DNA of 64,000 nucleotides from Microbulbifer hydrolyticus. GTDB taxonomy: Bacteria > Pseudomonadota > Gammaproteobacteria > Pseudomonadales > Cellvibrionaceae. The first letter of the stretch is position 1; each line of letters opens with the position of its first letter. Shown here one piece after another: positions 1 through 64,000 of this stretch. The stretch spans positions 248,001 to 312,000 of the forward strand of contig NZ_CP047491.1 in NCBI RefSeq assembly GCF_009931115.1, written 5' to 3'. The notes under the pieces are model-generated. The model did not search any database. It saw only the letters and a list, made by a program, of their open reading frames with translations, and was not told where the DNA came from. A program made the position numbers and the translations under genes.

Positions 1-666
1 ACTGGTGAGGCCCTCTGCGACCAGCTTGATCACGGTAATCTCGCGCTCGGTAAAAACCGGCCGGCTCGGTTGCCTGTGACCAGCGCTGTCATCCACCTTA
101 ATATCCAGATAGGAAGGCTCACCATTCATGCCAATCAGTGACAGCCGGTAGTTGTTTTTGTCGGTGAGGTGGGAAATGTCGGTATGGACGTTGAGCGCCT
201 TGCCAATCCCGCCCTCTGGATCCGTGGTCAGCACAATTGCCTGGTGGTTGAACAGGTGGTAGGTGCCGCCTTTTACCCGAGCCCGAAAGCAGTAGGAAAC
301 CTTGTAGTCTTTAATTTTTTCGACGCCCAATTTCTGTTGGAAAAACTGGATCGCCGTTGCCTCGGCGCGTGCGACAAAATCCATGTCGTCCGGATGTATC
401 TGGTTGAGGATGTCATGAAATGTGAGGGTCTCGGGATCCAGATCGTGGATATTTCCTACATTCTGGCTGACGTAAAACAGGTCGAGATCAAACACGTCAA
501 ATACATAGTGGTAGAAGGGGCCGTTGCTGAAAACGGAACTGACCAGCTCATCGACCCTGAATTGCGCCAGCTCTGTTTTGCGCTTGGCAAACAACTCGCT
601 ACGGGTTGCCCATACTCCCGTCAGCAACTTGGTTTGCGGGTTTTCTTCTAGTGTGTCATCGGCCAC
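1..666 (-). CDS. LuxR-type HTH transcriptional regulator with PAS-like sensor region (partial)
   Basis: The gene runs off the left edge, so its C-terminus is missing. The end that is visible reads FTEREITVIKLVAEGLTS, the start of a GerE/LuxR helix-turn-helix. The preceding 180 or so residues (for example IHDLDPETLTFHDILNQIHP and YHLFNHQAIVLTT) look like a PAS fold, as in PAS-LuxR regulators. The start is taken as GTG at 666 because AAGGA lies nine bases upstream; the frame stays open to a stop near 793, so another start is possible. A CRP-type palindrome lies about 100 bases upstream. The ligand and target genes cannot be told from the sequence. Confidence 0.75.
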   Translation of the reverse strand, partial: MADDTLEENPQTKLLTGVWATRSELFAKRKTELAQFRVDELVSSVFSNGPFYHYVFDVFDLDLFYVSQNVGNIHDLDPETLTFHDILNQIHPDDMDFVARAEATAIQFFQQKLGVEKIKDYKVSYCFRARVKGGTYHLFNHQAIVLTTDPEGGIGKALNVHTDISHLTDKNNYRLSLIGMNGEPSYLDIKVDDSAGHRQPSRPVFTEREITVIKLVAEGLTS

Positions 667-759
667 GCCTGAACGTCCTTCTGTTTCATGCAATCCAGCT
701 TCAGCGACGGCGTTGGTGCGGGTATCGCTATCGCGCGCAAACCACCGACCTGGAAACGT

Positions 760-775
760 TGTGACATAAATCACA
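760..775. promoter_or_regulatory. CRP/Vfr-type binding site
   Basis: The sequence TGTGACATAAATCACA matches the TGTGA-N6-TCACA consensus for CRP-family regulators exactly in both half-sites. It lies between the leftward LuxR-type gene and the 3' end of the leftward TonB-like operon. The gene it could control is therefore the LuxR-type regulator, whose presumed start is about 95 bases away. CRP control is an inference from the motif. Confidence 0.6.
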
Positions 776-1010
776 TCTTTGATGAGACTTTTTTATCAGC
801 TTTGGCGTGGAATTCCAATCTTAATTGGTACGTTCGTCACATATTGCTCGCAACAAGTTGCGTTAAGACAGGAATGCATGTTTTGCGGCTGGGTGGGCGT
901 GGCGCTCCAGGCAGGAGGGAGGGGAGAGAGTAAGACCCGGTCAATCGCGCCGGGTATTGGCTGGGGTCCTACTCTTCGTAGCTATGAACAACTGGGCAGC
1001 GCCCCTCCCG

Positions 1011-2039
1011 TCAGGAGGGGAGGAAGTCAATCGAGTAATTGAGTGTGGACTTCTCTACGTTGGCTGCGCCAAAGTTGATCAGGCGAATACGGGCGAGCAG
1101 CTTACGCTCCAGATCCGCGTTATCGAGTTCGCTGCTTACCAGGCTTACCCCGGAAATGGTGCCATTGGCCTCGATCACCAGTTTTACGGTCACCTTGCCT
1201 GCCAGTGTCGGGTCGCGGCGCAGTGCGCGGTTGTAGATGGCGAAGATGGCCCCTTTATTGGCCTCCATGACCTGTCGGATGGACTCTTCACCACGGGTAC
1301 CGCGCTCGCGTCGGGCCTGTTTGCCGCTGGATTTCGCGGCCGCGGTCGCTTCCGCAACTTCCACCTGCGTGGTTTCGCGGCCAGACAGGGCTGAGCCGCC
1401 GGTATTGCGACTCAATTGTCCGGTGTTGATGCCTCCGCTGGACGCCTTGGACTTGTCACTGATAAGGGAGCGGTCGATTTTTTGTGCCTTCGCCGCGCCG
1501 CTGGCGAGGCTGTTGGCACTGGCGACTTCCGACACATCCAGGCTGTCGCGCATGTCCATCAGGTCGTCCTGTAGCTGCATGAGCCCGCTGTTGGCTGCTT
1601 TCTCACGGGCCCTGGCGACCTCCGCGGCCGGCGCCTTCTCGGTAAGTGGCTTTGGTTTTACCGTCTTTATTGGTTCCGGCTTGGGCTTTTCGACGGGTTT
1701 TGGCTTTTCCTTTTTAACTGGTTTTGGCTTTTCCTGCTTCTTCTCCAGCGGTTTGGGCTTTGGTTTTTCTACCGGCTTGGGAAGCTCCTTCTTTTCCAGG
1801 ATCACCCGCGCCAGCTGGGGTGGCAGTTTCTCAGCCTGCTCGCGGGTAAGCTCCGGTGCGGGAATAAACGTGAACAGGGCCCCTATTACCACGAAAGCAG
1901 CAATACCGCTTTTCAGGAACCGGTTAAAACGTTGGTCTTCTTCCTCCGTTGAAGCCCACGGCAGCAGCGAGTTGTAGTAATGCCACGGCATCATTGCCGG
2001 GCGCCCCTGAGGAGCTGAACTGAAGGTGGCTGTCGTCAT
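1011..2039 (-). CDS. TonB-like protein with AgmX/PglI-type C-terminal domain
   Basis: Likely periplasm-spanning energy transducer, last gene of the ExbB/ExbD operon. A short cytoplasmic N-terminus is followed by one membrane helix (about residues 46-62). Then comes a long Lys/Pro/Glu-rich linker with repeated KPKP and PVEKPKP units (about 85-135), as in TonB proteins. The C-terminal 100 residues start SIRQVMEANKGAIFAIYNRA and resemble the AgmX/PglI C-terminal domain, related to the TonB CTD. The start has GGAGGG eight bases upstream. It follows exbD2 by 17 bases. The partner outer-membrane component is unknown; the TPR proteins upstream are candidates. Confidence 0.8.
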   Translation of the reverse strand: MTTATFSSAPQGRPAMMPWHYYNSLLPWASTEEEDQRFNRFLKSGIAAFVVIGALFTFIPAPELTREQAEKLPPQLARVILEKKELPKPVEKPKPKPLEKKQEKPKPVKKEKPKPVEKPKPEPIKTVKPKPLTEKAPAAEVARAREKAANSGLMQLQDDLMDMRDSLDVSEVASANSLASGAAKAQKIDRSLISDKSKASSGGINTGQLSRNTGGSALSGRETTQVEVAEATAAAKSSGKQARRERGTRGEESIRQVMEANKGAIFAIYNRALRRDPTLAGKVTVKLVIEANGTISGVSLVSSELDNADLERKLLARIRLINFGAANVEKSTLNYSIDFLPS

Positions 2040-2056
2040 TGCTTTGGCCCTCCTTT

Positions 2057-2578
2057 TCAGCGGCCGGCGGCCGGTGCGGCCGGATCCTGTGGTGCTGCCT
2101 GCGTGACCGCGAGATCAATGTCGCGGAAGTCTGCTGCGGCGCAGGTATTCATGATCTGCTTCAGCAGTGCGTAGGGCACCTCCTCATCGCCGAGGATGGT
2201 AACCGGGCGGCCCACTGCCTGCTTTTCTTCCGGCAGCGGCTCTGCGCGACTGGCCAGATACTTGAGCTCATTCAGCAATGGGTCAATCTTCTCCTGATCT
2301 GCCGGGATATCCGCCACATTCGCGATCATACGATTGCCCACCAGCAACTGGTCCCCGTTTACCCGCACCACGGTAGTGGTCTCGGGCTTTTCTGTGGAGG
2401 TGGATTCGGGAAGGGTAATGGTTTTGTCTGCCTGCAGAACTTCCACGTCCGAGGAGTTCACCAGCAGGAAAAAAACCAGGATGGTGAAGATATCCATCAG
2501 GGAAACCAGGTTCAGCTTGGTCTGCTTGTGCCGACGCTGTTTGCGCCCTTTCAGCTTTCCGCCGATCGTCGCTTTCAT
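2057..2578 (-). CDS. ExbD/TolR family proton-channel subunit (second copy)
   Basis: The single N-terminal membrane helix reads LVSLMDIFTILVFFLLVNSS and contains the Asp typical of ExbD/TolR proton conduction. It is preceded by a very basic cytoplasmic tail (KLKGRKQRRHK), and a periplasmic domain of about 130 residues follows. The start is placed at the Met beginning MKATIGGK, one base after the stop of the preceding exbD, which implies tight translational coupling. Two ExbD-type subunits beside one ExbB is the arrangement of several TonB2-like or gliding-type systems rather than the plain TonB operon. Confidence 0.85.
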   Translation of the reverse strand: MKATIGGKLKGRKQRRHKQTKLNLVSLMDIFTILVFFLLVNSSDVEVLQADKTITLPESTSTEKPETTTVVRVNGDQLLVGNRMIANVADIPADQEKIDPLLNELKYLASRAEPLPEEKQAVGRPVTILGDEEVPYALLKQIMNTCAAADFRDIDLAVTQAAPQDPAAPAAGR

Positions 2579-2579
2579 A

Positions 2580-3098
2580 TCACTTGCCTGCCAGCTGTTC
2601 GTCTTGTACCGGCGCATCGCCGAGGGAAATCTGCGGAAACAGTTCTGCATCCACGACCGAGGCCGCGACCACTGCGCGGAAAGAGCGCGCGGTATCCATG
2701 GCCGACACCAGGGTGCGGTAGGGCGTGCCAGGTTCCGAGAGGATCACCAGATCCTTTTTGTCGATATCTTTCTCGCGCAGGCTGCGCTTTATCTCCTGCA
2801 ATACATCAGACACCAGCTTGAAATCCGGCTTTCCGTCCCGGTTGGCAATACGTTTTACACGAATTCCCGCCGGATAGTTGATGTCGATGTGGTCGGCGCG
2901 CAGCACCATTTCCAGTTGCCGGTTTTCTTTCTGCTCGTCCACACTCGGGTCACTCATTCCCGGAAGGTTGAGGTTGAGTACGGATATATGGGAAAACACC
3001 ATATTCAGCAGCAATACAGGGACCAGCACGGTCATCAGGCTCATAAACGAGGTGATGTCCAGATCCGGGTCGGTTTCCAGCCTGCGTCGGATAGCCAT
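2580..3098 (-). CDS. ExbD/TolR family proton-channel subunit (first copy)
   Basis: 172 residues with one N-terminal membrane segment (about residues 13-36, DLDITSFMSLMTVLVPVLLL) that carries an acidic residue at its start, then a periplasmic domain. It differs clearly from the second ExbD in the operon (DPDLDITSFM against LVSLMDIFT), so the two are paralogues with probably different roles, not a recent duplication. It lies 50 bases after exbB and directly abuts the second exbD. It probably forms a proton-driven stator with the ExbB homologue in the inner membrane. Confidence 0.8.
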   Translation of the reverse strand: MAIRRRLETDPDLDITSFMSLMTVLVPVLLLNMVFSHISVLNLNLPGMSDPSVDEQKENRQLEMVLRADHIDINYPAGIRVKRIANRDGKPDFKLVSDVLQEIKRSLREKDIDKKDLVILSEPGTPYRTLVSAMDTARSFRAVVAASVVDAELFPQISLGDAPVQDEQLAGK

Positions 3099-3148
3099 GG
3101 CTCTCTCTTGTTATCTGATTACGCTTTGGATCTCGGTGATGCGTGCAC

Positions 3149-3835
3149 TCACGCCATTGCGCCGGCTTTTGCGGCCGGGCGCGCGGTGCCTTCCGCTTTC
3201 TGGCCACGAGTCAGGGTAATCAGGTTGAGGAACTTCACCCCGGCCATTTCCAGGCTGTCGATGATTTCGTTGGTTTTGTTCTGCAGCATTGAGTAGGCCA
3301 GCAACAGCGGGATGGCGGAGATCAGGCCGAATGCTGTGGTGTTCATTGCCACGGAAATACTCGAAGAAAGCATCGAGGCTTTCTCTGACGGGTCGGCATT
3401 GGCTACGGCGGTGAATGCCGCGATCAGGCCGATGATGGTGCCGAGCAGACCGAGCAGGGTTGCGATATTGGCCAGGGTCGCGAGGTAATTGGTGCGCTTC
3501 TCGAGGCGCGGTACCGCTTCGAGAATACTTTCCTCAATGGCCATGGCGATGTTCTCGTCTTTACGTGCGTGCTGCGCGGTGGAAATACCGGCGGCGACGA
3601 TCTGGCCCATCGGAGCCTTTTCACCCTGGGAAAACTTGAGTGCAGCGGCAAAATTGCGCTGCTGCATCATCGGCAGCACCTGGCCGTAGGCGCGGCGATT
3701 GGCGAGTTTGGCGCGGGACAGGAATACCCAGCGCTCAACGATCAGTACGATGCCGATCACCAGCACCAGTGCAATGGGGTACATGAATGGGCCGCCGTTC
3801 TGGAAGAAGCGCAGCAGTGTATTTAGGAATTCCAT
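3149..3835 (-). CDS. ExbB/TolQ/MotA family proton-channel protein
   Basis: About 228 residues with three membrane helices: about 15-35 (FMYPIALVLVIGIVLIVERW), about 120-140 (ANIATLLGLLGTIIGLIAAF) and about 160-180. The GLLGTIIGLIAAF segment and following Thr/Ala-rich helix are the family signature. The ATG at 3835 is preferred over an in-frame TTG at 3841 because GGAG lies eight bases before it. It would energise the AgmX/TonB-like protein together with the two ExbD subunits. Confidence 0.9.
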   Translation of the reverse strand: MEFLNTLLRFFQNGGPFMYPIALVLVIGIVLIVERWVFLSRAKLANRRAYGQVLPMMQQRNFAAALKFSQGEKAPMGQIVAAGISTAQHARKDENIAMAIEESILEAVPRLEKRTNYLATLANIATLLGLLGTIIGLIAAFTAVANADPSEKASMLSSSISVAMNTTAFGLISAIPLLLAYSMLQNKTNEIIDSLEMAGVKFLNLITLTRGQKAEGTARPAAKAGAMA

Positions 3836-3889
3836 GGTCAAATCTCCGGGACGTAAAGATTTCTGGTTATAAAAATTGTGAACTTGCAG

Positions 3890-4174
3890 TTATGCATCTG
3901 AATCGTCTTGCTGCAGCAGTTTTATTTCCCGCTGCAATTCCGAGTACTCCTGATGCTGGAAGGTATGGTTGATTGCATTGGGCAAGGTGCTTTCAATTTT
4001 CTCCAGGCTGTTGGCCTGCTTCCAGGGGATGATGTACAACACCTTGGGCTGCTCCTGGCTGCCGATAATGGTGGATTCGAGGGTGATGACCTCACCTTCC
4101 GTGTCCTGGGTATAACCCGGTCCGGAAGCGAGCACGGTAAAAAAGAACAGTAGTGCCGGGATGATTCTGTTCAC
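3890..4174 (-). CDS. small secreted protein of the ExbBD operon
   Basis: 94 residues with a clear signal peptide (IIPALLFFFTVLASGPGYTQ) and a mature part of about 70 residues containing LYIIPWKQA. The start is GTG, nine bases after a strong GGAGG. The stop lies just upstream of exbB, and the start lies four bases after the TPR lipoprotein gene, so it belongs to the operon. I do not recognise the family. Position and export suggest a periplasmic accessory to the ExbB/ExbD machine. Confidence 0.6.
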   Translation of the reverse strand: MNRIIPALLFFFTVLASGPGYTQDTEGEVITLESTIIGSQEQPKVLYIIPWKQANSLEKIESTLPNAINHTFQHQEYSELQREIKLLQQDDSDA

Positions 4175-4177
4175 GAT

Positions 4178-4816
4178 TTACAACCTCCTCTCCAGATCCA
4201 TGATCCACCCGAGCAGCACCCGATCCTCTTCCGGTTCCAGTGCACGAGCTTCGCGGTAGTGATGTAAGGCCTGTTCCGGCTGGTGCAGGTACAGGTCAAA
4301 AAGGATGCCGAGGTTGCGGTGGGCAACCGCAAAATCCGGCCAGTGGCTCAGGGCATTTTCGTAGGCCGATCGCGCCTCGTCGAACCGACCCTGATCGCGC
4401 AGCAGCACTCCGAGCGTGTTCCAGGCAAACACATTGTTTTCATTGACCGCTACCGCCTGTTTAAGACTGGCTTCGGCCTGTTCCGGCTGGTTCAGTTTCA
4501 GTTGCACTTTTGCCAGGTTTAACCAGGCTCCGGACAGCACCGCCCACTGCGCCACCACCTGCTTTAGCTCGGCTTCCGCTGCGGGGTATTGCTGTTGCAC
4601 GAAGTGTTCGCGTGCGCGGGCAAGCCCCTGCTTCGCGCCGCTGGGTACGATGCCGGAATCCGCGAGATAGGGGTTCGGGCTGGCAATCCGCTTGCCGGAT
4701 TCGTCCGCGGTGGCTTCTGCACTGCCTGTCGTATCCGGTACTGTGGGGTTCCCACTACAGGCGGCAAGCAGCGCGCTGCACAGGACGAATAGCGTGAGTG
4801 GTTTACAGAATTTCAT
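4178..4816 (-). CDS. TPR-repeat lipoprotein
   Basis: About 212 residues. The N-terminus has a lipoprotein signal with lipobox LLAAC (Cys at residue 20). From about residue 65 the chain is built of tetratricopeptide repeats, for example NVFAWNTLGVLLRDQGRFDEA and FAVAHRNLGILFDLYLHQPEQA. The Met of MKFCKPL is chosen because it gives a proper lipoprotein signal and lies one base after the stop of the large TPR gene before it. Likely a scaffold protein anchored to an envelope membrane. Confidence 0.75.
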   Translation of the reverse strand: MKFCKPLTLFVLCSALLAACSGNPTVPDTTGSAEATADESGKRIASPNPYLADSGIVPSGAKQGLARAREHFVQQQYPAAEAELKQVVAQWAVLSGAWLNLAKVQLKLNQPEQAEASLKQAVAVNENNVFAWNTLGVLLRDQGRFDEARSAYENALSHWPDFAVAHRNLGILFDLYLHQPEQALHHYREARALEPEEDRVLLGWIMDLERRL

Positions 4817-4817
4817 A

Positions 4818-7715
4818 TCAATAAGCCGCATCGCTCCACTCCACGGTTGATTCCGGTTTGCGGTAACGTGCCGGTAACAGGTTTTCCAGTGACGAGAAGC
4901 TGTGCTTCACCCAGTCGTCGTAAATGCCGTCTGCGGTACGTTTTATATTGGCCTCGTGCAGCTCGATGGCTTTCTCCTCGAACGGGTAGGCCTGCTCTTC
5001 CAGCAGGATTTCATACTGTTCCAGTTCCAGCGGGCTCAGGCCATTGGGCCGCTGGGAGTCCATCAGGTCCCGGCTTAGCTGGCGGTAGATTTCGGCGAGG
5101 CGGAAGTTGGCGGCAGTGGTGAATTCGGCAATGCCCAGATCCAGTACTTTTTTATAGTCGGAAACCGTCGCCTCCATGGCCTGCTTCTTGTTCTTCAGGC
5201 TCTGCTTGAGCGGCAGCGTCAGTTTCTGTCGTTCGAAGCGGGCAAAGCTCTGCTCGGCCAGTTCGTTGCGGGCATAGGCGGCGAGGTAGCGACCACGTGG
5301 CTCCGCAACCCTGTTGCCGGCAAGGCTGTTTATCCACAGGTTGCGTTCGCGCGCGTTGCCCGATTTTTCATACAGGGATACCAGCTGGTACTGAGCTTCC
5401 AGGTTCTGCAGCGCAGGTTCGCGCCACTGGCGAGCATACTGACGGTAAGCATCGATTGCGCGCTGGGTATTGCCGGAGGTTTCAAACTGCTCTGCCGCAA
5501 GGTACAGGGAGTCCCGGCGTACCCTTGGGTCCGGGTCGCTGTTGGCCAACGCCATCAGCTCACTGGCTGCGGCTTCTGGCATATCCAAACCCTGGTAAAT
5601 CGCGACTGCCTTGGCCGTGAGCGAGGGCGTCAGCTGGTGGTCCGGGTAAAATTTGCGGAAGTCCGCCAGCTCGGCCTGGGCCTGTGGCCAGCGCTTCAGG
5701 CGCATCAGCTGATTGATCGCGTCGAACTGGGCAGTGGCCGCGATCGCTGATCGGCCGCTTTCACGCACGCGCAACAGCAGGGCGATGGCCTCTTCGGTCG
5801 GCGCCACGAATTCCATGCTGTCGGTGGTCAGGTGAACCTGCTTCAGGATCACCTCTGCCTGCTTGTAGATGGACGACTGCAGCCGGTCGCGGGTATTCAG
5901 ATATTCCTGGTCGCTGGAAGCCATGCCTGCGAGCAGCTGTGCATAGGCATTTTCCGCCGCGGGGAAATTCTCGGTTTCGAAATGGCTGTGTCCGAGCAGG
6001 ATCAGAATGCTGCGACGCTGCCGGGCGTCGGGGGGCGGCTGCCAGCCCGCGGCCTTTTCGGCGGCGGCAATGGTTTCCGCATGACGATACTGTTCAAACA
6101 GATTGTGTGCCGCGTCCAGCTGCACTGGCAGCGCACGCTTGTCGGTCGGCCAGGTTTCGGCAAAGTGCAGGCTGGTTTCGGTTTTGCGGTCGAGCCACAG
6201 ATTTGCCAGCTCCGGATCCTTTTCCAGCTTGTGCATCTGGCCGGCCATCAGGATGGCGGCATAGCCGGCTTCGGTAGCGTTGGCCTGGGTATGCCGGGTC
6301 TCTTCGGTGAAGCCCCAGGCAACCCGCGAATACGCATCGAAGGCGCGCGCGTATTCACCGGCATCGTTGAGGCTCTCTGCCATCAGGAAGGTAAGCGGTG
6401 GTTCTTTGTCATCGCCGGGAAACGTTTGGATAAATTCCCCGTACAGCCCTGCGGCAGCGAGGAATGCGGAGCGTGATTCACGCCGCGCGTGCGCGGCGGC
6501 CTTGGCACTGTTTTTGGGGCTGCTCGCTTCTTTCGCCAGCGCCTGTGCACGGGCGTGGTCGAAACGCGCGAGTTCTTCCAGCCAGGGTTTCAGCCGACTC
6601 CGCAGCTCGCCGCGCTGCGCATCGTCAGCACTTTGCCAGTATTGGCTGCGTATGCCGTAGCGGGTGACGAACTCCCGTTTTGCCGGCACCACTTCGCTGG
6701 GGAAATTGCCCTGCTGCAGAATTTCCACTGCGCGCACATGCATACCCGGTGCTTGCCGGCTTTGCGGGTTGCGTTCCACATAGGTGAGGAAAGTCTGGGC
6801 ACCGTCGCGGTAGCGCTCACTCTCGGCGTACCAGTCGCCGAGGGCACGATACAGAAGGTGCTGGTAGCTGCGGCCTGTGTCGATACCTGCCTCGCTACCG
6901 GTGTTGAACGATTCAATCACCTCGGCGCCGCCGAGATAATTAAACCCCAGGGCAAGCACCCGCAGGGTGTCGTCGGCCAGGCGGCGTTCGCCTTTTTGCA
7001 GTTGATCGAGCGGACGCTTTTCGGGTTCCTTCTCCGCCAGTAACAGGTCCATCAAAGTAAGGAAGGTGTTGCCGGCATCTCTATAGCGGGCGTCCTTGAA
7101 CTGGCTCCAACCGAGCATATAGCGCGCATTCCGGGCAAAGGGCGACTCGCCCTGCGCAAGCACTGCGGCAAAGTCGCGCTCGGCCGCGCGATACCGTTTC
7201 TGGCTGAATGCCGCTTCGCCACGGCGGAACAGGGCCTCGGCGATAAACGGCGATTCCGGGGCGGTCTCGACAATATTCTCCAGCGCCTGCAGTGAGCCGG
7301 GCAGATTGCCGTCCAGCGCGCGGGCACGGGCAAGCCGGTACGCCAGGTAATCGTCATCTGCGGAGGTCTGCAGCAGCGCTTCGTAGTGGCGCACGGCCTC
7401 GCTGTAGGCCACCGCCATTTCGGGGTTGTCCGCCTGCAGCTGTTCGAGGCGTTCCATTTCAAGGTCAGCGAGACGCAACTGGATCTGGCGGCGCGTTCTC
7501 GGGTTGCTGTTTGCCGCCAGTGCCTTTTCGTAACTGGCGATCAGTACTGGCAGCTCGACCTGCGGAAGCTCCACTTGCGGTTCCGGTGGCAGGGTTGCCG
7601 CGGGGAGGTCGGCGAGGGTCGTGCCGGGATCAAACTGGCTGGCGCAGCCGCCCAGGGTGGCACTGGCGCAGATCGCGAGGGCGAGAAACTTTTTGCGCGG
7701 CGAGGTGAACTTCAC
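4818..7715 (-). CDS. large TPR-repeat outer-membrane lipoprotein
   Basis: 965 residues. The signal peptide ends in the lipobox LGGC (Cys about residue 24). The rest is helical and repeat-rich with many TPR-like units: YLAYRLARARALDGNLPGSL, FIAEALFRRGEAAFSQKRYRAAERDFAAVL, ERYRDGAQTFLTYVERNPQSR. Length and layout fit large TPR proteins that accompany ExbB/ExbD/AgmX operons in marine gammaproteobacteria, and such proteins probably gather outer-membrane or surface partners. The start overlaps the previous gene by four bases (ATGA), so the two are translationally coupled. Confidence 0.75.
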   Translation of the reverse strand: MKFTSPRKKFLALAICASATLGGCASQFDPGTTLADLPAATLPPEPQVELPQVELPVLIASYEKALAANSNPRTRRQIQLRLADLEMERLEQLQADNPEMAVAYSEAVRHYEALLQTSADDDYLAYRLARARALDGNLPGSLQALENIVETAPESPFIAEALFRRGEAAFSQKRYRAAERDFAAVLAQGESPFARNARYMLGWSQFKDARYRDAGNTFLTLMDLLLAEKEPEKRPLDQLQKGERRLADDTLRVLALGFNYLGGAEVIESFNTGSEAGIDTGRSYQHLLYRALGDWYAESERYRDGAQTFLTYVERNPQSRQAPGMHVRAVEILQQGNFPSEVVPAKREFVTRYGIRSQYWQSADDAQRGELRSRLKPWLEELARFDHARAQALAKEASSPKNSAKAAAHARRESRSAFLAAAGLYGEFIQTFPGDDKEPPLTFLMAESLNDAGEYARAFDAYSRVAWGFTEETRHTQANATEAGYAAILMAGQMHKLEKDPELANLWLDRKTETSLHFAETWPTDKRALPVQLDAAHNLFEQYRHAETIAAAEKAAGWQPPPDARQRRSILILLGHSHFETENFPAAENAYAQLLAGMASSDQEYLNTRDRLQSSIYKQAEVILKQVHLTTDSMEFVAPTEEAIALLLRVRESGRSAIAATAQFDAINQLMRLKRWPQAQAELADFRKFYPDHQLTPSLTAKAVAIYQGLDMPEAAASELMALANSDPDPRVRRDSLYLAAEQFETSGNTQRAIDAYRQYARQWREPALQNLEAQYQLVSLYEKSGNARERNLWINSLAGNRVAEPRGRYLAAYARNELAEQSFARFERQKLTLPLKQSLKNKKQAMEATVSDYKKVLDLGIAEFTTAANFRLAEIYRQLSRDLMDSQRPNGLSPLELEQYEILLEEQAYPFEEKAIELHEANIKRTADGIYDDWVKHSFSSLENLLPARYRKPESTVEWSDAAY

Positions 7716-9805
7716 GGTTGCTCCTCCGCCGCCGCACGCTGTTGCTGTGCCGGTTCGGGCTGGACTGGTTGTGCGCTTTCGCCTGCGGGACTTTCTACCG
7801 GAATATCTACCGGACTTTCTGTGGGCGCCGCCGGGGCTGCATACATTCCCTGCATGGCCGCATCCTGGATGCGCGCAATGGCAAGACGGGTGTGGGCCAT
7901 ATACTGCGCAACCCGCTGTTGCGCGGCGCTCAGTGCGGCTTGCAGATCCTGCCGGATTTGATTCTGGATGGCGGCGCTCGCCCGCTCCACGGCTGTGTGC
8001 TGTTGTGCCAGGCGCTGGCCAGCCTCGTCCACACCGCCGGCCAGCAGATTGAGTTGCGGTGCCTCAGCGGCGATCCGGGCGACATTACGCTGCCGGCGGG
8101 CGGCTTCCGTGAGCTGCTTTTCCAGGGTGTCGATCGCTTTGCGCTTTTGCCACAGGTTTTCGTGATACTGATCGGCCGCCTGCCACTGCAGAATGCCGCG
8201 GGCGCGGGCCAGGATCTGTTGCTGGTATTTACTCGTCTTGCCGGCCTTGCCCAGGCGTTGGTAGCGCGCTTCGGCACCGCGCAATATGTCGAGATACTCG
8301 GACTCCTCGCTGCCGGCGGCAGAGAGCATGGCGAGGCCATCCCGGTCTGCCTCGATGCGCGCGAGGGAAGTCTTGAGCCGCTCCAGTTCCCGCTCGGCGA
8401 TCTGTACCTGCTGATCGTACTGGGCACTGTCATGCTGCTGCACGAAGGCGATGCGGCGCTGCTCGCGCTCGTCGATCAGGTTGTGGAATTCCGGCAGGCG
8501 CTGTTGCCAGCGCTCGAGTACGCGGCTCAGCTGATGCAGGTCGCGCAGCTCGGAAAGCTGCAGTTGCAGGCGGTCACTCTGCATCATCTGCAGCAGGTAA
8601 TGCTGGTTGTTGCGAATCAGCGCCGGGGTTTCCGCGTCCTCGAGCCACCCGTAACGTTGCAGGTCCAGTGGGCCGTCTTCGGCCGGCAGGGGGAATTGCA
8701 GGTGTGTGGATGCCTGTTGCAGTGCTTCCAGGTCGCCCAGTGCCTGCTGGTACTGTTGCTCCGCGTGCAGGTAGGACTGCAGGGCCAGCTTGGGCCGCGC
8801 GAGTTCCTCGTAGCTGTACGGCAGCGCCAGCAATGCTTCCTGTACTTGCGGGGAAAGCGGGTTTTTATTGATCAGATAGCCGAGCGCATCCACCGCCTGC
8901 TGATGGTGACCACCATTGACGGATACCCAGCCGAGCCCGAGCAGGGCATCACCGGACCAGGGGGTGTCCAGGCGTACACCGCGGAACTCCCGTGCGGCGC
9001 CGGTGAAATCACCGTGAAGGGCAAGGGCATAGCCGGCTCCGATGCGCGCCTTGTCGCGCAGGATGCGCAGCTCTTCATCGGCATCCAGCTGCTGTTCGAC
9101 CAGCGCCGCAGCGCGGCGGTACTCCGCCGCGGCGGCGGGCAATTGCTGCTGTCGGGCCAGGGCGGCGGCGAGGTTGCTGTGGCCAAGTACCTGTTCCGCA
9201 AGCGGCAGGTCGGCCATCGCCAGTAACTGCTGTGCCTGTGCGAGGTCGCCACTGCGAATAGAAAGGTTCAGCGTGAGCGTCGACTGGTGGATGGCGCCGG
9301 ACTTGTGTAGCTGGGTAGCGGCGGTGTCCCAGTTTTGATGGCGGTAGTTCAGCTCGGCCAGCTTGAGCCAGGCGATTTCACGAAAGCGCGCGATACGCTG
9401 CTGGTTAGTTTTGCCTGCCGTTTTGTGCAGTTGCTTTTCAAACAGCGTGGCAGCCTGGCGCTCGAGACCAAAGGCGAGGCTGATGCCGCCGCGAATAAGG
9501 TCGGCGTTATCTGCATGATGGGCGATGCCGCCGCGCAGGTCGGACACCATCAATGTGCTCAGCGCATCAAAGGTGTTGCCCTGGAAATAGTGGTACAGGG
9601 CCGCGCCGTAGCGCATGTCCTGTGCCTGCCGGAACTTTTCGTCAGGGTGCTTTTGTGTCGGCGTTGTTTCATCCGCGAGGGATTTTGCTCCGCGCGCCAA
9701 GGGCATTTCTTCGGTCGATGCGGGCAGTGGGGCACCGGCGATCAGTGCCGCCAGGGTGAGCGCCAATCGTGTTGGTGATGTCCTTTTCACAGCGGAAAAC
9801 AGCAT
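7712..9805 (-). CDS. periplasmic TPR and coiled-coil protein
   Basis: 697 residues with an N-terminal signal peptide (LALTLAALIAGAPLPAS). TPR-like helices fill about residues 60-330. A long charged coiled-coil follows (about 400-530, for example QVQIAERELERLKTSLARIEADRDG), and then a Pro/Glu/Gln-rich tail. Overlaps the next TPR lipoprotein gene by four bases. I know of no enzymatic motif in it. The shape suggests a structural periplasmic component of the ExbBD-AgmX machine. Confidence 0.65.
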   Translation of the reverse strand: MLFSAVKRTSPTRLALTLAALIAGAPLPASTEEMPLARGAKSLADETTPTQKHPDEKFRQAQDMRYGAALYHYFQGNTFDALSTLMVSDLRGGIAHHADNADLIRGGISLAFGLERQAATLFEKQLHKTAGKTNQQRIARFREIAWLKLAELNYRHQNWDTAATQLHKSGAIHQSTLTLNLSIRSGDLAQAQQLLAMADLPLAEQVLGHSNLAAALARQQQLPAAAAEYRRAAALVEQQLDADEELRILRDKARIGAGYALALHGDFTGAAREFRGVRLDTPWSGDALLGLGWVSVNGGHHQQAVDALGYLINKNPLSPQVQEALLALPYSYEELARPKLALQSYLHAEQQYQQALGDLEALQQASTHLQFPLPAEDGPLDLQRYGWLEDAETPALIRNNQHYLLQMMQSDRLQLQLSELRDLHQLSRVLERWQQRLPEFHNLIDEREQRRIAFVQQHDSAQYDQQVQIAERELERLKTSLARIEADRDGLAMLSAAGSEESEYLDILRGAEARYQRLGKAGKTSKYQQQILARARGILQWQAADQYHENLWQKRKAIDTLEKQLTEAARRQRNVARIAAEAPQLNLLAGGVDEAGQRLAQQHTAVERASAAIQNQIRQDLQAALSAAQQRVAQYMAHTRLAIARIQDAAMQGMYAAPAAPTESPVDIPVESPAGESAQPVQPEPAQQQRAAAEEQP

Positions 9806-9812
9806 GGCGAAC

Positions 9813-10352
9813 TCAGGGCGCAGGCCACTGTACGACGGTGAATTCCGGCTGTTGCTTGCCGCTGGAATCGGAAATGCGCAGTTCGAGCACGGCGGGTTCG
9901 TCAGTCTTTTTCAGTTCCGCGGTGGCGGCGCGCTTGAATGCGCGCTGTTCGGGGCCGGTGCCGGTGAAGTAGGCGGTGATCGTGTGTTCGCCGGACTTCA
10001 GGTTGCCCTTGAATAGCGGTTGGATGCCGCCGCGGTACAGCGCTTTTTTCTGATGCTCAGTGTAGAGATGCGTCTCTACCAGCTTGTTGTCGATATGTAG
10101 CTTGACGGTGTCCAGGTCGAAAAAGTGCCCCACGTCCATGGAGACATAGACGGCGACCTGGCTCTGCGCCGGGAACAGCAGGTCTTCTTCCAGTACCAGC
10201 AAGTCCCGGTTCAGTTTCAGGACCTCCTGCTTCAGGTCTTCCAGGTCACCAGCGGGGAAGTCGCCACTCTGTGCGAACGCGCTGCCGGTCATGGCCAGGG
10301 TGAAAGTGGCCAGCAGGGTGCGAAGGAAGTTGGACGGACGCGGGGAAAACAT
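9813..10352 (-). CDS. secreted protein, first gene of the ExbBD-TPR operon
   Basis: 179 residues with a signal peptide cleaved near SAFAQ. A short coiled-coil (LEDLKQEVLKLNRDLLVLEEDLLFP) is followed by a beta-rich domain that resembles an Ig-like fold (VAVYVSMDVGHFFDLDTVKLHIDNK, SGEHTITAYFTGTGP). It opens the eight-gene leftward operon, with a seven-base gap to the next gene. Not assigned to a named family. Probably a periplasmic accessory of the same machine. Confidence 0.65.
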   Translation of the reverse strand: MFSPRPSNFLRTLLATFTLAMTGSAFAQSGDFPAGDLEDLKQEVLKLNRDLLVLEEDLLFPAQSQVAVYVSMDVGHFFDLDTVKLHIDNKLVETHLYTEHQKKALYRGGIQPLFKGNLKSGEHTITAYFTGTGPEQRAFKRAATAELKKTDEPAVLELRISDSSGKQQPEFTVVQWPAP

Positions 10353-10412
10353 GGTGAAGCCTGAGAGTTGTTGAGTCTGAAATTCAAAAATTCTAAAAAG
10401 TGCGCACAGTAT

Positions 10413-10433
10413 GCCCTGTGATTATGTCAGGGC
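10413..10433 (-). terminator. possible hairpin between apbE and the TPR/ExbBD operon
   Basis: GCCCTG and CAGGGC pair across a nine-base loop, 30 bases after the apbE stop when read on the minus strand. No T-run follows, so it may be a weak or Rho-assisted terminator or an operator for the operon starting at 10352. Confidence 0.3.
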
Positions 10434-10463
10434 GCCTCGTTTCCGGTGTGACCCAGTTGGCAA

Positions 10464-11492
10464 TTACTGTTGTAACCCGCTGGTAAAAAACATCCGGTGA
10501 TTGGCATCGATAACGACTGCCTCGAATCCGGTCAATTCTTCGATCAGTGCCATGCCCTTTTCCTTGCCGAGTACGAATACGCTGGTAGAAAGAGGGTCAG
10601 TATCAAACCCGTTGGGGCCAATGACACTCACACTGATCAGCTTGTTGCTGTCGGTTGCATCTCCGCTGGAGTCTGTCGCGGCGGGCATTCCGGTGGCCGG
10701 GTTGAATATATGATGTACCCGATGATTATCGTCATCGATAAAAAAGCGTTCGTAGTCGCCGGAGGTGGAGATCGCGGTGTCTTCCAGCGGGATCACTGCG
10801 GCGTTCTTGGATTTCTGCCGCGGGTGGCGAATACCGATCAGCCAGGGTTTGCCGCGCTTGTCACCCAGTAACCGTGCATCGCCACCGGCGCTGACGCTGG
10901 CATTCTGAACGCCGTGTTGTTTCAAAATGGCCACGGCTCGGTCCACCGCATACCCCTTGGCGATTCCGCCGAGGTCGATCTTGGTGCGCGGGTCGGTAAA
11001 GCCCATGGTGTGCTTTTTCCGGTCGAGCTGGATATGCCGGTAGTTGACTGCCGGCAGCAGGGTATCCGTGGTCTTCTGGTCTGCGCGCTCTCCCGCGCGA
11101 AAATCGTACAGGCTGCCCACGGTCGCATAGGTGATATCGAATGCGCCCCTGGTTTTGTCGCTGTACCACAGGGATTTATCGACAATCGATGCCAGTTCGC
11201 TGGAGACCACAATTGGCCCCTGCCCTGCCACCCGGTTTACCCGCGACAGCTCGCTGCTTTCCTTGTAGGGCGAGAGTGCCGCATCGATCCTGCGAAACTC
11301 ACCCATTACCGCGGCAGTGATCGCTGCGGCTTGTTCCCCGTCTTCATGCCAGAACTGCAGGTGTACCTCGGTTCCCATAATCGCCTGCTTGTCGTAATGC
11401 CATTCGCAGTGGGCAAAGCCGGAACTAGCCAGGCCAACAAGCGCGGCGATCAACCGGGCAGCAAACAGGACACGGGCGCGTGAGAGGTACAT
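10464..11492 (-). CDS. apbE: FAD:protein FMN transferase (ApbE)
   Basis: 342 residues. ApbE enzymes move FMN from FAD onto a Thr/Ser of exported redox proteins in the periplasm, using Mg2+. Family marks visible are GTEVHLQFW near the N-terminus, DLGGIAKGYAVDRAV (about 178-192), SAGGDARLLGDKRGKPW and DPLSTSVFVLG near the C-terminus. An N-terminal hydrophobic segment (LFAARLIAALVGLASSGFAHC) would export or anchor it and includes a possible lipobox-like Cys. It starts 18 bases after the DUF1501 gene and so closes the leftward cluster 16856-10464. DUF4266 and DUF3570 genes, frequent ApbE neighbours, lie in the divergent operon. Confidence 0.9.
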   Translation of the reverse strand: MYLSRARVLFAARLIAALVGLASSGFAHCEWHYDKQAIMGTEVHLQFWHEDGEQAAAITAAVMGEFRRIDAALSPYKESSELSRVNRVAGQGPIVVSSELASIVDKSLWYSDKTRGAFDITYATVGSLYDFRAGERADQKTTDTLLPAVNYRHIQLDRKKHTMGFTDPRTKIDLGGIAKGYAVDRAVAILKQHGVQNASVSAGGDARLLGDKRGKPWLIGIRHPRQKSKNAAVIPLEDTAISTSGDYERFFIDDDNHRVHHIFNPATGMPAATDSSGDATDSNKLISVSVIGPNGFDTDPLSTSVFVLGKEKGMALIEELTGFEAVVIDANHRMFFTSGLQQ

Positions 11493-11510
11493 CGGAGCTT
11501 CTTTTGCTGG

Positions 11511-13082
11511 TTATCGGATCGGGGCAAATGCGGTCAGGCTGTCCATCAGGCTGGCGTTCCCCAGGCCGTGATTGGGGAACAGACTGGCAAAATTACCCTG
11601 CTCATTGTGCAGTGCCATATAGTTCAGCACCACGGTCTGCACCAGCTGGTTGACGTTGTTGGCAGCGGGACTGCCGGCGGTTTCCACATCCCCGGACGGG
11701 CGCATGTAGCCCAGCTGCTGATGACGAGCCTGTTCGTCGGCGGTGCCGCCGAGTAGCTGCGGGCGGCCCGTGGGGTTGTAAACCAGGAAATAGGAGGCGG
11801 CGGTCTGCTGGTTGTCACCGGTCCACACGCCCTTGCCGCGGCCCTCGACGGAGTCATCGATCATGCCGTTACTGAATACGGATCCGTCACTGAACACATA
11901 CACCATCAGTGGCTGGCCGACGCGAGCGGCATATTCCAGGCAGGCACCGATACAGCGGCCCGCGCGCAGGTCGCGGATCTCGCCGGTCGCGCGGTCGCCG
12001 GTGTGGTAGTCGTATCCGCCCATGGTGATGGTGCCCGCACCGGCATAACCGTTGACCACCAGCTTCATGGTGGAAGCGGCTTTCTGGAATTCGCGATCGC
12101 CGAAGAATTCCTCGGAGGAAAAAATCCCCGCGGGACCGACGATGTCCGGGTCCAGCGCCGGATCCAGCGCGGTGGGGTCGCCAAAGCGGTCGGCGAGGTC
12201 GGCGCTTTTCATATAGCCGCACTTCACCAGGTCCTTGATCACCGCATCGTTGCTCACGCGGGTGTTGACCTTGCCGAGCTTGGCGTTGGATATCCGGTAC
12301 ATGGATTCCATGACCGCGACGGTATCCTCCTGGCTCAGCAGGCCTACAAGGTCGCCCACGTCCACCAGCCCGGTTACGTCGGAAGGGCGGTCGATTTTGG
12401 TGGGCCGCACTTCCGCATTAATCAGGTCCGCCGGCGCCATGGAGTTGCCGCCGGATTCGCTGGTCTGGGAGCCGATCAGCGCCAGCAGTGAGCCATTGGC
12501 GCCGGCACGGTTGATGCCGTACATTGGGTTGTGTGGATTGTTGCCGGTATCGTTTTCGGAGCGTGCGGGAATCACCGCACCGTTGATGGCATTGGCGGTG
12601 CCGGCAGCGACCTTTTCCAGGATGCCGCGCAGCATCTGGCTGTCGCTGTGGAAGGAGAGCCCGAGGTCATTGTTAACGAAGGGATTGCCGGCGGCGTCGG
12701 TCAGTGAAGGCACCATATCGCCGGGCAGGCCCTGCTTGCTGTAGCCGGCGGTGCTCAGGAAATCGAGTTGGCCACCCTGCTTGCCCACCAGCACGTTGGA
12801 GCCAGCGATATTGGCTCCACCGGCAAGGTCGAAGCAGATAAACGGGATTTTGCCGGCGCCGTTGGCGCTGACCCCGCAGGTTGCCCGCATTGCCTCCAGG
12901 TCGGAAGACAGTGCGGCCTGGGCCATGCGCGGATTGGCAAACAGGCTGAAGATGGAGCCGCCGAGCACGGTGGCCATCCCGGCGCGAAAACCCTGGCCGA
13001 GAAAGTCACGTCGACTCACCGGCCGGTGGTGGTCCGGGTGGCGCAGCGGTTGATCCAGCTCGAAATGTTTTTTCTTGGTCAT
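11511..13082 (-). CDS. Tat-exported DUF1501-like protein
   Basis: About 523 residues. The N-terminus carries a twin-arginine motif, VSRRDFLGQGF, followed by a hydrophobic stretch ending ANPRMAQA, which indicates folded export, often with a bound cofactor. The body has features of the DUF1501 family: FICFDLAGGANIAGSNVLVG, the central GGYDYHTGDRATGE, and the C-terminal NYMALHNEQGNF. The Met of MTKKKHF is chosen because GGAG lies nine bases upstream. It sits between two CxxCH proteins and ApbE, so a periplasmic redox role is likely but unproven. Confidence 0.75.
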   Translation of the reverse strand: MTKKKHFELDQPLRHPDHHRPVSRRDFLGQGFRAGMATVLGGSIFSLFANPRMAQAALSSDLEAMRATCGVSANGAGKIPFICFDLAGGANIAGSNVLVGKQGGQLDFLSTAGYSKQGLPGDMVPSLTDAAGNPFVNNDLGLSFHSDSQMLRGILEKVAAGTANAINGAVIPARSENDTGNNPHNPMYGINRAGANGSLLALIGSQTSESGGNSMAPADLINAEVRPTKIDRPSDVTGLVDVGDLVGLLSQEDTVAVMESMYRISNAKLGKVNTRVSNDAVIKDLVKCGYMKSADLADRFGDPTALDPALDPDIVGPAGIFSSEEFFGDREFQKAASTMKLVVNGYAGAGTITMGGYDYHTGDRATGEIRDLRAGRCIGACLEYAARVGQPLMVYVFSDGSVFSNGMIDDSVEGRGKGVWTGDNQQTAASYFLVYNPTGRPQLLGGTADEQARHQQLGYMRPSGDVETAGSPAANNVNQLVQTVVLNYMALHNEQGNFASLFPNHGLGNASLMDSLTAFAPIR

Positions 13083-13114
13083 GTTTTCATTCTCCGGTGC
13101 CAATGCTCCGGTTA

Positions 13115-15631
13115 TCAGTGAATCAGAATCATCGCGCTGCCCATGGCCGCCGCGCAGGTTGCTTTTACGGTGGTCGGGGTGCGGTCAGTGTCGCAGCCGG
13201 TGCCGCATGCAGTCATGGTGTCGATCAGCCCATCCAGCTCCGCGCGCACGGCGGCCTCGTCCGGTGCAGTGGCGAGCTGGGCGGTGTGTCCGCCCACTGC
13301 GACGGGCCAGGCGATCGGTCGGCCCAGGAGTTTTTCCAGCAGTGGGTCGATCACCAGTGCGCGCTCGGCATCGGTGTCAAACGCTTCGGCGGCACTGGCT
13401 GAGAAATTGAAGCCCGGGAAATAGCTGGCGCGGGCACTGGTGTCGTCCACCAGGGTGCTGCAGTACTTCACCGCCAGCTGGGTAATACCCATCTGCTGGG
13501 CCGCGAGGAATCCGCGCACATCGGCTTCCACCGGCAGCTGTTGTTTGACCTTTTCCCAGGTGTCCACCACTGCGGGGTGCGCGCTGGATACGCCGGTGGC
13601 CGCCGACAGAGCCGCGTGAATCTGCTCGAAGCGCCGAATGCCGATGCGTGGCTGCGGGGTGAGATCCGCGGGCGCGGCAGGGGCTGCCGGGGTGGCTTCC
13701 ACGCGCACGAACTCTTCGTTACCCAGGCGCTCGAACGTCAGGAAAAATTCGTCGGAAGTGGGGCCCTTCTCCAGCGTGATTATGGTGCCGAGGGGGGAGA
13801 GTGCCTGGCCATTTTGCGGGTCGTACTCGGTGGCGGTGACCGTGGTGTCCAGATTCGCCCAGGCCTGGCCAACCACTGCTTCGCGGCCATTGATGCCGAT
13901 GCGCATGCCTTGGATTACCACCCCTTCCGGGGTAACGCCGTCCTCGAGGGTGATGAATTTCGGTTCGCTGAACAGGTAGCCGTGGTTGTCGTATTGCTGT
14001 ACTTCGAACATCACGTAGCCCTGCGGGACATCGGTCTGTTCTTCCACCTTGAACAGCAGCAGGAATTTCTCACCCACGCCGGCCTCATAATTGGTCAGGA
14101 TATCGTCCTGGGTGAGCGCGCGGGAATGGATGGCGAGCAGGCGAACGGAGCCCTGCCACACGTTGTCCCCGGAAACTTCGCTGCCGATCGCCAGTGCAAA
14201 CGAGTCGTCCCAGGTGGATAGCAGGCCCGCCTCAACAGGGTCTGTATCCCCGGTATATTCGCCATTTACGTACAGGCGGCGGCCATTGATCGGATCGAAC
14301 GTGGCCACCACATGCTGCAGGGTTGCCTGCGCGCGTTCGGCCATATCGTCGGTGATCAGTGCCGGCATGCCATCGGCGTCGGTGCTGGAATCATTGCGGT
14401 TCTGGAAGGTGTAGTTGTACATCGCCTGGCCGAGGGTGAAGTTCCGGCTTTCGTTATTACCCGAGTAGGTAACAATCCGCGCGGGCCCTTCCTGCACCAC
14501 GTTGGCGGGCGCCACCCAGGCCTCCACAGTGTACTCGCCGGTGCCGGTGAGGGTGTCGAACAGGCGCTTGCTGGTGGCGGTCGCTGCCTGCGCCTTGCCG
14601 CCATTGAGCTGGATACCCCAGGAGCCGAGCCATTCCACATCGCCGGAAAGGTTGAGGTCGATGGCCGGGTTTACGCCGGAGGTGTCGTAGGCAATGGTGC
14701 CGCTGCCCGACTTGAACTCGTACAGGGCAATGGCGTTGTTCTCAATGCGCCCGCCACCACTGGCGACGACGCCATCGGTGAGATACAGGGCCTTGCTGAT
14801 CACCCAGCTCGGGTCCACCTCGGTCACCGCGATACCGTCGACAAAGTTGCGGATCGCAGCGGCCATGGTATCGGCGTTATCTGCGCAGTCGCTCCAGCAG
14901 TTGTGGAAGTCGTTGCCCAGCCGCACCACAAAACGGGAGTTCTCCGGGTTATCCAGATCCATCCGCGCCTTGGATGCTTCGTAAGCCTGGTCGATATCAC
15001 TGCTGGCAAAGTACGGCTGTTGCGCGGTATCTGCATCTTCGCTGTGGCAGCCTGCGCAGTATTCCTCGAGTAACGGGTACACGGTGGTGGCGAAGTTGCC
15101 ACTGGACGCCGGGAAGCTTTTGCTTGCGCCCACTTCCCGCTCGGTCGGCGGCGTCAGGGTGATGGTGCTTGCGACCGATCCCGCCGCGGCGGCCCACTCC
15201 TCGATATAGTTGGTAATGATTTCGCCGCAGGTGTCGGCGTTGGCCAGCCAGCAATTGTGGCCGCTGGTCACTTTGGTGACCAGACGGGAATCTTCGGGGC
15301 TGCCGAGGTTGACCAGGTCGCGGCCCTCATCGTGGGCCAGGTTGATGTCGTCCCCACGCACAAAGCGCGGGCTCTGGTTGCCTTCGACGTGGCAGCTGCC
15401 GCAGCGGTTTTCCGCGGCCAGGTTGTCCCAGATATAGCGCTTGTAGTTCTGTACGTCCTCACTTTCCGGCGCGGGGCCTGAATAGCTGGTGTCGCCGGTG
15501 TCGGGGTTTGTATTTGGCAGGTCTTCCGTGGACTGGCCACTGCCGCCGGAGCAGGCCGTCAGCAGTGCGGAAGTGACCAGCGCAAAAAACAGTGCGGTTT
15601 TTTTATGCGAGGGGGTGAATGTACATTGCAT
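13115..15631 (-). CDS. LamG-domain lipoprotein with two CxxCH haem-binding motifs
   Basis: About 838 residues. A lipoprotein signal with TSALLTACSGG opens the chain. Two c-type haem motifs follow: CGSCHVEG and CAGCHSED, about 120 residues apart. The middle is a LamG/concanavalin-like domain (about 310-520, with YTVEAWVAPANVV and RRLYVNGEYTG). The C-terminal part is helical. The Met of MQCTFTP has GGGAGA nearby and gives a clean signal. Lies a few bases after the 406-residue CxxCH protein gene. Similar multi-domain surface cytochromes occur in planctomycetes and marine gammaproteobacteria. The substrate is unknown. Confidence 0.75.
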   Translation of the reverse strand: MQCTFTPSHKKTALFFALVTSALLTACSGGSGQSTEDLPNTNPDTGDTSYSGPAPESEDVQNYKRYIWDNLAAENRCGSCHVEGNQSPRFVRGDDINLAHDEGRDLVNLGSPEDSRLVTKVTSGHNCWLANADTCGEIITNYIEEWAAAAGSVASTITLTPPTEREVGASKSFPASSGNFATTVYPLLEEYCAGCHSEDADTAQQPYFASSDIDQAYEASKARMDLDNPENSRFVVRLGNDFHNCWSDCADNADTMAAAIRNFVDGIAVTEVDPSWVISKALYLTDGVVASGGGRIENNAIALYEFKSGSGTIAYDTSGVNPAIDLNLSGDVEWLGSWGIQLNGGKAQAATATSKRLFDTLTGTGEYTVEAWVAPANVVQEGPARIVTYSGNNESRNFTLGQAMYNYTFQNRNDSSTDADGMPALITDDMAERAQATLQHVVATFDPINGRRLYVNGEYTGDTDPVEAGLLSTWDDSFALAIGSEVSGDNVWQGSVRLLAIHSRALTQDDILTNYEAGVGEKFLLLFKVEEQTDVPQGYVMFEVQQYDNHGYLFSEPKFITLEDGVTPEGVVIQGMRIGINGREAVVGQAWANLDTTVTATEYDPQNGQALSPLGTIITLEKGPTSDEFFLTFERLGNEEFVRVEATPAAPAAPADLTPQPRIGIRRFEQIHAALSAATGVSSAHPAVVDTWEKVKQQLPVEADVRGFLAAQQMGITQLAVKYCSTLVDDTSARASYFPGFNFSASAAEAFDTDAERALVIDPLLEKLLGRPIAWPVAVGGHTAQLATAPDEAAVRAELDGLIDTMTACGTGCDTDRTPTTVKATCAAAMGSAMILIH

Positions 15632-15635
15632 TTTC

Positions 15636-16856
15636 TTATTCTCCCGCACAGTAAACCGCGGCATCCGCGTAGACCTGTTTCAGCTTGTATCCGTTGCCGG
15701 TAAAGCTGTCAGTCATGTTGGCAATGCGATTGCGGTCGGTGCTGTCTTCCGGTGCACGCAGGCACACCTGCTCAAACACCTTGGTGACCTGGCACTGGGC
15801 GAAGGCTTCGCTGTTGGCGAGTTCGCGCCCCATGGACTTGGCACCGTTGCCGGAGCCCGGCAGCTCACTGCTCCAGCCCAGGTGCAGGTTGGGCCCCTCG
15901 CGCCAGTAGTTATCCCATTTGTCATCGGGTATGACGTAGCCGTAGGGGAAGGTGGCGCTGTTGATATGGTTCTTGGCCTGTACGCGGGTACCGGTGCTGG
16001 GATCGGTCTCGCCGGCGCGGTTGTAATCCAGCCGGCCGTCTTCGCCGGTGGGGTCATTGTCCACATCGTACTCAAAGTTGTAGTAGGCAAACGCCTGGGC
16101 CATGGGGTCCATACCGCTGTGGCAGCCCACGCAATTGTTCTGGAATACACGGCTGTCGCCACCGGGGCTGCGGCTCACATCCTGGCGGATGCGGTCCGGC
16201 GGTCGTGAAGTATCGTGCACCTGTTCCAGGTCCCGACACAGGTGATTCACCAGGGTGAATCGGAACATGGCGCGGTTGGTGCCAGCGTAAAAGAATGCTT
16301 TTGCCCCACCGCGGGTTGTCATGACGCCGGCAGTGGCATCGCCGGGGAGCCCGGTAACGGAAGACTGGGTCTGGCGTTCGAGCGCCGTCTGCAGCGGGTA
16401 GCCGTTGCGCTCGAGTTCCTCGTAATGGTTGTTGTTGCTGTTGCTGTAAGCCGGCAAACCCAGCCCGGAGGCACCGGTGTAGATAATGTCGCCGGACAGT
16501 ATCTCCCGGAAGTCCACGTCGTCGCGCACCATGCCGATGACGGTCGCGGTGTAATCATTCAGGGGCGCAAAGTTGTCACCGTCGCGATTGGTCCAGGGGG
16601 TGACCAGGTTTTTCAGGGTCACATCGTAAAACGCATCGTTTTCCATGGCCCGGTAAGCCGCCGCATCGGCGTTGCCGTTGGCGATGTCTTCCGCCATGGC
16701 GGTAAGGACGCCGACACTGGGCTTGACGCCGGTGATCCGGCTGTGGATACGGGCCGCCTGCTCTTCCGGGCCGGCAAAAGCCGGAGCGCAGAGCGAGGTG
16801 CTGACACAGGCGGTCGCCACGAGCAGCAAGCGCGCGGCGGACGAATTTATTTTCAT
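15636..16856 (-). CDS. exported protein with a CxxCH haem-binding motif
   Basis: 406 residues with a signal peptide ending SLCAPAFAG. A single c-type haem motif, NNCVGCHSGMDPMAQAF, sits near residue 240, in the style of DUF1588/DUF1592-type proteins where CxxCHxxMDP is typical. First gene of the leftward cluster with the LamG cytochrome, the DUF1501 protein and ApbE. Signal and motif suggest a periplasmic or surface monohaem protein. The partner is unknown. Confidence 0.7.
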   Translation of the reverse strand: MKINSSAARLLLVATACVSTSLCAPAFAGPEEQAARIHSRITGVKPSVGVLTAMAEDIANGNADAAAYRAMENDAFYDVTLKNLVTPWTNRDGDNFAPLNDYTATVIGMVRDDVDFREILSGDIIYTGASGLGLPAYSNSNNNHYEELERNGYPLQTALERQTQSSVTGLPGDATAGVMTTRGGAKAFFYAGTNRAMFRFTLVNHLCRDLEQVHDTSRPPDRIRQDVSRSPGGDSRVFQNNCVGCHSGMDPMAQAFAYYNFEYDVDNDPTGEDGRLDYNRAGETDPSTGTRVQAKNHINSATFPYGYVIPDDKWDNYWREGPNLHLGWSSELPGSGNGAKSMGRELANSEAFAQCQVTKVFEQVCLRAPEDSTDRNRIANMTDSFTGNGYKLKQVYADAAVYCAGE

Positions 16857-17171
16857 GGGCAGATTCGCGTTGGGTTCTCGTCGCGCATACGGGGCTGCGC
16901 GGTTATTTTGCCTATTGACCGGCCACTGATACTAAAGAATGCGCAATGATTCGCCAGTATTAAAAAGATAAAGCGTGTGCTGGTTGGCAAAAACCTTGTG
17001 CGCAGCTTGAGGCTCTGCGGGGCAATCGCGAAAATCGTTGCCCAATACATCAATCACGGTTGCTGGACGGTGGTGCCAGTTATGCTGCGACATTGGCAGT
17101 AAGTGACCACTTGTAAACAGCGAAGGCATACAGGGAGTTGCCGGTGATGGAACTGAAACGAGGATCGCCCT
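16857..17171. promoter_or_regulatory. divergent promoter region between the two redox clusters
   Basis: A 315-base gap separates two divergent operons, both encoding exported haem proteins. Promoters for both must lie here, but no clear sigma-70 pair or named operator could be fixed by eye. The layout suggests shared control. Confidence 0.4.
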
Positions 17172-19862
17172 TTGAATAAATTTTGTACGCTGGCACAGGT
17201 TGCCGGCGGACTTTTTTCGCTGCTACTGCTCGCCGGCTGTTCCGGTGGCAGTGGTGAAGGCTCCAGCCTTGGTGGTGGTGAGCAGGCGGAAGATCCGGTG
17301 GTGGTGGACTACCCGGTGGTGTATGTACGTCGCACCCTGAACCGTGACGAAGATGGCGGGCTGATGGTCGATGACCTGTATGCGCCTTCCGCTTTCAACC
17401 CCGGTGCGGAACTGGTGCTGCGCGACCGCGCTACCGCATCCGCGGCCGAGCGCGTGCTGACGGAAGAGCTTTTTGTCAGCGACGAGGATGCGGGCATTGT
17501 TTTCGAGGGTGGCTACGACGTAAAGGATCTCGCCGTATCCGCGGACGGAGCCCAGCTGGCCTTCGCGATGCGCGCCCCCAATATCGAAGGGCTGGATGAT
17601 GACGAGCAGCCCAGCTGGAATATCTGGCTGTACGAGTTTGACTCCGCAGAGCTGAAGCGTGTAATCCAGTCTGACCTGATTGCCGAGGAAGGTGACGATA
17701 TCGCGCCGGCATTCCTGCCCGACGGCCGGATCGTGTTTACCTCTACGCGCCAGCGCCGCTCCCGCGCGCTGCTGCTCGACGATAACAAACCCCAATTCTC
17801 CGCCCTGGCCGAAAACCTCGATGAGCCCGCTTTCGTCCTGCATGTTATGGAGGCCGATGGCAGCGACATCCAGCAGATTTCCTACAACCAGAGCCACGAT
17901 CTCTCTCCGACCATACTGTTCAACGGCCGCATCCTGTTCAGCCGTTGGGACAATATGGGGGGCATTGACCGCCTGAGCCTTTACACCGTCAAACCGGACG
18001 GCACCGATCTGCAGTTCCACTACGGCTATCACAGTCAGGCCACGGGGACCGGCACCGGCCCGGATCCGGTTCCGGCAGCCTTCAGCAAACCACAGCAGAT
18101 GCCGGATGGACGGATTCTGGTCACCCTGCGTGCGCCGGAAGGTATTACCTGCGGCGGCGATATGGTGGTGATTGATGCGGAAAACTTTACCGAGGCCTAC
18201 AGCGAACCGGAGCAGCAGGGCATTTTGCAGGGGCAGGAGTCCCTGTCGGTCGAGCAGGTGATCACCGATGGTGGCCTGTCGCCGCACGGTCTGTTTGCCA
18301 ACGCCTGGGCATTCCACGATGGCACCAGCCGCCTGCTGGTGAGCTGGAGCGAGTGCCGGGTGATCGACCCGGAGACCGAGCTGCCCCAGCCGTGTACCGA
18401 TGAATGGCTGGCGACCCCGGATATCGTGCCCGCCGACCCACTGTACGGGCTGTGGATCTACGACTACGTCGAAGGCACCCAGCGCCCGATCATCCAGCCT
18501 GTCGAGGGGCAGATGATCAGTGAGGCGGTCACTGCCGACACCCGCCCGGTGGCGGAATTTATTCCCCAGCCCATTCCGGGTATCGATATCGACCGCGACC
18601 TGTACGACGAGGGTATGGCGGTTCTGGATATTCGCAGCGTGTACGATTTTGATGGCACCGCCGCGGTGGATATCGCCGCGGTGGCCGACCCGTTGCAAAC
18701 CACCGCCGCCGAGCGCCCCGCGCGTTTCCTGCGCGTGGTAAAAGCGGTGGGCATTCCCGACGATGACACCCGCGACTTCGATCGCTCCGCTTTTGGCCGC
18801 AACCGCTCGCAACTGATGCGGGAAATCATCGGTTATACCCCGATCCAGCCGGACGGGTCCGTGCGTGTGAAGGTGCCCGCGGATATGCCGCTGGCGATTT
18901 CCGTGGTGGATGCCAACGGCCGCCGCATAGTCGGTCGTCACAATAACTGGCTGCAGTTCCGTGCCGGTGAGGTGCGCAAATGCCAGGGCTGCCACAGCCG
19001 CGATAGCGAGGTGCCCCACGGCCGCACCGACAAAGAGCCCGGATCCGCATGGGCCGGTGCGCCTACCAGCGGTGCGCCCTTTGCCAATACCGAGCCGGCG
19101 CTGAATGCCGAAATGGGCGAGACCATGGCGCAGCTGCTGGCGCGCATCGCCGGGCACCCGGTACTCGAGGGCGATCTGAAATACGCTGACCTGTGGACAG
19201 ATGCCGCGCTGCGCGCGAAGGATCCGAGCAGCGAACTGCTGATGAGCGAGCTGATTACCCCGTCGCCGACCAGTGTCGCCTGCCAGAGCGACTGGAGTGC
19301 GGCATGCCGCACCATCATCCACTACCAGGAGCATATTCAGCCGATCTGGGACCTGCCGCGGGAGATTATCGATGCCGATGGCAATGTGCTGGAGGACCGC
19401 ACCTGCTCCAGTTGCCACAGCAACCGGGATGCCGCGGGCATGGCGCAGGTGCCGCCGGGGCAGCTGGACCTGAGCGCAAACCAGTCCGGGGTGAACACCA
19501 ACTTCAGCACCTCCTACGTGGAGCTGATCTTCGACAACCCCACACAAGAGCTGCGCGATGGCGCGGTGCAGAACGTGCTGGTGCAGGATACGGATGATGA
19601 CGGCAACCTGCTGTTCGAGACGGATGAGGAAGGTGAGCTGATCCTGGATGCCGATGGCAACCCGATTCCTGTTATGGTTACCGTCGATATTCAGCGGATC
19701 ATGGACACCGGCGGGGCCAACGCCAGTCGCTTCTTCAGTATTTTTGAGGCGGGCGGCTTTCACCAGGGTGAACTGTCCGCGGCAGAGTTGCGTTTGATTT
19801 CAGAGTGGCTGGACATCGGTGCGCAGTACTACAACAACCCCTTTGATGCACCGGTCGATTAA
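17172..19862 (+). CDS. HzsA-like beta-propeller lipoprotein with CxxCH motifs
   Basis: 896 residues, TTG start eight bases after GAGG. The lipoprotein signal ends LLLAGCSGG. The first half shows TolB/propeller-like blades (AVSADGAQLAFAMRAP, AFLPDGRIVFTSTRQR, ILFNGRILFSRWDNMGGIDRLSLY), matching proteins annotated as related to hydrazine synthase subunit A. The second half carries two c-type haem motifs, KCQGCHSRDSE and TCSSCHSNRD, plus a third CxxC-poor linker. There is no reason to infer anammox chemistry. It is more likely a surface redox protein. It heads a plus-strand operon ending with DUF3570. Confidence 0.75.
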   Translation: MNKFCTLAQVAGGLFSLLLLAGCSGGSGEGSSLGGGEQAEDPVVVDYPVVYVRRTLNRDEDGGLMVDDLYAPSAFNPGAELVLRDRATASAAERVLTEELFVSDEDAGIVFEGGYDVKDLAVSADGAQLAFAMRAPNIEGLDDDEQPSWNIWLYEFDSAELKRVIQSDLIAEEGDDIAPAFLPDGRIVFTSTRQRRSRALLLDDNKPQFSALAENLDEPAFVLHVMEADGSDIQQISYNQSHDLSPTILFNGRILFSRWDNMGGIDRLSLYTVKPDGTDLQFHYGYHSQATGTGTGPDPVPAAFSKPQQMPDGRILVTLRAPEGITCGGDMVVIDAENFTEAYSEPEQQGILQGQESLSVEQVITDGGLSPHGLFANAWAFHDGTSRLLVSWSECRVIDPETELPQPCTDEWLATPDIVPADPLYGLWIYDYVEGTQRPIIQPVEGQMISEAVTADTRPVAEFIPQPIPGIDIDRDLYDEGMAVLDIRSVYDFDGTAAVDIAAVADPLQTTAAERPARFLRVVKAVGIPDDDTRDFDRSAFGRNRSQLMREIIGYTPIQPDGSVRVKVPADMPLAISVVDANGRRIVGRHNNWLQFRAGEVRKCQGCHSRDSEVPHGRTDKEPGSAWAGAPTSGAPFANTEPALNAEMGETMAQLLARIAGHPVLEGDLKYADLWTDAALRAKDPSSELLMSELITPSPTSVACQSDWSAACRTIIHYQEHIQPIWDLPREIIDADGNVLEDRTCSSCHSNRDAAGMAQVPPGQLDLSANQSGVNTNFSTSYVELIFDNPTQELRDGAVQNVLVQDTDDDGNLLFETDEEGELILDADGNPIPVMVTVDIQRIMDTGGANASRFFSIFEAGGFHQGELSAAELRLISEWLDIGAQYYNNPFDAPVD

Positions 19863-19865
19863 ACA

Positions 19866-20693
19866 ATGAACTGCCAGTCCGGAAAACGAATCATGCATCT
19901 GGCCGCACTGCTGGCCGGACTGTTTGTGGCCGGTTATGCGAGCGCCGAGCAGGAAGAGCCCGTGGTGGAGAGCTTTTCTGCCCGCCAGTTCGGCGAGCGC
20001 ACCCCGCAAGACCTGCCCGATGACGCCGAACAGGTGTTCAACGGGGCCGAATTCCTCAACCTGTATACCGGCCCCGGTCGCGGCTATGTGATCGACCATG
20101 TGGTGGAGTACGGTGAACGCCTGTGGTTGCTGAAGCGTCGCACTGACTGGGTCAAGGTGATGACCCGGAGTGGTAAAACCGGCTGGGCAAAAATTTCCGA
20201 TCTGGACGAGATTTTTGCCATAGACGGGGAGCAGGTAGGAGTGCCGACCCCGGGCATCGACGATTACCGCGAGCAGGGTTTTCGTCTTGGCTTCGCCTAT
20301 GGGGATTTCGAGGGGGCGAATGCGCTGGGGGTGTCCCTCGGCTATCGTTTCACCGGCAATATCTCGGCCGAATTGCGCGCGGCGCAAACCATTGGTGCCT
20401 ATTCCGACAGCCAGACCTACCAGGTGGCACTGTTGCACAAGCCTTTCCCCGAGTGGCGACTCTCGCCCTACTTTATGCTCGGCACCGGCATCAATATCAC
20501 CTCGCCCAATGCCACCATCGTCGCCACCGAAGATCGTCAGGACACCACCATGCTGACCGGCATCGGCGTCACCACCTATCTATCCCGCCGCTTTGCCTTG
20601 CGCGCGGAAGTTGCCAATCACTACCTGCTCACCTCGCGGGAAAATAATCAGGAGATAGTCGAATGGAAATTGGGATTCGACGTATTCATGTAA
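19866..20693 (+). CDS. SH3-domain plus outer-membrane beta-barrel protein
   Basis: 275 residues with a signal peptide ending GYASAEQ. An SH3b-like domain (about 55-120; FLNLYTGPGRGYVIDHVVEYGERLWLL, WVKVMTRSGKTGWA) precedes a beta-barrel-type region of alternating strands ending in FM (FRLGFAYGDFEGANALGVSLGY). It starts four bases after the HzsA-like gene and overlaps the next barrel gene by 31 bases. Such SH3-barrel proteins are usually found in the outer membrane. Function in the redox cluster is unknown. Confidence 0.65.
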   Translation: MNCQSGKRIMHLAALLAGLFVAGYASAEQEEPVVESFSARQFGERTPQDLPDDAEQVFNGAEFLNLYTGPGRGYVIDHVVEYGERLWLLKRRTDWVKVMTRSGKTGWAKISDLDEIFAIDGEQVGVPTPGIDDYREQGFRLGFAYGDFEGANALGVSLGYRFTGNISAELRAAQTIGAYSDSQTYQVALLHKPFPEWRLSPYFMLGTGINITSPNATIVATEDRQDTTMLTGIGVTTYLSRRFALRAEVANHYLLTSRENNQEIVEWKLGFDVFM

Positions 20694-21325
20694 CCCTGGC
20701 CGGGCTGTTGATGGCCGCGACCATACCGTTTTCCGTTGCCACGCAGGCGCAAGGGGATGCGGAAATTGATGAAATCATTTCCCCGGATCTCGAGCGCCGC
20801 GAGATCCGTGAGGCCAGGATCGATAGCGAGGATTTCGAGTTTACCGCGTACCTTGGCGGCATCATGAATGTGGAAGATTTTGGCAGCAATGCCCTTTACG
20901 GCGGTAGCCTGGCCTACCACATCAATGAAGATTTCTTTATGGAGGCGGGCTACGGGCAAACCAAACTGGGCGAGTCCAGTTACGAGCGCCTCAGTGGTTC
21001 TGCGCCACTGCTTACCGATGAAGAGCGTGAGCTCTCCATGTATAACCTGTCACTGGCCTGGAACTTTCTCCCCGGTGAGATCTTTATTTTCGACAAGTGG
21101 GCGCTGAACAGTAACCTGTACCTGATTGGTGGTGTGGGCAATACCAGCTTTGCCGACGAGGAACACTTTACCTACAACGTCGGCGTCGGAGTGAGAATGC
21201 TCGCGCAGGACTGGCTGGCATTGCGCCTCGATGTGCGCGACCACATATTTGAGCATGAGATTTTTGGTGAGCCGCTAACCACCAATAACCTCTCCGCCCA
21301 GCTGGGCGTTTCCGTCTATTTCTGA
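20663..21325 (+). CDS. outer-membrane beta-barrel protein
   Basis: 220 residues. A signal peptide (LAGLLMAATIPFSVATQAQ) is followed by an acidic linker and a barrel of alternating strands: AYLGGIMNVEDF, LYGGSLAYHINEDFFMEAGYGQ, LGVSVYF at the C-terminus. A C-terminal Phe is the usual recognition end for outer-membrane insertion. Resembles small outer membrane beta-barrel domain proteins. It overlaps the preceding barrel gene, so the two may form a pair. Confidence 0.7.
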   Translation: MEIGIRRIHVTLAGLLMAATIPFSVATQAQGDAEIDEIISPDLERREIREARIDSEDFEFTAYLGGIMNVEDFGSNALYGGSLAYHINEDFFMEAGYGQTKLGESSYERLSGSAPLLTDEERELSMYNLSLAWNFLPGEIFIFDKWALNSNLYLIGGVGNTSFADEEHFTYNVGVGVRMLAQDWLALRLDVRDHIFEHEIFGEPLTTNNLSAQLGVSVYF

Positions 21326-21361
21326 ATGGTATAAACAAACAAAAACAACCGGAGAATCCCG

Positions 21362-21847
21362 ATGCGTAAACTGATTGCCGCTCTCTGTACCAGTGCCGCT
21401 TTACTGGCGGGCGCGCCAGCTTCCGCCAATGCACCCGCTGCGGACTTCACCCTCGCCTCCCTCAAGGATGGCAACCTCAAATTGAGCGAGCAGCGCGGCG
21501 AAGTGATCATGCTCAACTTCTGGGCTTCCTGGTGTGGCCCCTGCCGGGAGGAAATGCCGCTGCTGAACGATCTGCATGCCCGCTACGAGCCGGTCGGCTT
21601 TCAGGTATGGGGTGTCAATGTGGATGCGAACCGCGAAGACGCGCAGGCGATGCTGAACAAGATTCCGGTAGAGTTTCCGGTGTTGTTCGACGCCCAGAGC
21701 GACGTCAGCAAACTGTTCGGCGTGGAAGCCATGCCCAGCTCCGTGTTTATCGACCGCGATGGCAAGGTGCGCTACGTGCACAAGGGCTATCGCAGTGGCG
21801 ACGAAGCCGAGTACAAAAAAATCATCAAGGAACTGATCCGGGAATAA
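21362..21847 (+). CDS. TlpA-family thioredoxin-like protein
   Basis: 161 residues with a signal peptide (LIAALCTSAALLAGAPASANA) and a thioredoxin fold. The active site is NFWASWCGPCREEMPLL, a CxxC with the TlpA/ResA context, and the cis-Pro region is VEAMPSSVFIDRDGK. Predicted to reduce disulphides or keep haem-binding cysteines reduced in the periplasm, which fits the CxxCH proteins around it. 36 bases after the barrel gene and three bases before DUF4266. Confidence 0.9.
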   Translation: MRKLIAALCTSAALLAGAPASANAPAADFTLASLKDGNLKLSEQRGEVIMLNFWASWCGPCREEMPLLNDLHARYEPVGFQVWGVNVDANREDAQAMLNKIPVEFPVLFDAQSDVSKLFGVEAMPSSVFIDRDGKVRYVHKGYRSGDEAEYKKIIKELIRE

Positions 21848-21850
21848 ACC

Positions 21851-22081
21851 ATGACCAGACGCGCGCTTCTTTTATTCCCTGTCCTGCTGTTGCTGGGTGG
21901 CTGTGAAACCATGATGCCCGAGCCCTGGGTCAAACCTTACGAACGGCATTACCTGGCGGACCCGATCATGAGTTTTGAGCGGGACCCCGTCGCTGCCGGG
22001 TATATGAACCATGTGTACGAAGCGCGCGAAGCTGCCCGGGGAGCAGAGGGCGGTTCCGGGGGCGGTTGTGGGTGTAACTGA
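21851..22081 (+). CDS. DUF4266 lipoprotein
   Basis: 76 residues with a lipoprotein signal (LLLLGGC) and a motif-rich mature part: PWVKPYERHYLADPIMSF, NHVYEAREAARGAEGG, and a Gly/Cys-rich tail ending GCGCN. These features match DUF4266, a short family found next to DUF3570 and ApbE genes. The C-terminal Cys pair may bind metal or a haem; that is an inference. Confidence 0.8.
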   Translation: MTRRALLLFPVLLLLGGCETMMPEPWVKPYERHYLADPIMSFERDPVAAGYMNHVYEAREAARGAEGGSGGGCGCN

Positions 22082-22082
22082 G

Positions 22083-23228
22083 TTGAAGAAAATTCTGGGC
22101 CTCGTTGCCGCTTCCCTGTTTGCCGGCCATACCTTTGCGGCGGTGCTGCCCGAGGAACGTGCGGATACCATGTACCACGCCTACAGCGGAGGTGGTGTCA
22201 CCATTGACGGGCCCTCGGTGCTGGTGCGCAAGAATGTCGGCAACAAGGTTTCGCTATCTGCCAATTACTATGTGGATATGATCTCCGGTGCGTCGATTGA
22301 CGTGCAGGCCACCGCCAGTCCCTATTCCGAGCAGCGCGACGAATTTTCTCTCGGCGCTGACTACCTGGTGGAAAAAACCACCATGAGCCTGAGCTATACC
22401 AATTCCAGCGAGAACGACTACCAGGCGGAAACCGTCGGCTTTGGCATCAGCCAGGATTTCTTCGGCGATCTCAGTACCCTCTCCATGCGCGTCAGTCTGG
22501 GCAGCGATGATGTGATGCGCAACGGCGACGAAGATTTTCTCGAGCAGGCGGAGCACCGCCGCTATTCCCTGGGGTGGAGCCAGATCCTGACCACCAGGCT
22601 GATTGCCGAGTTGAGTGTGGAAACCGTGGCGGACGAAGGGTTCCTGAATAATCCCTACCGCAGTGTGCGCTATCTGGATCCGGGCTCCGGCACCGGCTTC
22701 AGCTATCAGGCGGAACTGTACCCGACCACCCGCAACAGTGATGCCGTAGCACTGCGAGCCAAGTACCGGCTGCCGTATCGTGCCGCCATCAAGAGTGAAT
22801 ACCGTCGCTACGCCGACAGCTGGGGGATCAATTCCGACAACCTGGAGTTTCGCTACACCCACCCGCTGGAGGCGAAGGATCTGGTTCTTGAGGGCAAGCT
22901 GCGCTTTTACAAACAGAAAGGCGCGGACTTTTACAGCGACCTGTTCCCCTATGTCGACGCCACCAACTTCCGCGCGCGCGACAAGGAGCTGAGCGATTTC
23001 ACCAGCACCGCCATCGGTATCGGCGCCTCCTATCAACTGCCGGAGCGCTGGGCGCTGTTCGATCGCAAGAACACCCTGAATCTCTACTGGGATTATGTGC
23101 TGTTCGACTACGACAACTTCCACGATGTGCGTGTGCACGACGGTGGCTCCGACGTCCTGCCAGGAGAGGAGCCTGCCTATCACTTTAATGCCCATGTGGT
23201 GCGGCTGTTCTGGTCGATGTGGTTCTGA
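22083..23228 (+). CDS. DUF3570 outer-membrane protein
   Basis: About 381 residues. The TTG at 22083 is preferred because it gives a signal peptide (KKILGLVAASLFAGHTFAA) and directly follows the DUF4266 stop; the frame is open 72 bases further upstream. The mature chain is a long barrel-like beta protein starting with ERADTMYHAYSGGGVTIDGPS and ending LFWSMWF, matching DUF3570. Last gene of the HzsA-like to DUF3570 operon. Probably an outer-membrane channel or scaffold for the flavin/haem system. Confidence 0.8.
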   Translation: MKKILGLVAASLFAGHTFAAVLPEERADTMYHAYSGGGVTIDGPSVLVRKNVGNKVSLSANYYVDMISGASIDVQATASPYSEQRDEFSLGADYLVEKTTMSLSYTNSSENDYQAETVGFGISQDFFGDLSTLSMRVSLGSDDVMRNGDEDFLEQAEHRRYSLGWSQILTTRLIAELSVETVADEGFLNNPYRSVRYLDPGSGTGFSYQAELYPTTRNSDAVALRAKYRLPYRAAIKSEYRRYADSWGINSDNLEFRYTHPLEAKDLVLEGKLRFYKQKGADFYSDLFPYVDATNFRARDKELSDFTSTAIGIGASYQLPERWALFDRKNTLNLYWDYVLFDYDNFHDVRVHDGGSDVLPGEEPAYHFNAHVVRLFWSMWF

Positions 23229-23275
23229 CCCCGGCAAGGCTTGGTGGGGATAAAACCGCTCAAAAAATGATTTAC

Positions 23276-23294
23276 AGGGGCCGCAAAGGCCCCT
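23276..23294 (+). terminator. hairpin after DUF3570
   Basis: AGGGGCC and GGCCCCT pair perfectly across the loop GCAAA, 48 bases after the DUF3570 stop. There is no T-run. It is a plausible operon end. Confidence 0.45.
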
Positions 23295-23443
23295 AAAGTT
23301 CGCCGGCTTCCCGGTGAGCCCAACAGTCCGGGCCCTCTCCGCCTCCTCGAGGATGCTCACCCGCTGCTGCCAGCATCTACCTCCAGCCCTGGCAGTGTTT
23401 TTCCCTGTTTGACTCTTTTTCACGGTCCGCCCGGGTGGGTTTC

Positions 23444-24283
23444 ATGCTCAGTTATCGTCACGGTTTTCACGCCGGCAATTTTGCCGATGTGCTCAAGCAC
23501 TGTGTGCAGGTAGAAATTATTTCCTACCTGCAAAAGAAAGAAGCCCCTTTTGACTATATCGACACCCACGCCGGTGCCGGCCGCTATGCACTGACGTCGG
23601 ATATGGCGCAGAAAAACCGCGAGTACATGACCGGGATTGGCCGCCTGTTCAAAACGTGTGATCTGCCCGGTTTGCAGAATTACCTGCGTCTGATCGAGGC
23701 ATTGAACCCCCAGCAGAGCCTGCAGCATTACCCCGGTTCGCCGTTGATAGCCACGAGCATGTTGCGCCCCCAGGACAAGGCGTGGCTGTTCGAGCTGCAC
23801 CCCAGTGATGCGGAAAAGCTGCGTCACTGTGTCCCGCGCGGACGGCAGTGCCAGGTGCGGGAGGAGGACGGTTTTGCGGGGCTCGCCAGCCTGCTACCCA
23901 GCCGCGCCCGCCGCGCCCTGATCCTGATCGATCCGCCCTATGAACAGAAAGCCGACTACCAGCGGGTGGTTGATGCCCTGCGGCTGATCCACCGCAAGAT
24001 GGCCACAGCGACGGTGGCCCTGTGGTATCCGGTGGTGGAGCGTCGCCGTATTGAGGCCCTGGAAAAACAGCTGGTTGCCAGCGGCATCCGCAATATCGAG
24101 CTGTATGAACTGGGTGTTCGCGCGGATGCCTGCGGCGGGGGTATGACGTCGTCAGGGATGATCGTTATCAACCCGCCCTGGACTCTGCGCGCGCAGGTGC
24201 AAGCGTTGTTGCCACCATTGGCGGCAGAGCTCGGTGTCAACGGTGGTGGCCACTACCGCTGTGAGGTCCTCGTAGCAGAATAG
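23444..24283 (+). CDS. rlmJ: 23S rRNA (adenine(2030)-N6)-methyltransferase RlmJ
   Basis: 279 residues, the usual length. RlmJ methylates A2030 of 23S rRNA using SAM. It opens with MLSYRHGFHAGNFADVLKH, the characteristic N-terminus, and has the catalytic motif LIDPPYEQK (D/N-PPY type) near residue 165. DTHAGAGRY is the SAM-binding loop. The start is fixed by this N-terminus. It stands alone between two clusters. Confidence 0.95.
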   Translation: MLSYRHGFHAGNFADVLKHCVQVEIISYLQKKEAPFDYIDTHAGAGRYALTSDMAQKNREYMTGIGRLFKTCDLPGLQNYLRLIEALNPQQSLQHYPGSPLIATSMLRPQDKAWLFELHPSDAEKLRHCVPRGRQCQVREEDGFAGLASLLPSRARRALILIDPPYEQKADYQRVVDALRLIHRKMATATVALWYPVVERRRIEALEKQLVASGIRNIELYELGVRADACGGGMTSSGMIVINPPWTLRAQVQALLPPLAAELGVNGGGHYRCEVLVAE

Positions 24284-24502
24284 GGGATTGGATTGGCCGA
24301 GCCCGCGCGTCTCAACTTGTCAGGCCGCAGTCTGTTGTTGTATGTTTTCCAGCCACAACAATAAGCAATCGGGCGCGTGACAAGAGCGGCAATTCTCCAG
24401 TGGATCACACACCGCCCTGGGGATTGATCCAGACCGTCATCGCGTAACCGGCCCTGCGGCCCGCACAGCGGCAGTCGTGGGAACAGCGATGACGACTAGC
24501 CT

Positions 24503-27277
24503 ATGCCACAGACCTGCCACAGGTCCCTCTGCGCCCTACTGTTGGCGACACAGCTGAGTGTCGTGCCGGCGGTGTTTGCTATGGAAGGCTCTTCATCAGA
24601 TACCGGGGTCGCTGCAGTCACATCGGATGCAACCACCTATTTCTTCGAGATCCCCGCCCAGCCCCTGGACCAGTCCCTGCTGGCCTTTTCCCGCCAGACC
24701 GGCCTCGCGGTGATGGTTGCCACGGCCCAGAACCAGTCCGCCAATACCCCCGACGAGCCGGCACCCCTGGTGCGCGGCGAATACACCGCGGAAGCCGCCC
24801 TCGAACTGCTGCTGGCACACACGGACTTTCGCTATCGCCGGGTGGATGGCCAGGGCGTGGTGATACTGCCGCCCAAGAGCGGCACCCCAACCCCGCCGGC
24901 AGAGCCGGATGAAGTACCGGTAGCGCGGGCGCTGCTGGAAGAGGTTGAGGTGGTGGCGAGCAAGCGCCGCACCAATCTGCAGCAGACCCCGATGACGGTG
25001 ACTGCGATCAGCGGCGGCACCCTGGAGGAGCGCAATATCGACAGCCTGCAGGAGATGGCCGCGGAAGTGCCCAGCCTGAAGGTGGCGCGCAATGGCGACC
25101 ACACGGCCTCAATGCTGTACCTGCGCGGCGTGGGCTCGGACAACCACACCGAAGCCGGCGACTCCGGCGTTGCCACCCATGTAGATGGCATCTTCAGCAG
25201 CCGTGTGCAGGGCTCCGCGGTATTGCTCTACGACCTCGACCGGGTGGAAGTATTGCGCGGGCCCCAGGGCACCCTGTTCGGGCGCAATTCCACCGGCGGC
25301 GTCATCAACTACCACACCGCGCGACCGCAGCAGGACTGGTCTTCAGCGCTATCGGTTTCCGTGGGCAATTACGGCCTGCGGAAATTCACTGCGGTGGCGA
25401 ACGCCCCGCTCACAGACGACTGGGCTCTGCGCTGGGCGGCGGTATCCGAGCGGGCCGACGGCTATACCGACTACACCGACGATTCCCTGTACGCAAAGCG
25501 CGCCGACCGCTACAACAATACCGATCTGTACAGCCACCGGCTAAGCTCCAGCTGGCAGATCAATGATGAACTCGACTGGTGGCTCAGCTACGAGCGGTTT
25601 GAGGACCGCGGTGCCGGCAGCCTGCCAGTGGTGGATTACGATACCCCGGTCACCATCGACACCCCCGGACGTACCACGCTCAACCAGGACGCTCTGCGCA
25701 GCCGTGTCGAGTGGGAACTGCAGGGGGGGAACTCGCTCGTCTATATCGCCGGCTACGGCTTTACCCGCCGCAGTCAGGACTGGGATGCCGACCGCACCGG
25801 TGCCGTGGGCAGCGAGACAGACCCGGCCATCTACCACCAGAGCAACCGTACCGTGTGGTCCGAATACCGCGCGCGCCAGCACGAACTGCAACTGAAGAGC
25901 AGCGACGACGAGCGTCTGCGCTGGTTGATCGCCTACTTCAATTTTGTCGAGAGAAACGCCATCCGCTTCGACCTGGAGCACCAGGATCCGGACGGCAGTG
26001 GCTGGGGCGGCGCGCCGGCGCACAGTTTCCAGCAGCCCAACCGGGGGACCCGTCTCGACGCTTTCTACGGACAGCTGGACTACGACCTCACACCCCATTG
26101 GCAGGTCAGTGCCGGTGCCCGCAGCGGGCGCGACCAGCGCTATGACCGGGGCGGCCGCAATATCGCCTGCCCGGACCTGATCCGCAGTGATCGCGAGGGT
26201 GTGCTGGGGGCCGTTGCCGTCAACCGGGAGTCCGCCGCACCGGGCCAGTGTTTTGTGGCCAACTACAACGACGTCGACCAGACCTGGCGCAGCACCACGG
26301 CGATGGCGCGGCTTTCCTATCAGCCATCGGATCAGACCCTGCTCTACCTCCACTATGCGGAAGGCTTCAAACCCGGCATCGTGCAGGATGGCGCGAGCCT
26401 GTCCGGGGTCTACGCGGGCGCTGAAGACCCCGCTTATCAACGTGCCCTGCAGACACTGATCACCCGTAACAACAACGGCGCTGCGTTCGTGGGCCCGGAA
26501 ACCAGCGCCAATGTCGAGCTGGGCTTCAAGCTCGGCCTGCTGGGTGGCGGGATGACCCTTAACGGCGCCCTGTTCGATACCCGCTATCGCGACCTGCAGG
26601 TATCCGGCATCGCGGTGGAAGAAGACGGCACGGAGTTGATCCGCTCCACCAACGCCCCGTCCGCGACCATTCGCGGTGTGGAGCTGGAGCTGAACTGGGC
26701 CAGCAGCCTGAACGGCCGCGTTACAGGTTTTCTCTCCCTGCTCGATGCCCGCTACGATCGTTTTCTCGCCGTCGACAACGAATTCCCGCTGTATGGTCAG
26801 ACCTGGAATCCCGGCGCGGCGACCCCCGAACTTCCGGATCTGGTGGACTTCAGTGGCAATCGGCTGAAGCAGGTGCCCAAGGTCAGCCTCGGACTCAACT
26901 ACCGCCACGGCCTGTCCCTGGGCAGCTGGGGGCGCGCCACCGCCAGGGTGGGGCTGCGCTACGCATCCAGCATGTATTTTGACGAGGCCAACCGTGGCAA
27001 TCGCAGTGGTATGCTGCTGGACAATCGCACCGGCCAGTGGATCGACGATCCCGCCGGCCCGGCGCCAGACGTGGATCGTCAGCCCGCCTACAGCCTGTGG
27101 AATGCGGGTCTGAAATTCGAGCCCGCGGCGGGCAACTGGTGGCTCGATCTCTACGGTGAAAACCTCACCAATACGGCCGTCGCCAACGATGTGCAGGAAG
27201 CGGATATCGCCGTGCCCGAATACTATTACGGCGCCCCCCGCACCTTTGGCCTCCGTCTCGGCCTGAATTTCGACTGA
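24503..27277 (+). CDS. TonB-dependent receptor with STN signalling domain
   Basis: 924 residues. A signal peptide (LLATQLSVVPAVFA) is followed by a secretin/TonB N-terminal (STN) domain at about 48-125 (FFEIPAQPLDQSLLAFSRQTGLAV). A plug domain from about 150 has LEEVEVVASKRRTNLQQTPMTVT and GTLFGRNSTGGVINY. The rest is a 22-strand-type barrel ending GLRLGLNFD. STN domains talk to a FecR-type anti-sigma factor, and an ECF sigma and a FecR gene follow at once. The substrate is unknown; siderophore-, haem- or glycan-type ligands are all possible. Confidence 0.9.
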   Translation: MPQTCHRSLCALLLATQLSVVPAVFAMEGSSSDTGVAAVTSDATTYFFEIPAQPLDQSLLAFSRQTGLAVMVATAQNQSANTPDEPAPLVRGEYTAEAALELLLAHTDFRYRRVDGQGVVILPPKSGTPTPPAEPDEVPVARALLEEVEVVASKRRTNLQQTPMTVTAISGGTLEERNIDSLQEMAAEVPSLKVARNGDHTASMLYLRGVGSDNHTEAGDSGVATHVDGIFSSRVQGSAVLLYDLDRVEVLRGPQGTLFGRNSTGGVINYHTARPQQDWSSALSVSVGNYGLRKFTAVANAPLTDDWALRWAAVSERADGYTDYTDDSLYAKRADRYNNTDLYSHRLSSSWQINDELDWWLSYERFEDRGAGSLPVVDYDTPVTIDTPGRTTLNQDALRSRVEWELQGGNSLVYIAGYGFTRRSQDWDADRTGAVGSETDPAIYHQSNRTVWSEYRARQHELQLKSSDDERLRWLIAYFNFVERNAIRFDLEHQDPDGSGWGGAPAHSFQQPNRGTRLDAFYGQLDYDLTPHWQVSAGARSGRDQRYDRGGRNIACPDLIRSDREGVLGAVAVNRESAAPGQCFVANYNDVDQTWRSTTAMARLSYQPSDQTLLYLHYAEGFKPGIVQDGASLSGVYAGAEDPAYQRALQTLITRNNNGAAFVGPETSANVELGFKLGLLGGGMTLNGALFDTRYRDLQVSGIAVEEDGTELIRSTNAPSATIRGVELELNWASSLNGRVTGFLSLLDARYDRFLAVDNEFPLYGQTWNPGAATPELPDLVDFSGNRLKQVPKVSLGLNYRHGLSLGSWGRATARVGLRYASSMYFDEANRGNRSGMLLDNRTGQWIDDPAGPAPDVDRQPAYSLWNAGLKFEPAAGNWWLDLYGENLTNTAVANDVQEADIAVPEYYYGAPRTFGLRLGLNFD

Positions 27278-27310
27278 TTTAGTGACGATTCCCGACTTTT
27301 TGCACAAAGG

Positions 27311-27328
27311 GGGGACGATCGGGTCCCC
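27311..27328 (+). terminator. hairpin after the TonB-dependent receptor
   Basis: GGGGAC pairs with GTCCCC across a six-base loop, 33 bases after the receptor stop, with AAAGG and TTT extending the stem imperfectly. No clean T-run. It may attenuate read-through into the sigma-factor gene. Confidence 0.4.
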
Positions 27329-27423
27329 TTTGCCGTTATATCGGCAAGAGAAGTAGATTCCAGCGCCCGCCAGAGGCGCCAAAATAAACGATAAATACAA
27401 CAAAAGTATGGTGAAGAGAATCC

Positions 27424-27972
27424 ATGGCGACAGCGTGGACGAGCCAATTGGCGACCGATAACGACAAGGACCTGGATCACTACTACCGCGAATATCACCA
27501 GGAACTGTGTCGATATGCGGTGAGTAAATTCGGATTGTCGTACAGCGAGGCCGAAGACCTGGTGCAGGAGGCGTTTGCGCGCATGGCACCACAGCTTCGG
27601 GTTGGCGATATCGAGCACGTGAGAGCCTTCCTGTACCGGTCGGTGCACAACGCCACCATTGATGCGTTGCGCAAAGGTCAGGTGCGGGAGAGCTATGCGC
27701 AATCGGTTCAGGACGATCCCGAGCGGGATCAGGACACCCTGGGCCCGGAGCGTGTGGCCAGCAGCCGGCAGTTCCTCGGGCTGATCAGCCGCGCCCTGTG
27801 GAGCATGCCCCACAAGCGCCGGCGGCTGTTGTTGATGAATCGTGTCGACGGCCTCTCCTACGCGGAAATCGCGCGGCGGGAAGGGCTCTCGGCAACCGTA
27901 GTGAAAAAGCACGTAGCGAAAGCCCTGGCCGGGTGCCAGGAAGCGCTGCGCGCACATGGTGGAGAATTGTGA
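27424..27972 (+). CDS. ECF RNA polymerase sigma factor, FecI-type
   Basis: 182 residues. Sigma region 2 is visible as YYREYHQELCRYAVSKFGLSYSEAEDLVQEAF. Region 4 is visible as LSYAEIARREGLSATVVKKHVAKAL, a helix-turn-helix. Length and layout are those of iron-starvation-type ECF factors. The stop overlaps the FecR start by one base. It probably drives transcription of the receptor gene just upstream after a signal relayed by FecR. The gene order receptor-sigma-antisigma is less usual than sigma-antisigma-receptor. Confidence 0.9.
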   Translation: MATAWTSQLATDNDKDLDHYYREYHQELCRYAVSKFGLSYSEAEDLVQEAFARMAPQLRVGDIEHVRAFLYRSVHNATIDALRKGQVRESYAQSVQDDPERDQDTLGPERVASSRQFLGLISRALWSMPHKRRRLLLMNRVDGLSYAEIARREGLSATVVKKHVAKALAGCQEALRAHGGEL

Positions 27973-29015
27973 TGACGACTGGCAACAGTCACCCGCAGAC
28001 AGATATCCGGCGCGTAGAAGCCGAGGCCCGCGAGTGGTTTATGCTTCGCGGTGAACGCAGCCTCGATGCCGACGAGCAGTCTGCCTATGACACCTGGATG
28101 CAGCAGGTACACAACCGCAGTGCCTACCAGCGACTGGAGCAGATCGACCGCAGCCTCGCCGCCCTGGCGGCTGGCGAGGAGGGCGCGCGCCTGCGCCAGC
28201 GTGGGGGGCTCGATGGCTTTATCGAAAAGCTGCGCGGCCTGTTCGGTAATCTGGGGGGCGCTGGCCCGGCGACCGGCGTAGCCTTCGCCTGCACTCTGAT
28301 GCTCGCGGTAGGCCTCGTGTACCTCGCGCCCGCGCCGCAAGCCCCTGTTGCACAGGCCTATGTCTCTGAGCTTGCCCAGCAGCGTACCGTTACCCTGGAA
28401 GATGGCAGTTTTGTCACGCTCGGCGGCGACTCAGCGATCGAAGCCGAGTTCAATGGAGAGCGCCGTAACGTAAGACTCCTGCGGGGCCAGGCGTTCTTTG
28501 AAGTCACCAAAGACCCCGCGCGCCCGTTTTTCGTCAATGCGGCGGGAGCGGAAATCCGCGTGGTAGGCACCCGCTTTGATGTGCACGCCGGCAGTCCTCT
28601 CAACCCGTCGGTAAAAGTTACCGTGGAAGAGGGGATCGTTGATGTAGCCAGCGAAGCGTCGGCCACAGCTGCTACACCTAAAGTGCGCCTGGTTGCCGGG
28701 CAGCAGGTCAGGGTCACCGAGCAGCAGATGAGCCGCGTCCATACCGTGGATGCCTCCCGGGTCGCCAGCTGGCGCCAGGGCAAGTTCAGCTACCGCGACG
28801 CGCCCCTTTCCGAAGTCGTCGCCGATGCCAACCGCTATCGCAAAAACCGCATCGTGATCGGCACCCGCGAACTGGAAAACCTGCGGGTGACCACGGCCTT
28901 CAATGCCGACCAGGCGGATACGCTAGTGGCGATGCTGGAGCAGTCATTGCCGGTGCGGGTGTTCAAGGAGCCGGATGGGCGGGTGGTTATCTGGCCGGGA
29001 ACGGTTGAAGATTGA
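27972..29015 (+). CDS. FecR-family anti-sigma regulator
   Basis: 347 residues. The N-terminal cytoplasmic domain (about 20-60, EAREWFMLRGERSLDADEQSAY) matches DUF4880, which binds the sigma factor. One membrane helix lies near 95-120 (VAFACTLMLAVGLVYLAP). The periplasmic FecR domain follows (RTVTLEDGSFVTLGGDSAIEAEF, GQAFFEVTKDPARPFFVNAAG), with a C-terminal STN-like part (GTRELENLRVTTAFNADQAD). The ATG overlaps the sigma stop. Predicted to couple receptor occupancy to sigma activity. Confidence 0.88.
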   Translation: MTTGNSHPQTDIRRVEAEAREWFMLRGERSLDADEQSAYDTWMQQVHNRSAYQRLEQIDRSLAALAAGEEGARLRQRGGLDGFIEKLRGLFGNLGGAGPATGVAFACTLMLAVGLVYLAPAPQAPVAQAYVSELAQQRTVTLEDGSFVTLGGDSAIEAEFNGERRNVRLLRGQAFFEVTKDPARPFFVNAAGAEIRVVGTRFDVHAGSPLNPSVKVTVEEGIVDVASEASATAATPKVRLVAGQQVRVTEQQMSRVHTVDASRVASWRQGKFSYRDAPLSEVVADANRYRKNRIVIGTRELENLRVTTAFNADQADTLVAMLEQSLPVRVFKEPDGRVVIWPGTVED

Positions 29016-29044
29016 TCCGCGGGAAAAATCCAGCGAAACATAAA

Positions 29045-29068
29045 AAAGCCCGGATATGTCCGGGCTTT
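29045..29068. terminator. bidirectional Rho-independent terminator
   Basis: AAAGCCCGGA and TCCGGGCTTT pair over a TATG loop, 30 bases after the fecR-like stop. On the minus strand the stem is followed by a T-run, so it should stop the leftward Lys/Glu-rich gene strongly. On the plus strand the tail is only weakly T-rich, and it probably also ends the fecIR unit. Confidence 0.85.
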
Positions 29069-29097
29069 ATTGTTGTGGCGTCAGGAATTCAGCAAGC

Positions 29098-29592
29098 TTA
29101 CTTCCAGAACTGCCACCATTTCTTGCTGTGTTCTTCGCGGGCAGCCTGGCCTTTTTCGGAGCCCTTGCCCATTTCCTTGCGTTCCTGCTCGGCCTTTTTG
29201 GCTTTCTGCTCTTCGAATCCCTTGCGCTTGTCCTGGGCTTTTTCGGATTCTTCCTCGATATCCTGCGGCATTTCAGCTTTCGCTGCCGCTTTGGCCGCGC
29301 GCTTCTCTTCGGCTTTCAGTCGTTTTTCCTCCGACTTGCCACCTTTGCCTTCGTGCTTACCTTGCTCATGCTTGGCCTTCTTTTCGGCAAATGCCCGCTT
29401 TTCTTCTTCGTTCAGACGGTAGGCTTCGGCTTTAGCCTTGACCTTATCATCGGCCTGGGCCTGGCCCGCTTCCCGATGCGCTTCGATCTGCTCCTGCGTG
29501 GGTTTTCCTTGACCTGGAACTTCGGGCTTGTCCGCCAGTGCCGGAGCTACGAAAGCGAGGCTGGTGATAGCGGCGATCAGTGTCTTGTTCAT
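29098..29592 (-). CDS. secreted Lys/Glu/Ala-rich protein
   Basis: About 164 residues. The signal peptide is NKTLIAAITSLAFVAPALA. The mature chain is almost wholly charged and helical: runs of Glu, Lys, Ala and Gln such as RLKAEEKRAAKAAAKAEMPQ, ending SKKWWQFWK. It is likely a long single helix or coiled coil in the periplasm. The Met of MNKTLI is chosen because it directly starts the signal, with AGGA eleven bases before. I cannot place it in a named family. Confidence 0.65.
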   Translation of the reverse strand: MNKTLIAAITSLAFVAPALADKPEVPGQGKPTQEQIEAHREAGQAQADDKVKAKAEAYRLNEEEKRAFAEKKAKHEQGKHEGKGGKSEEKRLKAEEKRAAKAAAKAEMPQDIEEESEKAQDKRKGFEEQKAKKAEQERKEMGKGSEKGQAAREEHSKKWWQFWK

Positions 29593-29869
29593 GGCTTTGT
29601 GGTTCCTGGTGATTATGTGTGGCTGTGCATTTTGCATCATACACCTGAATTTATGCTGAATGCCCGGGTGAAAAACTTGATCCAGTTAACACCTGGGCAG
29701 GGGTGGCCACTTCTGTACACGTCTTTGTCGAAATATGGTCACAGCGAATCGCGAAAAATGAGCTGGGTTCCCTTGAAAAATAACTGTGTCTTTTATTGCT
29801 TTTGCCGGCGCGCCAGCTCTTTCTGAAAATTCCTTTCCGCTCCCTGCGCCGACCTGTTGTGCCCTGTCA

Positions 29870-31252
29870 TCATGGCATCTTAACCATGTCACTCAGCATC
29901 CAGCTATTGTTGTTATAAGCTTCCTCCGGGCCATAGAATCGGAACAGCAGGAAGTAGTTGTCCGCATTGCCGGTGGGCAGGTAGTTCACACCGTCGTTCA
30001 ATGGTTTGGGGCCAAAGTAAATCGTGCAGGTGCCGTCATCATTCATCTTCGGGCTCTCTGATGAGGCCAGGCCAATGGGATCGGCTTCCCGGATGTAGGA
30101 GGCGGTAGCGACGTCATAAACAAGCACCGACCAGAACTGCTTGGCGGGAACGTCCGCGGGGACGGTCAGCATGTAATTTTTATCACCCTTGAGCGGCTCT
30201 CCGTCTGCATCCTTGGTCAGCATGAGATAGGCCGTGGACGATCCCAGCTTTACCGGGGGAGAAATATAAGTGTAGTAAGTGAAGGCGCGGTCGTCGATGT
30301 AGATCTTGTTCTCGTCTTCGTAGGTCATCTTCGTCGAGATCATCGAATCGGCCACCGGCTGCGTCCACTGGGTCTTGTCTCCCCAGCGACGCGGTGGAAT
30401 CGTGCGCAGGAAATGTTGCAGTTCCCCGTGGACCCGCTTCAGGACCCGGTCAAGTGCGGCCCGCGACTTCTCGTCCGGTTTAAAGCTGCCGCCGCGATCT
30501 ATGCCAATGGAGCTGAGCATGCCCATCGCATACTTGTCCTCTTCACGGACCTCTTCGTAATTGATGACCTTCTGGAGTCGCTGGAAAAAGGTGTGATCCC
30601 ATGGAAACAGGGAGGAGTATTCCTTGTCATAGATATCCATGTGCGGGTAACGCTCATCGCTGCCGTAGGCGTACTGTTGGAAGCCTTTCTTGATGTAATC
30701 GACCGCGCCCTCGAGAGTATTCTCTTCGAGATCGGGAGTGATGACGCGGAGAGTGCCATAGCCCCGATAGGTCCGGAGTGGCACTGGGAGAAACCCGTCC
30801 GGCACCGTGATCTTCGGATCGCGGGCGTTGTAGAGGAAATACTTGCCTCCTTTGCCCTTGTCGTCGCCCCCCGCGCCAACGTCCACGACAGGACGCTGCC
30901 AGACATCAAGAAACGTCCCGAAGACACTGTAAGGTCCCTCGGTGGGCGGAATCTCGACAACGACAGGTCCGTCCTTGACGTCGTAAATCAACTGGACGTA
31001 GAGCGTCGAATTATTCGGCGTCGGCTGCTGAAACTTCCAGTTCGGCGGACGAGAGAAAAAAGCGACTTGATTAAGCTTCTGACCGGCGTCAATCCCACCC
31101 TCGATCATCTCGTTCCCAGCCACAATGGCCTGCCCCCACAGCGCCGATTCATAGGCGCGACGTTCCAGACGTTCGGCGTCGAAGTCCCTGGCATACGCAA
31201 TTCCGAATTGCATGCATGCAAGTACGATGTAGAAAAGAACTTTATTTCTCAT
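29870..31252 (-). CDS. DUF1254/DUF1214 family exported protein
   Basis: About 460 residues with a signal peptide (MRNKVLFYIVLACMQFGIAYA). The N-terminal part (NSTLYVQLIYDVKDGPVVVEIPP, YSVFGTFLDVWQRPVVDVGAG) matches DUF1254. The C-terminal part (KQFWSVLVYDVATASYIREAD, GTCTIYFGPKPLNDGVNYLPT) matches DUF1214. Function is not firmly established. The ATG at 31252 has GGAG seven bases upstream. A second DUF1254/DUF1214 gene lies at 32608 on the opposite strand. Confidence 0.82.
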   Translation of the reverse strand: MRNKVLFYIVLACMQFGIAYARDFDAERLERRAYESALWGQAIVAGNEMIEGGIDAGQKLNQVAFFSRPPNWKFQQPTPNNSTLYVQLIYDVKDGPVVVEIPPTEGPYSVFGTFLDVWQRPVVDVGAGGDDKGKGGKYFLYNARDPKITVPDGFLPVPLRTYRGYGTLRVITPDLEENTLEGAVDYIKKGFQQYAYGSDERYPHMDIYDKEYSSLFPWDHTFFQRLQKVINYEEVREEDKYAMGMLSSIGIDRGGSFKPDEKSRAALDRVLKRVHGELQHFLRTIPPRRWGDKTQWTQPVADSMISTKMTYEDENKIYIDDRAFTYYTYISPPVKLGSSTAYLMLTKDADGEPLKGDKNYMLTVPADVPAKQFWSVLVYDVATASYIREADPIGLASSESPKMNDDGTCTIYFGPKPLNDGVNYLPTGNADNYFLLFRFYGPEEAYNNNSWMLSDMVKMP

Positions 31253-31302
31253 GTTGTGGCTCCATCTTCGGGGGACATTCCATGGAATTCTAGGAGGTTT
31301 TA

Positions 31303-31471
31303 GCCACAACGCTGCCAGTGACGGCGGCTACCCTGGTTACGTGTGGCGCAAAAATGGGAGTTGTCCTACGCAGGTCCGAAGACCCAAAGCGTGCTCCCGG
31401 ACATTGGGCAGGGGCGTGACGTCCGCCATGTCCCGTGAACGAAGTGAGCAGCTTGCCCCAACTGGTTAGGC
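31303..31471 (-). repeat. possible attC-like left boundary of the cassette array
   Basis: GTTAGGC at 31465-31471 fits the attC core GTTRRRY. The opposite end, GCCACAAC at 31303, is only a degenerate match, so this is a tentative site. It lies between the DUF1254 gene and the first cassette gene. Confidence 0.35.
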
Positions 31472-31504
31472 AATATTTATTGAATCCCCACTCTGGTCAC
31501 CTCT

Positions 31505-32224
31505 TTAGTAAATCCCCGGTATCAACCGATAGCGTACGCGTCGCGCATAGTCGCGATAGCCCGGTAACTCGTTTTTTAAAGTATGATCTTCTAGCGCGGT
31601 TCTAATCACCGTAATGATTAGCGCAGCAGCCGCCGGAATAAGTACCCACATCGAGCTAAAGGCCAGAGCCATACTCGGGAGTGCCAACATATTTCCGGCA
31701 TAGCCTGGATGGCGCACAATCCGATAGGGCCCACTGTCACACACCACATGCCCCCGATCCAACTCAATACGGACCACGCTGAAGAAAAAGCGATTCTCTA
31801 TCAATGCCCACGCAGCGAAAGCGTATCCGAGCGCGATCAGGAGGAGGCCGAGCACGATGAGCCACAATGAAAACAGGGGTGACCAGCCAAAGCGATGATC
31901 CAGCCCGGCCACAATAACCATTGGGAAACTCACACTTAGCGCCATTAGTGGAGCAAGCACTTTGTCCCAGGCTTTAGCGCTTTGGACCTTTTCTATATTT
32001 TGTCTTTCGGCTGTTAATCCGGGGTGCAGGTGCTCCGCCCACATGCGCCCGCCAATACCAGAGGCCAGGAAAAGCAAGGAATATAGCCACGCTTGCCACC
32101 AACCAAGGTCGCCACCGCATATAAATAAAGTGAGTGGGATTAGCAGATAGACCACAACTAATCTGAACCACTGGCGAGGGGATGCTGGTTGATCTACCTT
32201 CGTTGTATCTTCATTTGATGACAT
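31505..32224 (-). CDS. isoprenylcysteine carboxyl methyltransferase-like membrane protein (cassette gene)
   Basis: 239 residues with several membrane helices (LVVVYLLIPLTLFICGGDLGW, WQAWLYSLLFLASGIGG, FSLWLIVLGLLLIALGYAFAAWAL). The family mark is VCDSGPYRIVRHPGYAGNMLALPS, the GPYRxVRHPGY motif of ICMT-like methyltransferases. Bacterial members have poorly known substrates, often lipids or small molecules. It sits between attC-like sites in the same orientation as its neighbours, which marks it as a cassette. Confidence 0.82.
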   Translation of the reverse strand: MSSNEDTTKVDQPASPRQWFRLVVVYLLIPLTLFICGGDLGWWQAWLYSLLFLASGIGGRMWAEHLHPGLTAERQNIEKVQSAKAWDKVLAPLMALSVSFPMVIVAGLDHRFGWSPLFSLWLIVLGLLLIALGYAFAAWALIENRFFFSVVRIELDRGHVVCDSGPYRIVRHPGYAGNMLALPSMALAFSSMWVLIPAAAALIITVIRTALEDHTLKNELPGYRDYARRVRYRLIPGIY

Positions 32225-32258
32225 GCTATCCCCTGCAATTACATGACTTTTTTTGAGC

Positions 32259-32336
32259 GCCTAACGCCTGCAACAGGGGCGCAGCGTTAGCTGCGTCCAG
32301 CGACTGAAAGGAGCGACTTGATTGCACTGGTTAGAC
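32259..32336 (-). repeat. attC-like site
   Basis: Left core GCCTAAC (32259-32265) and right core GTTAGAC (32330-32336) match the inverted attC core pair and are 78 bases apart end to end, within the usual attC range. The part between forms imperfect inverted arms. Confidence 0.75.
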
Positions 32337-32573
32337 GGCTGGTGGCACATATTTTTCCGCCAACAACGATGCATAATGTCTACCGCTATCTGATATTTCT
32401 GAGCTGTTTACGAGGCTGCTGAGGCAATCCTCAATTGCCGTGACATGAACTCGGCCCTCTAACGTAGGACTTAGAAATTTAGTTACTTTCCCAAGCTGCT
32501 TCCAAAGCACTTCATTTTCTCTTAATGCAACGGATACGGTCAGTAGGTCGTTAATATGACCTATACTCTGAAG
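32331..32573 (-). pseudogene. 5'-truncated cassette gene interrupted by a DUF1254 gene
   Basis: An 80-codon frame (with ENEVLWKQLGKVTKF, HYASLLAEKYVPPAV) ends in TAA inside the attC core at 32331. It is preceded by a stop at 32574 and has no in-frame ATG, GTG or TTG start near its upstream end. The plus-strand DUF1254 gene begins 35 bases further on, so the 5' end of this cassette gene was probably removed when that gene arrived. No family recognised. Confidence 0.55.
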
Positions 32574-32607
32574 TCATCATCATATTCAGATAACGCGGGA
32601 GAGTAAT

Positions 32608-33639
32608 ATGAAACTTTTACCGTCACTGGCTGTAGTCTTGATGGTAGGTGCCGTGGTCAACTCAGCCTGCGCTAGTGGCATCGAGGTGACAGAAGATAAT
32701 TTTGCTGTCGCAGAAACCGACCGGTATATGGCCGAGCATACGGCGGAGCATGCCGTCAACTCGATCCGCCACTCGCGCGAACCCTCCGGGCCGGACAACC
32801 AGTTCGTGATCACCGAGAACAAGGATGTGCTTTACAGCCATGCGGTGGTCGACACGATGGGCGGCGCGACCATCACGAACCCCGACTGGGACTACTACTC
32901 CGTCATTCAGGTCATCGACGAGCAGCACTACACGCTCCACGTGCTCTATCCCGGCGAAAGCGTGACCTTGACGCCCGAGGACCTTACCATGGGCCGGTAT
33001 GTGTTCCTCAACATGCGCACCGGCCTACGTTCCACCGACGCGCGGGGGCTCGCAGAGGCGCATGCGCACCAGAACGCGTTCTCCATCGAGGCCGCGTCGG
33101 CAGAGCCCTACACACCTAAAGGCTTCGACACCAAGAGCCTCGATGCCGTGCGAGCGAAACTGGTGGCGCGGGCAGGCGAAGCCAACAAACCTGAGAAATT
33201 CTTCGGTCGTCCAGAGGACGTGGACCCCGAGATGTTCCTGATCGCGACGGCGAAGGGCTGGGGTGGCCTGCCGTTCGCGGACGCTGTCTACATCTCCACC
33301 ATCGTGCCAGAGGGCGCTGCGGCCGAAGGAGCGTGCTCGAAGATGACGCTACCACGCCCGCCACTCAAGTATGACGCGGGTGCATTCTTCTCGGTCACAA
33401 CCTATAGCGCCGACAGTTGGATCGTAGAGGAGAACTTTGCACTGAACGATCGTGCCGCAGAGGCCAACGACGATGGCTCGGTCACTTTCCGTTATAATTG
33501 CCCCGGAAAGCCCAATAATATCGACGTCAAACCGGGCTGGACGCAGGTCATCCGTCTCTACCAACCGGAAAGCTCTGAGGCGATCTCCAAGTATGTCAAG
33601 CAGATCACCTCGGACGTGAAGATTACGGCGGTACAGTGA
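32608..33639 (+). CDS. DUF1254/DUF1214 family protein inserted in the cassette array
   Basis: 343 residues with an N-terminal signal-like segment (LLPSLAVVLMVGAVVNSACA). DUF1254-type features: QFVITENKDVLYSHAVVDTMGGATITNP. DUF1214-type features near the C-terminus: SVTTYSADSWIVEENFALNDRAAEANDDGSVTFRYNCPGKPNN. It lies on the plus strand and is clearly more G+C-rich than the minus-strand cassettes on both sides. That and the broken gene before it mark it as a separate arrival. SD GGGAGAG precedes the start. Confidence 0.78.
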   Translation: MKLLPSLAVVLMVGAVVNSACASGIEVTEDNFAVAETDRYMAEHTAEHAVNSIRHSREPSGPDNQFVITENKDVLYSHAVVDTMGGATITNPDWDYYSVIQVIDEQHYTLHVLYPGESVTLTPEDLTMGRYVFLNMRTGLRSTDARGLAEAHAHQNAFSIEAASAEPYTPKGFDTKSLDAVRAKLVARAGEANKPEKFFGRPEDVDPEMFLIATAKGWGGLPFADAVYISTIVPEGAAAEGACSKMTLPRPPLKYDAGAFFSVTTYSADSWIVEENFALNDRAAEANDDGSVTFRYNCPGKPNNIDVKPGWTQVIRLYQPESSEAISKYVKQITSDVKITAVQ

Positions 33640-33927
33640 GCGAAAGTCGTAGCGGAACCGGTTTGCGCAAATCTGCGCAGACTCAGCGGGCCTCAAACCC
33701 GCATGAAATCTAATCTTTAGTGTTGTGCAGTCTTGCCAAGTCTGACTGACTTTATGCTCGCTGCGGTAAATTCCCGGTAAATTTAAGGGTAAAAATTGAC
33801 CAGCAAAATGCACTTTAAGGCTTTACTCACCTATAACCCGGTTAGCCCTGCCCCGATAGAAAAACCTCGCTAATGGCGGGGGTCGTTGATCGTTCCAGGT
33901 GACTCAGGCTTGCCTTCGTGGCAGTCA
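33640..33927. other. non-coding segment after the inserted DUF1254 gene
   Basis: I see no supported gene in this 288-base stretch. GGTTAGCC near 33838 resembles one attC core and may be a relic of a damaged site, and GCGGG/CCCGC can form a small hairpin near 33690-33705. This probably holds the right border of the inserted segment. Confidence 0.4.
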
Positions 33928-33973
33928 CCCTAACGCCCAGCGTTGGCTGTCGCTCTGCCGCTGATTGTTAGGC
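33928..33973 (-). repeat. short attC-like site
   Basis: CTAACGCCCAGCG (33930-33942) pairs with CGCTGATTGTTAG (33959-33971). The right core is GTTAGGC. At about 46 bases it is shorter than most attC sites and may have lost its central part. The downstream gene's stop codon (33968) lies inside the core. Confidence 0.6.
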
Positions 33974-34366
33974 GATTTCATAGCGGTGTAACTCTTGGAA
34001 TTCAAACTCGGCATCCGAAATATTAGCCATGCTTATCAATTCCACACCATCTAAGGGCTCACCTTGGTCCCCCTCCCAACATACAACCAACCAAGTTGAT
34101 TCAAGATCTAACTCTTTAAGCAACAAGAGAAGTGATTCGCGATCTTTTTTCTTAAGTACAATCTCTTCCGGCTCATCACAGTAAGAAATAGCTCGCCAAC
34201 CGCATCCGCATCCCTCATACCCACCGACATAATAAGCGTGATTTTGATCGTGAGGCCAGCGAAGTACAGCTTTGTCTTTTTGTAACTCAACTCTCTGCAG
34301 CCACATTTTTGGGTAGGCTTCGCTCCACTTGGACTCTGGAAGTAAGCTATTTGTAAAAAGGTACAT
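33968..34366 (-). CDS. hypothetical cassette protein
   Basis: About 132 residues. The frame extends to a TTG at 34396 inside the attC site; the ATG at 34366 (MYLFTNSLLPESKW) is the simpler start. Features: a Cys/Gly-rich stretch GGYEGCGCGWRAISYC, then a helical segment (KKKDRESLLLLLKELDLESTWLVVCWEGDQGEP) resembling small cassette proteins of unknown role. No signal peptide, no family recognised. Confidence 0.55.
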   Translation of the reverse strand: MYLFTNSLLPESKWSEAYPKMWLQRVELQKDKAVLRWPHDQNHAYYVGGYEGCGCGWRAISYCDEPEEIVLKKKDRESLLLLLKELDLESTWLVVCWEGDQGEPLDGVELISMANISDAEFEFQELHRYEIA

Positions 34367-34384
34367 TGCTAAGCAAATTTTTTC

Positions 34385-34495
34385 GCCTAACGCCAAGTTA
34401 ACCGGCAGCTTTACAGCAACGAAGTTGCGGAGAAGCTGTCCAGTGGAAGCCGCGTGTTTTTGCGGCTGTAACGGTGGTTAAACGCCTTGTTATGA
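34385..34495 (-). repeat. attC-like site
   Basis: GCCTAAC at 34385-34391 and GTTATGA at 34489-34495 form the inverted core pair, 111 bases end to end. The arms GCCAAGTTAACCGGCAGC and the central GCGTGTTTTTGC make an extended hairpin as expected for attC. Confidence 0.75.
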
Positions 34496-34498
34496 GTA

Positions 34499-34921
34499 TT
34501 AATTGCTAAGTAGCCCTGTAACTGATGATTTAACATTGTATATAACACCATCACAACCCTGACCATAATAGATACTCATAGTGATATTTGTAGCTGTGCT
34601 TTTACACACCACAAAGAAGCTAAGGCTTGTATCATATTCTGTTTTTTGTTGCGATAAATGATACTCACCTTGGAAGCCTTCAGAACCCTCTAGAGTTACT
34701 ACTGCCCCTATTAATGGTCTATCTTGACTTTTTAAAGGGCTGTTCACTCTTACGATAGGACAAGCCGGCAGTTCTTCATCTACATCAATGTCAAACTCAA
34801 TATTATGAACCTTTGCCTCGCCTACTGTGAGTGGAATAACAGTCGTTGTTACACCCATGCAATCAGTGCTTGTTGCAAGAGAGTGTGGCGATAAAAATAG
34901 AAGTAAGATGAAATATTTCAT
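34499..34921 (-). CDS. secreted hypothetical cassette protein
   Basis: About 140 residues. The Met of MKYFILLLFLSPHSLATS opens a signal peptide; the frame continues further upstream into the attC site but that part encodes repeat sequence. The mature part is beta-rich and includes four or more Cys (DCMGVTTTVIP, PACPIV, FFVVCKST, GQGCDGVIY). Flanked by attC sites on both sides. No family recognised. Confidence 0.6.
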   Translation of the reverse strand: MKYFILLLFLSPHSLATSTDCMGVTTTVIPLTVGEAKVHNIEFDIDVDEELPACPIVRVNSPLKSQDRPLIGAVVTLEGSEGFQGEYHLSQQKTEYDTSLSFFVVCKSTATNITMSIYYGQGCDGVIYNVKSSVTGLLSN

Positions 34922-34928
34922 TGCGAAC

Positions 34929-35072
34929 TCATAACGCCGCCGGCAGGGGCAGCTTACCTTGTGCGCTTTTTTGCGCGAAAATGGGAGCGCAGCGACCCGC
35001 GCAAAATGTGCACAAGGTAAGCTGTCCCGCGGAGGGCCGCAGGCCCGTAGCAAACTGCCCGGCCTTGTAATG
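34929..35072 (-). repeat. attC-like site
   Basis: Left end CATAACGCCGCCGGCAGGGGC (from 34930) and the near-matching right end TTGTAATGC (to 35072), about 144 bases end to end. It shares the blocks GGCAGGGGC and GGAGGGCCGCAGGCCC with three other sites in this array. The right core is degenerate (GTAATGC in place of GTTRRRY). Confidence 0.65.
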
Positions 35073-35451
35073 CAGTTGTACCTTGCTGCCTCCTGATAAC
35101 CACCATCAAGTATGCCGAAGCAATAGCAGCAGCAGTAACTAGCAAACTAAATCCCAAATAAACAAAATCTGGGATTACGCCCGTAATGAAATAAAACATA
35201 CTCAAACTAACGCTAGCACTTAAAAATACTATCGCTACTGCATGACCAATCGGATTTGAGATTTTAAGATTAAATAAAGCGTAGAAAATTGCCAGTTCGA
35301 TAATGTAGCTGGAAGAAAATTGCACGTAAGCTTGTAACATTGAGCCTATTGGAAGATCGTTTTTGGCGAGGAAATACCCTTCTGCAGCTCCAATAGAAAC
35401 ACCAATAACTAAAGAAATAATTGTAAAAGCAATAATAATTTTAAAATTCAT
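34954..35451 (-). CDS. small membrane protein (cassette gene)
   Basis: 165 residues. Four hydrophobic segments: about 5-30 (IIIAFTIISLVIGVSIGAAEGYFLA), 48-62, 66-90 and 100-120 (FSLLVTAAAIASAYLMVVI). The last 36 residues (from GRAVCYGPAALRG) are encoded within the attC site and are probably not functional. No family recognised. Confidence 0.55.
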   Translation of the reverse strand: MNFKIIIAFTIISLVIGVSIGAAEGYFLAKNDLPIGSMLQAYVQFSSSYIIELAIFYALFNLKISNPIGHAVAIVFLSASVSLSMFYFITGVIPDFVYLGFSLLVTAAAIASAYLMVVIRRQQGTTALQGRAVCYGPAALRGTAYLVHILRGSLRSHFRAKKRTR

Positions 35452-35466
35452 ATTACGGCCATAGAT

Positions 35467-35611
35467 GCATAACGCCCACGGCAGGGGCGGCTTACTTTAT
35501 GCGCGATTTGCGCGAAAATGTGAGCGAAGCGAACTGCGCAAAACGTGCATAAGGTAAGCCGTCCCGCGGAGGCCCGAAGGGCGGGAGCTTCACTGCCCGT
35601 GATTGTTAGGT
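35467..35611 (-). repeat. attC-like site
   Basis: GCATAAC at 35467-35473 and GTTAGGT at 35605-35611, 145 bases end to end. Contains the shared block CGGCAGGGGCGGCTTAC and its partner GTAAGCCGTCCCGCGGAGG. Together they form long hairpin arms typical of a chromosomal-type attC. Confidence 0.75.
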
Positions 35612-35953
35612 TGCGGTCTGAGCCACGCAGCCCCAACCATTTAAAGTACCGTCAAATAGACTTGCAACACAGAGCATAAATCCAGCCGTTGAGCTAATAA
35701 TGTGCTGATTTATTGGCATATGGATAATCACCTGGACTCGGTGCAATCCGTCATGCTCTGCCAATACGGATGCAGTTCCATAGTTGTAATCATTGATGAA
35801 CCCACATATCAACCCAGCTTTCTCCTTAGATGGAGCTTCAATCAAGAAATCTACATCTCGGAAAGTGGAAAAATTATCACCTTGAGCATCGAGAGACCTC
35901 AAGACTTGAATGTCTGACTCAGACCCATCCATCAATTTATCGATTATTGCCAT
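35606..35953 (-). CDS. RraB-like protein (cassette gene)
   Basis: 115 residues. The core VDFLIEAPSKEKAGLICGFI, the HRVQVIIHMPINQHIISS strand-helix unit and the C-terminal FDGTLNGWGC resemble the RraB fold (ribonuclease E inhibitor family), in which a Asp-Gly-Trp-Gly-type end is common. RraB modulates RNase E activity in Enterobacteria; whether a cassette version does so is unknown. The attC core TTAGGT can act as its ribosome binding site. Also possible: a related DUF695-like protein. Confidence 0.55.
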   Translation of the reverse strand: MAIIDKLMDGSESDIQVLRSLDAQGDNFSTFRDVDFLIEAPSKEKAGLICGFINDYNYGTASVLAEHDGLHRVQVIIHMPINQHIISSTAGFMLCVASLFDGTLNGWGCVAQTAT

Positions 35954-35960
35954 ACTTGAA

Positions 35961-36022
35961 ACCTAACGCCGCCGTAACACGCGGCTGTATTTCAGCCGTC
36001 GTAGTTCACGGCATTGTTATAG
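35961..36022 (-). repeat. attC-like site
   Basis: ACCTAAC at 35961-35967 and GTTATAG at 36016-36022, 62 bases end to end. CGCGGCTG and CAGCCGTCG pair in the middle. Shorter than the other sites in the array but with both cores intact. Confidence 0.75.
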
Positions 36023-36687
36023 GGCTTACAGGGCCCCTTAAAACCGAGCCTTGCAACAGATGGCAAACCTTTACCTTTTGTGGCTAGAACTCCGCCTTCG
36101 AATGTGACATTTTCTAACCCGAGTTTAGTTAAGCTTTCCATATCCCACGCCCAGCCGTCATAAATGTATGCCGAGTACCATGACATAGAATCCTGGGGGT
36201 AGACAGATAACTCCCAACAAGTTCCGGTCTTCTCATATAACGAACGCTCAGCTACGCGCCAATCATTTAATTCCGAGTCAGACCAGACTTCTGGCTCATG
36301 ACTGTAATCAGACTCGGCTCCTCCATGCCAACCTAACACTGCACCAGACTCGACAAAAACGCTGGCAGCTGAAGGGAGCACATAATTTGCACAGCTTGAA
36401 AAGCATACCCTTGAGACAACAACATCAATATCTCTATCATTGATAAAATGGCCGAAAGCTATAGATTCCAATGCGTCGCCTCCGCCACTAGATATCCTAA
36501 GTCTTCCGACGTCAAATTTTTTTATCAATTGCTCTGCAAATGCCAGAGATTCACGATTCATGTCGCCTATAAATATAAGCGTATCCCCTTCGATCTCAAT
36601 GTCATACCAGGTCGAGTCTTTACTCCCAGTCGATGACGAGCATGCAGACATAAATATGAGAGACATTAAGTAAAAAATACTTTTCAT
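35992..36687 (-). CDS. ClpP/crotonase-fold lipoprotein (cassette gene)
   Basis: 231 residues. A lipoprotein signal (FYLMSLIFMSAC) is followed by a ClpP-like core: LRISSGGGDALESIAFGHFI, then VVVSRVCFSSCANYVLPSA, in which the Ser in the CxSC motif is at the place of the nucleophile, and VLGWHGG. This matches the pattern of periplasmic ClpP-like proteins (COG3904 type). It may be a protease or a binding protein. The 3' end reads into the adjacent attC site. Confidence 0.65.
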   Translation of the reverse strand: MKSIFYLMSLIFMSACSSSTGSKDSTWYDIEIEGDTLIFIGDMNRESLAFAEQLIKKFDVGRLRISSGGGDALESIAFGHFINDRDIDVVVSRVCFSSCANYVLPSAASVFVESGAVLGWHGGAESDYSHEPEVWSDSELNDWRVAERSLYEKTGTCWELSVYPQDSMSWYSAYIYDGWAWDMESLTKLGLENVTFEGGVLATKGKGLPSVARLGFKGPCKPYNNAVNYDG

Positions 36688-36704
36688 AGTCGATTAGGGA
36701 CAGC

Positions 36705-36798
36705 CCTATAACGCCCACAGCAGGGGCGGCCGAAGCGTAGCGTAGGCCGTCCCGCAGAGGCCCGAAGGGCCGGCGCATACTGCCTGTGATTGTTAGGT
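36705..36798 (-). repeat. attC-like site
   Basis: CTATAAC (36706-36712) and GTTAGGT (36792-36798), about 94 bases end to end. Contains CAGCAGGGGCGGCC and CCGTCCCGCAGAGGCCCG, blocks shared with the sites at 35467 and 37205. Confidence 0.75.
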
Positions 36799-36801
36799 GG
36801 C

Positions 36802-37194
36802 TTACTGGGCACTGAGTTTTCTCTCCAGCGCCATATTATATTCTTTGGCGTAACGGCTAAATTCATGAGTCAGCCTACTATGCTCCTTACTCTCTAATGC
36901 GTCTGAGGTGCCCATGATATATCTAGAGCCGTATTTACAGAGGAACTCTTTGTTGGATAGACCTGGATAGCCGATTCCGAAACCGCCAATTGTTATGAAG
37001 CGATAGTCTTGATGCTTGACTCTCGCTTCTAAATCTTTTCCAGGTGAATCTAGATTAATTGGCAATAGGTACGTCTTCAACACTGCTAGCTGAGTTGTCT
37101 CTGGAACTGTATCAGGATTCATCCAGCATGGAATCTCATCCGAATAAACGGATGTGCTGAATAAAAAGACAAAAATGATACTCAATAGTCTCAT
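36802..37194 (-). CDS. secreted hypothetical cassette protein
   Basis: About 130 residues. The Met of MRLLSIIFVFLFSTSVYS opens a signal peptide and has AGGTG, part of the attC core, eight bases before it; a GTG at 37206 is an alternative start. Mature part: EIPCWMNPDTVPETTQLAVL, FITIGGFGIGYPGLSNKEFLC, C-terminal helix. Unknown family. Confidence 0.6.
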   Translation of the reverse strand: MRLLSIIFVFLFSTSVYSDEIPCWMNPDTVPETTQLAVLKTYLLPINLDSPGKDLEARVKHQDYRFITIGGFGIGYPGLSNKEFLCKYGSRYIMGTSDALESKEHSRLTHEFSRYAKEYNMALERKLSAQ

Positions 37195-37204
37195 GCTGAT
37201 TTTC

Positions 37205-37297
37205 ACCTAACGCCCGCAGCAGGGGCGGCTGAAGCGCAGCGTAAGCCGTCCCACGGAGGCCCGAAGGGCCGTAGTAAGCTGCCTGCGATTGTTATAT
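37205..37297 (-). repeat. attC-like site
   Basis: ACCTAAC at 37205-37211 and GTTATAT at 37291-37297, 93 bases end to end, with GCAGGGGCGGCT and AAGCCGTCCCACGG as arms. Closely matches the site at 36705 over nearly its whole length. Confidence 0.8.
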
Positions 37298-37738
37298 TTT
37301 TGACCGATGAAGCTCAAAATAAACGCCTTCGATCAAGACAATGAGATGGTCTTTGTCTTTAGAAAACAAAAAACCACCTTCCCACCATTCAGCTCCTTGA
37401 TCATCGCAAGACACCGATACTTGGTAGATTTCGCTACTAGATATTCCTAACTCGGTAAATGAGTTGTAGGTTCCAGAGAAAAAATCAGATTCATTAATAT
37501 TGTCTACATTGTATACCGGAGAATTGCATTCTGTAGAACCAAACCGAGTCATTTCTTTTGAATAGAAAGCTTTAGTTCCAATGAATTCATTTGCCTCCTC
37601 TTGGGTAAGCGAGGCAATACCACTGGTTGGTATGTCTTTTTCAATGACCCAGCTTCCACTAACGTAGTCTTGCCAATCTTCTCCAAAGGCGGCTACGGGT
37701 AGAAGAGCTAACAGTAGAAGTAAACGAATAGAACTCAT
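37292..37738 (-). CDS. secreted hypothetical cassette protein
   Basis: 148 residues with a signal peptide (IRLLLLLALLPVAAFGE). The mature part has WQDYVSGSWVIEKDIPTSG and CDDQGAEWWEGGFLFSKDKDHLIVL, a lipocalin-like or beta-sandwich look, with two Cys that could form a disulphide. First cassette in reading order of the leftward array; GTTATAT lies about 15 bases before its start. No family recognised. Confidence 0.6.
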   Translation of the reverse strand: MSSIRLLLLLALLPVAAFGEDWQDYVSGSWVIEKDIPTSGIASLTQEEANEFIGTKAFYSKEMTRFGSTECNSPVYNVDNINESDFFSGTYNSFTELGISSSEIYQVSVSCDDQGAEWWEGGFLFSKDKDHLIVLIEGVYFELHRSKI

Positions 37739-38251
37739 AACTCTCTCTGAAATATAACAGTTATATCGTGGGCGATATGTCCAGTATCTTCCTGCCCACT
37801 ATTTCCAGCTCAAATTTTCAAATTTTTGCTCAGCCCAACAAACATCAGGGGTTGCCGGCGATTACAAAATAGGCGGGAATGATTTTGATCGTGGTGCCCA
37901 CTATCTCGCTATCTGAGCCTTCTTTCAACCGCCTGATTTTTCATGAATTTATACAGTGTTGGATAGGCTTGTGGAGATAGTGGGCAATGGGGGCGATAAG
38001 TTGCGGCTGTTTCAGTGGTTGAATGGTGGTTCTTGAAAGGCGGCCTGAGGATAAGAATGTGCGCTGTTAGCTGATATAGATTTTGGTGATGCCTGCACGA
38101 GGGCGGGGTGATTGGTTTTTCGGGGTGGGGGTTGGGCTATCGGTATCGGGAGCTGTTCTGAACCTGCGGCTTCGTGCGGGACGCTCGTGTCAAGCTGCTG
38201 CGCAATTTGTCGAACCGCGGTGGTTCTCAACCGCCACCGATCAACAGGCAC
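37739..38251. other. gene-free stretch at the upstream end of the leftward cassette array
   Basis: I find no supported gene in about 510 bases. ATATAAC/GTTATAT at 37752-37766 is a core-like palindrome next to the first cassette. An attI site and intI integrase would be expected in this area, and no integrase is present. The rest contains repeated TGCCCACTAT elements and ends at the tRNA-derived terminator. Confidence 0.5.
37895..37986. repeat. 13-base inverted repeat flanking a 66-base spacer
   Basis: TGCCCACTATCTC at 37895-37907 and its exact inverse GAGATAGTGGGCA at 37974-37986. A third partial copy, TGCCCACTAT, begins at 37793. It could be a small mobile repeat, a structured RNA or a damaged recombination site. 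Confidence 0.55.
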
Positions 38252-38283
38252 AAAAAAAGCCGCACCCTTTCGGGAGCGGCTTT
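38252..38283 (-). terminator. Rho-independent terminator downstream of a former tRNA gene
   Basis: AAAGCCGC and GCGGCTTT pair around CCCTTTCGGG. On the minus strand the hairpin is followed by seven T's. It directly follows the tRNA 3' fragment at 38289-38311, so it is probably the native terminator of the tRNA gene. Confidence 0.8.
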
Positions 38284-38288
38284 CTGTA

Positions 38289-38311
38289 TGGTGCCCAGAG
38301 GCGGAATCGAA
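38289..38311 (-). other. tRNA 3'-end fragment, left attachment-site candidate (attA)
   Basis: Read on the minus strand the sequence is TTCGATTCCGCCTCTGGGCACCA with final A's trimmed: T-loop, 3' half of the T stem, 3' acceptor strand and encoded CCA, as in gammaproteobacterial tRNA-Phe. The 5' two-thirds of the tRNA is absent; unrelated sequence follows at 38312. The last 17 bases, CCAGAGGCGGAATCGAA, recur in the same orientation at 58726. This is the usual mark of integration at a tRNA 3' end. Confidence 0.8.
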
Positions 38312-38826
38312 GCATCTTCTAACGGCCCTGCGGTGTTTATAAAACAAGCAGCTGATCCTGTGGATAACCACAGATATAACCACAGGTTAGCAATTTTTCG
38401 ATAACTGCAAGTGAAAGGCCTGTTACCAATTAAGGCGCACCGCTACAGTTTGGTACTCCTCCAAGTTAAGCTTGGCTCACGGTGGCTTCGTTGCATCCTA
38501 TCTAGGATTACAGAGCCTCAATCCTGCCCTTACTGCCTTTCCTTCCACACGCGGACACGTTGTTACTGCCAAGGTCAGTGTTCTTTACTATGAATGATAA
38601 AGTTAGGCGTATCTGAGTCCGTATCCCCACTTTAGCTGAACTTAAAGATTGTAGGGCCCTTCAGTACCGAAACGATAGCCTTAATTTCCTCCCGACTGCA
38701 AACCACCGGGAGACAGCGATATTGCCGCGCTGGCATAGAATCGATATTGGAGCTGCCGATACCTAAATATCACTTATAAAAATACACGGGTAAATTAAGC
38801 GCAATTTTCTAAGTAATGACAGAGGA
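38312..38826. other. island left end, no supported gene
   Basis: The first 120 bases after the tRNA fragment resemble the sequence after the second fragment at 58743: both have CATNTT, CGGCCCT, ACCACAG, TTAGCAAT and GCCTGTT in the same order. Beyond about 38440 I see no gene, tRNA or known repeat. Confidence 0.5.
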
Positions 38827-39054
38827 GTGACAATTCACAAGCGATTGATTGAAAAATGCCTCGACCTCACCGATACCGATTTCACGCTGGCGCCGCAATT
38901 TATGAAAGTGGATGAAGCGCTTTTGGCCAATAAATGTAAGTCTGATCAGTTCGATAAGCCAATCCGGCTTCTCGCATATGATGACGAAGAGTGGGGTAAA
39001 TATGTCCGAGTTTTGGGTAAGGCATGGCGAATGTCAGCCATGAAGGCGCACTGA
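38827..39054 (+). CDS. small hypothetical protein
   Basis: 75 residues from a GTG start: acidic, no signal peptide. ALLANKCKSDQFDKPIRLLAYDDEEWGKYVRVLGKAWRM looks like a folded helical segment. The start has GAGG too close by for a good ribosome site, so the start or the gene itself is uncertain. It may be the remains of a longer gene. Confidence 0.35.
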   Translation: MTIHKRLIEKCLDLTDTDFTLAPQFMKVDEALLANKCKSDQFDKPIRLLAYDDEEWGKYVRVLGKAWRMSAMKAH

Positions 39055-39367
39055 ACTCTGTATGTATTCATAGTTGGTGTGGATCAAGATGTAAGTCACG
39101 ATTGGAATTTAGAGGCCAAGGATCACATCCACCATAGATGGTCTGTAAGTTATTGATTTTTTGAATAGTTAAATATGAATAAGAGCTAATAGCGACCTAG
39201 GTGAATGGCTCACTATCTACCGTTGCTATTTAGTCGAAAATCTATAAGCTCTTGCAAACCAAACGATTTTTTGAGAAGCGACTATGAGGCGTTCCACAAA
39301 TAGTTGCTAAAGTGATAGTGAGTCACTGGCTAATTAATAGACTGTTACGTTGTTTTAGGAAAAATTG
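39055..39367. other. A+T-rich spacer upstream of the plus-strand cassettes
   Basis: Multiple stops occur in all frames read by eye. No gene is supported. The end, CGTTGTTTTAGGA, provides the ribosome site of the next gene and loosely resembles an attC right core. Confidence 0.35.
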
Positions 39368-39970
39368 ATGAAACGGAATTATGTGCTGGTAGATCTGGAG
39401 AATGTATCTCCGGATAACTTGCATTTGCTTGAGGATGAGCACTTCCATGTGAAAGTTTTCGTGGGCAGCTCACAGAGCAAGATCCCAATGGAAATGGTAC
39501 TTGCAATGCAAGCTATCGGTTCCCGCGGAGAATATATCCAAATATCTGGATCGGGAAAAAATGCCCTAGATTTTCATCTTGCCTATTATCTGGGCATTTT
39601 AGCTGAGCGGGAACCGGGCTCATATTTCCATATTATTTCTAAAGACAAAGGTTTTGATCCGTTAATTTCTCACATGCGCTCTTGCAAGAGATTTGTCCAT
39701 CGCCATGTAGATGTATCGGAAATTTCGGTTCTCAAGGCCAAGCTGCCAGAGAAACCTTCATCAGAATCTGGATATGAGAAAGTTTTAAAATCGTTAAAAA
39801 TCAGGGGGCGTAGTCGGCCCAGAAAGCCTGAGACTTTGCGCAGTACTATAAGAGCTCTATTTAATCCTCCCTTATTAGAGGGGGAAGTAGAGAAAATCGT
39901 ACAGCAGTTGGAGAAAGATGGCATCGTTACCATTGCGGCCAAGACTGTGGGGTACTCGTTCGCAACATAG
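39368..39970 (+). CDS. PIN/NYN-like domain protein (cassette gene)
   Basis: 200 residues. The N-terminus NYVLVDLENVSPDNLHLLEDEHFHVKVFVGSSQSKIP has the early acidic pair of PIN/NYN RNase folds. DFHLAYYLGILAEREPGSYFHIISKDKGFDPLI supplies the later acidic residues (D in LDFH, D in KDKGFD). The C-terminal 60 residues (PRKPETLRSTIRALFNPPLLEGEVEKIVQQL) look like a winged-helix unit. TAGGA lies seven bases before the ATG. A nuclease role is likely from the fold; the target is unknown. Confidence 0.78.
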   Translation: MKRNYVLVDLENVSPDNLHLLEDEHFHVKVFVGSSQSKIPMEMVLAMQAIGSRGEYIQISGSGKNALDFHLAYYLGILAEREPGSYFHIISKDKGFDPLISHMRSCKRFVHRHVDVSEISVLKAKLPEKPSSESGYEKVLKSLKIRGRSRPRKPETLRSTIRALFNPPLLEGEVEKIVQQLEKDGIVTIAAKTVGYSFAT

Positions 39971-40085
39971 CAAGCGCGTGAAGGGCGATACCTTAAGCTC
40001 TGCTTCGCTTTTGTGTTACTCGCTACGCTCACAAATTAATACAAAAGCGGCGTGCCGCTTGGTGCGCCTTACGCAGCGTTTAGGT
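39962..40085 (+). repeat. attC-like site, first of the plus-strand array
   Basis: GCAACATAGCAAGCG at the left and GCAGCGTTTAGGTG at the right form loose cores, and the long arms GCTTCGCTTTTGTGTTA and TAATACAAAAGCGGCGTG pair in the middle. The left core is degenerate. Confidence 0.6.
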
Positions 40086-40106
40086 GCTCATGGAGGGTGA
40101 TACCAA

Positions 40107-40389
40107 ATGGAAGACATATTAAACGACTTGAGGGCGACTACAGAAATTCTTCTTGGTGCCATTCGAGGTAAAGACGACGAAAAGGCGTATGAGGCAGTAT
40201 CTGTGTTGCTTTTTCAGGGATTTACTATGCTAGGTAAGGACTACCCTACCATGCAAAAGTTTTTTTTTGGTTTGGAGTGCGATAGAGGGTTTCATTTTTA
40301 GCGGAAATCTCGAGAGGGCGCTAGGGCAGACGGAAACTTGGAGTCGTCAGCTTGATGAGGTCATCGAAATTGTAACGGAGCTCCGGTAG
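40107..40389 (+). pseudogene. small cassette gene with a frameshift in a T-run
   Basis: A 64-residue frame (MEDILNDLRATTEILLGAIRG) breaks at a T8 run near 40258-40267. Reading in the next frame continues sensibly with AIEGFIFSGNLERALGQTETW and EVIEIVTELR to a stop at 40387-40389, giving about 93 residues in all. The join is at a homopolymer, so it is a real frameshift, a programmed slip or a sequencing error. The full protein is helical and of unknown family. Confidence 0.55.
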
Positions 40390-40402
40390 TGAGGTAGAAG
40401 GC

Positions 40403-40509
40403 ACCCAACAAACGCTGCAGGCTGGAGTCTAACTTTGTGCACTTGATGCGCGGTCGCTATGCTCTCATTAAGCGCCCAAAGTTGGCCGCGTCTGAGTGCG
40501 TCGTTATGC
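40403..40509 (+). repeat. attC-like site
   Basis: ACCCAACAAACG at 40403 and GCGTCGTTATGC ending at 40509 form the core pair. AACTTTGTGC and GCGCCCAAAGTT form the arms. 107 bases end to end. The AACAAACG start is common in attC sites of mobile cassettes. Confidence 0.75.
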
Positions 40510-40524
40510 GTCATAGAGAAGCTT

Positions 40525-41091
40525 ATGCCGAATAAAATTGATCAAGAAAAACTGGAAGAAAAGATTGAGTCCGTATCTTGGGGAAAAGCTTTTCATATCT
40601 ATGAGCAAAGGAATGAGTGGGTAAATTGGGACGGAGATACCAGCTTAGTAAATAGAAGTGGTAAGCATGTGAAGCTGTCGTTATATGCAGCGGAAGAGTC
40701 GGCAGAACGCTCAAGGTTACAGGGGACAAAATTCTATATAGCAGAGATTCCAGCAATAGTAGTTTGTTCAAAAAATTTTACCCTGATAGTCTGTGAGTTG
40801 TTCTCTCAAAGTCCACTCAGAAATTTAAAGTTTTCGAGTAAATCATTACATACTGATCTAACGTTGTTGGGGTTGAAAAAATTAGTACCAACTAGTAAGT
40901 GGCAGTTTTCATTTTTTATAGACGGTGTGATTAGCAACCTAAATACTGAAAAAGTTTGGTATAAACGAGAATCTTCACCAGGAAAAGGAAGGAATCACTT
41001 AGCGTGGAGCTTGAAACCTCAAACAATTAATTTACAGTATGTTGAGTCAAGCACATCGTTACTGTCGGCTAGGTTGTTGAGTGCCGCATAA
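40525..41091 (+). CDS. hypothetical cassette protein
   Basis: 188 residues from the ATG just after the attC site (MPNKIDQEKLEEKIESV). No signal peptide. It alternates strands and helices: GKAFHIYEQRNEWVNWDGDTSLV, TKFYIAEIPAIVVCSKNFTLIVCELF, WQFSFFIDGV. Not recognised. The 3' end overlaps the next attC site by six bases, typical of a cassette gene. Confidence 0.6.
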   Translation: MPNKIDQEKLEEKIESVSWGKAFHIYEQRNEWVNWDGDTSLVNRSGKHVKLSLYAAEESAERSRLQGTKFYIAEIPAIVVCSKNFTLIVCELFSQSPLRNLKFSSKSLHTDLTLLGLKKLVPTSKWQFSFFIDGVISNLNTEKVWYKRESSPGKGRNHLAWSLKPQTINLQYVESSTSLLSARLLSAA

Positions 41092-41229
41092 CAAAGCAAT
41101 TCAGCCTACGTCTGATTTTGTACGCCTTTTGTACGGTCGCTGCGCTCCCATTTTTATGTAAAAGCACACAAAGTAAGCCACACCTGGTGTGGGCTTTAAG
41201 TGTCACAGAAATTCTGTGGGCGTAGGAGC
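41086..41229 (+). repeat. attC-like site with degenerate right end
   Basis: The left core GCATAACAAAG is good. Inner arms TTTTGTACGCCTTTTGTA and AAAAGCACACAAAGTAAGCC pair. The right end, GGGCGTAGGAGCG, does not fit GTTRRRY well, so the limit is approximate. Confidence 0.5.
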
Positions 41230-41233
41230 GTAA

Positions 41234-42124
41234 GTGAAATGTGCAAAATTATCGGTAATAAGTTTTATTATGACGCCTATAAAAAGTTGTGAATTGGAGT
41301 TGTCCAGATTCTTCAATAGGTACTACAAATATTGCGCATCGTCGGATGCCGATGATCTTAAAGATTTACTATCTGTTATGTGTAGTGCATGTGAGAAATT
41401 GGAAAAGGTAAAAGCAGTTAATTTTGGGAAAAACAAACGTTATCGTGCTCTAAAAGCATTGAGAAACTTCGCTACTCATGAGTCAGAGTTGCTCAATTCG
41501 GCAAAGGCCATATCAGTGGTATCTGTAAAGATGATTCACGCTGAAGTGCAGCTCATGAGCTTGTTGCCGTTAGAAGTAGTTGATTATGCAATACGTAATC
41601 TGAAGTCAAAGCAGACCAAAAAGTATTTGAAAGAAGTGACCATCAACTACGGGAGGTATGTAGATATATATCCAGCATTGTTTAACTTTACTGTAGATCT
41701 TTACTTTGAAGTAATAAAGCATAAGCTTAATATCGAAGGGTCAGGGTTTGAAGAGCTAAAGAATTCTATTAATTATGAAAAAGTGAATGGTTTTCCTCAC
41801 TATATAAGTGGAAAAGTCATCATGCTGGATGGTTCTGATGTCAATAATTTTATCGAAACGCAGGCTGTAAGTATTGAGCATAAAAATCTCGAGTTTGCAG
41901 AGGCTCCAATTGGTGAGGGTGGGCTTTATAGTTTTGTAACTGCTTATGACGCAATGCCATTTGATGAAGGGCGTAAAATGGAAAAAGAAGACAAATCCTA
42001 TATTTTAAACCTTCTAATCGATAGTGGTGTTGTTACATTTAACTGTAAAGAATTAAGTGCTACGCGTCCTCTTAGTCCAATTGAAGCTGTCATAATTTAC
42101 GAGTATTTAAATGATGGGTTATGA
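41234..42124 (+). CDS. hypothetical cassette protein
   Basis: 296 residues. GTG start with GGAG five bases before; an ATG at 41270 is the alternative. The first half is helical (SRFFNRYYKYCASSDADDLKDLL, RYRALKALRNFATHESELLNSAKAI), in a way that recalls HEPN-like or dimeric helical bundles, though no catalytic motif is clear. The second half is mixed. Low G+C like the other cassettes. Last gene of the plus-strand array. Confidence 0.6.
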   Translation: MKCAKLSVISFIMTPIKSCELELSRFFNRYYKYCASSDADDLKDLLSVMCSACEKLEKVKAVNFGKNKRYRALKALRNFATHESELLNSAKAISVVSVKMIHAEVQLMSLLPLEVVDYAIRNLKSKQTKKYLKEVTINYGRYVDIYPALFNFTVDLYFEVIKHKLNIEGSGFEELKNSINYEKVNGFPHYISGKVIMLDGSDVNNFIETQAVSIEHKNLEFAEAPIGEGGLYSFVTAYDAMPFDEGRKMEKEDKSYILNLLIDSGVVTFNCKELSATRPLSPIEAVIIYEYLNDGL

Positions 42125-42127
42125 GGA

Positions 42128-42202
42128 ATTTAACGCTTTTAATAAGGTGGGCAGGAATGACAAAAACGCGCAGTGTTTTTGTGTCTTAATTTGACGTTAG
42201 AC
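42128..42202 (+). repeat. attC-like site, end of the plus-strand array
   Basis: TTTAACG (42129-42135) and ACGTTAGAC (42194-42202) form the cores. CAAAAACGCG and CAGTGTTTTTG pair in the centre. 75 bases end to end. It directly follows the stop of the last cassette gene. Confidence 0.7.
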
Positions 42203-42215
42203 AACCGATTTACCC

Positions 42216-42380
42216 AAAAAAATAGACTCCCTGTAAAGTTAGACTTCGGCCTAAGGCGGAGGTGTAACATGGGTAAGAAGATAGCTCAGACGCATACGGA
42301 AGAATTCCGTCTCTAGGCGGTGGCATTGAGTGTGTTGATGAAAAGACACGAGTGACCAACGTTGCAGACCTTGGCGGACT
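42216..42380 (+). mobile_element. IS3-type orfA remnant
   Basis: A short frame beginning with ATG at 42269 reads KKIAQTHTEEFRL, stop, AVALSVLMKRHE. TEEFRLxAV is the typical start of IS3-family OrfA proteins. GACTCCCTGTAAAGTTAGAC before it may be the inner part of an IS end. A nonsense codon at 42314 and loss of the rest make it a relic. Confidence 0.45.
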
Positions 42381-42581
42381 ATTCGTCGGCCTGATTTGGG
42401 CGCAGTAGGCAACTACCCTTAATTTGGTCTGAACTAATCCATCTTATTTTCGGAGTACTCAGGTGTATAACTTCGGACTGAACCAGACAGGGTACTATAT
42501 GAAAAACTGGCAACTTTAATATCAATTTTAACTTATCCATATAAGGTTCTGCCTTTGTCCTCGGAACCGTTAGTTGAGAGG

Positions 42582-43139
42582 TCACTGCACATTTATGGCC
42601 TCAATCTCAAGCTGCATCCGCTCCACCAGCGCCACACCTCCTGTGCTCAGCACCAGCCTGTCCAGATGGTTCCAGTAGGCCAGCTTGCGCGTCACCAAAA
42701 TGTTTTCTACCTCCTTTTCGAAGCTACCCTTAAGGCCCACCGCGCGCAGCATTTGCTGGTATTCATCCACCATCCCGATCTTCCCCACTTGGTCACGGGT
42801 CAGGCCCGCCCTATGGGTAGTCACGATACTGGTCAACTGCGGTAACTGCGACGTACCACGGACCAACACTACCAGCATGACCTGAATGCGCATGGCGGCG
42901 TCGGATAAGACATCGCTTTTGTTCAGCTCGTTCAGAAAAAAACACCCACCCATTTCCTTCAGCTCGTATCCGATGCAGCTGTAGAGCTGGATGTAGTGTT
43001 CCCGGTTCAATGCTGAAGATAGCTCGTCATACAGCGGGTTGGGTACCAGCAGATCCCCCTCCATCACTTGCTTGTTGATGACCCAGCCATTGATGAGCTC
43101 GTTGTAGATTTGCCGACTGTACTCTTTATCCACGCGCAT
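42582..43139 (-). CDS. jetB: Wadjet JetB-like (MukE-like, DUF4194-type) subunit
   Basis: 185 residues. Small winged-helix accessory of SMC-type systems that sits on the JetA/MukF-like kleisin. Features: NGWVINKQVMEGDLLVPNPLYDELSSALN, HYIQLYSCIGYELKEMGGCFFL and MLRAVGLKGSFEKEVENI, the MukE/JetB pattern. No signal peptide. It overlaps jetA by 14 bases. It is the last gene of the leftward jetD-C-A-B operon. The family call comes mainly from operon context plus size. Confidence 0.75.
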   Translation of the reverse strand: MRVDKEYSRQIYNELINGWVINKQVMEGDLLVPNPLYDELSSALNREHYIQLYSCIGYELKEMGGCFFLNELNKSDVLSDAAMRIQVMLVVLVRGTSQLPQLTSIVTTHRAGLTRDQVGKIGMVDEYQQMLRAVGLKGSFEKEVENILVTRKLAYWNHLDRLVLSTGGVALVERMQLEIEAINVQ

Positions 43140-44583
43140 GCTCCTCAGTTGGTGTCCCGTTCTCGCTTACGACGGGCGTATAGGTTCGTATCTGGTAGGT
43201 AAGGGTCTGACCCGCGTAGGCGATTTGCAGCTCCGGTTGTGGCGGCGCCAGCGTCACCTCCCCACGCCCCTGTACACAGGGAACCGCATCGAAGATATCT
43301 TTCATCGTGTATCCAGGCATGGCTCGCACTAGGTGCTCGTGCAGCGTGCGATAGATATCCGGCGAATCTTCACCGAACGGAAAGCTTTCCATCGCCGCCA
43401 GTATGCGATCCATGTTGTTACGCCGCGCGATCTCCTCTTCGCTCAGGCCTCCGGACACCGCTACCAGCTTCGCCTCGGCAATATGCTCCTCGGCCTCCAA
43501 CCGCACTCGCAGCAGCTCGTCCAATAGCGCGGTGCCATCTTCCTCTGGCCAGCTGATTTTGCTGTTCTGGGATCGGTTGAAGCTCTTCAGAGTGCCCAGT
43601 ACGCGCACGGGTTTGAACACCTCATCGTCCGGGCGCAAGCGCCAGTCGCGCAGTTGCCCCGTCTGTCGCTCCTGCACGGCGCTGCGCAGAGCGTTGTAAA
43701 GGTCCTCGACGCGGTTGTACCGGCGTCGCTCGTCTTCCGCGAACTTGATGTAGGTATCGAGGCTTTTGGCGATATCCCCGATCTCCTGCGCATTGCTCAG
43801 GATATGCAACTGTACCCGGGTCAACCGGCTCACGTGCTCGGTCATCTTGCGCTGGCGAAAGCGGTCGATGATCTGCCGAACAAGTGCCATGGGCGCGTGG
43901 CTGCCATCCAGTTCGGTCACGTCGCGGTGGATGTCCAGCCGCTCATCCAGGAACTGGAGGGTAGGAGTGACATGGCGCTCGTGGATATGCAGGATCGACT
44001 TCAGTGCCTCCCGCATCTGGTCCGTCTGCTGCAGGTCGGTGAACGCATGCTCATCGACCTTACTTGCTAGCCGCTCCGCCTGGCCGCGCAGCGCGCGCAA
44101 CGCAATCCGCAGGCGCGAATCCACATGTTGCAGGGTGTAGTAGACCGCTTCCACCATCTCCTCGAACTGCGGTTCCCCAGGGGCCCACTCCACATGGAAG
44201 TTACTGACCTGCTTGTAGCACTGCTCAAGCTGGGCCATCAGCTGGTTCAGCTCCGCCGACGAAAGCTCCCGCATTCGTGTGTTGTCGAGGTGGCGCAGCA
44301 TCTCCAGCACGAAGTCCTGAAGCCGGAAGCGCCCGGAGCGGCTGTCCTGATAATTGAGTAGCCCGTTCTGTTCCAGGTTTTCCAGTGACAGGGTATCCAA
44401 CTGTTTCTGCTGGTCTTTCTTGTCGAGGTGCGCAGTGGATTTCACCAGCAACTGGTTGTAGTCGCTGATGGTGAATTCCATCGACGGGTTGTTCTGCTGG
44501 CGCTCGACCTTGTCCATCAGTGCAAAGAATAGGTTCTTGTGCTCAAGGATGGTGATCAGTGTGCGATCCGTTCTGACCGGCAT
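43126..44583 (-). CDS. jetA: Wadjet JetA-like (MukF-like kleisin) subunit
   Basis: 485 residues. Winged-helix start (ITILEHKNLFFALMDKVERQQNN, FTISDYNQLLVKSTAHLDKKDQQKQL) and long helical middle with many Glu/Arg residues (SKVDEHAFTDLQQTDQMREAL), the layout of MukF/JetA kleisins that bridge the SMC heads. The C-terminal 60 residues (RGEVTLAPPQPELQIAYAGQTLTYQIRTY) look like a second small domain. One base separates it from jetC. Confidence 0.78.
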   Translation of the reverse strand: MPVRTDRTLITILEHKNLFFALMDKVERQQNNPSMEFTISDYNQLLVKSTAHLDKKDQQKQLDTLSLENLEQNGLLNYQDSRSGRFRLQDFVLEMLRHLDNTRMRELSSAELNQLMAQLEQCYKQVSNFHVEWAPGEPQFEEMVEAVYYTLQHVDSRLRIALRALRGQAERLASKVDEHAFTDLQQTDQMREALKSILHIHERHVTPTLQFLDERLDIHRDVTELDGSHAPMALVRQIIDRFRQRKMTEHVSRLTRVQLHILSNAQEIGDIAKSLDTYIKFAEDERRRYNRVEDLYNALRSAVQERQTGQLRDWRLRPDDEVFKPVRVLGTLKSFNRSQNSKISWPEEDGTALLDELLRVRLEAEEHIAEAKLVAVSGGLSEEEIARRNNMDRILAAMESFPFGEDSPDIYRTLHEHLVRAMPGYTMKDIFDAVPCVQGRGEVTLAPPQPELQIAYAGQTLTYQIRTYTPVVSENGTPTEEHARG

Positions 44584-44584
44584 A

Positions 44585-47500
44585 TCAGGCCTCGTCCTCC
44601 GCAGTCACCACGGTCTCTGCGGCGGATTGTTCCGGTGCGGCATTCTCGCCGGTGCTGCTGGGCAGGGTCACCTCGCCGCGTAGCGCTTCATGCCGGATTA
44701 CGTGCACCGCCTGACATTTGCCCACGGCAAAACCCTCGCTCAGCTTGCGAGTGTAGATGTCGTGCCAGCGGCCGATGTATTGCACGATGTAGCCGTTGTT
44801 GTGGGGGTTGGCCACCAGCAGCACCATGCGGCTGCCCTCCACCACCCGGCGCAGCTCCGGCAGGTTCTTCTCGTCGAGGCTGCCTACCTCGTCAAACACC
44901 ACCGGCAGGGTGAACACCACATCCTCAGGTACCAGCTTCTTCATCAGGATCGACAGCAGTACCGCGTTGATCATGCCGTTGGTACCGTGGGACTGGGAGG
45001 TGTCCTCCTTCTGGCCCCGGATTTCGTAGATGAAGCGCACTCCGGTGATGATCTTTTCCAGGTTCAGCTTGGTGGAGCCGCGCGCGCTGGTCAGATACTT
45101 CTCGCTGAAGTCCATCAGCCGGCGGTGGAAGGATTCACTCATCAGCTCGGTGGTACCGCGCCCGTAGTCCTGCAGCTCCTTGCGCAGTTCGATGAACGCC
45201 TGCAATGCCTGGATGCGGATGCTGACCCCGGACAGGTTGGAAATCCGGATGCCTTCCAGCGTTTCGTTGATGCGGCTCTGGAAGTTCTCGATGGCCACTC
45301 CCATGCTCTCCAACATGCTCATTTCGATGCTAGTGCGGTGGTTGTGGTTGGCGATCTGGGATTTGTGGTCGCGCTCCTTTCTGTCGAGGTTTTCGAACTC
45401 GGAGCGGATCTGCTCGTAGATGGCCTGGAACTCGGTGTCGTCGAGTTGCGGTTTGTGGGTAATCTCCGGCGGAACGTCCATGATGCCGGCTCCGGCCAAT
45501 ACCCGGAACCGGTGCTCGGCTTCCTGGACGGCGTCGATCACCGCCCTCAGGCTCTGCTCCAGTGGCTGGTAGTGGGCGCTGAGTTCGCCCGGATCTGTGA
45601 TCAGCTGTGCGCTGATACTTGCGGGACGCGTGCTGCTTTCAAGTTCTGGGAGACTGCGCACCGCGTGGTTGAGTTCCTGCTTGGTGGTCTTGATGGCGTG
45701 TCGCAGGTCGTCCAGCGCGCGGAGTGCCTCGGTGACTTCTTCCTGCTCTGCCAGCAGCTGCCCCAGGTGCTCCTCGACGTATTTCAGCTCGATTTCGAAT
45801 TCATCCTGTTGCGCACGGAGCGCCTCTTGTTCCACCAGCCGGTTTTGCACATCGTCCTGGATGCCGGGCAAGCGCTGCAGCAGGGCGATCTCGCCCCTTA
45901 GCTCGACGATTTCAGTTTTTTTCTCCGCCAGCATTTCCTGTGACAGTGGCCCGTTGGCGGAGATGATTCGGTGGAGTTCGCTGATGCGCTTGTCCACCCC
46001 CCCGATGGTGCGGCGTACCGCGTCCAGTAGGTTTTCGGCTTCCTTGCGGCTGCTCTCTTCGTCGTAGGGGTTCACATGTGCAGTTGGCAGGATCTCACCG
46101 CCGAGAACCAGCTGACCTGCCTCGTTGAGGGTGAATAATTCCGCGAACCCTTGAATGGCCTTGGCCTGGCTCCCCATTGGGGTGATGCTGAGGCGACGGA
46201 AGTCGGTGTTCAAGCTGTTGAGCACAGTCGCGCTGTGGCTGTCGAGGTGGTTCAGGAAGCATTGGCCGAAGTCGGCGATCAGTGCCTCCAGCTTGGCGGC
46301 CTCCTGCTGCGCGGTCTTTTTCTCTCCTAGTCGTCTCTCTAGTTCGGCGGTGGCGCTCTCCTTGGACTCCATGCTGCGGAGCGCTTCCTCTTCGTCACGA
46401 AGGATTCCTTGCAGGTAATCCACCACTTCCTGCGGGTCTCCGCTTTCGCACATCAATTGGTTCTGCTGGATGATGGCCTCGGCCCCCTGCAGGTTTTTCT
46501 GCCCGGTGGCGAGGTTCTTTGCGAGCAGGTTAAGCCCGCCCTTCACTTCGCTAAGCTTGCGGTTGGCGAGGTTGCGGCTGTCCTTGGCGCCGTTGAGCTG
46601 ACGCTGCAGGCTGGCCTTGCGGCCATGCAACTCCTGCAATTGCGGCTCGAGTCCTTCCTGCATCGGCTCCAGTGACGCTCGCAGCAGCCAGTAACGCTTG
46701 TGGGCTTTGATCTTTTCGGTATTGAAGGTGTGGTAGGCCCGGTTAAGTGCCTGCCAGTCGTCGCTGTGGTTCTTGATGGCCTGAATCTGTATAGCGTTGC
46801 GCCGCAGGCTCTCGCGGTCTTCGCTGATCTGCTTGAGGTCGATGTTCACTGATTTTTTGGTGAGCGCGATCTCGCTGTCGATGATGTTCGCGATGGCCTG
46901 GGGGAGGTTGCCGCCGCTCGCACCCTTGATGTCAAACGACAGTTGCAGCAGGGCCTTGATGGATTTCAGCAGGGCGCCACTCGGGGGCTGCACCGTGGGC
47001 ATGATGCAGTAGCGGGTTTCCCGGCGGCCGGGCGTGTAGCGGGTGTACATCGCCGTGCGAATCCGCTCCTGATCGTCAAACACCTCGCCGTGCATCTGCA
47101 ACAGGGTTTGCTGTACGTCGCTCAGCGCCATAGCTTCCGGGGGCTTGCCCAGGCCGTTATTGGCCTCGGAATGGATATCCCAGAATAGGTGGCGGATGGC
47201 CTCGTAGGGCTTGTCGATCATGATGCGCGCGTATCCCAGTTCTTCCTTGCTGCGGTGCAGCACCACACAGAAGTCGCCCACCGGGTTCTCCGCTTCCAGA
47301 ATCAGGAAGGAATTGGGCGCGGGGAAGTAGTAGTTGAAGCTCTTGATGCCGGAATACACCTCCCCGCCCGACTTGAATTCAAACTTCTGCTCGCAGTTAC
47401 GGAAATTGACCTCTGGCAACAGGAACAGCTTTAGGGCGTTGAGCCCGGAGGTCTTGCCTTCGTTGTTGCGCGAGAGCAGAGCGGCGGTTTCATTAAGCGG

Positions 47501-47596
47501 GATCTCGACGTAGGCGGCGTTGCCAGAGTTCACCATGATGAGGGTTTTCAGCCGGTACTTGTCGCCATCGACTAGAGAGTGTTGCGCGTTATCCAT
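44585..47596 (-). CDS. jetC: Wadjet JetC-like SMC/MukB-type ATPase
   Basis: About 1003 residues. Predicted ATP-driven motor that extrudes loops on incoming plasmid DNA. The P-loop near residue 35 is SRNNEGKTSGLNALKLFL; the first Gly of the usual GxNGxGK is changed, as in MukB-like proteins. Coiled coils fill about 250-470 and 600-830. The signature SQSHGTNGMINAVLLSIL and Walker B with D-loop PVVFDEVGSLDEKNLPEL come near the end, followed by VLLVANPHNN. The Met of MDNAQHSL is used as start; it overlaps jetD by eight bases. Confidence 0.88.
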   Translation of the reverse strand: MDNAQHSLVDGDKYRLKTLIMVNSGNAAYVEIPLNETAALLSRNNEGKTSGLNALKLFLLPEVNFRNCEQKFEFKSGGEVYSGIKSFNYYFPAPNSFLILEAENPVGDFCVVLHRSKEELGYARIMIDKPYEAIRHLFWDIHSEANNGLGKPPEAMALSDVQQTLLQMHGEVFDDQERIRTAMYTRYTPGRRETRYCIMPTVQPPSGALLKSIKALLQLSFDIKGASGGNLPQAIANIIDSEIALTKKSVNIDLKQISEDRESLRRNAIQIQAIKNHSDDWQALNRAYHTFNTEKIKAHKRYWLLRASLEPMQEGLEPQLQELHGRKASLQRQLNGAKDSRNLANRKLSEVKGGLNLLAKNLATGQKNLQGAEAIIQQNQLMCESGDPQEVVDYLQGILRDEEEALRSMESKESATAELERRLGEKKTAQQEAAKLEALIADFGQCFLNHLDSHSATVLNSLNTDFRRLSITPMGSQAKAIQGFAELFTLNEAGQLVLGGEILPTAHVNPYDEESSRKEAENLLDAVRRTIGGVDKRISELHRIISANGPLSQEMLAEKKTEIVELRGEIALLQRLPGIQDDVQNRLVEQEALRAQQDEFEIELKYVEEHLGQLLAEQEEVTEALRALDDLRHAIKTTKQELNHAVRSLPELESSTRPASISAQLITDPGELSAHYQPLEQSLRAVIDAVQEAEHRFRVLAGAGIMDVPPEITHKPQLDDTEFQAIYEQIRSEFENLDRKERDHKSQIANHNHRTSIEMSMLESMGVAIENFQSRINETLEGIRISNLSGVSIRIQALQAFIELRKELQDYGRGTTELMSESFHRRLMDFSEKYLTSARGSTKLNLEKIITGVRFIYEIRGQKEDTSQSHGTNGMINAVLLSILMKKLVPEDVVFTLPVVFDEVGSLDEKNLPELRRVVEGSRMVLLVANPHNNGYIVQYIGRWHDIYTRKLSEGFAVGKCQAVHVIRHEALRGEVTLPSSTGENAAPEQSAAETVVTAEDEA

Positions 47597-48410
47597 GAAG
47601 GGGGTCCAGATAGGTTTCCTGCTCGAGCTTTTTGCCGGTGAGATACAGGCGTTGGAGTAGAGCGGTGAGTTCGGGATGTGCGCGTCCGGCACGGTGTATC
47701 GCAGTGCGCTCGTCCTGGCTCATGCTTGAGGTGGCGCGGGCGAGATAGGCGTCGATGTTGTCGGGCACCAGAAAGCGCGGCTGCAGGCCGGTATCCGCCA
47801 GCAGTGTTTTGATGCTGCCGTAGATCTTGATGCCGCCCGGGTCCAGGTCCAGGAGGGTGTGCACCGCCCGGTATCGGGTATACAGAGTGCGATTACAGGC
47901 TTTGGCCGCCGCCTGCCCCGCACCGAAGAGAAGGGTAATTTCAAGGGGTGCGGCAGATAGGCCGCAGCGTTCCACTAATAGGGCAATCGTTTCTTCGAAG
48001 CGGATGAAATTCTGCAGGTTTTCCACGATGACCAGGATGTCCCCGGCAGGTTCATCTTCGATCCAGCTTTGTCCATCCCGGCTGAAGGCGACGCGCGGCC
48101 TGTCCCAGCTGATATGTTGAATCATCAGCGCATTTCCCTCGACCCGCTCACTGTGGGACTTACCGCTATGGGATGCGCTTATGCGGTCGATGATGGGGGC
48201 GGGCGCCGGGAACTGGGATTCGATCTCCCGCAGCGACCGCTCATCAAGAACTTTAATAACGCTCTCGCCGGCGAATCGGGACTCGGGTTGCAGGCACTGC
48301 ATCAGATGTCCCGGCAATACGCCATTTCTGCCCATGGCGGTCAGGAACCGGCGCCAGTTGATGGGGGCGCCATCTCGTATTGCGCTGAAGTATTCGTGGG
48401 GTTTGGGCAT
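47589..48410 (-). CDS. jetD: Wadjet JetD-like TOPRIM nuclease, short form
   Basis: 273 residues, shorter than the roughly 400 residues common for JetD. The C-terminal TOPRIM-like core is visible: the acidic residue in DILVIVENLQNF, then LLFGAGQAAAKACNRTL and the DxD of HTLLDLDPGGIKIYGSI. JetD cuts the DNA loaded by the SMC complex. The N-terminal arm domain (DUF3322 type) seems reduced. It is the first gene of the operon and starts 213 bases from the divergent DUF2779 gene. Confidence 0.78.
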   Translation of the reverse strand: MPKPHEYFSAIRDGAPINWRRFLTAMGRNGVLPGHLMQCLQPESRFAGESVIKVLDERSLREIESQFPAPAPIIDRISASHSGKSHSERVEGNALMIQHISWDRPRVAFSRDGQSWIEDEPAGDILVIVENLQNFIRFEETIALLVERCGLSAAPLEITLLFGAGQAAAKACNRTLYTRYRAVHTLLDLDPGGIKIYGSIKTLLADTGLQPRFLVPDNIDAYLARATSSMSQDERTAIHRAGRAHPELTALLQRLYLTGKKLEQETYLDPLHG

Positions 48411-48623
48411 CAGGCTTTATTCTGCTGCGTGGGCACGATAACGGCGTTTCATCCTATAGCCGAATGAGCGTTGGCGCCAGTTTCGAGGGGTATGCCCACC
48501 CTGATCCCCTGATCCCTCGCACCAGTTCGGACGATCGCGGATTTCCACTACAGGGCATCGTAATCAGCTTCTATGTACATAAATTGGTGTAGGGTAATGG
48601 AACTGCCGGGAAAGGAAGACGTC
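48411..48623. promoter_or_regulatory. divergent promoter region, Wadjet and DUF2779
   Basis: A 213-base gap between jetD (leftward) and the DUF2779 nuclease (rightward). Transcription of both defence units must start here. No operator palindrome was seen. AAGGAAG just before 48624 is the ribosome site of the nuclease gene. Confidence 0.4.
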
Positions 48624-50606
48624 ATGGCTAAGAATTCTCTCCATCAGCAGATGCCGGTGCTGTTGACCAAGTCGCGCTTCAGGCGAGCCCTTGAATGCCC
48701 CACCAAGCTTTATTATGGCGAACAACCAAACTATGCCAACCAGAGCCTGGAAGATGACTTCCTCGCTGAGCTGGCCCGTGGCGGATTCCAGGTTGGGGCA
48801 CTAGCGAAGTGCTATTTCCCTAATGGGGAAGACCTGTCAGACCTGGATGCCGATGCCGCCCTGGTGCGCACAAAAGAATTATTACGCCAGGGAAAAGTCA
48901 CGATTTTTGAGGCCGCATTCCAGTATGACCAGCTACTGGTGCGTGTGGATATTCTCATCAAGGATAGTGACCGCTACCAGCTGATCGAAGTCAAGGCGAA
49001 AAGTTGGGAGCCGGCAAGCGATCGCTTTCTGAATAATAAAAGAACCGGAATCCTAAGGGAGTGGGAACCTTACGTCTGCGATGTTGCATTTCAGAGAGTG
49101 GTGCTTGAAAAAGCGCTGAACACCAACAACATCGAAAGCTATCTTATGCTGGCCAATAAGCAGGCCAGCGCCGCTACCGACGGGTTGAACAGCAAATTCC
49201 TGGTGGTAGGCGAGCAGCATAAGGTGGTGGTATCTCCCGACCTCACTGACGAAGACCTAGCCAATGAGCTGCTCATAAGAGTCAGTGTCAAAGAGCCGTT
49301 AGACTTTGTCCTGGCAAAAGGCGAATACCACGGACAGTCCTTCGAAGGCTACATTGCGGTCGCTGTTGATGCCCTGCAAAAGGGGGCGCGCTTGGCCGGG
49401 CGTATTGGTACGGTTTGCAAGAAATGCGAATTTCACTGTACCCCGCAAGACGACATCAATGGATTACAAAGTGGTTTTCGCGAGTGCTGGAAGGAGGCAC
49501 TGGGCTGGCAGGATAAGGACTTTGGAGATCCTTCGGTACTGGAAATTGCCAACTTCCGCAATGCCGATAAGCTCTTCGCCCAAGGCAAAGCCAAACTGAT
49601 AGATACCGAAGAGGCAGACATCAATCCCGCGCCAGACGGGAAACGAGGCCTTTCCAATAGCCAACGCCAGTGGCTGCAGATTACCAAGGTGCAGGAGGGA
49701 GACAGCAGCCCGGAAATCTGTATAGATGAACTGCGAGAAGAAATAAATCGCTGGACGTACCCACTGCACTTTATCGATTTCGAAACCATCACCGCCGCGC
49801 TTCCCTTCACTCGCGGTCGTCACCCCTACGAGGGCGTGGCCTTCCAGTTTTCACACCATGTGGTGCAGGAGGATGGCACTGTCGCACACGCGCACCAGTT
49901 CCTGGATACCACCCTGGGACATTTCCCCAGCTTCGACTTTATCCGCAAGCTCAAGGAAGCATTGGATAGTGACGACGGCACAATCTTTCGTTATTCAGCC
50001 CATGAAAACAGTATCCTCAACCTGATCCACCGCCAGCTGCGGGATAGCGGACTGTCGGATAAGGACGTCCACGAACTGTGCACGTTTATCGAGTCCATTT
50101 CCCATTCAACGAAAGGTAGTGAAAGAGAGTGGCGTGGACCGCGGGATATGGTCGATATGCTGGAATTGGTCAAGCGCTATGCCTACTACCCGGCGACCAA
50201 GGGTTCCAATTCCATCAAGTATGTACTGCCGGCCGTGCTGAGCGACTCTGCCTTTCTGCAGGAGAAATACGCCCAGCCAATCTATGGCGCGGCAGGTGGT
50301 ATTCCCAGTCACAACTTTACAGACTGGCAGTGGATACAGAAGCAAAACGGCCAAGTTCAGGATCCCTACCGCCTGCTGCCGCGCATGTTTGAAGGTATGC
50401 CGGAAAATCTTGATGAACTACTGTCGGAAAGCGACAGCCTGGCCAATGGTGGTGCGGCGCTGGCGGCATACGCAAAGATTCAGTCCACGGAGATGGGCGA
50501 TTATGAGCGCAAAGAGCTGCGGGCGGCGCTGTTGAAATACTGTGAGCTGGATACGCTGGCTATGGTGATGATTTTTGAAGCGTGGCAGGCAGCGGTGAGA
50601 AGCTAG
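48624..50606 (+). CDS. DUF2779 protein: Cas4/RecB-like nuclease fused to a DEDD exonuclease
   Basis: 660 residues. The N-terminal half has a PD-(D/E)xK core, VDILIKDSDRYQLIEVKAKSW (Asp, then Glu-x-Lys), and a late Cys cluster, VCKKCEFHC plus RECW, like the iron-sulphur Cas4/AddB nucleases. The C-terminal half (DUF2779) has the DnaQ-type acidic motifs HFIDFETITA, RYSAHENSIL and YCELDTLAMV. The ATG at 48624 follows AAGGAAG at proper spacing; an in-frame start 51 bases earlier has none. Found in defence islands; substrate unknown. Degraded relatives lie at 60540 and 61328. Confidence 0.85.
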   Translation: MAKNSLHQQMPVLLTKSRFRRALECPTKLYYGEQPNYANQSLEDDFLAELARGGFQVGALAKCYFPNGEDLSDLDADAALVRTKELLRQGKVTIFEAAFQYDQLLVRVDILIKDSDRYQLIEVKAKSWEPASDRFLNNKRTGILREWEPYVCDVAFQRVVLEKALNTNNIESYLMLANKQASAATDGLNSKFLVVGEQHKVVVSPDLTDEDLANELLIRVSVKEPLDFVLAKGEYHGQSFEGYIAVAVDALQKGARLAGRIGTVCKKCEFHCTPQDDINGLQSGFRECWKEALGWQDKDFGDPSVLEIANFRNADKLFAQGKAKLIDTEEADINPAPDGKRGLSNSQRQWLQITKVQEGDSSPEICIDELREEINRWTYPLHFIDFETITAALPFTRGRHPYEGVAFQFSHHVVQEDGTVAHAHQFLDTTLGHFPSFDFIRKLKEALDSDDGTIFRYSAHENSILNLIHRQLRDSGLSDKDVHELCTFIESISHSTKGSEREWRGPRDMVDMLELVKRYAYYPATKGSNSIKYVLPAVLSDSAFLQEKYAQPIYGAAGGIPSHNFTDWQWIQKQNGQVQDPYRLLPRMFEGMPENLDELLSESDSLANGGAALAAYAKIQSTEMGDYERKELRAALLKYCELDTLAMVMIFEAWQAAVRS

Positions 50607-50700
50607 ATCGCCATCTGAAATCCGGCTTTATTGCCCGTGCGGTTCCTAGTAATGTTCAGTATCCATAAGAAAAATTCAATGATATAGCGATTAGTAGCCG

Positions 50701-51492
50701 ATGATCGATAGCAGTATCTCTGGCCCCCTGTTTATCGGATGGGATGTTGGCGGTTGGAACTGCGACCGCAATGCCAATAGCCGTGACGCACTGGTGGTGC
50801 TGGACAGCGAGCGAAACATCCTAGGCCAGTCTTGGCGCGGTAATGTTCGCAGGTTGATCAATGAGGCCGCCAATACGCAGGAGTGGATAAAGGCTCTACT
50901 AGCTTGTTGTCAGATAGAGGCTTTCGGTAGCTCACCATCGGTAGTGTTGGCTATCGATACGCCGCTGGGTTTCTCGCAGGCCTTCCGGCAGCTGATTTCC
51001 GGTAAGGGAGCGGCTGGAACTATTGAGACATCCGCCGATAATCCCTACCTATTCCGTTACACCGAACGGATCCTATTCCAGCGGGGTTTGACGCCGCTTT
51101 CTCCGGTCAAAGACATGATCGGTAGCCAAGCAACCAAAGGCATGCATGCATTGGCGCGTTTTGCGCCCGAGAGTCCGGCCACGGGGCTCTGGACTGACGG
51201 CAGCAACCTTACTGCGCTCGAGGCTTATCCCGCTGCCTGTAAGCCTTCGGCACTAGTGCTTGAACTACTGAAGCCTTACCGCCATACGCCTGCTGCTAAC
51301 CAGGTTGATGCTTGGGAAACTACGGGGTTTGGTTATGGCATCAATCACGAGGACGAGCGCGATGCCTTGCTCTGCGCTCTGGTGGCATGGCTCTATCACT
51401 TCCAGCCAGATGACCTATTCCAGCCCGATGTAGCTACACCGTGTGGTGAAGGCTGGATATTCGTACCTCGCGATGCCTTGAGAGGTGGCTAG
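50701..51492 (+). CDS. DUF429-like RNase H-fold protein
   Basis: 263 residues. Motifs in the order of DUF429 predicted nucleases: FIGWDVGGWN near residue 12, VLAIDTPLGFSQAF near 82, LEAYPAACK near 180 and the C-terminal HEDERDALLCALVAWLYHF. The acidic residues in these four places could build an RNase H-type site. SPVKDMIGSQATKGMHAL is another conserved-looking block. 95 bases after DUF2779 and 53 before the next gene, all on the plus strand. Confidence 0.7.
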   Translation: MIDSSISGPLFIGWDVGGWNCDRNANSRDALVVLDSERNILGQSWRGNVRRLINEAANTQEWIKALLACCQIEAFGSSPSVVLAIDTPLGFSQAFRQLISGKGAAGTIETSADNPYLFRYTERILFQRGLTPLSPVKDMIGSQATKGMHALARFAPESPATGLWTDGSNLTALEAYPAACKPSALVLELLKPYRHTPAANQVDAWETTGFGYGINHEDERDALLCALVAWLYHFQPDDLFQPDVATPCGEGWIFVPRDALRGG

Positions 51493-51544
51493 AAAACAAC
51501 CAATTAAGACGGCACAAAAATAATAACAAGGACCTCAGTTACTC

Positions 51545-52921
51545 ATGGACCTGAACCAATTCCTTACTGAATACGATGACAGCCTCGGCGGTGACCTAAA
51601 CGTGGACCCTCTGGGGCTGCAGGTGATCTGGTCCGCCTTCGGTCAAGATATCTTCCGCTATCGCGTGAGTTCCATTTCCAATGATGTACGCAATTACACC
51701 CTTAACTTGTTTCACCACTGTCTGATCAAGGATCTGGTAGAGGATGAACAGCTGACACTCAGCCCGCAGCTGAGCAATAATTTCGAGCGCCTCGACACCC
51801 TAAACTTCAAAACAGCCTGTCTGATTTATCTCGAAAACCTGTTTACCTATTCGATGATTGCGCGCCAGGATGACGCAGATGTCGATACTGGCGGTGTCTT
51901 GGGTAGCGCCAAGGCCCGTAAACGCTGGGGGAACAAGAGCGAAGGAGGGGGTAATCCGTCACTTCTGTTTGGTGATACCGACAAGAGTTACATCCTCGTC
52001 CGGCAGCCATTGCTGGGGGTGAGCGGCCGTTACAAGACGCCGTTGGTACAGATGGGGTTCTTTGACAAGAACTACCACTACTCCCCCCAATCGGCGCCCC
52101 TGTGGAAACAGGCGCATACATTGATCAAGCAGGTCCTACCACTGAGCCTGCTGTACCGCGCGTTACGGGCCCATATGGAGGAGGTGCTATCCCAGCCAAG
52201 TAAGGCACCCCAGGTGGCCTTCAATCAGGTGCCTGCGCCGATCAAGTCCGGCTATGTGGAGGCCTTCAAGTCACCGGCCAGGGTGGGGAGCTATGCCCGA
52301 GAATTTTGGCTAGGGGTGACACACCTGGATCGAGGCGCCGCTGGCGCGCTCTACCGAGTGCTGGCATCAGCGATTGGCGGAAGTTCAAAGGTAAAACCAC
52401 AAACAATCTTCACCGAAGCCCAAATTGATTCGGCCTTGAGCGAGCAGGAGCGCCGCCAGATCGACCGCGTCCGCCAATTGGAGCCCTTTCTGGCTGAGCT
52501 GGACCTGCTGTTCACTCTGATGCTGGTCAACAAGCAGCAGACGCTCGACCAGGTTGCTGCTTTGTGGGCGAAATATGGGCGCGGCCCGGAAATTTTGCGG
52601 GACACCGCCACTGACCTGGAGGCTTTGTTGCCGCAGCTATCGGGTACTGGGAAACAGCGCCTGCAGCAGCTGCTGAAGCTTGCCTATCTGATAGATGCCG
52701 AGTCGCAAATGCGCCAGTTGCTGGCCTACCACAATGGCGTCATGCAGGACCGGGGCCAGTCACCCTGGCTGCGCCTCAGCGCCGATGGAATACTAAAGCT
52801 CGATGTGCGTTCGCGGCGTGAGCCCGACCCCGAGGATCGTCCGCGAGGGCACTGGGTCAATCACTACTACATTCCGCAGTTCCAAAACTTGTTGCAGGGT
52901 CTGCTGGGAGGTGCCGCATGA
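51545..52921 (+). CDS. uncharacterised protein of the PLD-helicase operon
   Basis: 458 residues, no signal peptide or membrane span. I do not recognise the family. GLQVIWSAFGQDIFRYRVSSISNDVRNYTLNLFHH is a distinctive N-terminal block and SKARKRW-type basic stretches follow. FLAELDLLFTLMLVNKQQTLDQVAALW is helical. It overlaps the PLD gene by four bases (ATGA), so the two are almost surely co-translated. This protein may give the system specificity or act as an adaptor. Confidence 0.7.
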   Translation: MDLNQFLTEYDDSLGGDLNVDPLGLQVIWSAFGQDIFRYRVSSISNDVRNYTLNLFHHCLIKDLVEDEQLTLSPQLSNNFERLDTLNFKTACLIYLENLFTYSMIARQDDADVDTGGVLGSAKARKRWGNKSEGGGNPSLLFGDTDKSYILVRQPLLGVSGRYKTPLVQMGFFDKNYHYSPQSAPLWKQAHTLIKQVLPLSLLYRALRAHMEEVLSQPSKAPQVAFNQVPAPIKSGYVEAFKSPARVGSYAREFWLGVTHLDRGAAGALYRVLASAIGGSSKVKPQTIFTEAQIDSALSEQERRQIDRVRQLEPFLAELDLLFTLMLVNKQQTLDQVAALWAKYGRGPEILRDTATDLEALLPQLSGTGKQRLQQLLKLAYLIDAESQMRQLLAYHNGVMQDRGQSPWLRLSADGILKLDVRSRREPDPEDRPRGHWVNHYYIPQFQNLLQGLLGGAA

Positions 52922-54840
52922 AGCTGATGCAGCGCCTGAAAAAGGAACTCAAGCAGCTCGGTCCCCTGAAGCGGGTATGGCTCACCAGCTTTAACATCAG
53001 CATTCCCTTCGTGGAAGGGCATATTCTCCCCGCCATCCTCGGCGAGGATCCGCCCAAAGACCGCATGGCCTATGAGGCGCTGCAGTTGGAGCTGAGCCAG
53101 CAGGGCATCGACTTTCGTGTCTTCTGCGATCGCCGTGCGCTGGAGGCCGATCAATTTAAACGTACAGCAATTCAGATTCACCCGGTAGAGGTGCGTGCAT
53201 TTGCCCAGCTGCTGGAGGGCATCACCGATCGCACACTGTTTCACCCCAAGGTGATCTATTTGGAAGATAAGGACGGCAAGGCAGTTCTCGGTGCCGGTAG
53301 TGCCAATCTCACCGTAAGCGGTTGGGGCCGCAATCAGGAGGTATTCGATTTTCGGAGGGTAAGCACCAAGGTGCAGCAACAGCAAATACAGCGCCTCTTC
53401 AATGGACTGGATCGCGCTTTGGATTTGCCTGAGCAGCCGCTGGAGCCTGGTGATGATACGGACTGGCAGTTTATGCACAGCTTCGAACCGGAGACGTTTC
53501 TATCCCGTCTTGGTGACGGGATCCCCCTCGAGCAGCTCACAGTCTGGTCGCCCTATTTGGCGGAGGACCTGCCGGCCTTTGTTGCGCGTCTGCAACAAAA
53601 GCTCGACAGCCCTGCCCTAAAGCTGGCGCTGGTGCCAGACAGGATTGAAGGGCACAAGATCCGCACTCCCTGGAGTGAGGAGCTGAGCGAGCTGCTGAAA
53701 ACGGGCGCTCTGACATTCCTTGATTACCCAGCGCCGCCCCCAGACAACATCGAGTTCACCCACGCCAAACTCTGGTTGGCAGAAACGGCGACCCAGGCAA
53801 CGCTCGCCATCGGCTCCTGGAACTTCACACACCCAGGCACCAGCAGCTTCACCGATGCAAACGAAGAGGGCGGCGGTATCAATATCGAGGCCGGCATTCT
53901 GCACCGGAGCAAGACCGTTCCCGCCATCGCTGGTCCAGTATTAACAGTGGGCGCACAGGACTTCGCCAGTGAGATCGAACTCGAGGACAGCGAGCTGGAT
54001 GTAGAGTCAGCGCCGCCTTTCGACCTAACGGTTACTTTCAACTGGCAGACCAACAATTACACCATCCGCGGCCAGTGGTATGTGGGGGAGCCTGAGACCG
54101 GCTATCAACTGAAGTTGCCAGGGTTGAGAGCCCGCCAAGAGCTGATTTGGGCTGAAGACAGGAGACTGCAACCTCTTAACCTCGCGATAGAGGATGCCTC
54201 TGCACTGTTGGCGCGGCATTTTTATCAGATACTGTCCTCGGACGGCGAAACTATTCGTGGCCTGATTATCGAAACCGGCCAGCGCTACCGGCGCGCCCAG
54301 AGCTTCGAGACCCTGAAAGATCTTTTCGATAGCCTGGTTACCAATAGCGACCCAGACACTAATGGTAAATTGGTGCTGCACCCGAGCCTTCGCTCCGACG
54401 ACGAGCCGGACGAGGCACTACCCCTAGCGACAGACGGTGATAGTAGCGAGGAGTTGACCTACTTCCGCCTGTTCTACGCCATGAAGCAGTTTCGCGCACG
54501 ACTGGAGACCTGCACCGAGGCAGAGCAGCTGGTCAAGTGGCTGCGGGTCTACCCAGGTTGCCTGCAAGAGCTCGTCGAAAAGGTCCGGATGCGGCTAGAT
54601 GACAAACCCGCAGCGGTGATCGACTGGTTCCTGGCGCAAGAGGTAAATACGACCTGTTGCTTCGCCCGTGAAAGAATGATGTTTCTCGATGAGGGGCAAG
54701 GAGCGACGCATCTCACCACCGAGCAGTGGCGGGCTCTGGAAGTGCCAGTGCCGCCGCTGCCTTCCACAAACCGAGAGCAGCGTAAATTCATTGACTACAT
54801 TGCCAGCACGAGTGGCTATCAGGAGGTGAGCCATGTCTAG
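52918..54840 (+). CDS. phospholipase-D-fold nuclease-like protein
   Basis: 640 residues. Two half-sites of the HKD type: LFHPKVIYLEDKDGKAVLGAGSANLT (about 111-136) and FTHAKLWLAETATQATLAIGSWNFTH (about 278-302). Each has HxK followed by E at the usual Asp place, then GS/GSxN. The two motifs would form one active site, as in PLD-family nucleases used in defence (for example DISARM DrmC or Mokosh MkoB). The C-terminal third is helical. It overlaps the helicase gene by eight bases. Confidence 0.8.
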   Translation: MKLMQRLKKELKQLGPLKRVWLTSFNISIPFVEGHILPAILGEDPPKDRMAYEALQLELSQQGIDFRVFCDRRALEADQFKRTAIQIHPVEVRAFAQLLEGITDRTLFHPKVIYLEDKDGKAVLGAGSANLTVSGWGRNQEVFDFRRVSTKVQQQQIQRLFNGLDRALDLPEQPLEPGDDTDWQFMHSFEPETFLSRLGDGIPLEQLTVWSPYLAEDLPAFVARLQQKLDSPALKLALVPDRIEGHKIRTPWSEELSELLKTGALTFLDYPAPPPDNIEFTHAKLWLAETATQATLAIGSWNFTHPGTSSFTDANEEGGGINIEAGILHRSKTVPAIAGPVLTVGAQDFASEIELEDSELDVESAPPFDLTVTFNWQTNNYTIRGQWYVGEPETGYQLKLPGLRARQELIWAEDRRLQPLNLAIEDASALLARHFYQILSSDGETIRGLIIETGQRYRRAQSFETLKDLFDSLVTNSDPDTNGKLVLHPSLRSDDEPDEALPLATDGDSSEELTYFRLFYAMKQFRARLETCTEAEQLVKWLRVYPGCLQELVEKVRMRLDDKPAAVIDWFLAQEVNTTCCFARERMMFLDEGQGATHLTTEQWRALEVPVPPLPSTNREQRKFIDYIASTSGYQEVSHV

Positions 54841-57800
54841 CAGAGAATGGGGTGCACTGCGGCCGGAGGAAGTCTCCCAGTGGATCACCTTTGAGCGGGG
54901 CAATGCTGATTGGGGCTATGAGAGTGCTAACAAGACCTCCATGGCCGCCAAACAGGCTGAGGGCGTGGCGGGCTTGTGGAACCGCCTGGCCCAATACGAT
55001 CTTGCGTTACTCGCCGATGAGGTGGGAATGGGCAAGACAATGCAGGCACTGGGGGTGATGGCGCTGCTGTGGAAGCAGAACCCGGATGCGAAGGTTCTGG
55101 TAATGGCGCCGAATCGCGACATCTGCACCCACTGGATACGAGAGTACCGCGGCTTCCTGCGCGAGCATTACAAGGAAGTTGACCATCTGGTGCGTAACCT
55201 GGCCGACGGTGGCCCCGTACACGAGCCACAGCTGTGCAAGCGCCTCCCAGACCTGCAGGAGGCGGTGAGCAGTGGCACCGGACATTTCTACCTGACCACT
55301 ATCCATGCCCTAAGTGGATTGCTGCCGAGCGATTTAAAGGACAGTGACGACAAGCAGCGGCTGGCCGAGCGCACGGCGCGCGAAATTAACCGCGAAATCC
55401 TGCGTGCGCTCGATGGTGCAGGCTTCGACTTAATAATTATCGACGAGGCGCACTACTTCCGCAAAGCCGGAGGTGGCTCCCAGCGAGTCGGCGCCGCGCG
55501 AGGATTCTTTGGCTCCGGAAACAAGCGCTTGGCTAAGAGAGCGTTGCTCCTGACCGCGACACCTAGCCACTCTTCACTCGCGGATGTGCCGGCCATCTTT
55601 AGCTACTTTACAGATTTCGAACGTGACGTAGATCAGCAGGACGCGCCAGAGCTATTGCGAAAACACGCGGTACGCCGTCTGCGCATGATGGAGGGAGCCG
55701 CCGATGATTCAGGCCAGCGGCGTTTCCATAACAAGTACAGCTATCGTCACGAGCGGGCGCTTCCCGCTGATTTCGGGGATGACTTGAATGCTGAGCTGTT
55801 CTTTGCCTTGTACCAGAAGAAACTGGTTGAAGACGCAGCAGTCTCCGGGAATAACCGTCGATTCATGTACGGATATCTGGAGGGGTTCGAGTCAGTCGGG
55901 GTGACCGATCCCACAGATAATCAGGATTCCGAAAACAATGATGATCAGGTGGCAGCGGACTCCTATACCACAGCGCCGGATACTCAGGTACTGCAAGCGT
56001 TAACCCGCGAATACCATCGCCGCTTTTCGAAGTATCCGGCCCATCCCAAGTATGACAAGCTCCTGCAGCAGTGCGTGCCGCAAGAGCTTTTTTCAGCTGG
56101 GCCGGATCTGCACGAATACAAGCATCTGATTTTCGTCCGGCGAATTCCCTCGGTGCGTGAAATCACCCAGCGGGTCAACGAGGCTTACGACGAACTGCTG
56201 GCAAAGAAAATAGTGAAGGCCAGGGGGCTGCCTAAACCAGCTACAGTCTTAAAGGATTGGCGCGCATCGGGTTGGTCGCGCCGTTTCTTCAGCGATGTAG
56301 TAGCGCCCTCAGACAGATTGACTGCCGAGGAGAGAGCACAGCTGAGTGCTGATGACGAAGATATCTTCGAGCAGAAGGTTACCGATGAAGAAAAGTTGTC
56401 GTCGAGAATCGCAGACCTGTTTGTGGTCAAGAGTGGGCGACTGGCTCGTACCGATGCCGCGAATGTAAGGCTGCGCTTCCGAAAGCCCGAGAGTCTATTC
56501 AGCCTCTTCATGGAGCCTGCCAGCGACTACCTCAACGGGAGATACAATACGTTCCAGCGTAAGAAGGTGGGCAAGCGGGAACGGGATAGCTTCAGTGATG
56601 CGGCCCTGGCAACCCGGTTGCAGTCACATGGTCGGTTAACCAGCGATAGTGAAGCAGGCCATGTTGCTGGATCAGGGCAGCAAACCTATCAGTCGCCCCT
56701 CCCCACAGCCTGGGGACTAATGTTTGAACTGCTCCCCGCAGCGGACCAAGCCCTTCTTGCACGGTGGCGGGCACAAGATCCCGGTATCTTGGAGAACCTC
56801 GGCAACTACTTAAAAGCGGGCTTCCTATATGCGAGCCCGGTGATGGTGGAGCTTTATTGCTGGTTCACTCAGTTCGATCCCAAGAACAACAGCAGCAACG
56901 TCCAGGTGCGGTATCGGGCCTTTATCAAGCTGGCAAAGCGCGAGCTTCCCAATTCATTGATGTTTCAGTACTTCGTCAGTGCGATCAGAACCTTCGAGTC
57001 ACTCTGTGAGAAAATCACCGATCACCGCTTTGCCGACTGGGAAAAGCCTTGGAGCGAATTGACTAGTTTGCAGAACCCTGCCTGGTTCGCTAGTGGCGAA
57101 ACGAGTAATCGCCAGCGCCTGATTCTCGGCTTTAACAGCCCCTTCTACCCCAATGTCTTGGTTGCAACTTCAGTTTTTCAGGAGGGGGTTAATCTCCACC
57201 TCCAATGTCGAAAGGTTCACCACTACGGAATTGCCTGGACCCCGGGGGACAATGAACAGCGTGTCGGTCGGGTGGACCGCTTGTTCGGATGTGTGAACCA
57301 CCGTTTGCAACAGCAGGAGAACACAGAGCTCGCGATTCACTACCCCTATCTAAACCGATCATTCGATCAGGAGCAGGTAGCGTCCTTTATCCGCATGAAG
57401 CACGATGTGGAAGGTAAGATGGATGCCTGCAGACATCACGATACCGACCGTCAGATAGACTTAGCGAACGCCGTCGAGGGATGGGAGGACTTTTTACGAA
57501 GGCCTGACCAGGGCAATACGTTTGCCGACCCTTACCCGGCCCACCTGGATCCAGCTCAATGCCCGGCTTTCGATTACCTGCCGGTCCAATCCGCCAGCAC
57601 CGAAGAGCTGACAAATTACCTGCGTGGCCACTTACATGAAATATCCCGTCTTCACGAGCATGACTTTTATCGCTTGGAGCGTAGCGAGCAGCATCCCGCC
57701 GCTCAGTTTTTGTTAGAGGCCACACTGCCCCAAAGTCAGAGGCGGCAACCGATCGTTGCCGAGCTGCGCTACTCGTCAGAACTTTCGGCGCTTGTTTCGG

Positions 57801-58528
57801 GCACTGTGTACTACCTGTCACTTATCTCACCGCTAGCTACCCGTGCAGCTTTGAATGCCAATCACCAGGAGGGCCTGGCCCGTGCCGCGCGCAGATTCAA
57901 AGCGCAGCGTGAAGAATTTCCATTGGTCAAGCTGGCGCTAGACAAGGACAAAGCTAATAGCCACTTCTACCTAACGGCAAGAGCCGATCTACCACTATTT
58001 GCACTGGACGATGGCCACAAAATGTTGTCACGACAAGAGATTGAGCAGGCGTACCACCAGCTCTTTGAGTTCGCAGACCGCATGGAGATTCGCCTTTTCG
58101 CCCATGAGCAAGACCTGCACAAGGACGACCTTGAGCTTGCACTAAGTGAGGACGAGAAAGTACTTCCCGCAGTGGAAGACGAGTTTATGCCCACCGTCCG
58201 GCTGCGCCGTGGTTGGTGTCGCCAGCAGACACCTTTTGGTGCCACTGGCCTAAAGGAAGAGTATCTGACCCGTAGTGACTTCCACGCAATTCGTGCATTA
58301 CGGTTCGAAGGAAGGGAATCCGTGCCAGACAATCTGGCGGTATTATCTCTTAACAACAGTGTACCCCTACTGCAGTTTTACCCCCGAGGAAACCATGTCG
58401 TAGTGCAGCTCGCCTTTCCCCATGGGGATATCCAGGAAAGTGAACAAAAGCTGCTAATACGCTGGATGGAGCATGTTTCGAACAATAGGGTCACGCAATC
58501 AACCGATGGGGTGCTGGAACCAGCATAA
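54833..58528 (+). CDS. SNF2/DEAD-type helicase of the PLD operon
   Basis: 1231 residues. ATPase motif I is LLADEVGMGKTMQALGVMAL (about 61-80). Motif II is LIIIDEAHYF (DEAH), motif III LLLTATPSHSS. The second RecA lobe holds VLVATSVFQEGVNLHLQCRKVHHY and the arginine-finger motif EQRVGRVDRLFG. The layout resembles SNF2-like DrmD-type defence helicases, though long insertions and a C-terminal region of about 300 residues are unassigned. Preceded by GGAGGTGAG. Likely moves along DNA or remodels it for the PLD partner. Confidence 0.85.
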   Translation: MSSREWGALRPEEVSQWITFERGNADWGYESANKTSMAAKQAEGVAGLWNRLAQYDLALLADEVGMGKTMQALGVMALLWKQNPDAKVLVMAPNRDICTHWIREYRGFLREHYKEVDHLVRNLADGGPVHEPQLCKRLPDLQEAVSSGTGHFYLTTIHALSGLLPSDLKDSDDKQRLAERTAREINREILRALDGAGFDLIIIDEAHYFRKAGGGSQRVGAARGFFGSGNKRLAKRALLLTATPSHSSLADVPAIFSYFTDFERDVDQQDAPELLRKHAVRRLRMMEGAADDSGQRRFHNKYSYRHERALPADFGDDLNAELFFALYQKKLVEDAAVSGNNRRFMYGYLEGFESVGVTDPTDNQDSENNDDQVAADSYTTAPDTQVLQALTREYHRRFSKYPAHPKYDKLLQQCVPQELFSAGPDLHEYKHLIFVRRIPSVREITQRVNEAYDELLAKKIVKARGLPKPATVLKDWRASGWSRRFFSDVVAPSDRLTAEERAQLSADDEDIFEQKVTDEEKLSSRIADLFVVKSGRLARTDAANVRLRFRKPESLFSLFMEPASDYLNGRYNTFQRKKVGKRERDSFSDAALATRLQSHGRLTSDSEAGHVAGSGQQTYQSPLPTAWGLMFELLPAADQALLARWRAQDPGILENLGNYLKAGFLYASPVMVELYCWFTQFDPKNNSSNVQVRYRAFIKLAKRELPNSLMFQYFVSAIRTFESLCEKITDHRFADWEKPWSELTSLQNPAWFASGETSNRQRLILGFNSPFYPNVLVATSVFQEGVNLHLQCRKVHHYGIAWTPGDNEQRVGRVDRLFGCVNHRLQQQENTELAIHYPYLNRSFDQEQVASFIRMKHDVEGKMDACRHHDTDRQIDLANAVEGWEDFLRRPDQGNTFADPYPAHLDPAQCPAFDYLPVQSASTEELTNYLRGHLHEISRLHEHDFYRLERSEQHPAAQFLLEATLPQSQRRQPIVAELRYSSELSALVSGTVYYLSLISPLATRAALNANHQEGLARAARRFKAQREEFPLVKLALDKDKANSHFYLTARADLPLFALDDGHKMLSRQEIEQAYHQLFEFADRMEIRLFAHEQDLHKDDLELALSEDEKVLPAVEDEFMPTVRLRRGWCRQQTPFGATGLKEEYLTRSDFHAIRALRFEGRESVPDNLAVLSLNNSVPLLQFYPRGNHVVVQLAFPHGDIQESEQKLLIRWMEHVSNNRVTQSTDGVLEPA

Positions 58529-58657
58529 GGCAATGCTAATGCCAGTTTCAGGCTATTCTGCCTGATAGTTCTGACACCCAGAGCCAAAAATACAAACTTG
58601 CATTTTCTAGAGCCACCGTATGCTGGACTCGAAGCCAACTAAACGGAGGGTCCGAAT

Positions 58658-58771
58658 ATGTCTATCAATCGCACTAACGATGAATCTGAGAAATTCAGAG
58701 AAAATCCGATAGTAGTAAGTCGAGACCAGAGGCGGAATCGAAACATATTTTGCCGGCCCTATGTAGTCTAA
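58658..58771 (+). CDS. small ORF crossing the right attachment site
   Basis: 37 codons with a strong GGAGGG seven bases before the ATG. The reading frame (MSINRTNDESEKFRENPIVV) runs through the tRNA fragment and stops in the next segment. It may be the 5' end of a former gene cut by recombination at the attachment site; its first half is hydrophilic. No family recognised. Confidence 0.35.
   Translation: MSINRTNDESEKFRENPIVVSRDQRRNRNIFCRPYVV
58726..58742 (-). other. second tRNA 3'-end fragment, attachment-site candidate (attB-like)
   Basis: CCAGAGGCGGAATCGAA repeats 38295-38311 exactly and in the same orientation. The CCA and outer acceptor bases present at 38289 are missing here (GAGA in their place). 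The tRNA 5' part is missing too. It is followed by sequence related to that after the first fragment, so it likely marks the joint between two islands placed in tandem at the tRNA. Confidence 0.75.
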
Positions 58772-58779
58772 AGATTAAA

Positions 58780-59271
58780 CAGTTAATATTGTTGGTGACC
58801 ACAGTTTAGCAATATGCCGGCAATTGCAATTCAGAAGCCTGTTGCTGATTTTAGCAACGAAGCGATGATACTCCTTGAGTGGTCCCTCCAGTGCCTTGCC
58901 GAAAACTCGCGCAAAGGTTTGAAGTTTTTGACCATCGTGATCTGTAGAGGAGATCGGCACCGGATTGCGGAGCGAGCGGTAGAACCCCTGGTTGTGCTGT
59001 AGCGCTGAGCAGCTGAAATCCTGCCGGGTTAGCTTTTCAATGGCATCAGCGATCGCCTTCTCAGGCTACTTCGGGTTGAAGCTGGTAATCACCATATACA
59101 GCTCGCGGGTGAGCAGCGCCTATTTCTGATCGAGTCGCCCCAGCGTCCGTCCGGGCCCAAGGTTTCCTGATTTCAGGCATAGATTCTGTCCCCGCCGAGC
59201 ACGTCCTTCAGGTGGTCTGCGAAGGTCTTCAGTACCAACCGATCTTCACTATTAATATCGGTGAAGGCCAT
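58780..59271 (-). pseudogene. hsdR: broken type I restriction hsdR fragment
   Basis: The start (MAFTDINSEDRLVLKTFADH) is that of HsdR. After a stop, NQETLGPDGRWGDSIRN continues the match. In another frame ELYMVITSFNPK, stop, PEKAIADAIEKLTRQDFSCS and ALQHNQGFYRSLRNPVPI follow. Together these cover about the first 150 residues of an HsdR nuclease domain with at least three nonsense codons and one frameshift. The rest, about 85% of the gene, is gone; the fragment ends near the attachment site. The start lies four bases after the stop of the zincin-HicA-like gene. Confidence 0.85.
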
Positions 59272-59275
59272 GCCA

Positions 59276-60442
59276 TCACCCCCCCAGCGGGGGCTTCGGT
59301 TCACTGCGCGGACAGTCTTTTGTCCAGTTGCGCGTTGCCCTCCGGGCTTGCCTGAACTCCGACTGGGTCATCCCGGCTTTAAGCAAGGTGCCCTTCAATT
59401 CGTAACCCCGTACCTCCTTGTCATGCGGATTCGGAAATTTCACTTTCTCTCCGTTGTCGATTTTGTAATATTCATGGTCTGACCGGGGCTCTTTTTCACC
59501 CCCGAGGTATCGCTCGATGAAATGCCGAAACTCCTTGAGCTGCGGCCCCTGAAAAGGCTGAATTCGCTCTGCGTAACCCGTTGTCTTCAAAACGTATATA
59601 GGACATTTCTGATGACCGACCGCAGGATGACGCGCGTACACCGGCCGAATGCTGGGGCCAATCTCCGCACTACCGCCTCTCGCTATGAGCGGCTTTGCGG
59701 TGAGGGCATCCAGGCCATTTACGACAGCCGCTGCTAACCAACCTTCCCTTTTCGCTCGTTCTCGAGGGTTAAAAGTGAAATCGCTATAAGGCGGTGGACT
59801 TTCCTGAAATAAAGTTTTGATCAGTCGGCCCGCCCTGCTGCCATCACTTAACTTTCGAGATCGCAGTCGCGAGTAAGCATAGTGATTCGCAAGGCTTTCT
59901 TCGTAATCGTAGGGGGTTAAACAAACAATGCGGCGACGATCCAGATAATACTCGTAGCGCTTGATTTGATTACAGGTAGGCAATACTTCCTGCCCAAGCG
60001 CCCACACATCTATCCAGAAGTGATAGCGCTCGTGTGCAACAAGGGTATCGATCGCCAGTTTACGCAACTCATCCTGCGGAAGACCTGCCGCCGCTACATA
60101 TTCTGCTTCAATCGCGCCAATACCCGCGTCAATCAGAAAAATTCCCCATCTGCCTCGAAAGGGCGGCCGATCTCGAAAACGAAAGGACTTATAGAACGCC
60201 AGAACATCAATACCACTCTCCCGGTATGCCTTACGTCCAGCTTCGATATCTTCTTCAGCCAATGCTCCATCGGGAAAAGGTGAGGACTCAGTATTGATTT
60301 CAAAGATTTCTCCCTCAATATCTGCGCCGCCAAGGGGAAAAGTTGTAGTCTCCAGATCGTCCGGCAGGGGCGGGCGCTTTGAATCCTCCTTCAATTCCTT
60401 GAGCCAAGGCTCCACAACTTCCGCAAAATCAGTACTCGCCAT
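59276..60442 (-). CDS. zincin-like protease with C-terminal HicA-like domain
   Basis: 388 residues. TLVAHERYHFWIDVWALG has a HExxH zinc motif (137-141), and YEESLANHYAYSRL 45 residues later supplies a possible third ligand Glu. The C-terminal 75 residues, DHEYYKIDNGEKVKFPNP and ELKGTLLKAGMTQSEF, look like HicA toxins (dsRBD fold, one His). It is directly followed by the hsdR start, so it probably belonged to a type I restriction operon. A protease-toxin fusion is the simplest reading, but neither activity is proven. AGAGG precedes the ATG by ten bases. Confidence 0.65.
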   Translation of the reverse strand: MASTDFAEVVEPWLKELKEDSKRPPLPDDLETTTFPLGGADIEGEIFEINTESSPFPDGALAEEDIEAGRKAYRESGIDVLAFYKSFRFRDRPPFRGRWGIFLIDAGIGAIEAEYVAAAGLPQDELRKLAIDTLVAHERYHFWIDVWALGQEVLPTCNQIKRYEYYLDRRRIVCLTPYDYEESLANHYAYSRLRSRKLSDGSRAGRLIKTLFQESPPPYSDFTFNPRERAKREGWLAAAVVNGLDALTAKPLIARGGSAEIGPSIRPVYARHPAVGHQKCPIYVLKTTGYAERIQPFQGPQLKEFRHFIERYLGGEKEPRSDHEYYKIDNGEKVKFPNPHDKEVRGYELKGTLLKAGMTQSEFRQARRATRNWTKDCPRSEPKPPLGG

Positions 60443-60539
60443 CTAGCTATCGCCTCTCTCTGGCATGAAGCTATACATCTTCTAAAGAACTTCCCGTCGT
60501 AGCTGGCCGATCAGCTTCAGTAATGCCTTGAGGGTGGTA

Positions 60540-60715
60540 AGGGCAGACGGCCAGATTCAGGAACACTACCCCATTTTTACCCCGCATGTTTGAATATATG
60601 CCGGAAATCATCTATGAACTACTGTCGGAAAGCAGCAGTCTAGCTAATGGCGGTGCGGTTCTGGCTGCATACGGAAAGATTCACCCTACGGACATGGATG
60701 ATTATGAGCGAGGAG
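60540..60715 (+). pseudogene. 3' fragment of a second DUF2779 gene
   Basis: About 175 bases match the DUF2779 gene from 50350 on: GGCCAGATTCAGGA, then MFEYMPEIIYELLSESSSLANG and AAYGKIHPTDMDDYER compared with MFEGMPENLDELLSESDSLANG and AAYAKIQSTEMGDYER. The match is lost before the final DEDD motif. No start or upstream part is present. It shows that this second island once had a relative of the gene at 48624. Confidence 0.8.
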
Positions 60716-60754
60716 CTACCCCGCAACTACGAAGACTTCTAAAAAGAGGTATCG

Positions 60755-60910
60755 TGTGCCAAAGGTCTGATCAGTCCAAGCGCAGGAAGTAGAGCCCCGA
60801 GTTCAAGCGTGAGGCCGACGAGTAGACTTGCCATCTAGGCGTGACTAGCCGGAAAAAGGCTCTGGAACTCAGTATGAATCCCGATTCTCTCCCGCTGGCG
60901 CCGAGAGGCC
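60755..60910 (+). mobile_element. IS3-type orfA remnant
   Basis: SDQSKRRK, stop, SPEFKREADE matches the usual KRRKYSPEFKREAVEL start of IS3-family OrfA apart from the nonsense codon. VTSRKKALELSMNPDSL after a second stop fits the HTH of the same protein. Only about 50 codons remain. Confidence 0.6.
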
Positions 60911-61025
60911 AATGATAGCGCTGCTTAAGCGCGCGGAAACTGGCTGCCGAATGCTAGGGGGTTGGTTACTTACGCAAAAATCGGGTAATGCCATATTGAC
61001 ATCCAGTTATTAAGGAGGGCGGGCA

Positions 61026-61316
61026 ATGCAGCACCAGCGCTATTTCATTGCGTGCGAACAAGTTAAGTGGAAGTTCCAATGCCCACAGCATTGGCAAGAT
61101 TTATCCAAAACCGATAAAGAGAGTATTCGCTATTGCAGCGACTGTCGGAGAAATGTGCACCTCGCTCATAGCGCCTCAGAGTTAAATGACCTGGCGCGTC
61201 AGGGAGCTTGCGTGGCTTGGCCTGGAAATCCTGATGATGAGGCAGAAAAGCAAGGTTATATGGTTATCGGGGAGGTAGATGGCGGCTCTCCTTTTTCACT
61301 AGAGAATGCCAAATGA
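61026..61316 (+). CDS. small zinc-ribbon-like protein
   Basis: 96 residues with a strong AAGGAGGG before the start. The block FQCPQHWQDLSKT, then RYCSDCRRNVHLAHSASEL and GACVAW, recurs in small proteins of unknown function with four Cys that may bind zinc. Its position between decayed sequences and the WYL gene tells little about its role. Confidence 0.65.
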   Translation: MQHQRYFIACEQVKWKFQCPQHWQDLSKTDKESIRYCSDCRRNVHLAHSASELNDLARQGACVAWPGNPDDEAEKQGYMVIGEVDGGSPFSLENAK

Positions 61317-61327
61317 ATGTGGGTCGG

Positions 61328-61386
61328 CTGCCGGAAAAAGAAGGCACTATGCCCACGTATTATCTCCATCCGCAGATGCCGGTAAT
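61328..61386 (+). pseudogene. 5' fragment of a DUF2779 gene
   Basis: This 59-base stretch matches 48602-48660, the ribosome site and first codons of the DUF2779 gene: CTGCCGG, AAAAGAAGG, ATG and CTCCATCCGCAGATGCCGGT align with CTGCCGG, AAAGGAAG, ATG and CTCCATCAGCAGATGCCGGT. It lies after, not before, the 3' fragment at 60540, so both cannot be parts of one undisturbed gene. Confidence 0.7.
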
Positions 61387-62600
61387 GTGCCACTACAACT
61401 TAAATGCTTAGCCTGCACGAGGCTCGCGTATTGGTTGCGAATATCTTGCGTCAAGTCTGCCAGAGGGTCAACCTGCTCATGGCCGAATGCCGGCACTGCC
61501 CGCACCGCCTTGAGTGCCGCCCCAAGGCCCAGTAGCCAGGTCTTGAATTCATAGTTGTACCAGAGCTTATGGATACGGAGTAGCACCCGCGGCACGGCTC
61601 CATGCTGTAGAAATTTATGTTCCGTTAGGTGTTTTTTCTCTTCTTCGGGATGAAACCGCATTTCTGATAGATGAATCGCAACGGGGCCTTCTACTTCCAG
61701 TTCAAGGCGCTCCAGTTCGCCCCAGTTGCCGGGGATACGTGGCTTGACCGCCGGATTGGTATAGTCTATGAATTTTTTACTTTTATAAAGGGTGAAATCA
61801 TCAACGCTGCCTGCGATATCAATATCGATACTGAAGCGATGCAGGGCCATCTCTTCATAGATGCCAGCGTGCTCTTCGGTGGTACATGCGAGGTAACTGA
61901 CCTGCTCACGGCGTACTAGCCGCACCGGAAAATAGATGGTCTTGAGACCATCCTGATAACGTGCCGGGAAACCCATTCCTTCCTCAATTGCCCGCAATGC
62001 CACTTGCTCGTGTAGGCGTAATCGATGAGTATCGGTATTCGGGAATATCCCCGGATAACGGGCAGAGTATCGTAACCTCTTAACGAGATTATCTATTTTC
62101 TGGTTGGTAGTGGTGGATTTGATTAGGCTAACCAAAGCCTTGCGTTCATTCTTTGGGAGAAAGAACTCGTTGAACTTTCCTACCAGTAGCAAGTGAAGGC
62201 GCAGGCTGCGGGGGTGCAATATCTCGGGTTCCTCAGTTAACTTGTAGCGGCGTACTTTTCCCGGTCGATGTAGACCTTTTTCATTTTTATTCTTTTTACT
62301 GCCGACTTCGTTTTTTTTCTGTTCTGCCTTTTGTTCCTTGGAGATCGGCTCAATTTCTTCGTCGTATTCACCCCAGTCATTTACACACACGACGCAGCCA
62401 TGCTCGCTATTGTACTGCCGCAGAAAGGCCTCGGCTTGATCCTTAAGAAGGCGGCGGCTGCTAACACTGGAGAGGCTTGCAGGAGACATGATCTCTTCAA
62501 GGGCTTTACTGAGTCTAAGTCCTTTTGTGCTATCAGCCCTGAAAAGCATCCACAGTAACTTGTACTTGGCCTCCTCATCGAATTCCGCTCTCTTGTCCAT
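61347..62600 (-). CDS. WYL-domain transcriptional regulator
   Basis: 417 residues. An N-terminal helix-turn-helix region (EAKYKLLWMLFRADSTKGLRLSKAL) and a highly charged Lys-rich insert (about 105-130) precede the WYL core at about 210-245 (HEQVALRAIEEGMGFPARY, YFPVRLVRREQVSYLACT). A C-terminal WCX-like part follows (VAIHLSEMRFHPEEEKK, VPRVLLRIHKLWYNYEFKTWLLG). This layout is that of BrxR/CapW-type regulators of defence genes. The last 12-15 residues are encoded antisense over the DUF2779 fragment at 61328, so the natural C-terminus may be lost. A perfect inverted repeat lies between it and the divergent operon. Confidence 0.82.
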   Translation of the reverse strand: MDKRAEFDEEAKYKLLWMLFRADSTKGLRLSKALEEIMSPASLSSVSSRRLLKDQAEAFLRQYNSEHGCVVCVNDWGEYDEEIEPISKEQKAEQKKNEVGSKKNKNEKGLHRPGKVRRYKLTEEPEILHPRSLRLHLLLVGKFNEFFLPKNERKALVSLIKSTTTNQKIDNLVKRLRYSARYPGIFPNTDTHRLRLHEQVALRAIEEGMGFPARYQDGLKTIYFPVRLVRREQVSYLACTTEEHAGIYEEMALHRFSIDIDIAGSVDDFTLYKSKKFIDYTNPAVKPRIPGNWGELERLELEVEGPVAIHLSEMRFHPEEEKKHLTEHKFLQHGAVPRVLLRIHKLWYNYEFKTWLLGLGAALKAVRAVPAFGHEQVDPLADLTQDIRNQYASLVQAKHLSCSGTLPASADGDNTWA

Positions 62601-62661
62601 TCTCCCGTCCCCTCAAATCCGCCGTGCCTTATTAGGATTCCTGTCCCGCAACCCAGAAAGT

Positions 62662-62687
62662 GAACCTACGATTACATCCGTAGGTTC
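62662..62687. promoter_or_regulatory. perfect 9+9 inverted repeat, candidate WYL operator
   Basis: GAACCTACG and CGTAGGTTC are exact inverses eight bases apart, in the divergent region between the WYL gene (start 62600) and the small operon (start 62726). No T-run follows, so a terminator is unlikely. BrxR/CapW-type regulators bind inverted repeats of this kind to silence nearby genes; that link is inferred. Confidence 0.7.
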
Positions 62688-62725
62688 TCCTTGTACTCTG
62701 GATATGTCAAATCGGGAGACACCAA

Positions 62726-62935
62726 ATGAATCGCAAAATCCTCCGTGACCCCAAGGGCCAGCTGTTGGGCTGGATCCAGTCAGACCCGTCCACTGGCCAC
62801 ATACTTGCCTACCGCGCTGGCGGCAATGTGCTTGGCTGGTACATACCCAATTTCGGTCCAGGAGGCCGTACCTTCGACAATAAGGGGCAGCCGCTTGGTC
62901 AGGGCAACCACCTGTCCAGCCTGTTCTACCGCTAA
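62726..62935 (+). CDS. small hypothetical protein, first gene of the WYL-controlled operon
   Basis: 69 residues, Gly-rich: ILRDPKGQLLGWIQSDPSTGH and GGNVLGWYIPNFGPGGRTFDNKGQPLG. The two Gly-rich halves look like short beta-hairpin repeats. Unknown family, but small proteins of this type occur beside defence genes. Followed 29 bases later by the MazG-like gene. Confidence 0.6.
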   Translation: MNRKILRDPKGQLLGWIQSDPSTGHILAYRAGGNVLGWYIPNFGPGGRTFDNKGQPLGQGNHLSSLFYR

Positions 62936-62964
62936 GCCAGCCGCAAGGAAAAGGAGCGCGCATC

Positions 62965-63345
62965 ATGAAGAAAGCCATCCCGCAGAAAGATCTCCCCTTG
63001 AGCGGCTATCTAGAGTCGGTGGACCAATGGATTGCCGGTGTGGGCAGCCAATACTTTGAGCCGCTGACCAACGGCTGCATGCTGTCGGAAGAGGTGGGCG
63101 AGGTAAACCGCCTGCTGTGCCGCCAGTACGGCGAGCAGCGCTACAAGGCCGGTGAGGAGCCTGCCAATTTCCAGCGGGCGCTGGCCGATGAACTGGCGGA
63201 TGTGATGTTTGTTCTCGCTTGTATTGCGAACCAGCAGGGAATAGACCTCACAGATGCGCTGGTGCGCAACCTGCAGAAAAAGAACACCCGCGACCACAGC
63301 CGCTACAGCCAGGCTGAATGCAAGGAGCAAGCCTATGCAGGTTAA
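62965..63345 (+). CDS. MazG-like nucleotide pyrophosphohydrolase
   Basis: 126 residues. The all-alpha NTP-PPase motifs are visible: MLSEEVGEVNRLLCRQYGEQ (ExxE) and LADELADVMFVLACIANQQGI (ExxD). These bind Mg2+ and hydrolyse nucleotides or dNTPs. GGAG precedes the start. The next gene overlaps its 3' end by 11 bases. In defence neighbourhoods MazG-like enzymes may lower nucleotide or alarmone levels. Confidence 0.88.
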   Translation: MKKAIPQKDLPLSGYLESVDQWIAGVGSQYFEPLTNGCMLSEEVGEVNRLLCRQYGEQRYKAGEEPANFQRALADELADVMFVLACIANQQGIDLTDALVRNLQKKNTRDHSRYSQAECKEQAYAG

Positions 63346-63907
63346 ACAGCGCGAATGCCTGCCCGAAGCACTGTTGTTCCGCAATATCGTCATTCGGGAT
63401 GCGGTGGCAGCGGAGTACTACCGCAACGGCGACGACATGACGATCTTCGTCTATGCCAAGGCAGAAAACTGCCTGCTCAATGGCTGCTACCCGCTGAACA
63501 TACCGTACAAGGGCGAGCTCGCGCTCGAACTCGTCTTTACGGGGGTGGATGCCTCTTTCCGGGGAGTGCCCACTGGCCAGCACAGCAATATGCCGATTTT
63601 TGAAGATTTCTTTGAAGGCGACGAGGTGCTGCTATTGCCCTCAGTGATAAGTGAGGGCACTCGGCCACTTGGCCTGCCCTGGCGGCCTGAAGATAAACCA
63701 CGCCCCTACCGGATCTACACCCAGTATGGCTTTTTCGATGACGACGACGGGTACCGCAACCCGCCGACGGCCAGTATCTACTGCAAAGAGCAGTTCCATT
63801 ATGTGCGCAAGGGAATGTCGTTCCACGGTGACTTTCTCTGGGATATCCGCGCCGCTTCAGCCCACGCCTATATCGATTTCGGCCACCCGGAAGTAGCTGC
63901 CTGTTAA
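63335..63907 (+). CDS. hypothetical protein coupled to the MazG-like gene
   Basis: 190 residues from the ATG at 63335, which is preceded by AAGGAG and overlaps the MazG-like stop. No signal peptide. Features: DDMTIFVYAKAENCLLNGCYPLNIP, DFFEGDEVLLLPSVISEGTRPLG, RPYRIYTQYGFFDDDDGYRNPPTAS. Not recognised. It is likely part of the same functional unit. Confidence 0.65.
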   Translation: MQVKQRECLPEALLFRNIVIRDAVAAEYYRNGDDMTIFVYAKAENCLLNGCYPLNIPYKGELALELVFTGVDASFRGVPTGQHSNMPIFEDFFEGDEVLLLPSVISEGTRPLGLPWRPEDKPRPYRIYTQYGFFDDDDGYRNPPTASIYCKEQFHYVRKGMSFHGDFLWDIRAASAHAYIDFGHPEVAAC

Positions 63908-63920
63908 TCGTTGATTTGTG

Positions 63921-63953
63921 CGCCAGTTCACACTTATATTGGGTGAACTGGCG
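63921..63953. repeat. 11-base perfect inverted repeat after the MazG operon
   Basis: CGCCAGTTCAC pairs with GTGAACTGGCG across an 11-base loop, 14 bases after the stop. There is no T-run, so it is a weak terminator or an operator for a gene beyond the window. Confidence 0.5.
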
Positions 63954-64000
63954 GTACCACAATAAAAGCACTCGATAAGAACTTCAAAAACCAGAGATAA

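Follow-up and report, generated by a model that had tools for sequence, protein, structure and literature searches.

A conserved three-gene operon of Microbulbifer hydrolyticus is a copy of PDC-M27, a catalogued defence candidate

INTRODUCTION

The described systems closest to the operon treated here are those in which a protein of the phospholipase D (PLD) fold accompanies a helicase. PLD enzymes form a covalent histidine intermediate during catalysis and are independent of metal. Mokosh consists of the kinase-helicase MkoA and the PLD protein MkoB, or of a fused PLD-helicase; DISARM includes the SNF2-type helicase DrmD and the PLD protein DrmC, and Dpd the helicase DpdE and the PLD protein DpdK. 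Zac, as listed in PADLOC, is a DUF6361-PLD-helicase system in which ZacA corresponds to the Pfam family DUF6361. PADLOC also holds entries named PDC, whose source is reportedly a 2024 preprint by Payne and others. In the excerpted text of PMC12988326 (2026), PDCs are described as putative defence candidates from a guilt-by-embedding approach, most of which, within a core set, are said still to await validation.

The window, that is, the whole stretch of DNA analysed here, comprises 64,000 nucleotides of the M. hydrolyticus genome, a single contig of 4.21 Mb. The original prediction saw in it a possible undescribed defence operon of four genes, encoding a DUF429-like protein, a 458-residue protein that was not recognised, a PLD nuclease and a SNF2-type helicase.

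RESULTS

Identity and layout of the genes

When the open reading frames (ORFs) were read again, the four genes agreed exactly with the prediction in coordinates, lengths and overlaps, the latter being 4 nt between M27A and M27B (52918-52921) and 8 nt between M27B and M27C (54833-54840) (Table 1). The last three proteins matched the PDC-M27A, PDC-M27B and PDC-M27C profiles of PADLOC-DB 2.0.0 over nearly their full length; with all three profiles matched by adjacent genes in the order A-B-C, the trio belongs to PDC-M27. The 263-aa product of the preceding gene matched the PDC-S44 profile of the same database (377.7 bits, residues 9-261), and its proposed DUF429-like character found no Pfam support at E ≤ 0.1, a threshold at which the 458-aa protein gave no match either. 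Pfam recognised PLDc_2 in M27B (E 2.3e-10) and ResIII, SNF2-rel_dom and Helicase_C in M27C. The operon is thus not undescribed: its trio is one catalogued candidate and its fourth gene matches another. Because PDC-M27 is a candidate entry for which no validation was found, the match of all three proteins to a named system speaks against novelty only in a weakened form. The name PDC-M27 was not met in a literature text search, and PDC-S44 occurs once in PMC13366656, among the papers listed.

Promoter-like sites numbered 2, compared to 4.2 in shuffled sequences, and terminator-like sites 11, compared to 8.2 (standard deviation, 3.1), neither of which is a signal. Rfam yielded zero matches between positions 40000 and 64000 at gathering thresholds.

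Table 1. Features of the PDC-M27 locus in the window
Feature	Position	Strand	Description
16.0-kb cassette (Wadjet-like genes + DUF2779 + S44 + M27)	42553-58536	.	blastn against G036
DUF2779 gene	48573-50606	+	Occasional trio companion; Pfam PF11074, 74.8 bits
PDC-S44 candidate gene	50701-51492	+	263 aa; neighbour, outside the conserved trio
M27A	51545-52921	+	458 aa; PADLOC PDC-M27A, 592 bits; all-alpha AlphaFold2 model
M27B	52918-54840	+	640 aa; PADLOC PDC-M27B, 767 bits; Pfam PLDc_2; two-HKD PLD fold plus C-terminal region
HPK motif 1 of M27B (H109-K111)	53242-53250	+	Alignment, 28 rows
HAK motif 2 of M27B (H282-K284)	53761-53769	+	Alignment, 28 rows
M27C	54833-58528	+	1231 aa; PADLOC PDC-M27C, 1544 bits; SNF2/RapA-type superfamily-2 helicase
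M27C motif I DEVGMGKT (residues 62-69)	55016-55039	+	
M27C motif II DEAH (residues 204-207)	55442-55453	+	
M27C motif VI EQRVGRVDR (residues 808-816)	57254-57280	+	
Optional C-terminal extension of M27C	57548-58525	+	From about residue 906; 3/25 rows

The trio is conserved as a unit

Scanning of genomes with M27A patterns retrieved 26 loci, a number that is an underestimate. Homologues of A, B and C stood in this order in 21 of them, one of which (L035) has an interrupted A. The other five comprise three loci cut by a contig end (L017, L019 and L031), one in which A and B are both broken, near a contig end (L033), and one with a fragment of A only (L036). Three plasmid records were also matched, and the two that were fetched (Rhodoferax and Vibrio) both carried the three genes in order. 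The hosts are, by the titles of their records, alpha-, beta- and gammaproteobacteria and one planctomycete metagenome-assembled genome. When starts were estimated from alignments with the window proteins, a 4-nt overlap of A with B was seen in 20 of 27 loci, and one of 4 to 14 nt between B and C in all 24 measurable loci. In L005 and L006 the deposited M27C starts lie 28 and 37 nt past the end of M27B, so that the B-C overlap in these two rests on our choice of start.

The distance matrices of the three proteins were strongly correlated (0.965 for A-B, 0.982 for A-C and 0.975 for B-C) among 18 members, seven others having been left out as near-duplicates or broken, and none of 2000 permutations reached these values. 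The expectation that the trio is kept together in unrelated genomes was therefore borne out by gene order and by distance correlation, co-occurrence being strong. The window trio is a copy of a three-gene module that is inherited as one unit.

Its distribution is patchy. Among 58 related genomes two, counting that of the window, had M27C, and M27A was present in 1 of 369 genomes of the class sample, which is again that of the window. No relatives of M27A were found in phages and viral contigs, and a query with positions 51545-55544 gave no DNA match in Escherichia coli.

Some of the loci are irregular. In L035 (Zoogloea; 8518-10894) M27A is split by an insert with a 268-aa ORF, for which neither PADLOC at 1e-10 nor Pfam at 1e-5 gave a match. 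Two Pseudomonas loci have a short ORF immediately downstream of the trio (L018:16149-16484 and L025:16149-16427); it weakly resembles M27C from residue 754 onwards (24-29 bits) and is perhaps the remnant of a second helicase copy.

M27B is modelled as a Tdp1-like two-HKD protein

In an alignment of 28 rows, H109, K111, S128, N130 and E141 of the first half of M27B were present in all, and H282, K284, S300, N302 and E324 of the second half in 27, the remaining row having a gap. The glutamate that ends the HxK(x4)E of motif 1 (E116) was E in 22 rows and Q in 6, and its counterpart in motif 2 (E289) was aligned to a gap in 20 of the 28. Of the two HxK(x4)E motifs predicted, both HxK pairs thus stand; the glutamate of the second is not a family feature and that of the first varies between E and Q, the conserved acidic residues being E141 and E324.

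The AlphaFold2 model of M27B (pLDDT 83.6, pTM 0.85) had tyrosyl-DNA phosphodiesterase 1 (Tdp1) as its top Foldseek match (E 1.9e-10, probability 1.00, TM-score 0.33 by query and 0.47 by target), and Tdp1 structures made up 46 of the 50 matches listed. Over roughly 400 aligned columns the two proteins share the fold of a single chain with two HKD motifs, but they are only about 10-14% identical and M27B has an extra C-terminal region. Since Foldseek gave Tdp1 only modest TM-scores (0.31-0.37 by query length), the term Tdp1-like may mean no more than two HKD domains in one chain. M27B thus models as a Tdp1-like two-HKD phosphodiesterase, and it is probably a nuclease.

M27C is a SNF2-type helicase with a predicted insert

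The prediction that helicase motifs I, II, III and VI are intact was confirmed, all of them being found in M27C, with motif III reading LTATP (residues 240-244). Motifs I, II, III, V and VI were nearly invariant in 25 aligned rows; the lysine of motif I, the DEAH box and the three arginines of motif VI were identical in all 25, near-duplicates among them. Motifs IV and V are 350 residues apart. The Pfam Helicase_C model, which we take to span both motifs, has 110 positions and was aligned in M27C only from position 50 on. From this difference in length we infer that the second RecA domain carries a large insert. As a control for the spacing a SNF2 protein of the same genome was used, in which the patterns missed motif V.

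The C-terminal extension of M27C (about 320 residues) was present in 3 of 25 rows, namely the window, its sister species (L008) and L032. One PADLOC M27C profile of 1217 positions spans the extension, and another of 892 positions matches residues 1-906 only. No plasmid relative of residues 921-1231 was found by tblastn.

M27A is predicted to be all-helical

The AlphaFold2 model of M27A (pLDDT 86.0, pTM 0.81) is confident and almost all-helical. No sequence relative was found in the PDB at E 1, and Foldseek at E 0.001 matched the model to nothing in PDB or BFVD. The protein is probably a sensor or adaptor. SspF was considered as a relative, 2 of 25 M27A members matching it (best E 7.1e-4), but the SspF profile weakly matches many unrelated places in these genomes, and the domain words sought were not met in the excerpted text of the Ssp paper (PMC8092258); this reading was dropped.

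Genomic neighbourhood

To describe the flanks, 100 proteins of at least 180 aa were taken from 155 candidates, nearest first, within 4.2 kb of the trio; 22 of the 28 loci were chosen, six near-duplicate or degraded ones being left out, and 21 contributed proteins. The control consisted of 124 of the 189 proteins found in 15 stretches that lie on the trio's contigs but far from it, and their residues add up to almost the same total (48,846 versus 48,855). At 1e-10 the flank proteins matched 299 PADLOC families, versus 18 for the control proteins. These counts refer to families, not genes; a single protein may hit numerous related profiles, which inflates them, and the control does not extend to the two plasmid loci. 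The contrast is still large, and it places the trio among defence genes. Among the 25 of the 299 flank families that were listed, profiles of type I methyltransferases (matched by up to 5 proteins) and of specificity subunits (by 4) ranked highest. Four of the 28 loci was the most in which any neighbour family occurred.

The original prediction had counted the S44 gene with the operon. No S44 match was obtained in any of the 19 trio-bearing genomes searched, a search without positive control, and the plasmid collection gave one weak match. A DUF2779 homologue lies 5' of the trio in L005, L035 and L008 (the sister species, G036) as well; being found in few loci, it is an occasional companion. 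In L005 (9322-12971) and L035 (4617-8413), related proteins of 699 and 707 aa and the DUF2779 protein occur together upstream of the trio; the 699-aa protein is annotated as ATP-binding in Rhodoferax (L005), where a WYL-domain protein also lies between.

By blastn the cassette matched another species of the genus (G036) with 91.5% and 94% identity, and no match extended past either edge in 72 kb compared. From the Wadjet-like genes through M27C, the sequence thus has the look of a single cassette of 16.0 kb that was transmitted whole. No direct repeat of at least 9 bases was found between the 400-bp stretches around both edges. In the window as in L008 and L087, the cassette stops at gene ends on both sides.

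The Wadjet-like neighbour (42582-48410, minus strand) is divergent: its JetD-like 273-aa protein is the only one with a PADLOC match at 1e-3 (E 5.6e-6), its 185-aa protein is the only one over a Pfam cut-off (MksE), and its 1035- and 485-aa proteins matched no PADLOC profile at 1e-3. At this threshold the 46 window ORFs other than the operon gave nothing except JetD, in one ORF, and PrimPol, in one ORF and weakly (E 5.5e-5). Downstream of the cassette (59276-62600, minus strand), two ORFs of 388 and 417 aa had no Pfam or NCBIfam match over cut-off.

Comparison with DISARM, Dpd and Mokosh

M27C is related to DrmD and M27B distantly to DrmC, but the scores are far below the NCBIfam cut-offs (69.6 bits versus 610 for DrmD and 18.1 versus 133 for DrmC). 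The predicted absence of DrmA, DrmB and the methyltransferase was confirmed among the other 46 window ORFs (PADLOC, 1e-3). DISARM was therefore rejected as a home for the operon. Similarly, M27C and M27B distantly resemble DpdE and DpdK, but with 68.4 bits versus a cut-off of 500 and 17.7 versus 100, respectively; no further Dpd component was found among the other 46 window ORFs scanned, and Dpd, with partial likeness only, was also set aside. As for the Mokosh architecture, M27C showed no kinase domain (Pfam, 0.1) and no PLD fusion; its PADLOC comparison covers the best 25 of 31 matches.

Comparison with Zac

Zac resembles PDC-M27 in its gene order, a protein of unrecognised type followed by a PLD protein and a helicase, and in the overlap of its genes at both junctions, found in 7 of 11 annotated plasmid copies. 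A profile comparison of ZacB with M27B gave E 2.3e-7 over 299 columns. ZacC is the best PADLOC match of M27C outside its own family, and M27C is likewise that of the 2 ZacC proteins scanned. In 3 of 5 ZacC proteins the pattern found both motifs IV and V, at a spacing of 359-364 residues versus 350 in M27C. Judged by these profile relationships, M27B is homologous to ZacB and M27C to ZacC. The matches of single proteins to the Zac profiles are partial (34.8 bits for M27B and 92.1 for M27C, with best stretches of 54 and 56 residues), and the single-sequence evidence for B and ZacB is one-way because M27B was not matched at 0.01 by either of the 2 ZacB proteins scanned.

For the first gene the comparison is suggestive only. 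No family match to ZacA was obtained at E ≤ 1 from any of 25 M27A members, nor did the window M27A match DUF6361 in Pfam at 0.1. An hhalign comparison of M27A with ZacA was not significant (E 0.072, probability 0.8%), crossed controls being little worse (E 0.17 and 0.23), and in a test of our own a reversed profile came close to the true one (19.7 versus 22.0). M27A may at most be a remote relative of DUF6361/ZacA. Zac itself was rejected as the home of the operon, ZacA/DUF6361 having no match and the ZacB and ZacC profiles being matched only in part. Scans of viral contigs found no DUF6361, and a literature search returned no paper pairing Zac with PADLOC and none naming DUF6361. In three rhizobial plasmids (L060, L062 and L070), a pair of PD-(D/E)XK nuclease and UvrD helicase genes precedes Zac.

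DISCUSSION

The operon is real, conserved and of defence type, and it is already catalogued as PDC-M27 rather than being a new system. What had been read from the letters, a conserved defence-associated module that is not DISARM, holds as far as tested; the word undescribed has to be given up, and the S44 gene does not belong to the unit. We consider it probable that the trio, as a copy of PDC-M27, which with Zac would make up two branches of a wider kind of system, acts as one anti-phage or anti-mobile-DNA complex of a translocase (C), a phosphodiesterase (B) and an adaptor or sensor (A). We infer complex formation, a DNA substrate, nuclease activity and an anti-phage effect. M27C would be an ATP-driven double-strand DNA translocase, the motor that carries or feeds M27B; M27B would cut DNA, or process a 3' end, without metal and by way of a covalent histidine intermediate; and the all-helical M27A would set when or where the nuclease is unleashed. 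The target would be invading DNA, recognised by its structure, an end or a replication intermediate rather than by a modification mark. The trio has no modification enzyme or methyltransferase as a constant partner, so target choice is probably by structure or ends.

The same lack of a self-mark enzyme as a fixed companion, with N6_Mtase matched by 4 of the 100 flank proteins scanned (among the 25 of 135 families listed) and no family in more than four of 28 loci, would also suit abortive infection, in which M27A senses infection, the helicase-PLD pair destroys host and phage DNA and the cell dies, as many modules of a sensor plus a promiscuous nuclease are known to do. However, SNF2-type translocases are commoner in systems that hit invading DNA directly, as the likeness to DISARM DrmD, DpdE and BrxH illustrates, and no toxin-like component was recognised in the operon, so that we regard this outcome as unlikely.

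It is less likely still that M27B is a true analogue of tyrosyl-DNA phosphodiesterase, clearing away protein adducts or blocked 3' ends with the help of the helicase, be it in defence, against phage terminal proteins, or in general repair. The predominance of Tdp1 among the structural matches listed (46 of 50) favours such a function, and so does the lack of a conserved Asp after the HxK pairs of M27B, a residue that Tdp1 is not known to conserve in this position either. A housekeeping repair operon would nevertheless be spread more broadly than one that lies in a defence neighbourhood and was found in 2 of 58 related genomes for M27C and in 1 of 369 for M27A, the window's own included in both.

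That positions 48573-58528 (DUF2779, S44 and M27A-C) form a single five-gene system is very improbable, for although the five genes lie on one strand, with S44 ending 52 nt before M27A, and occur together in G036, with DUF2779 likewise 5' of M27A-C in L005 and L035, S44 was without match in all 19 trio-bearing genomes (again with no positive control), DUF2779 is near the trio outside the genus only in L005 and L035 of 28 loci, and PADLOC names S44 and M27 separately.

Returning to the trio as an anti-phage or anti-mobile-DNA complex, a wider relationship can be put forward tentatively, with rather more doubt than confidence. PDC-M27 and Zac might each be a branch of an unrecognised superfamily of restriction machines that consist of three genes and work independently of modification. 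In this superfamily M27A and DUF6361 would be the same divergent sensor, a Tdp1-like pseudodimeric PLD nuclease the blade, and a SNF2 translocase with a large insert in its second RecA domain the motor.

To the catalogue entry the present analysis adds the test of the trio as a unit, the exclusion of S44, the Tdp1-like model of M27B and the link to Zac. PDC-M27, until now an entry in a candidate list, thereby gains an anatomy: a Tdp1-like probable nuclease, a SNF2-type motor with an unusual predicted insert and an all-alpha subunit. With the catalytic residues named and the operon compact, a direct test is simple, and since PDC-M27 is tied to Zac, the mechanism of one may inform both.
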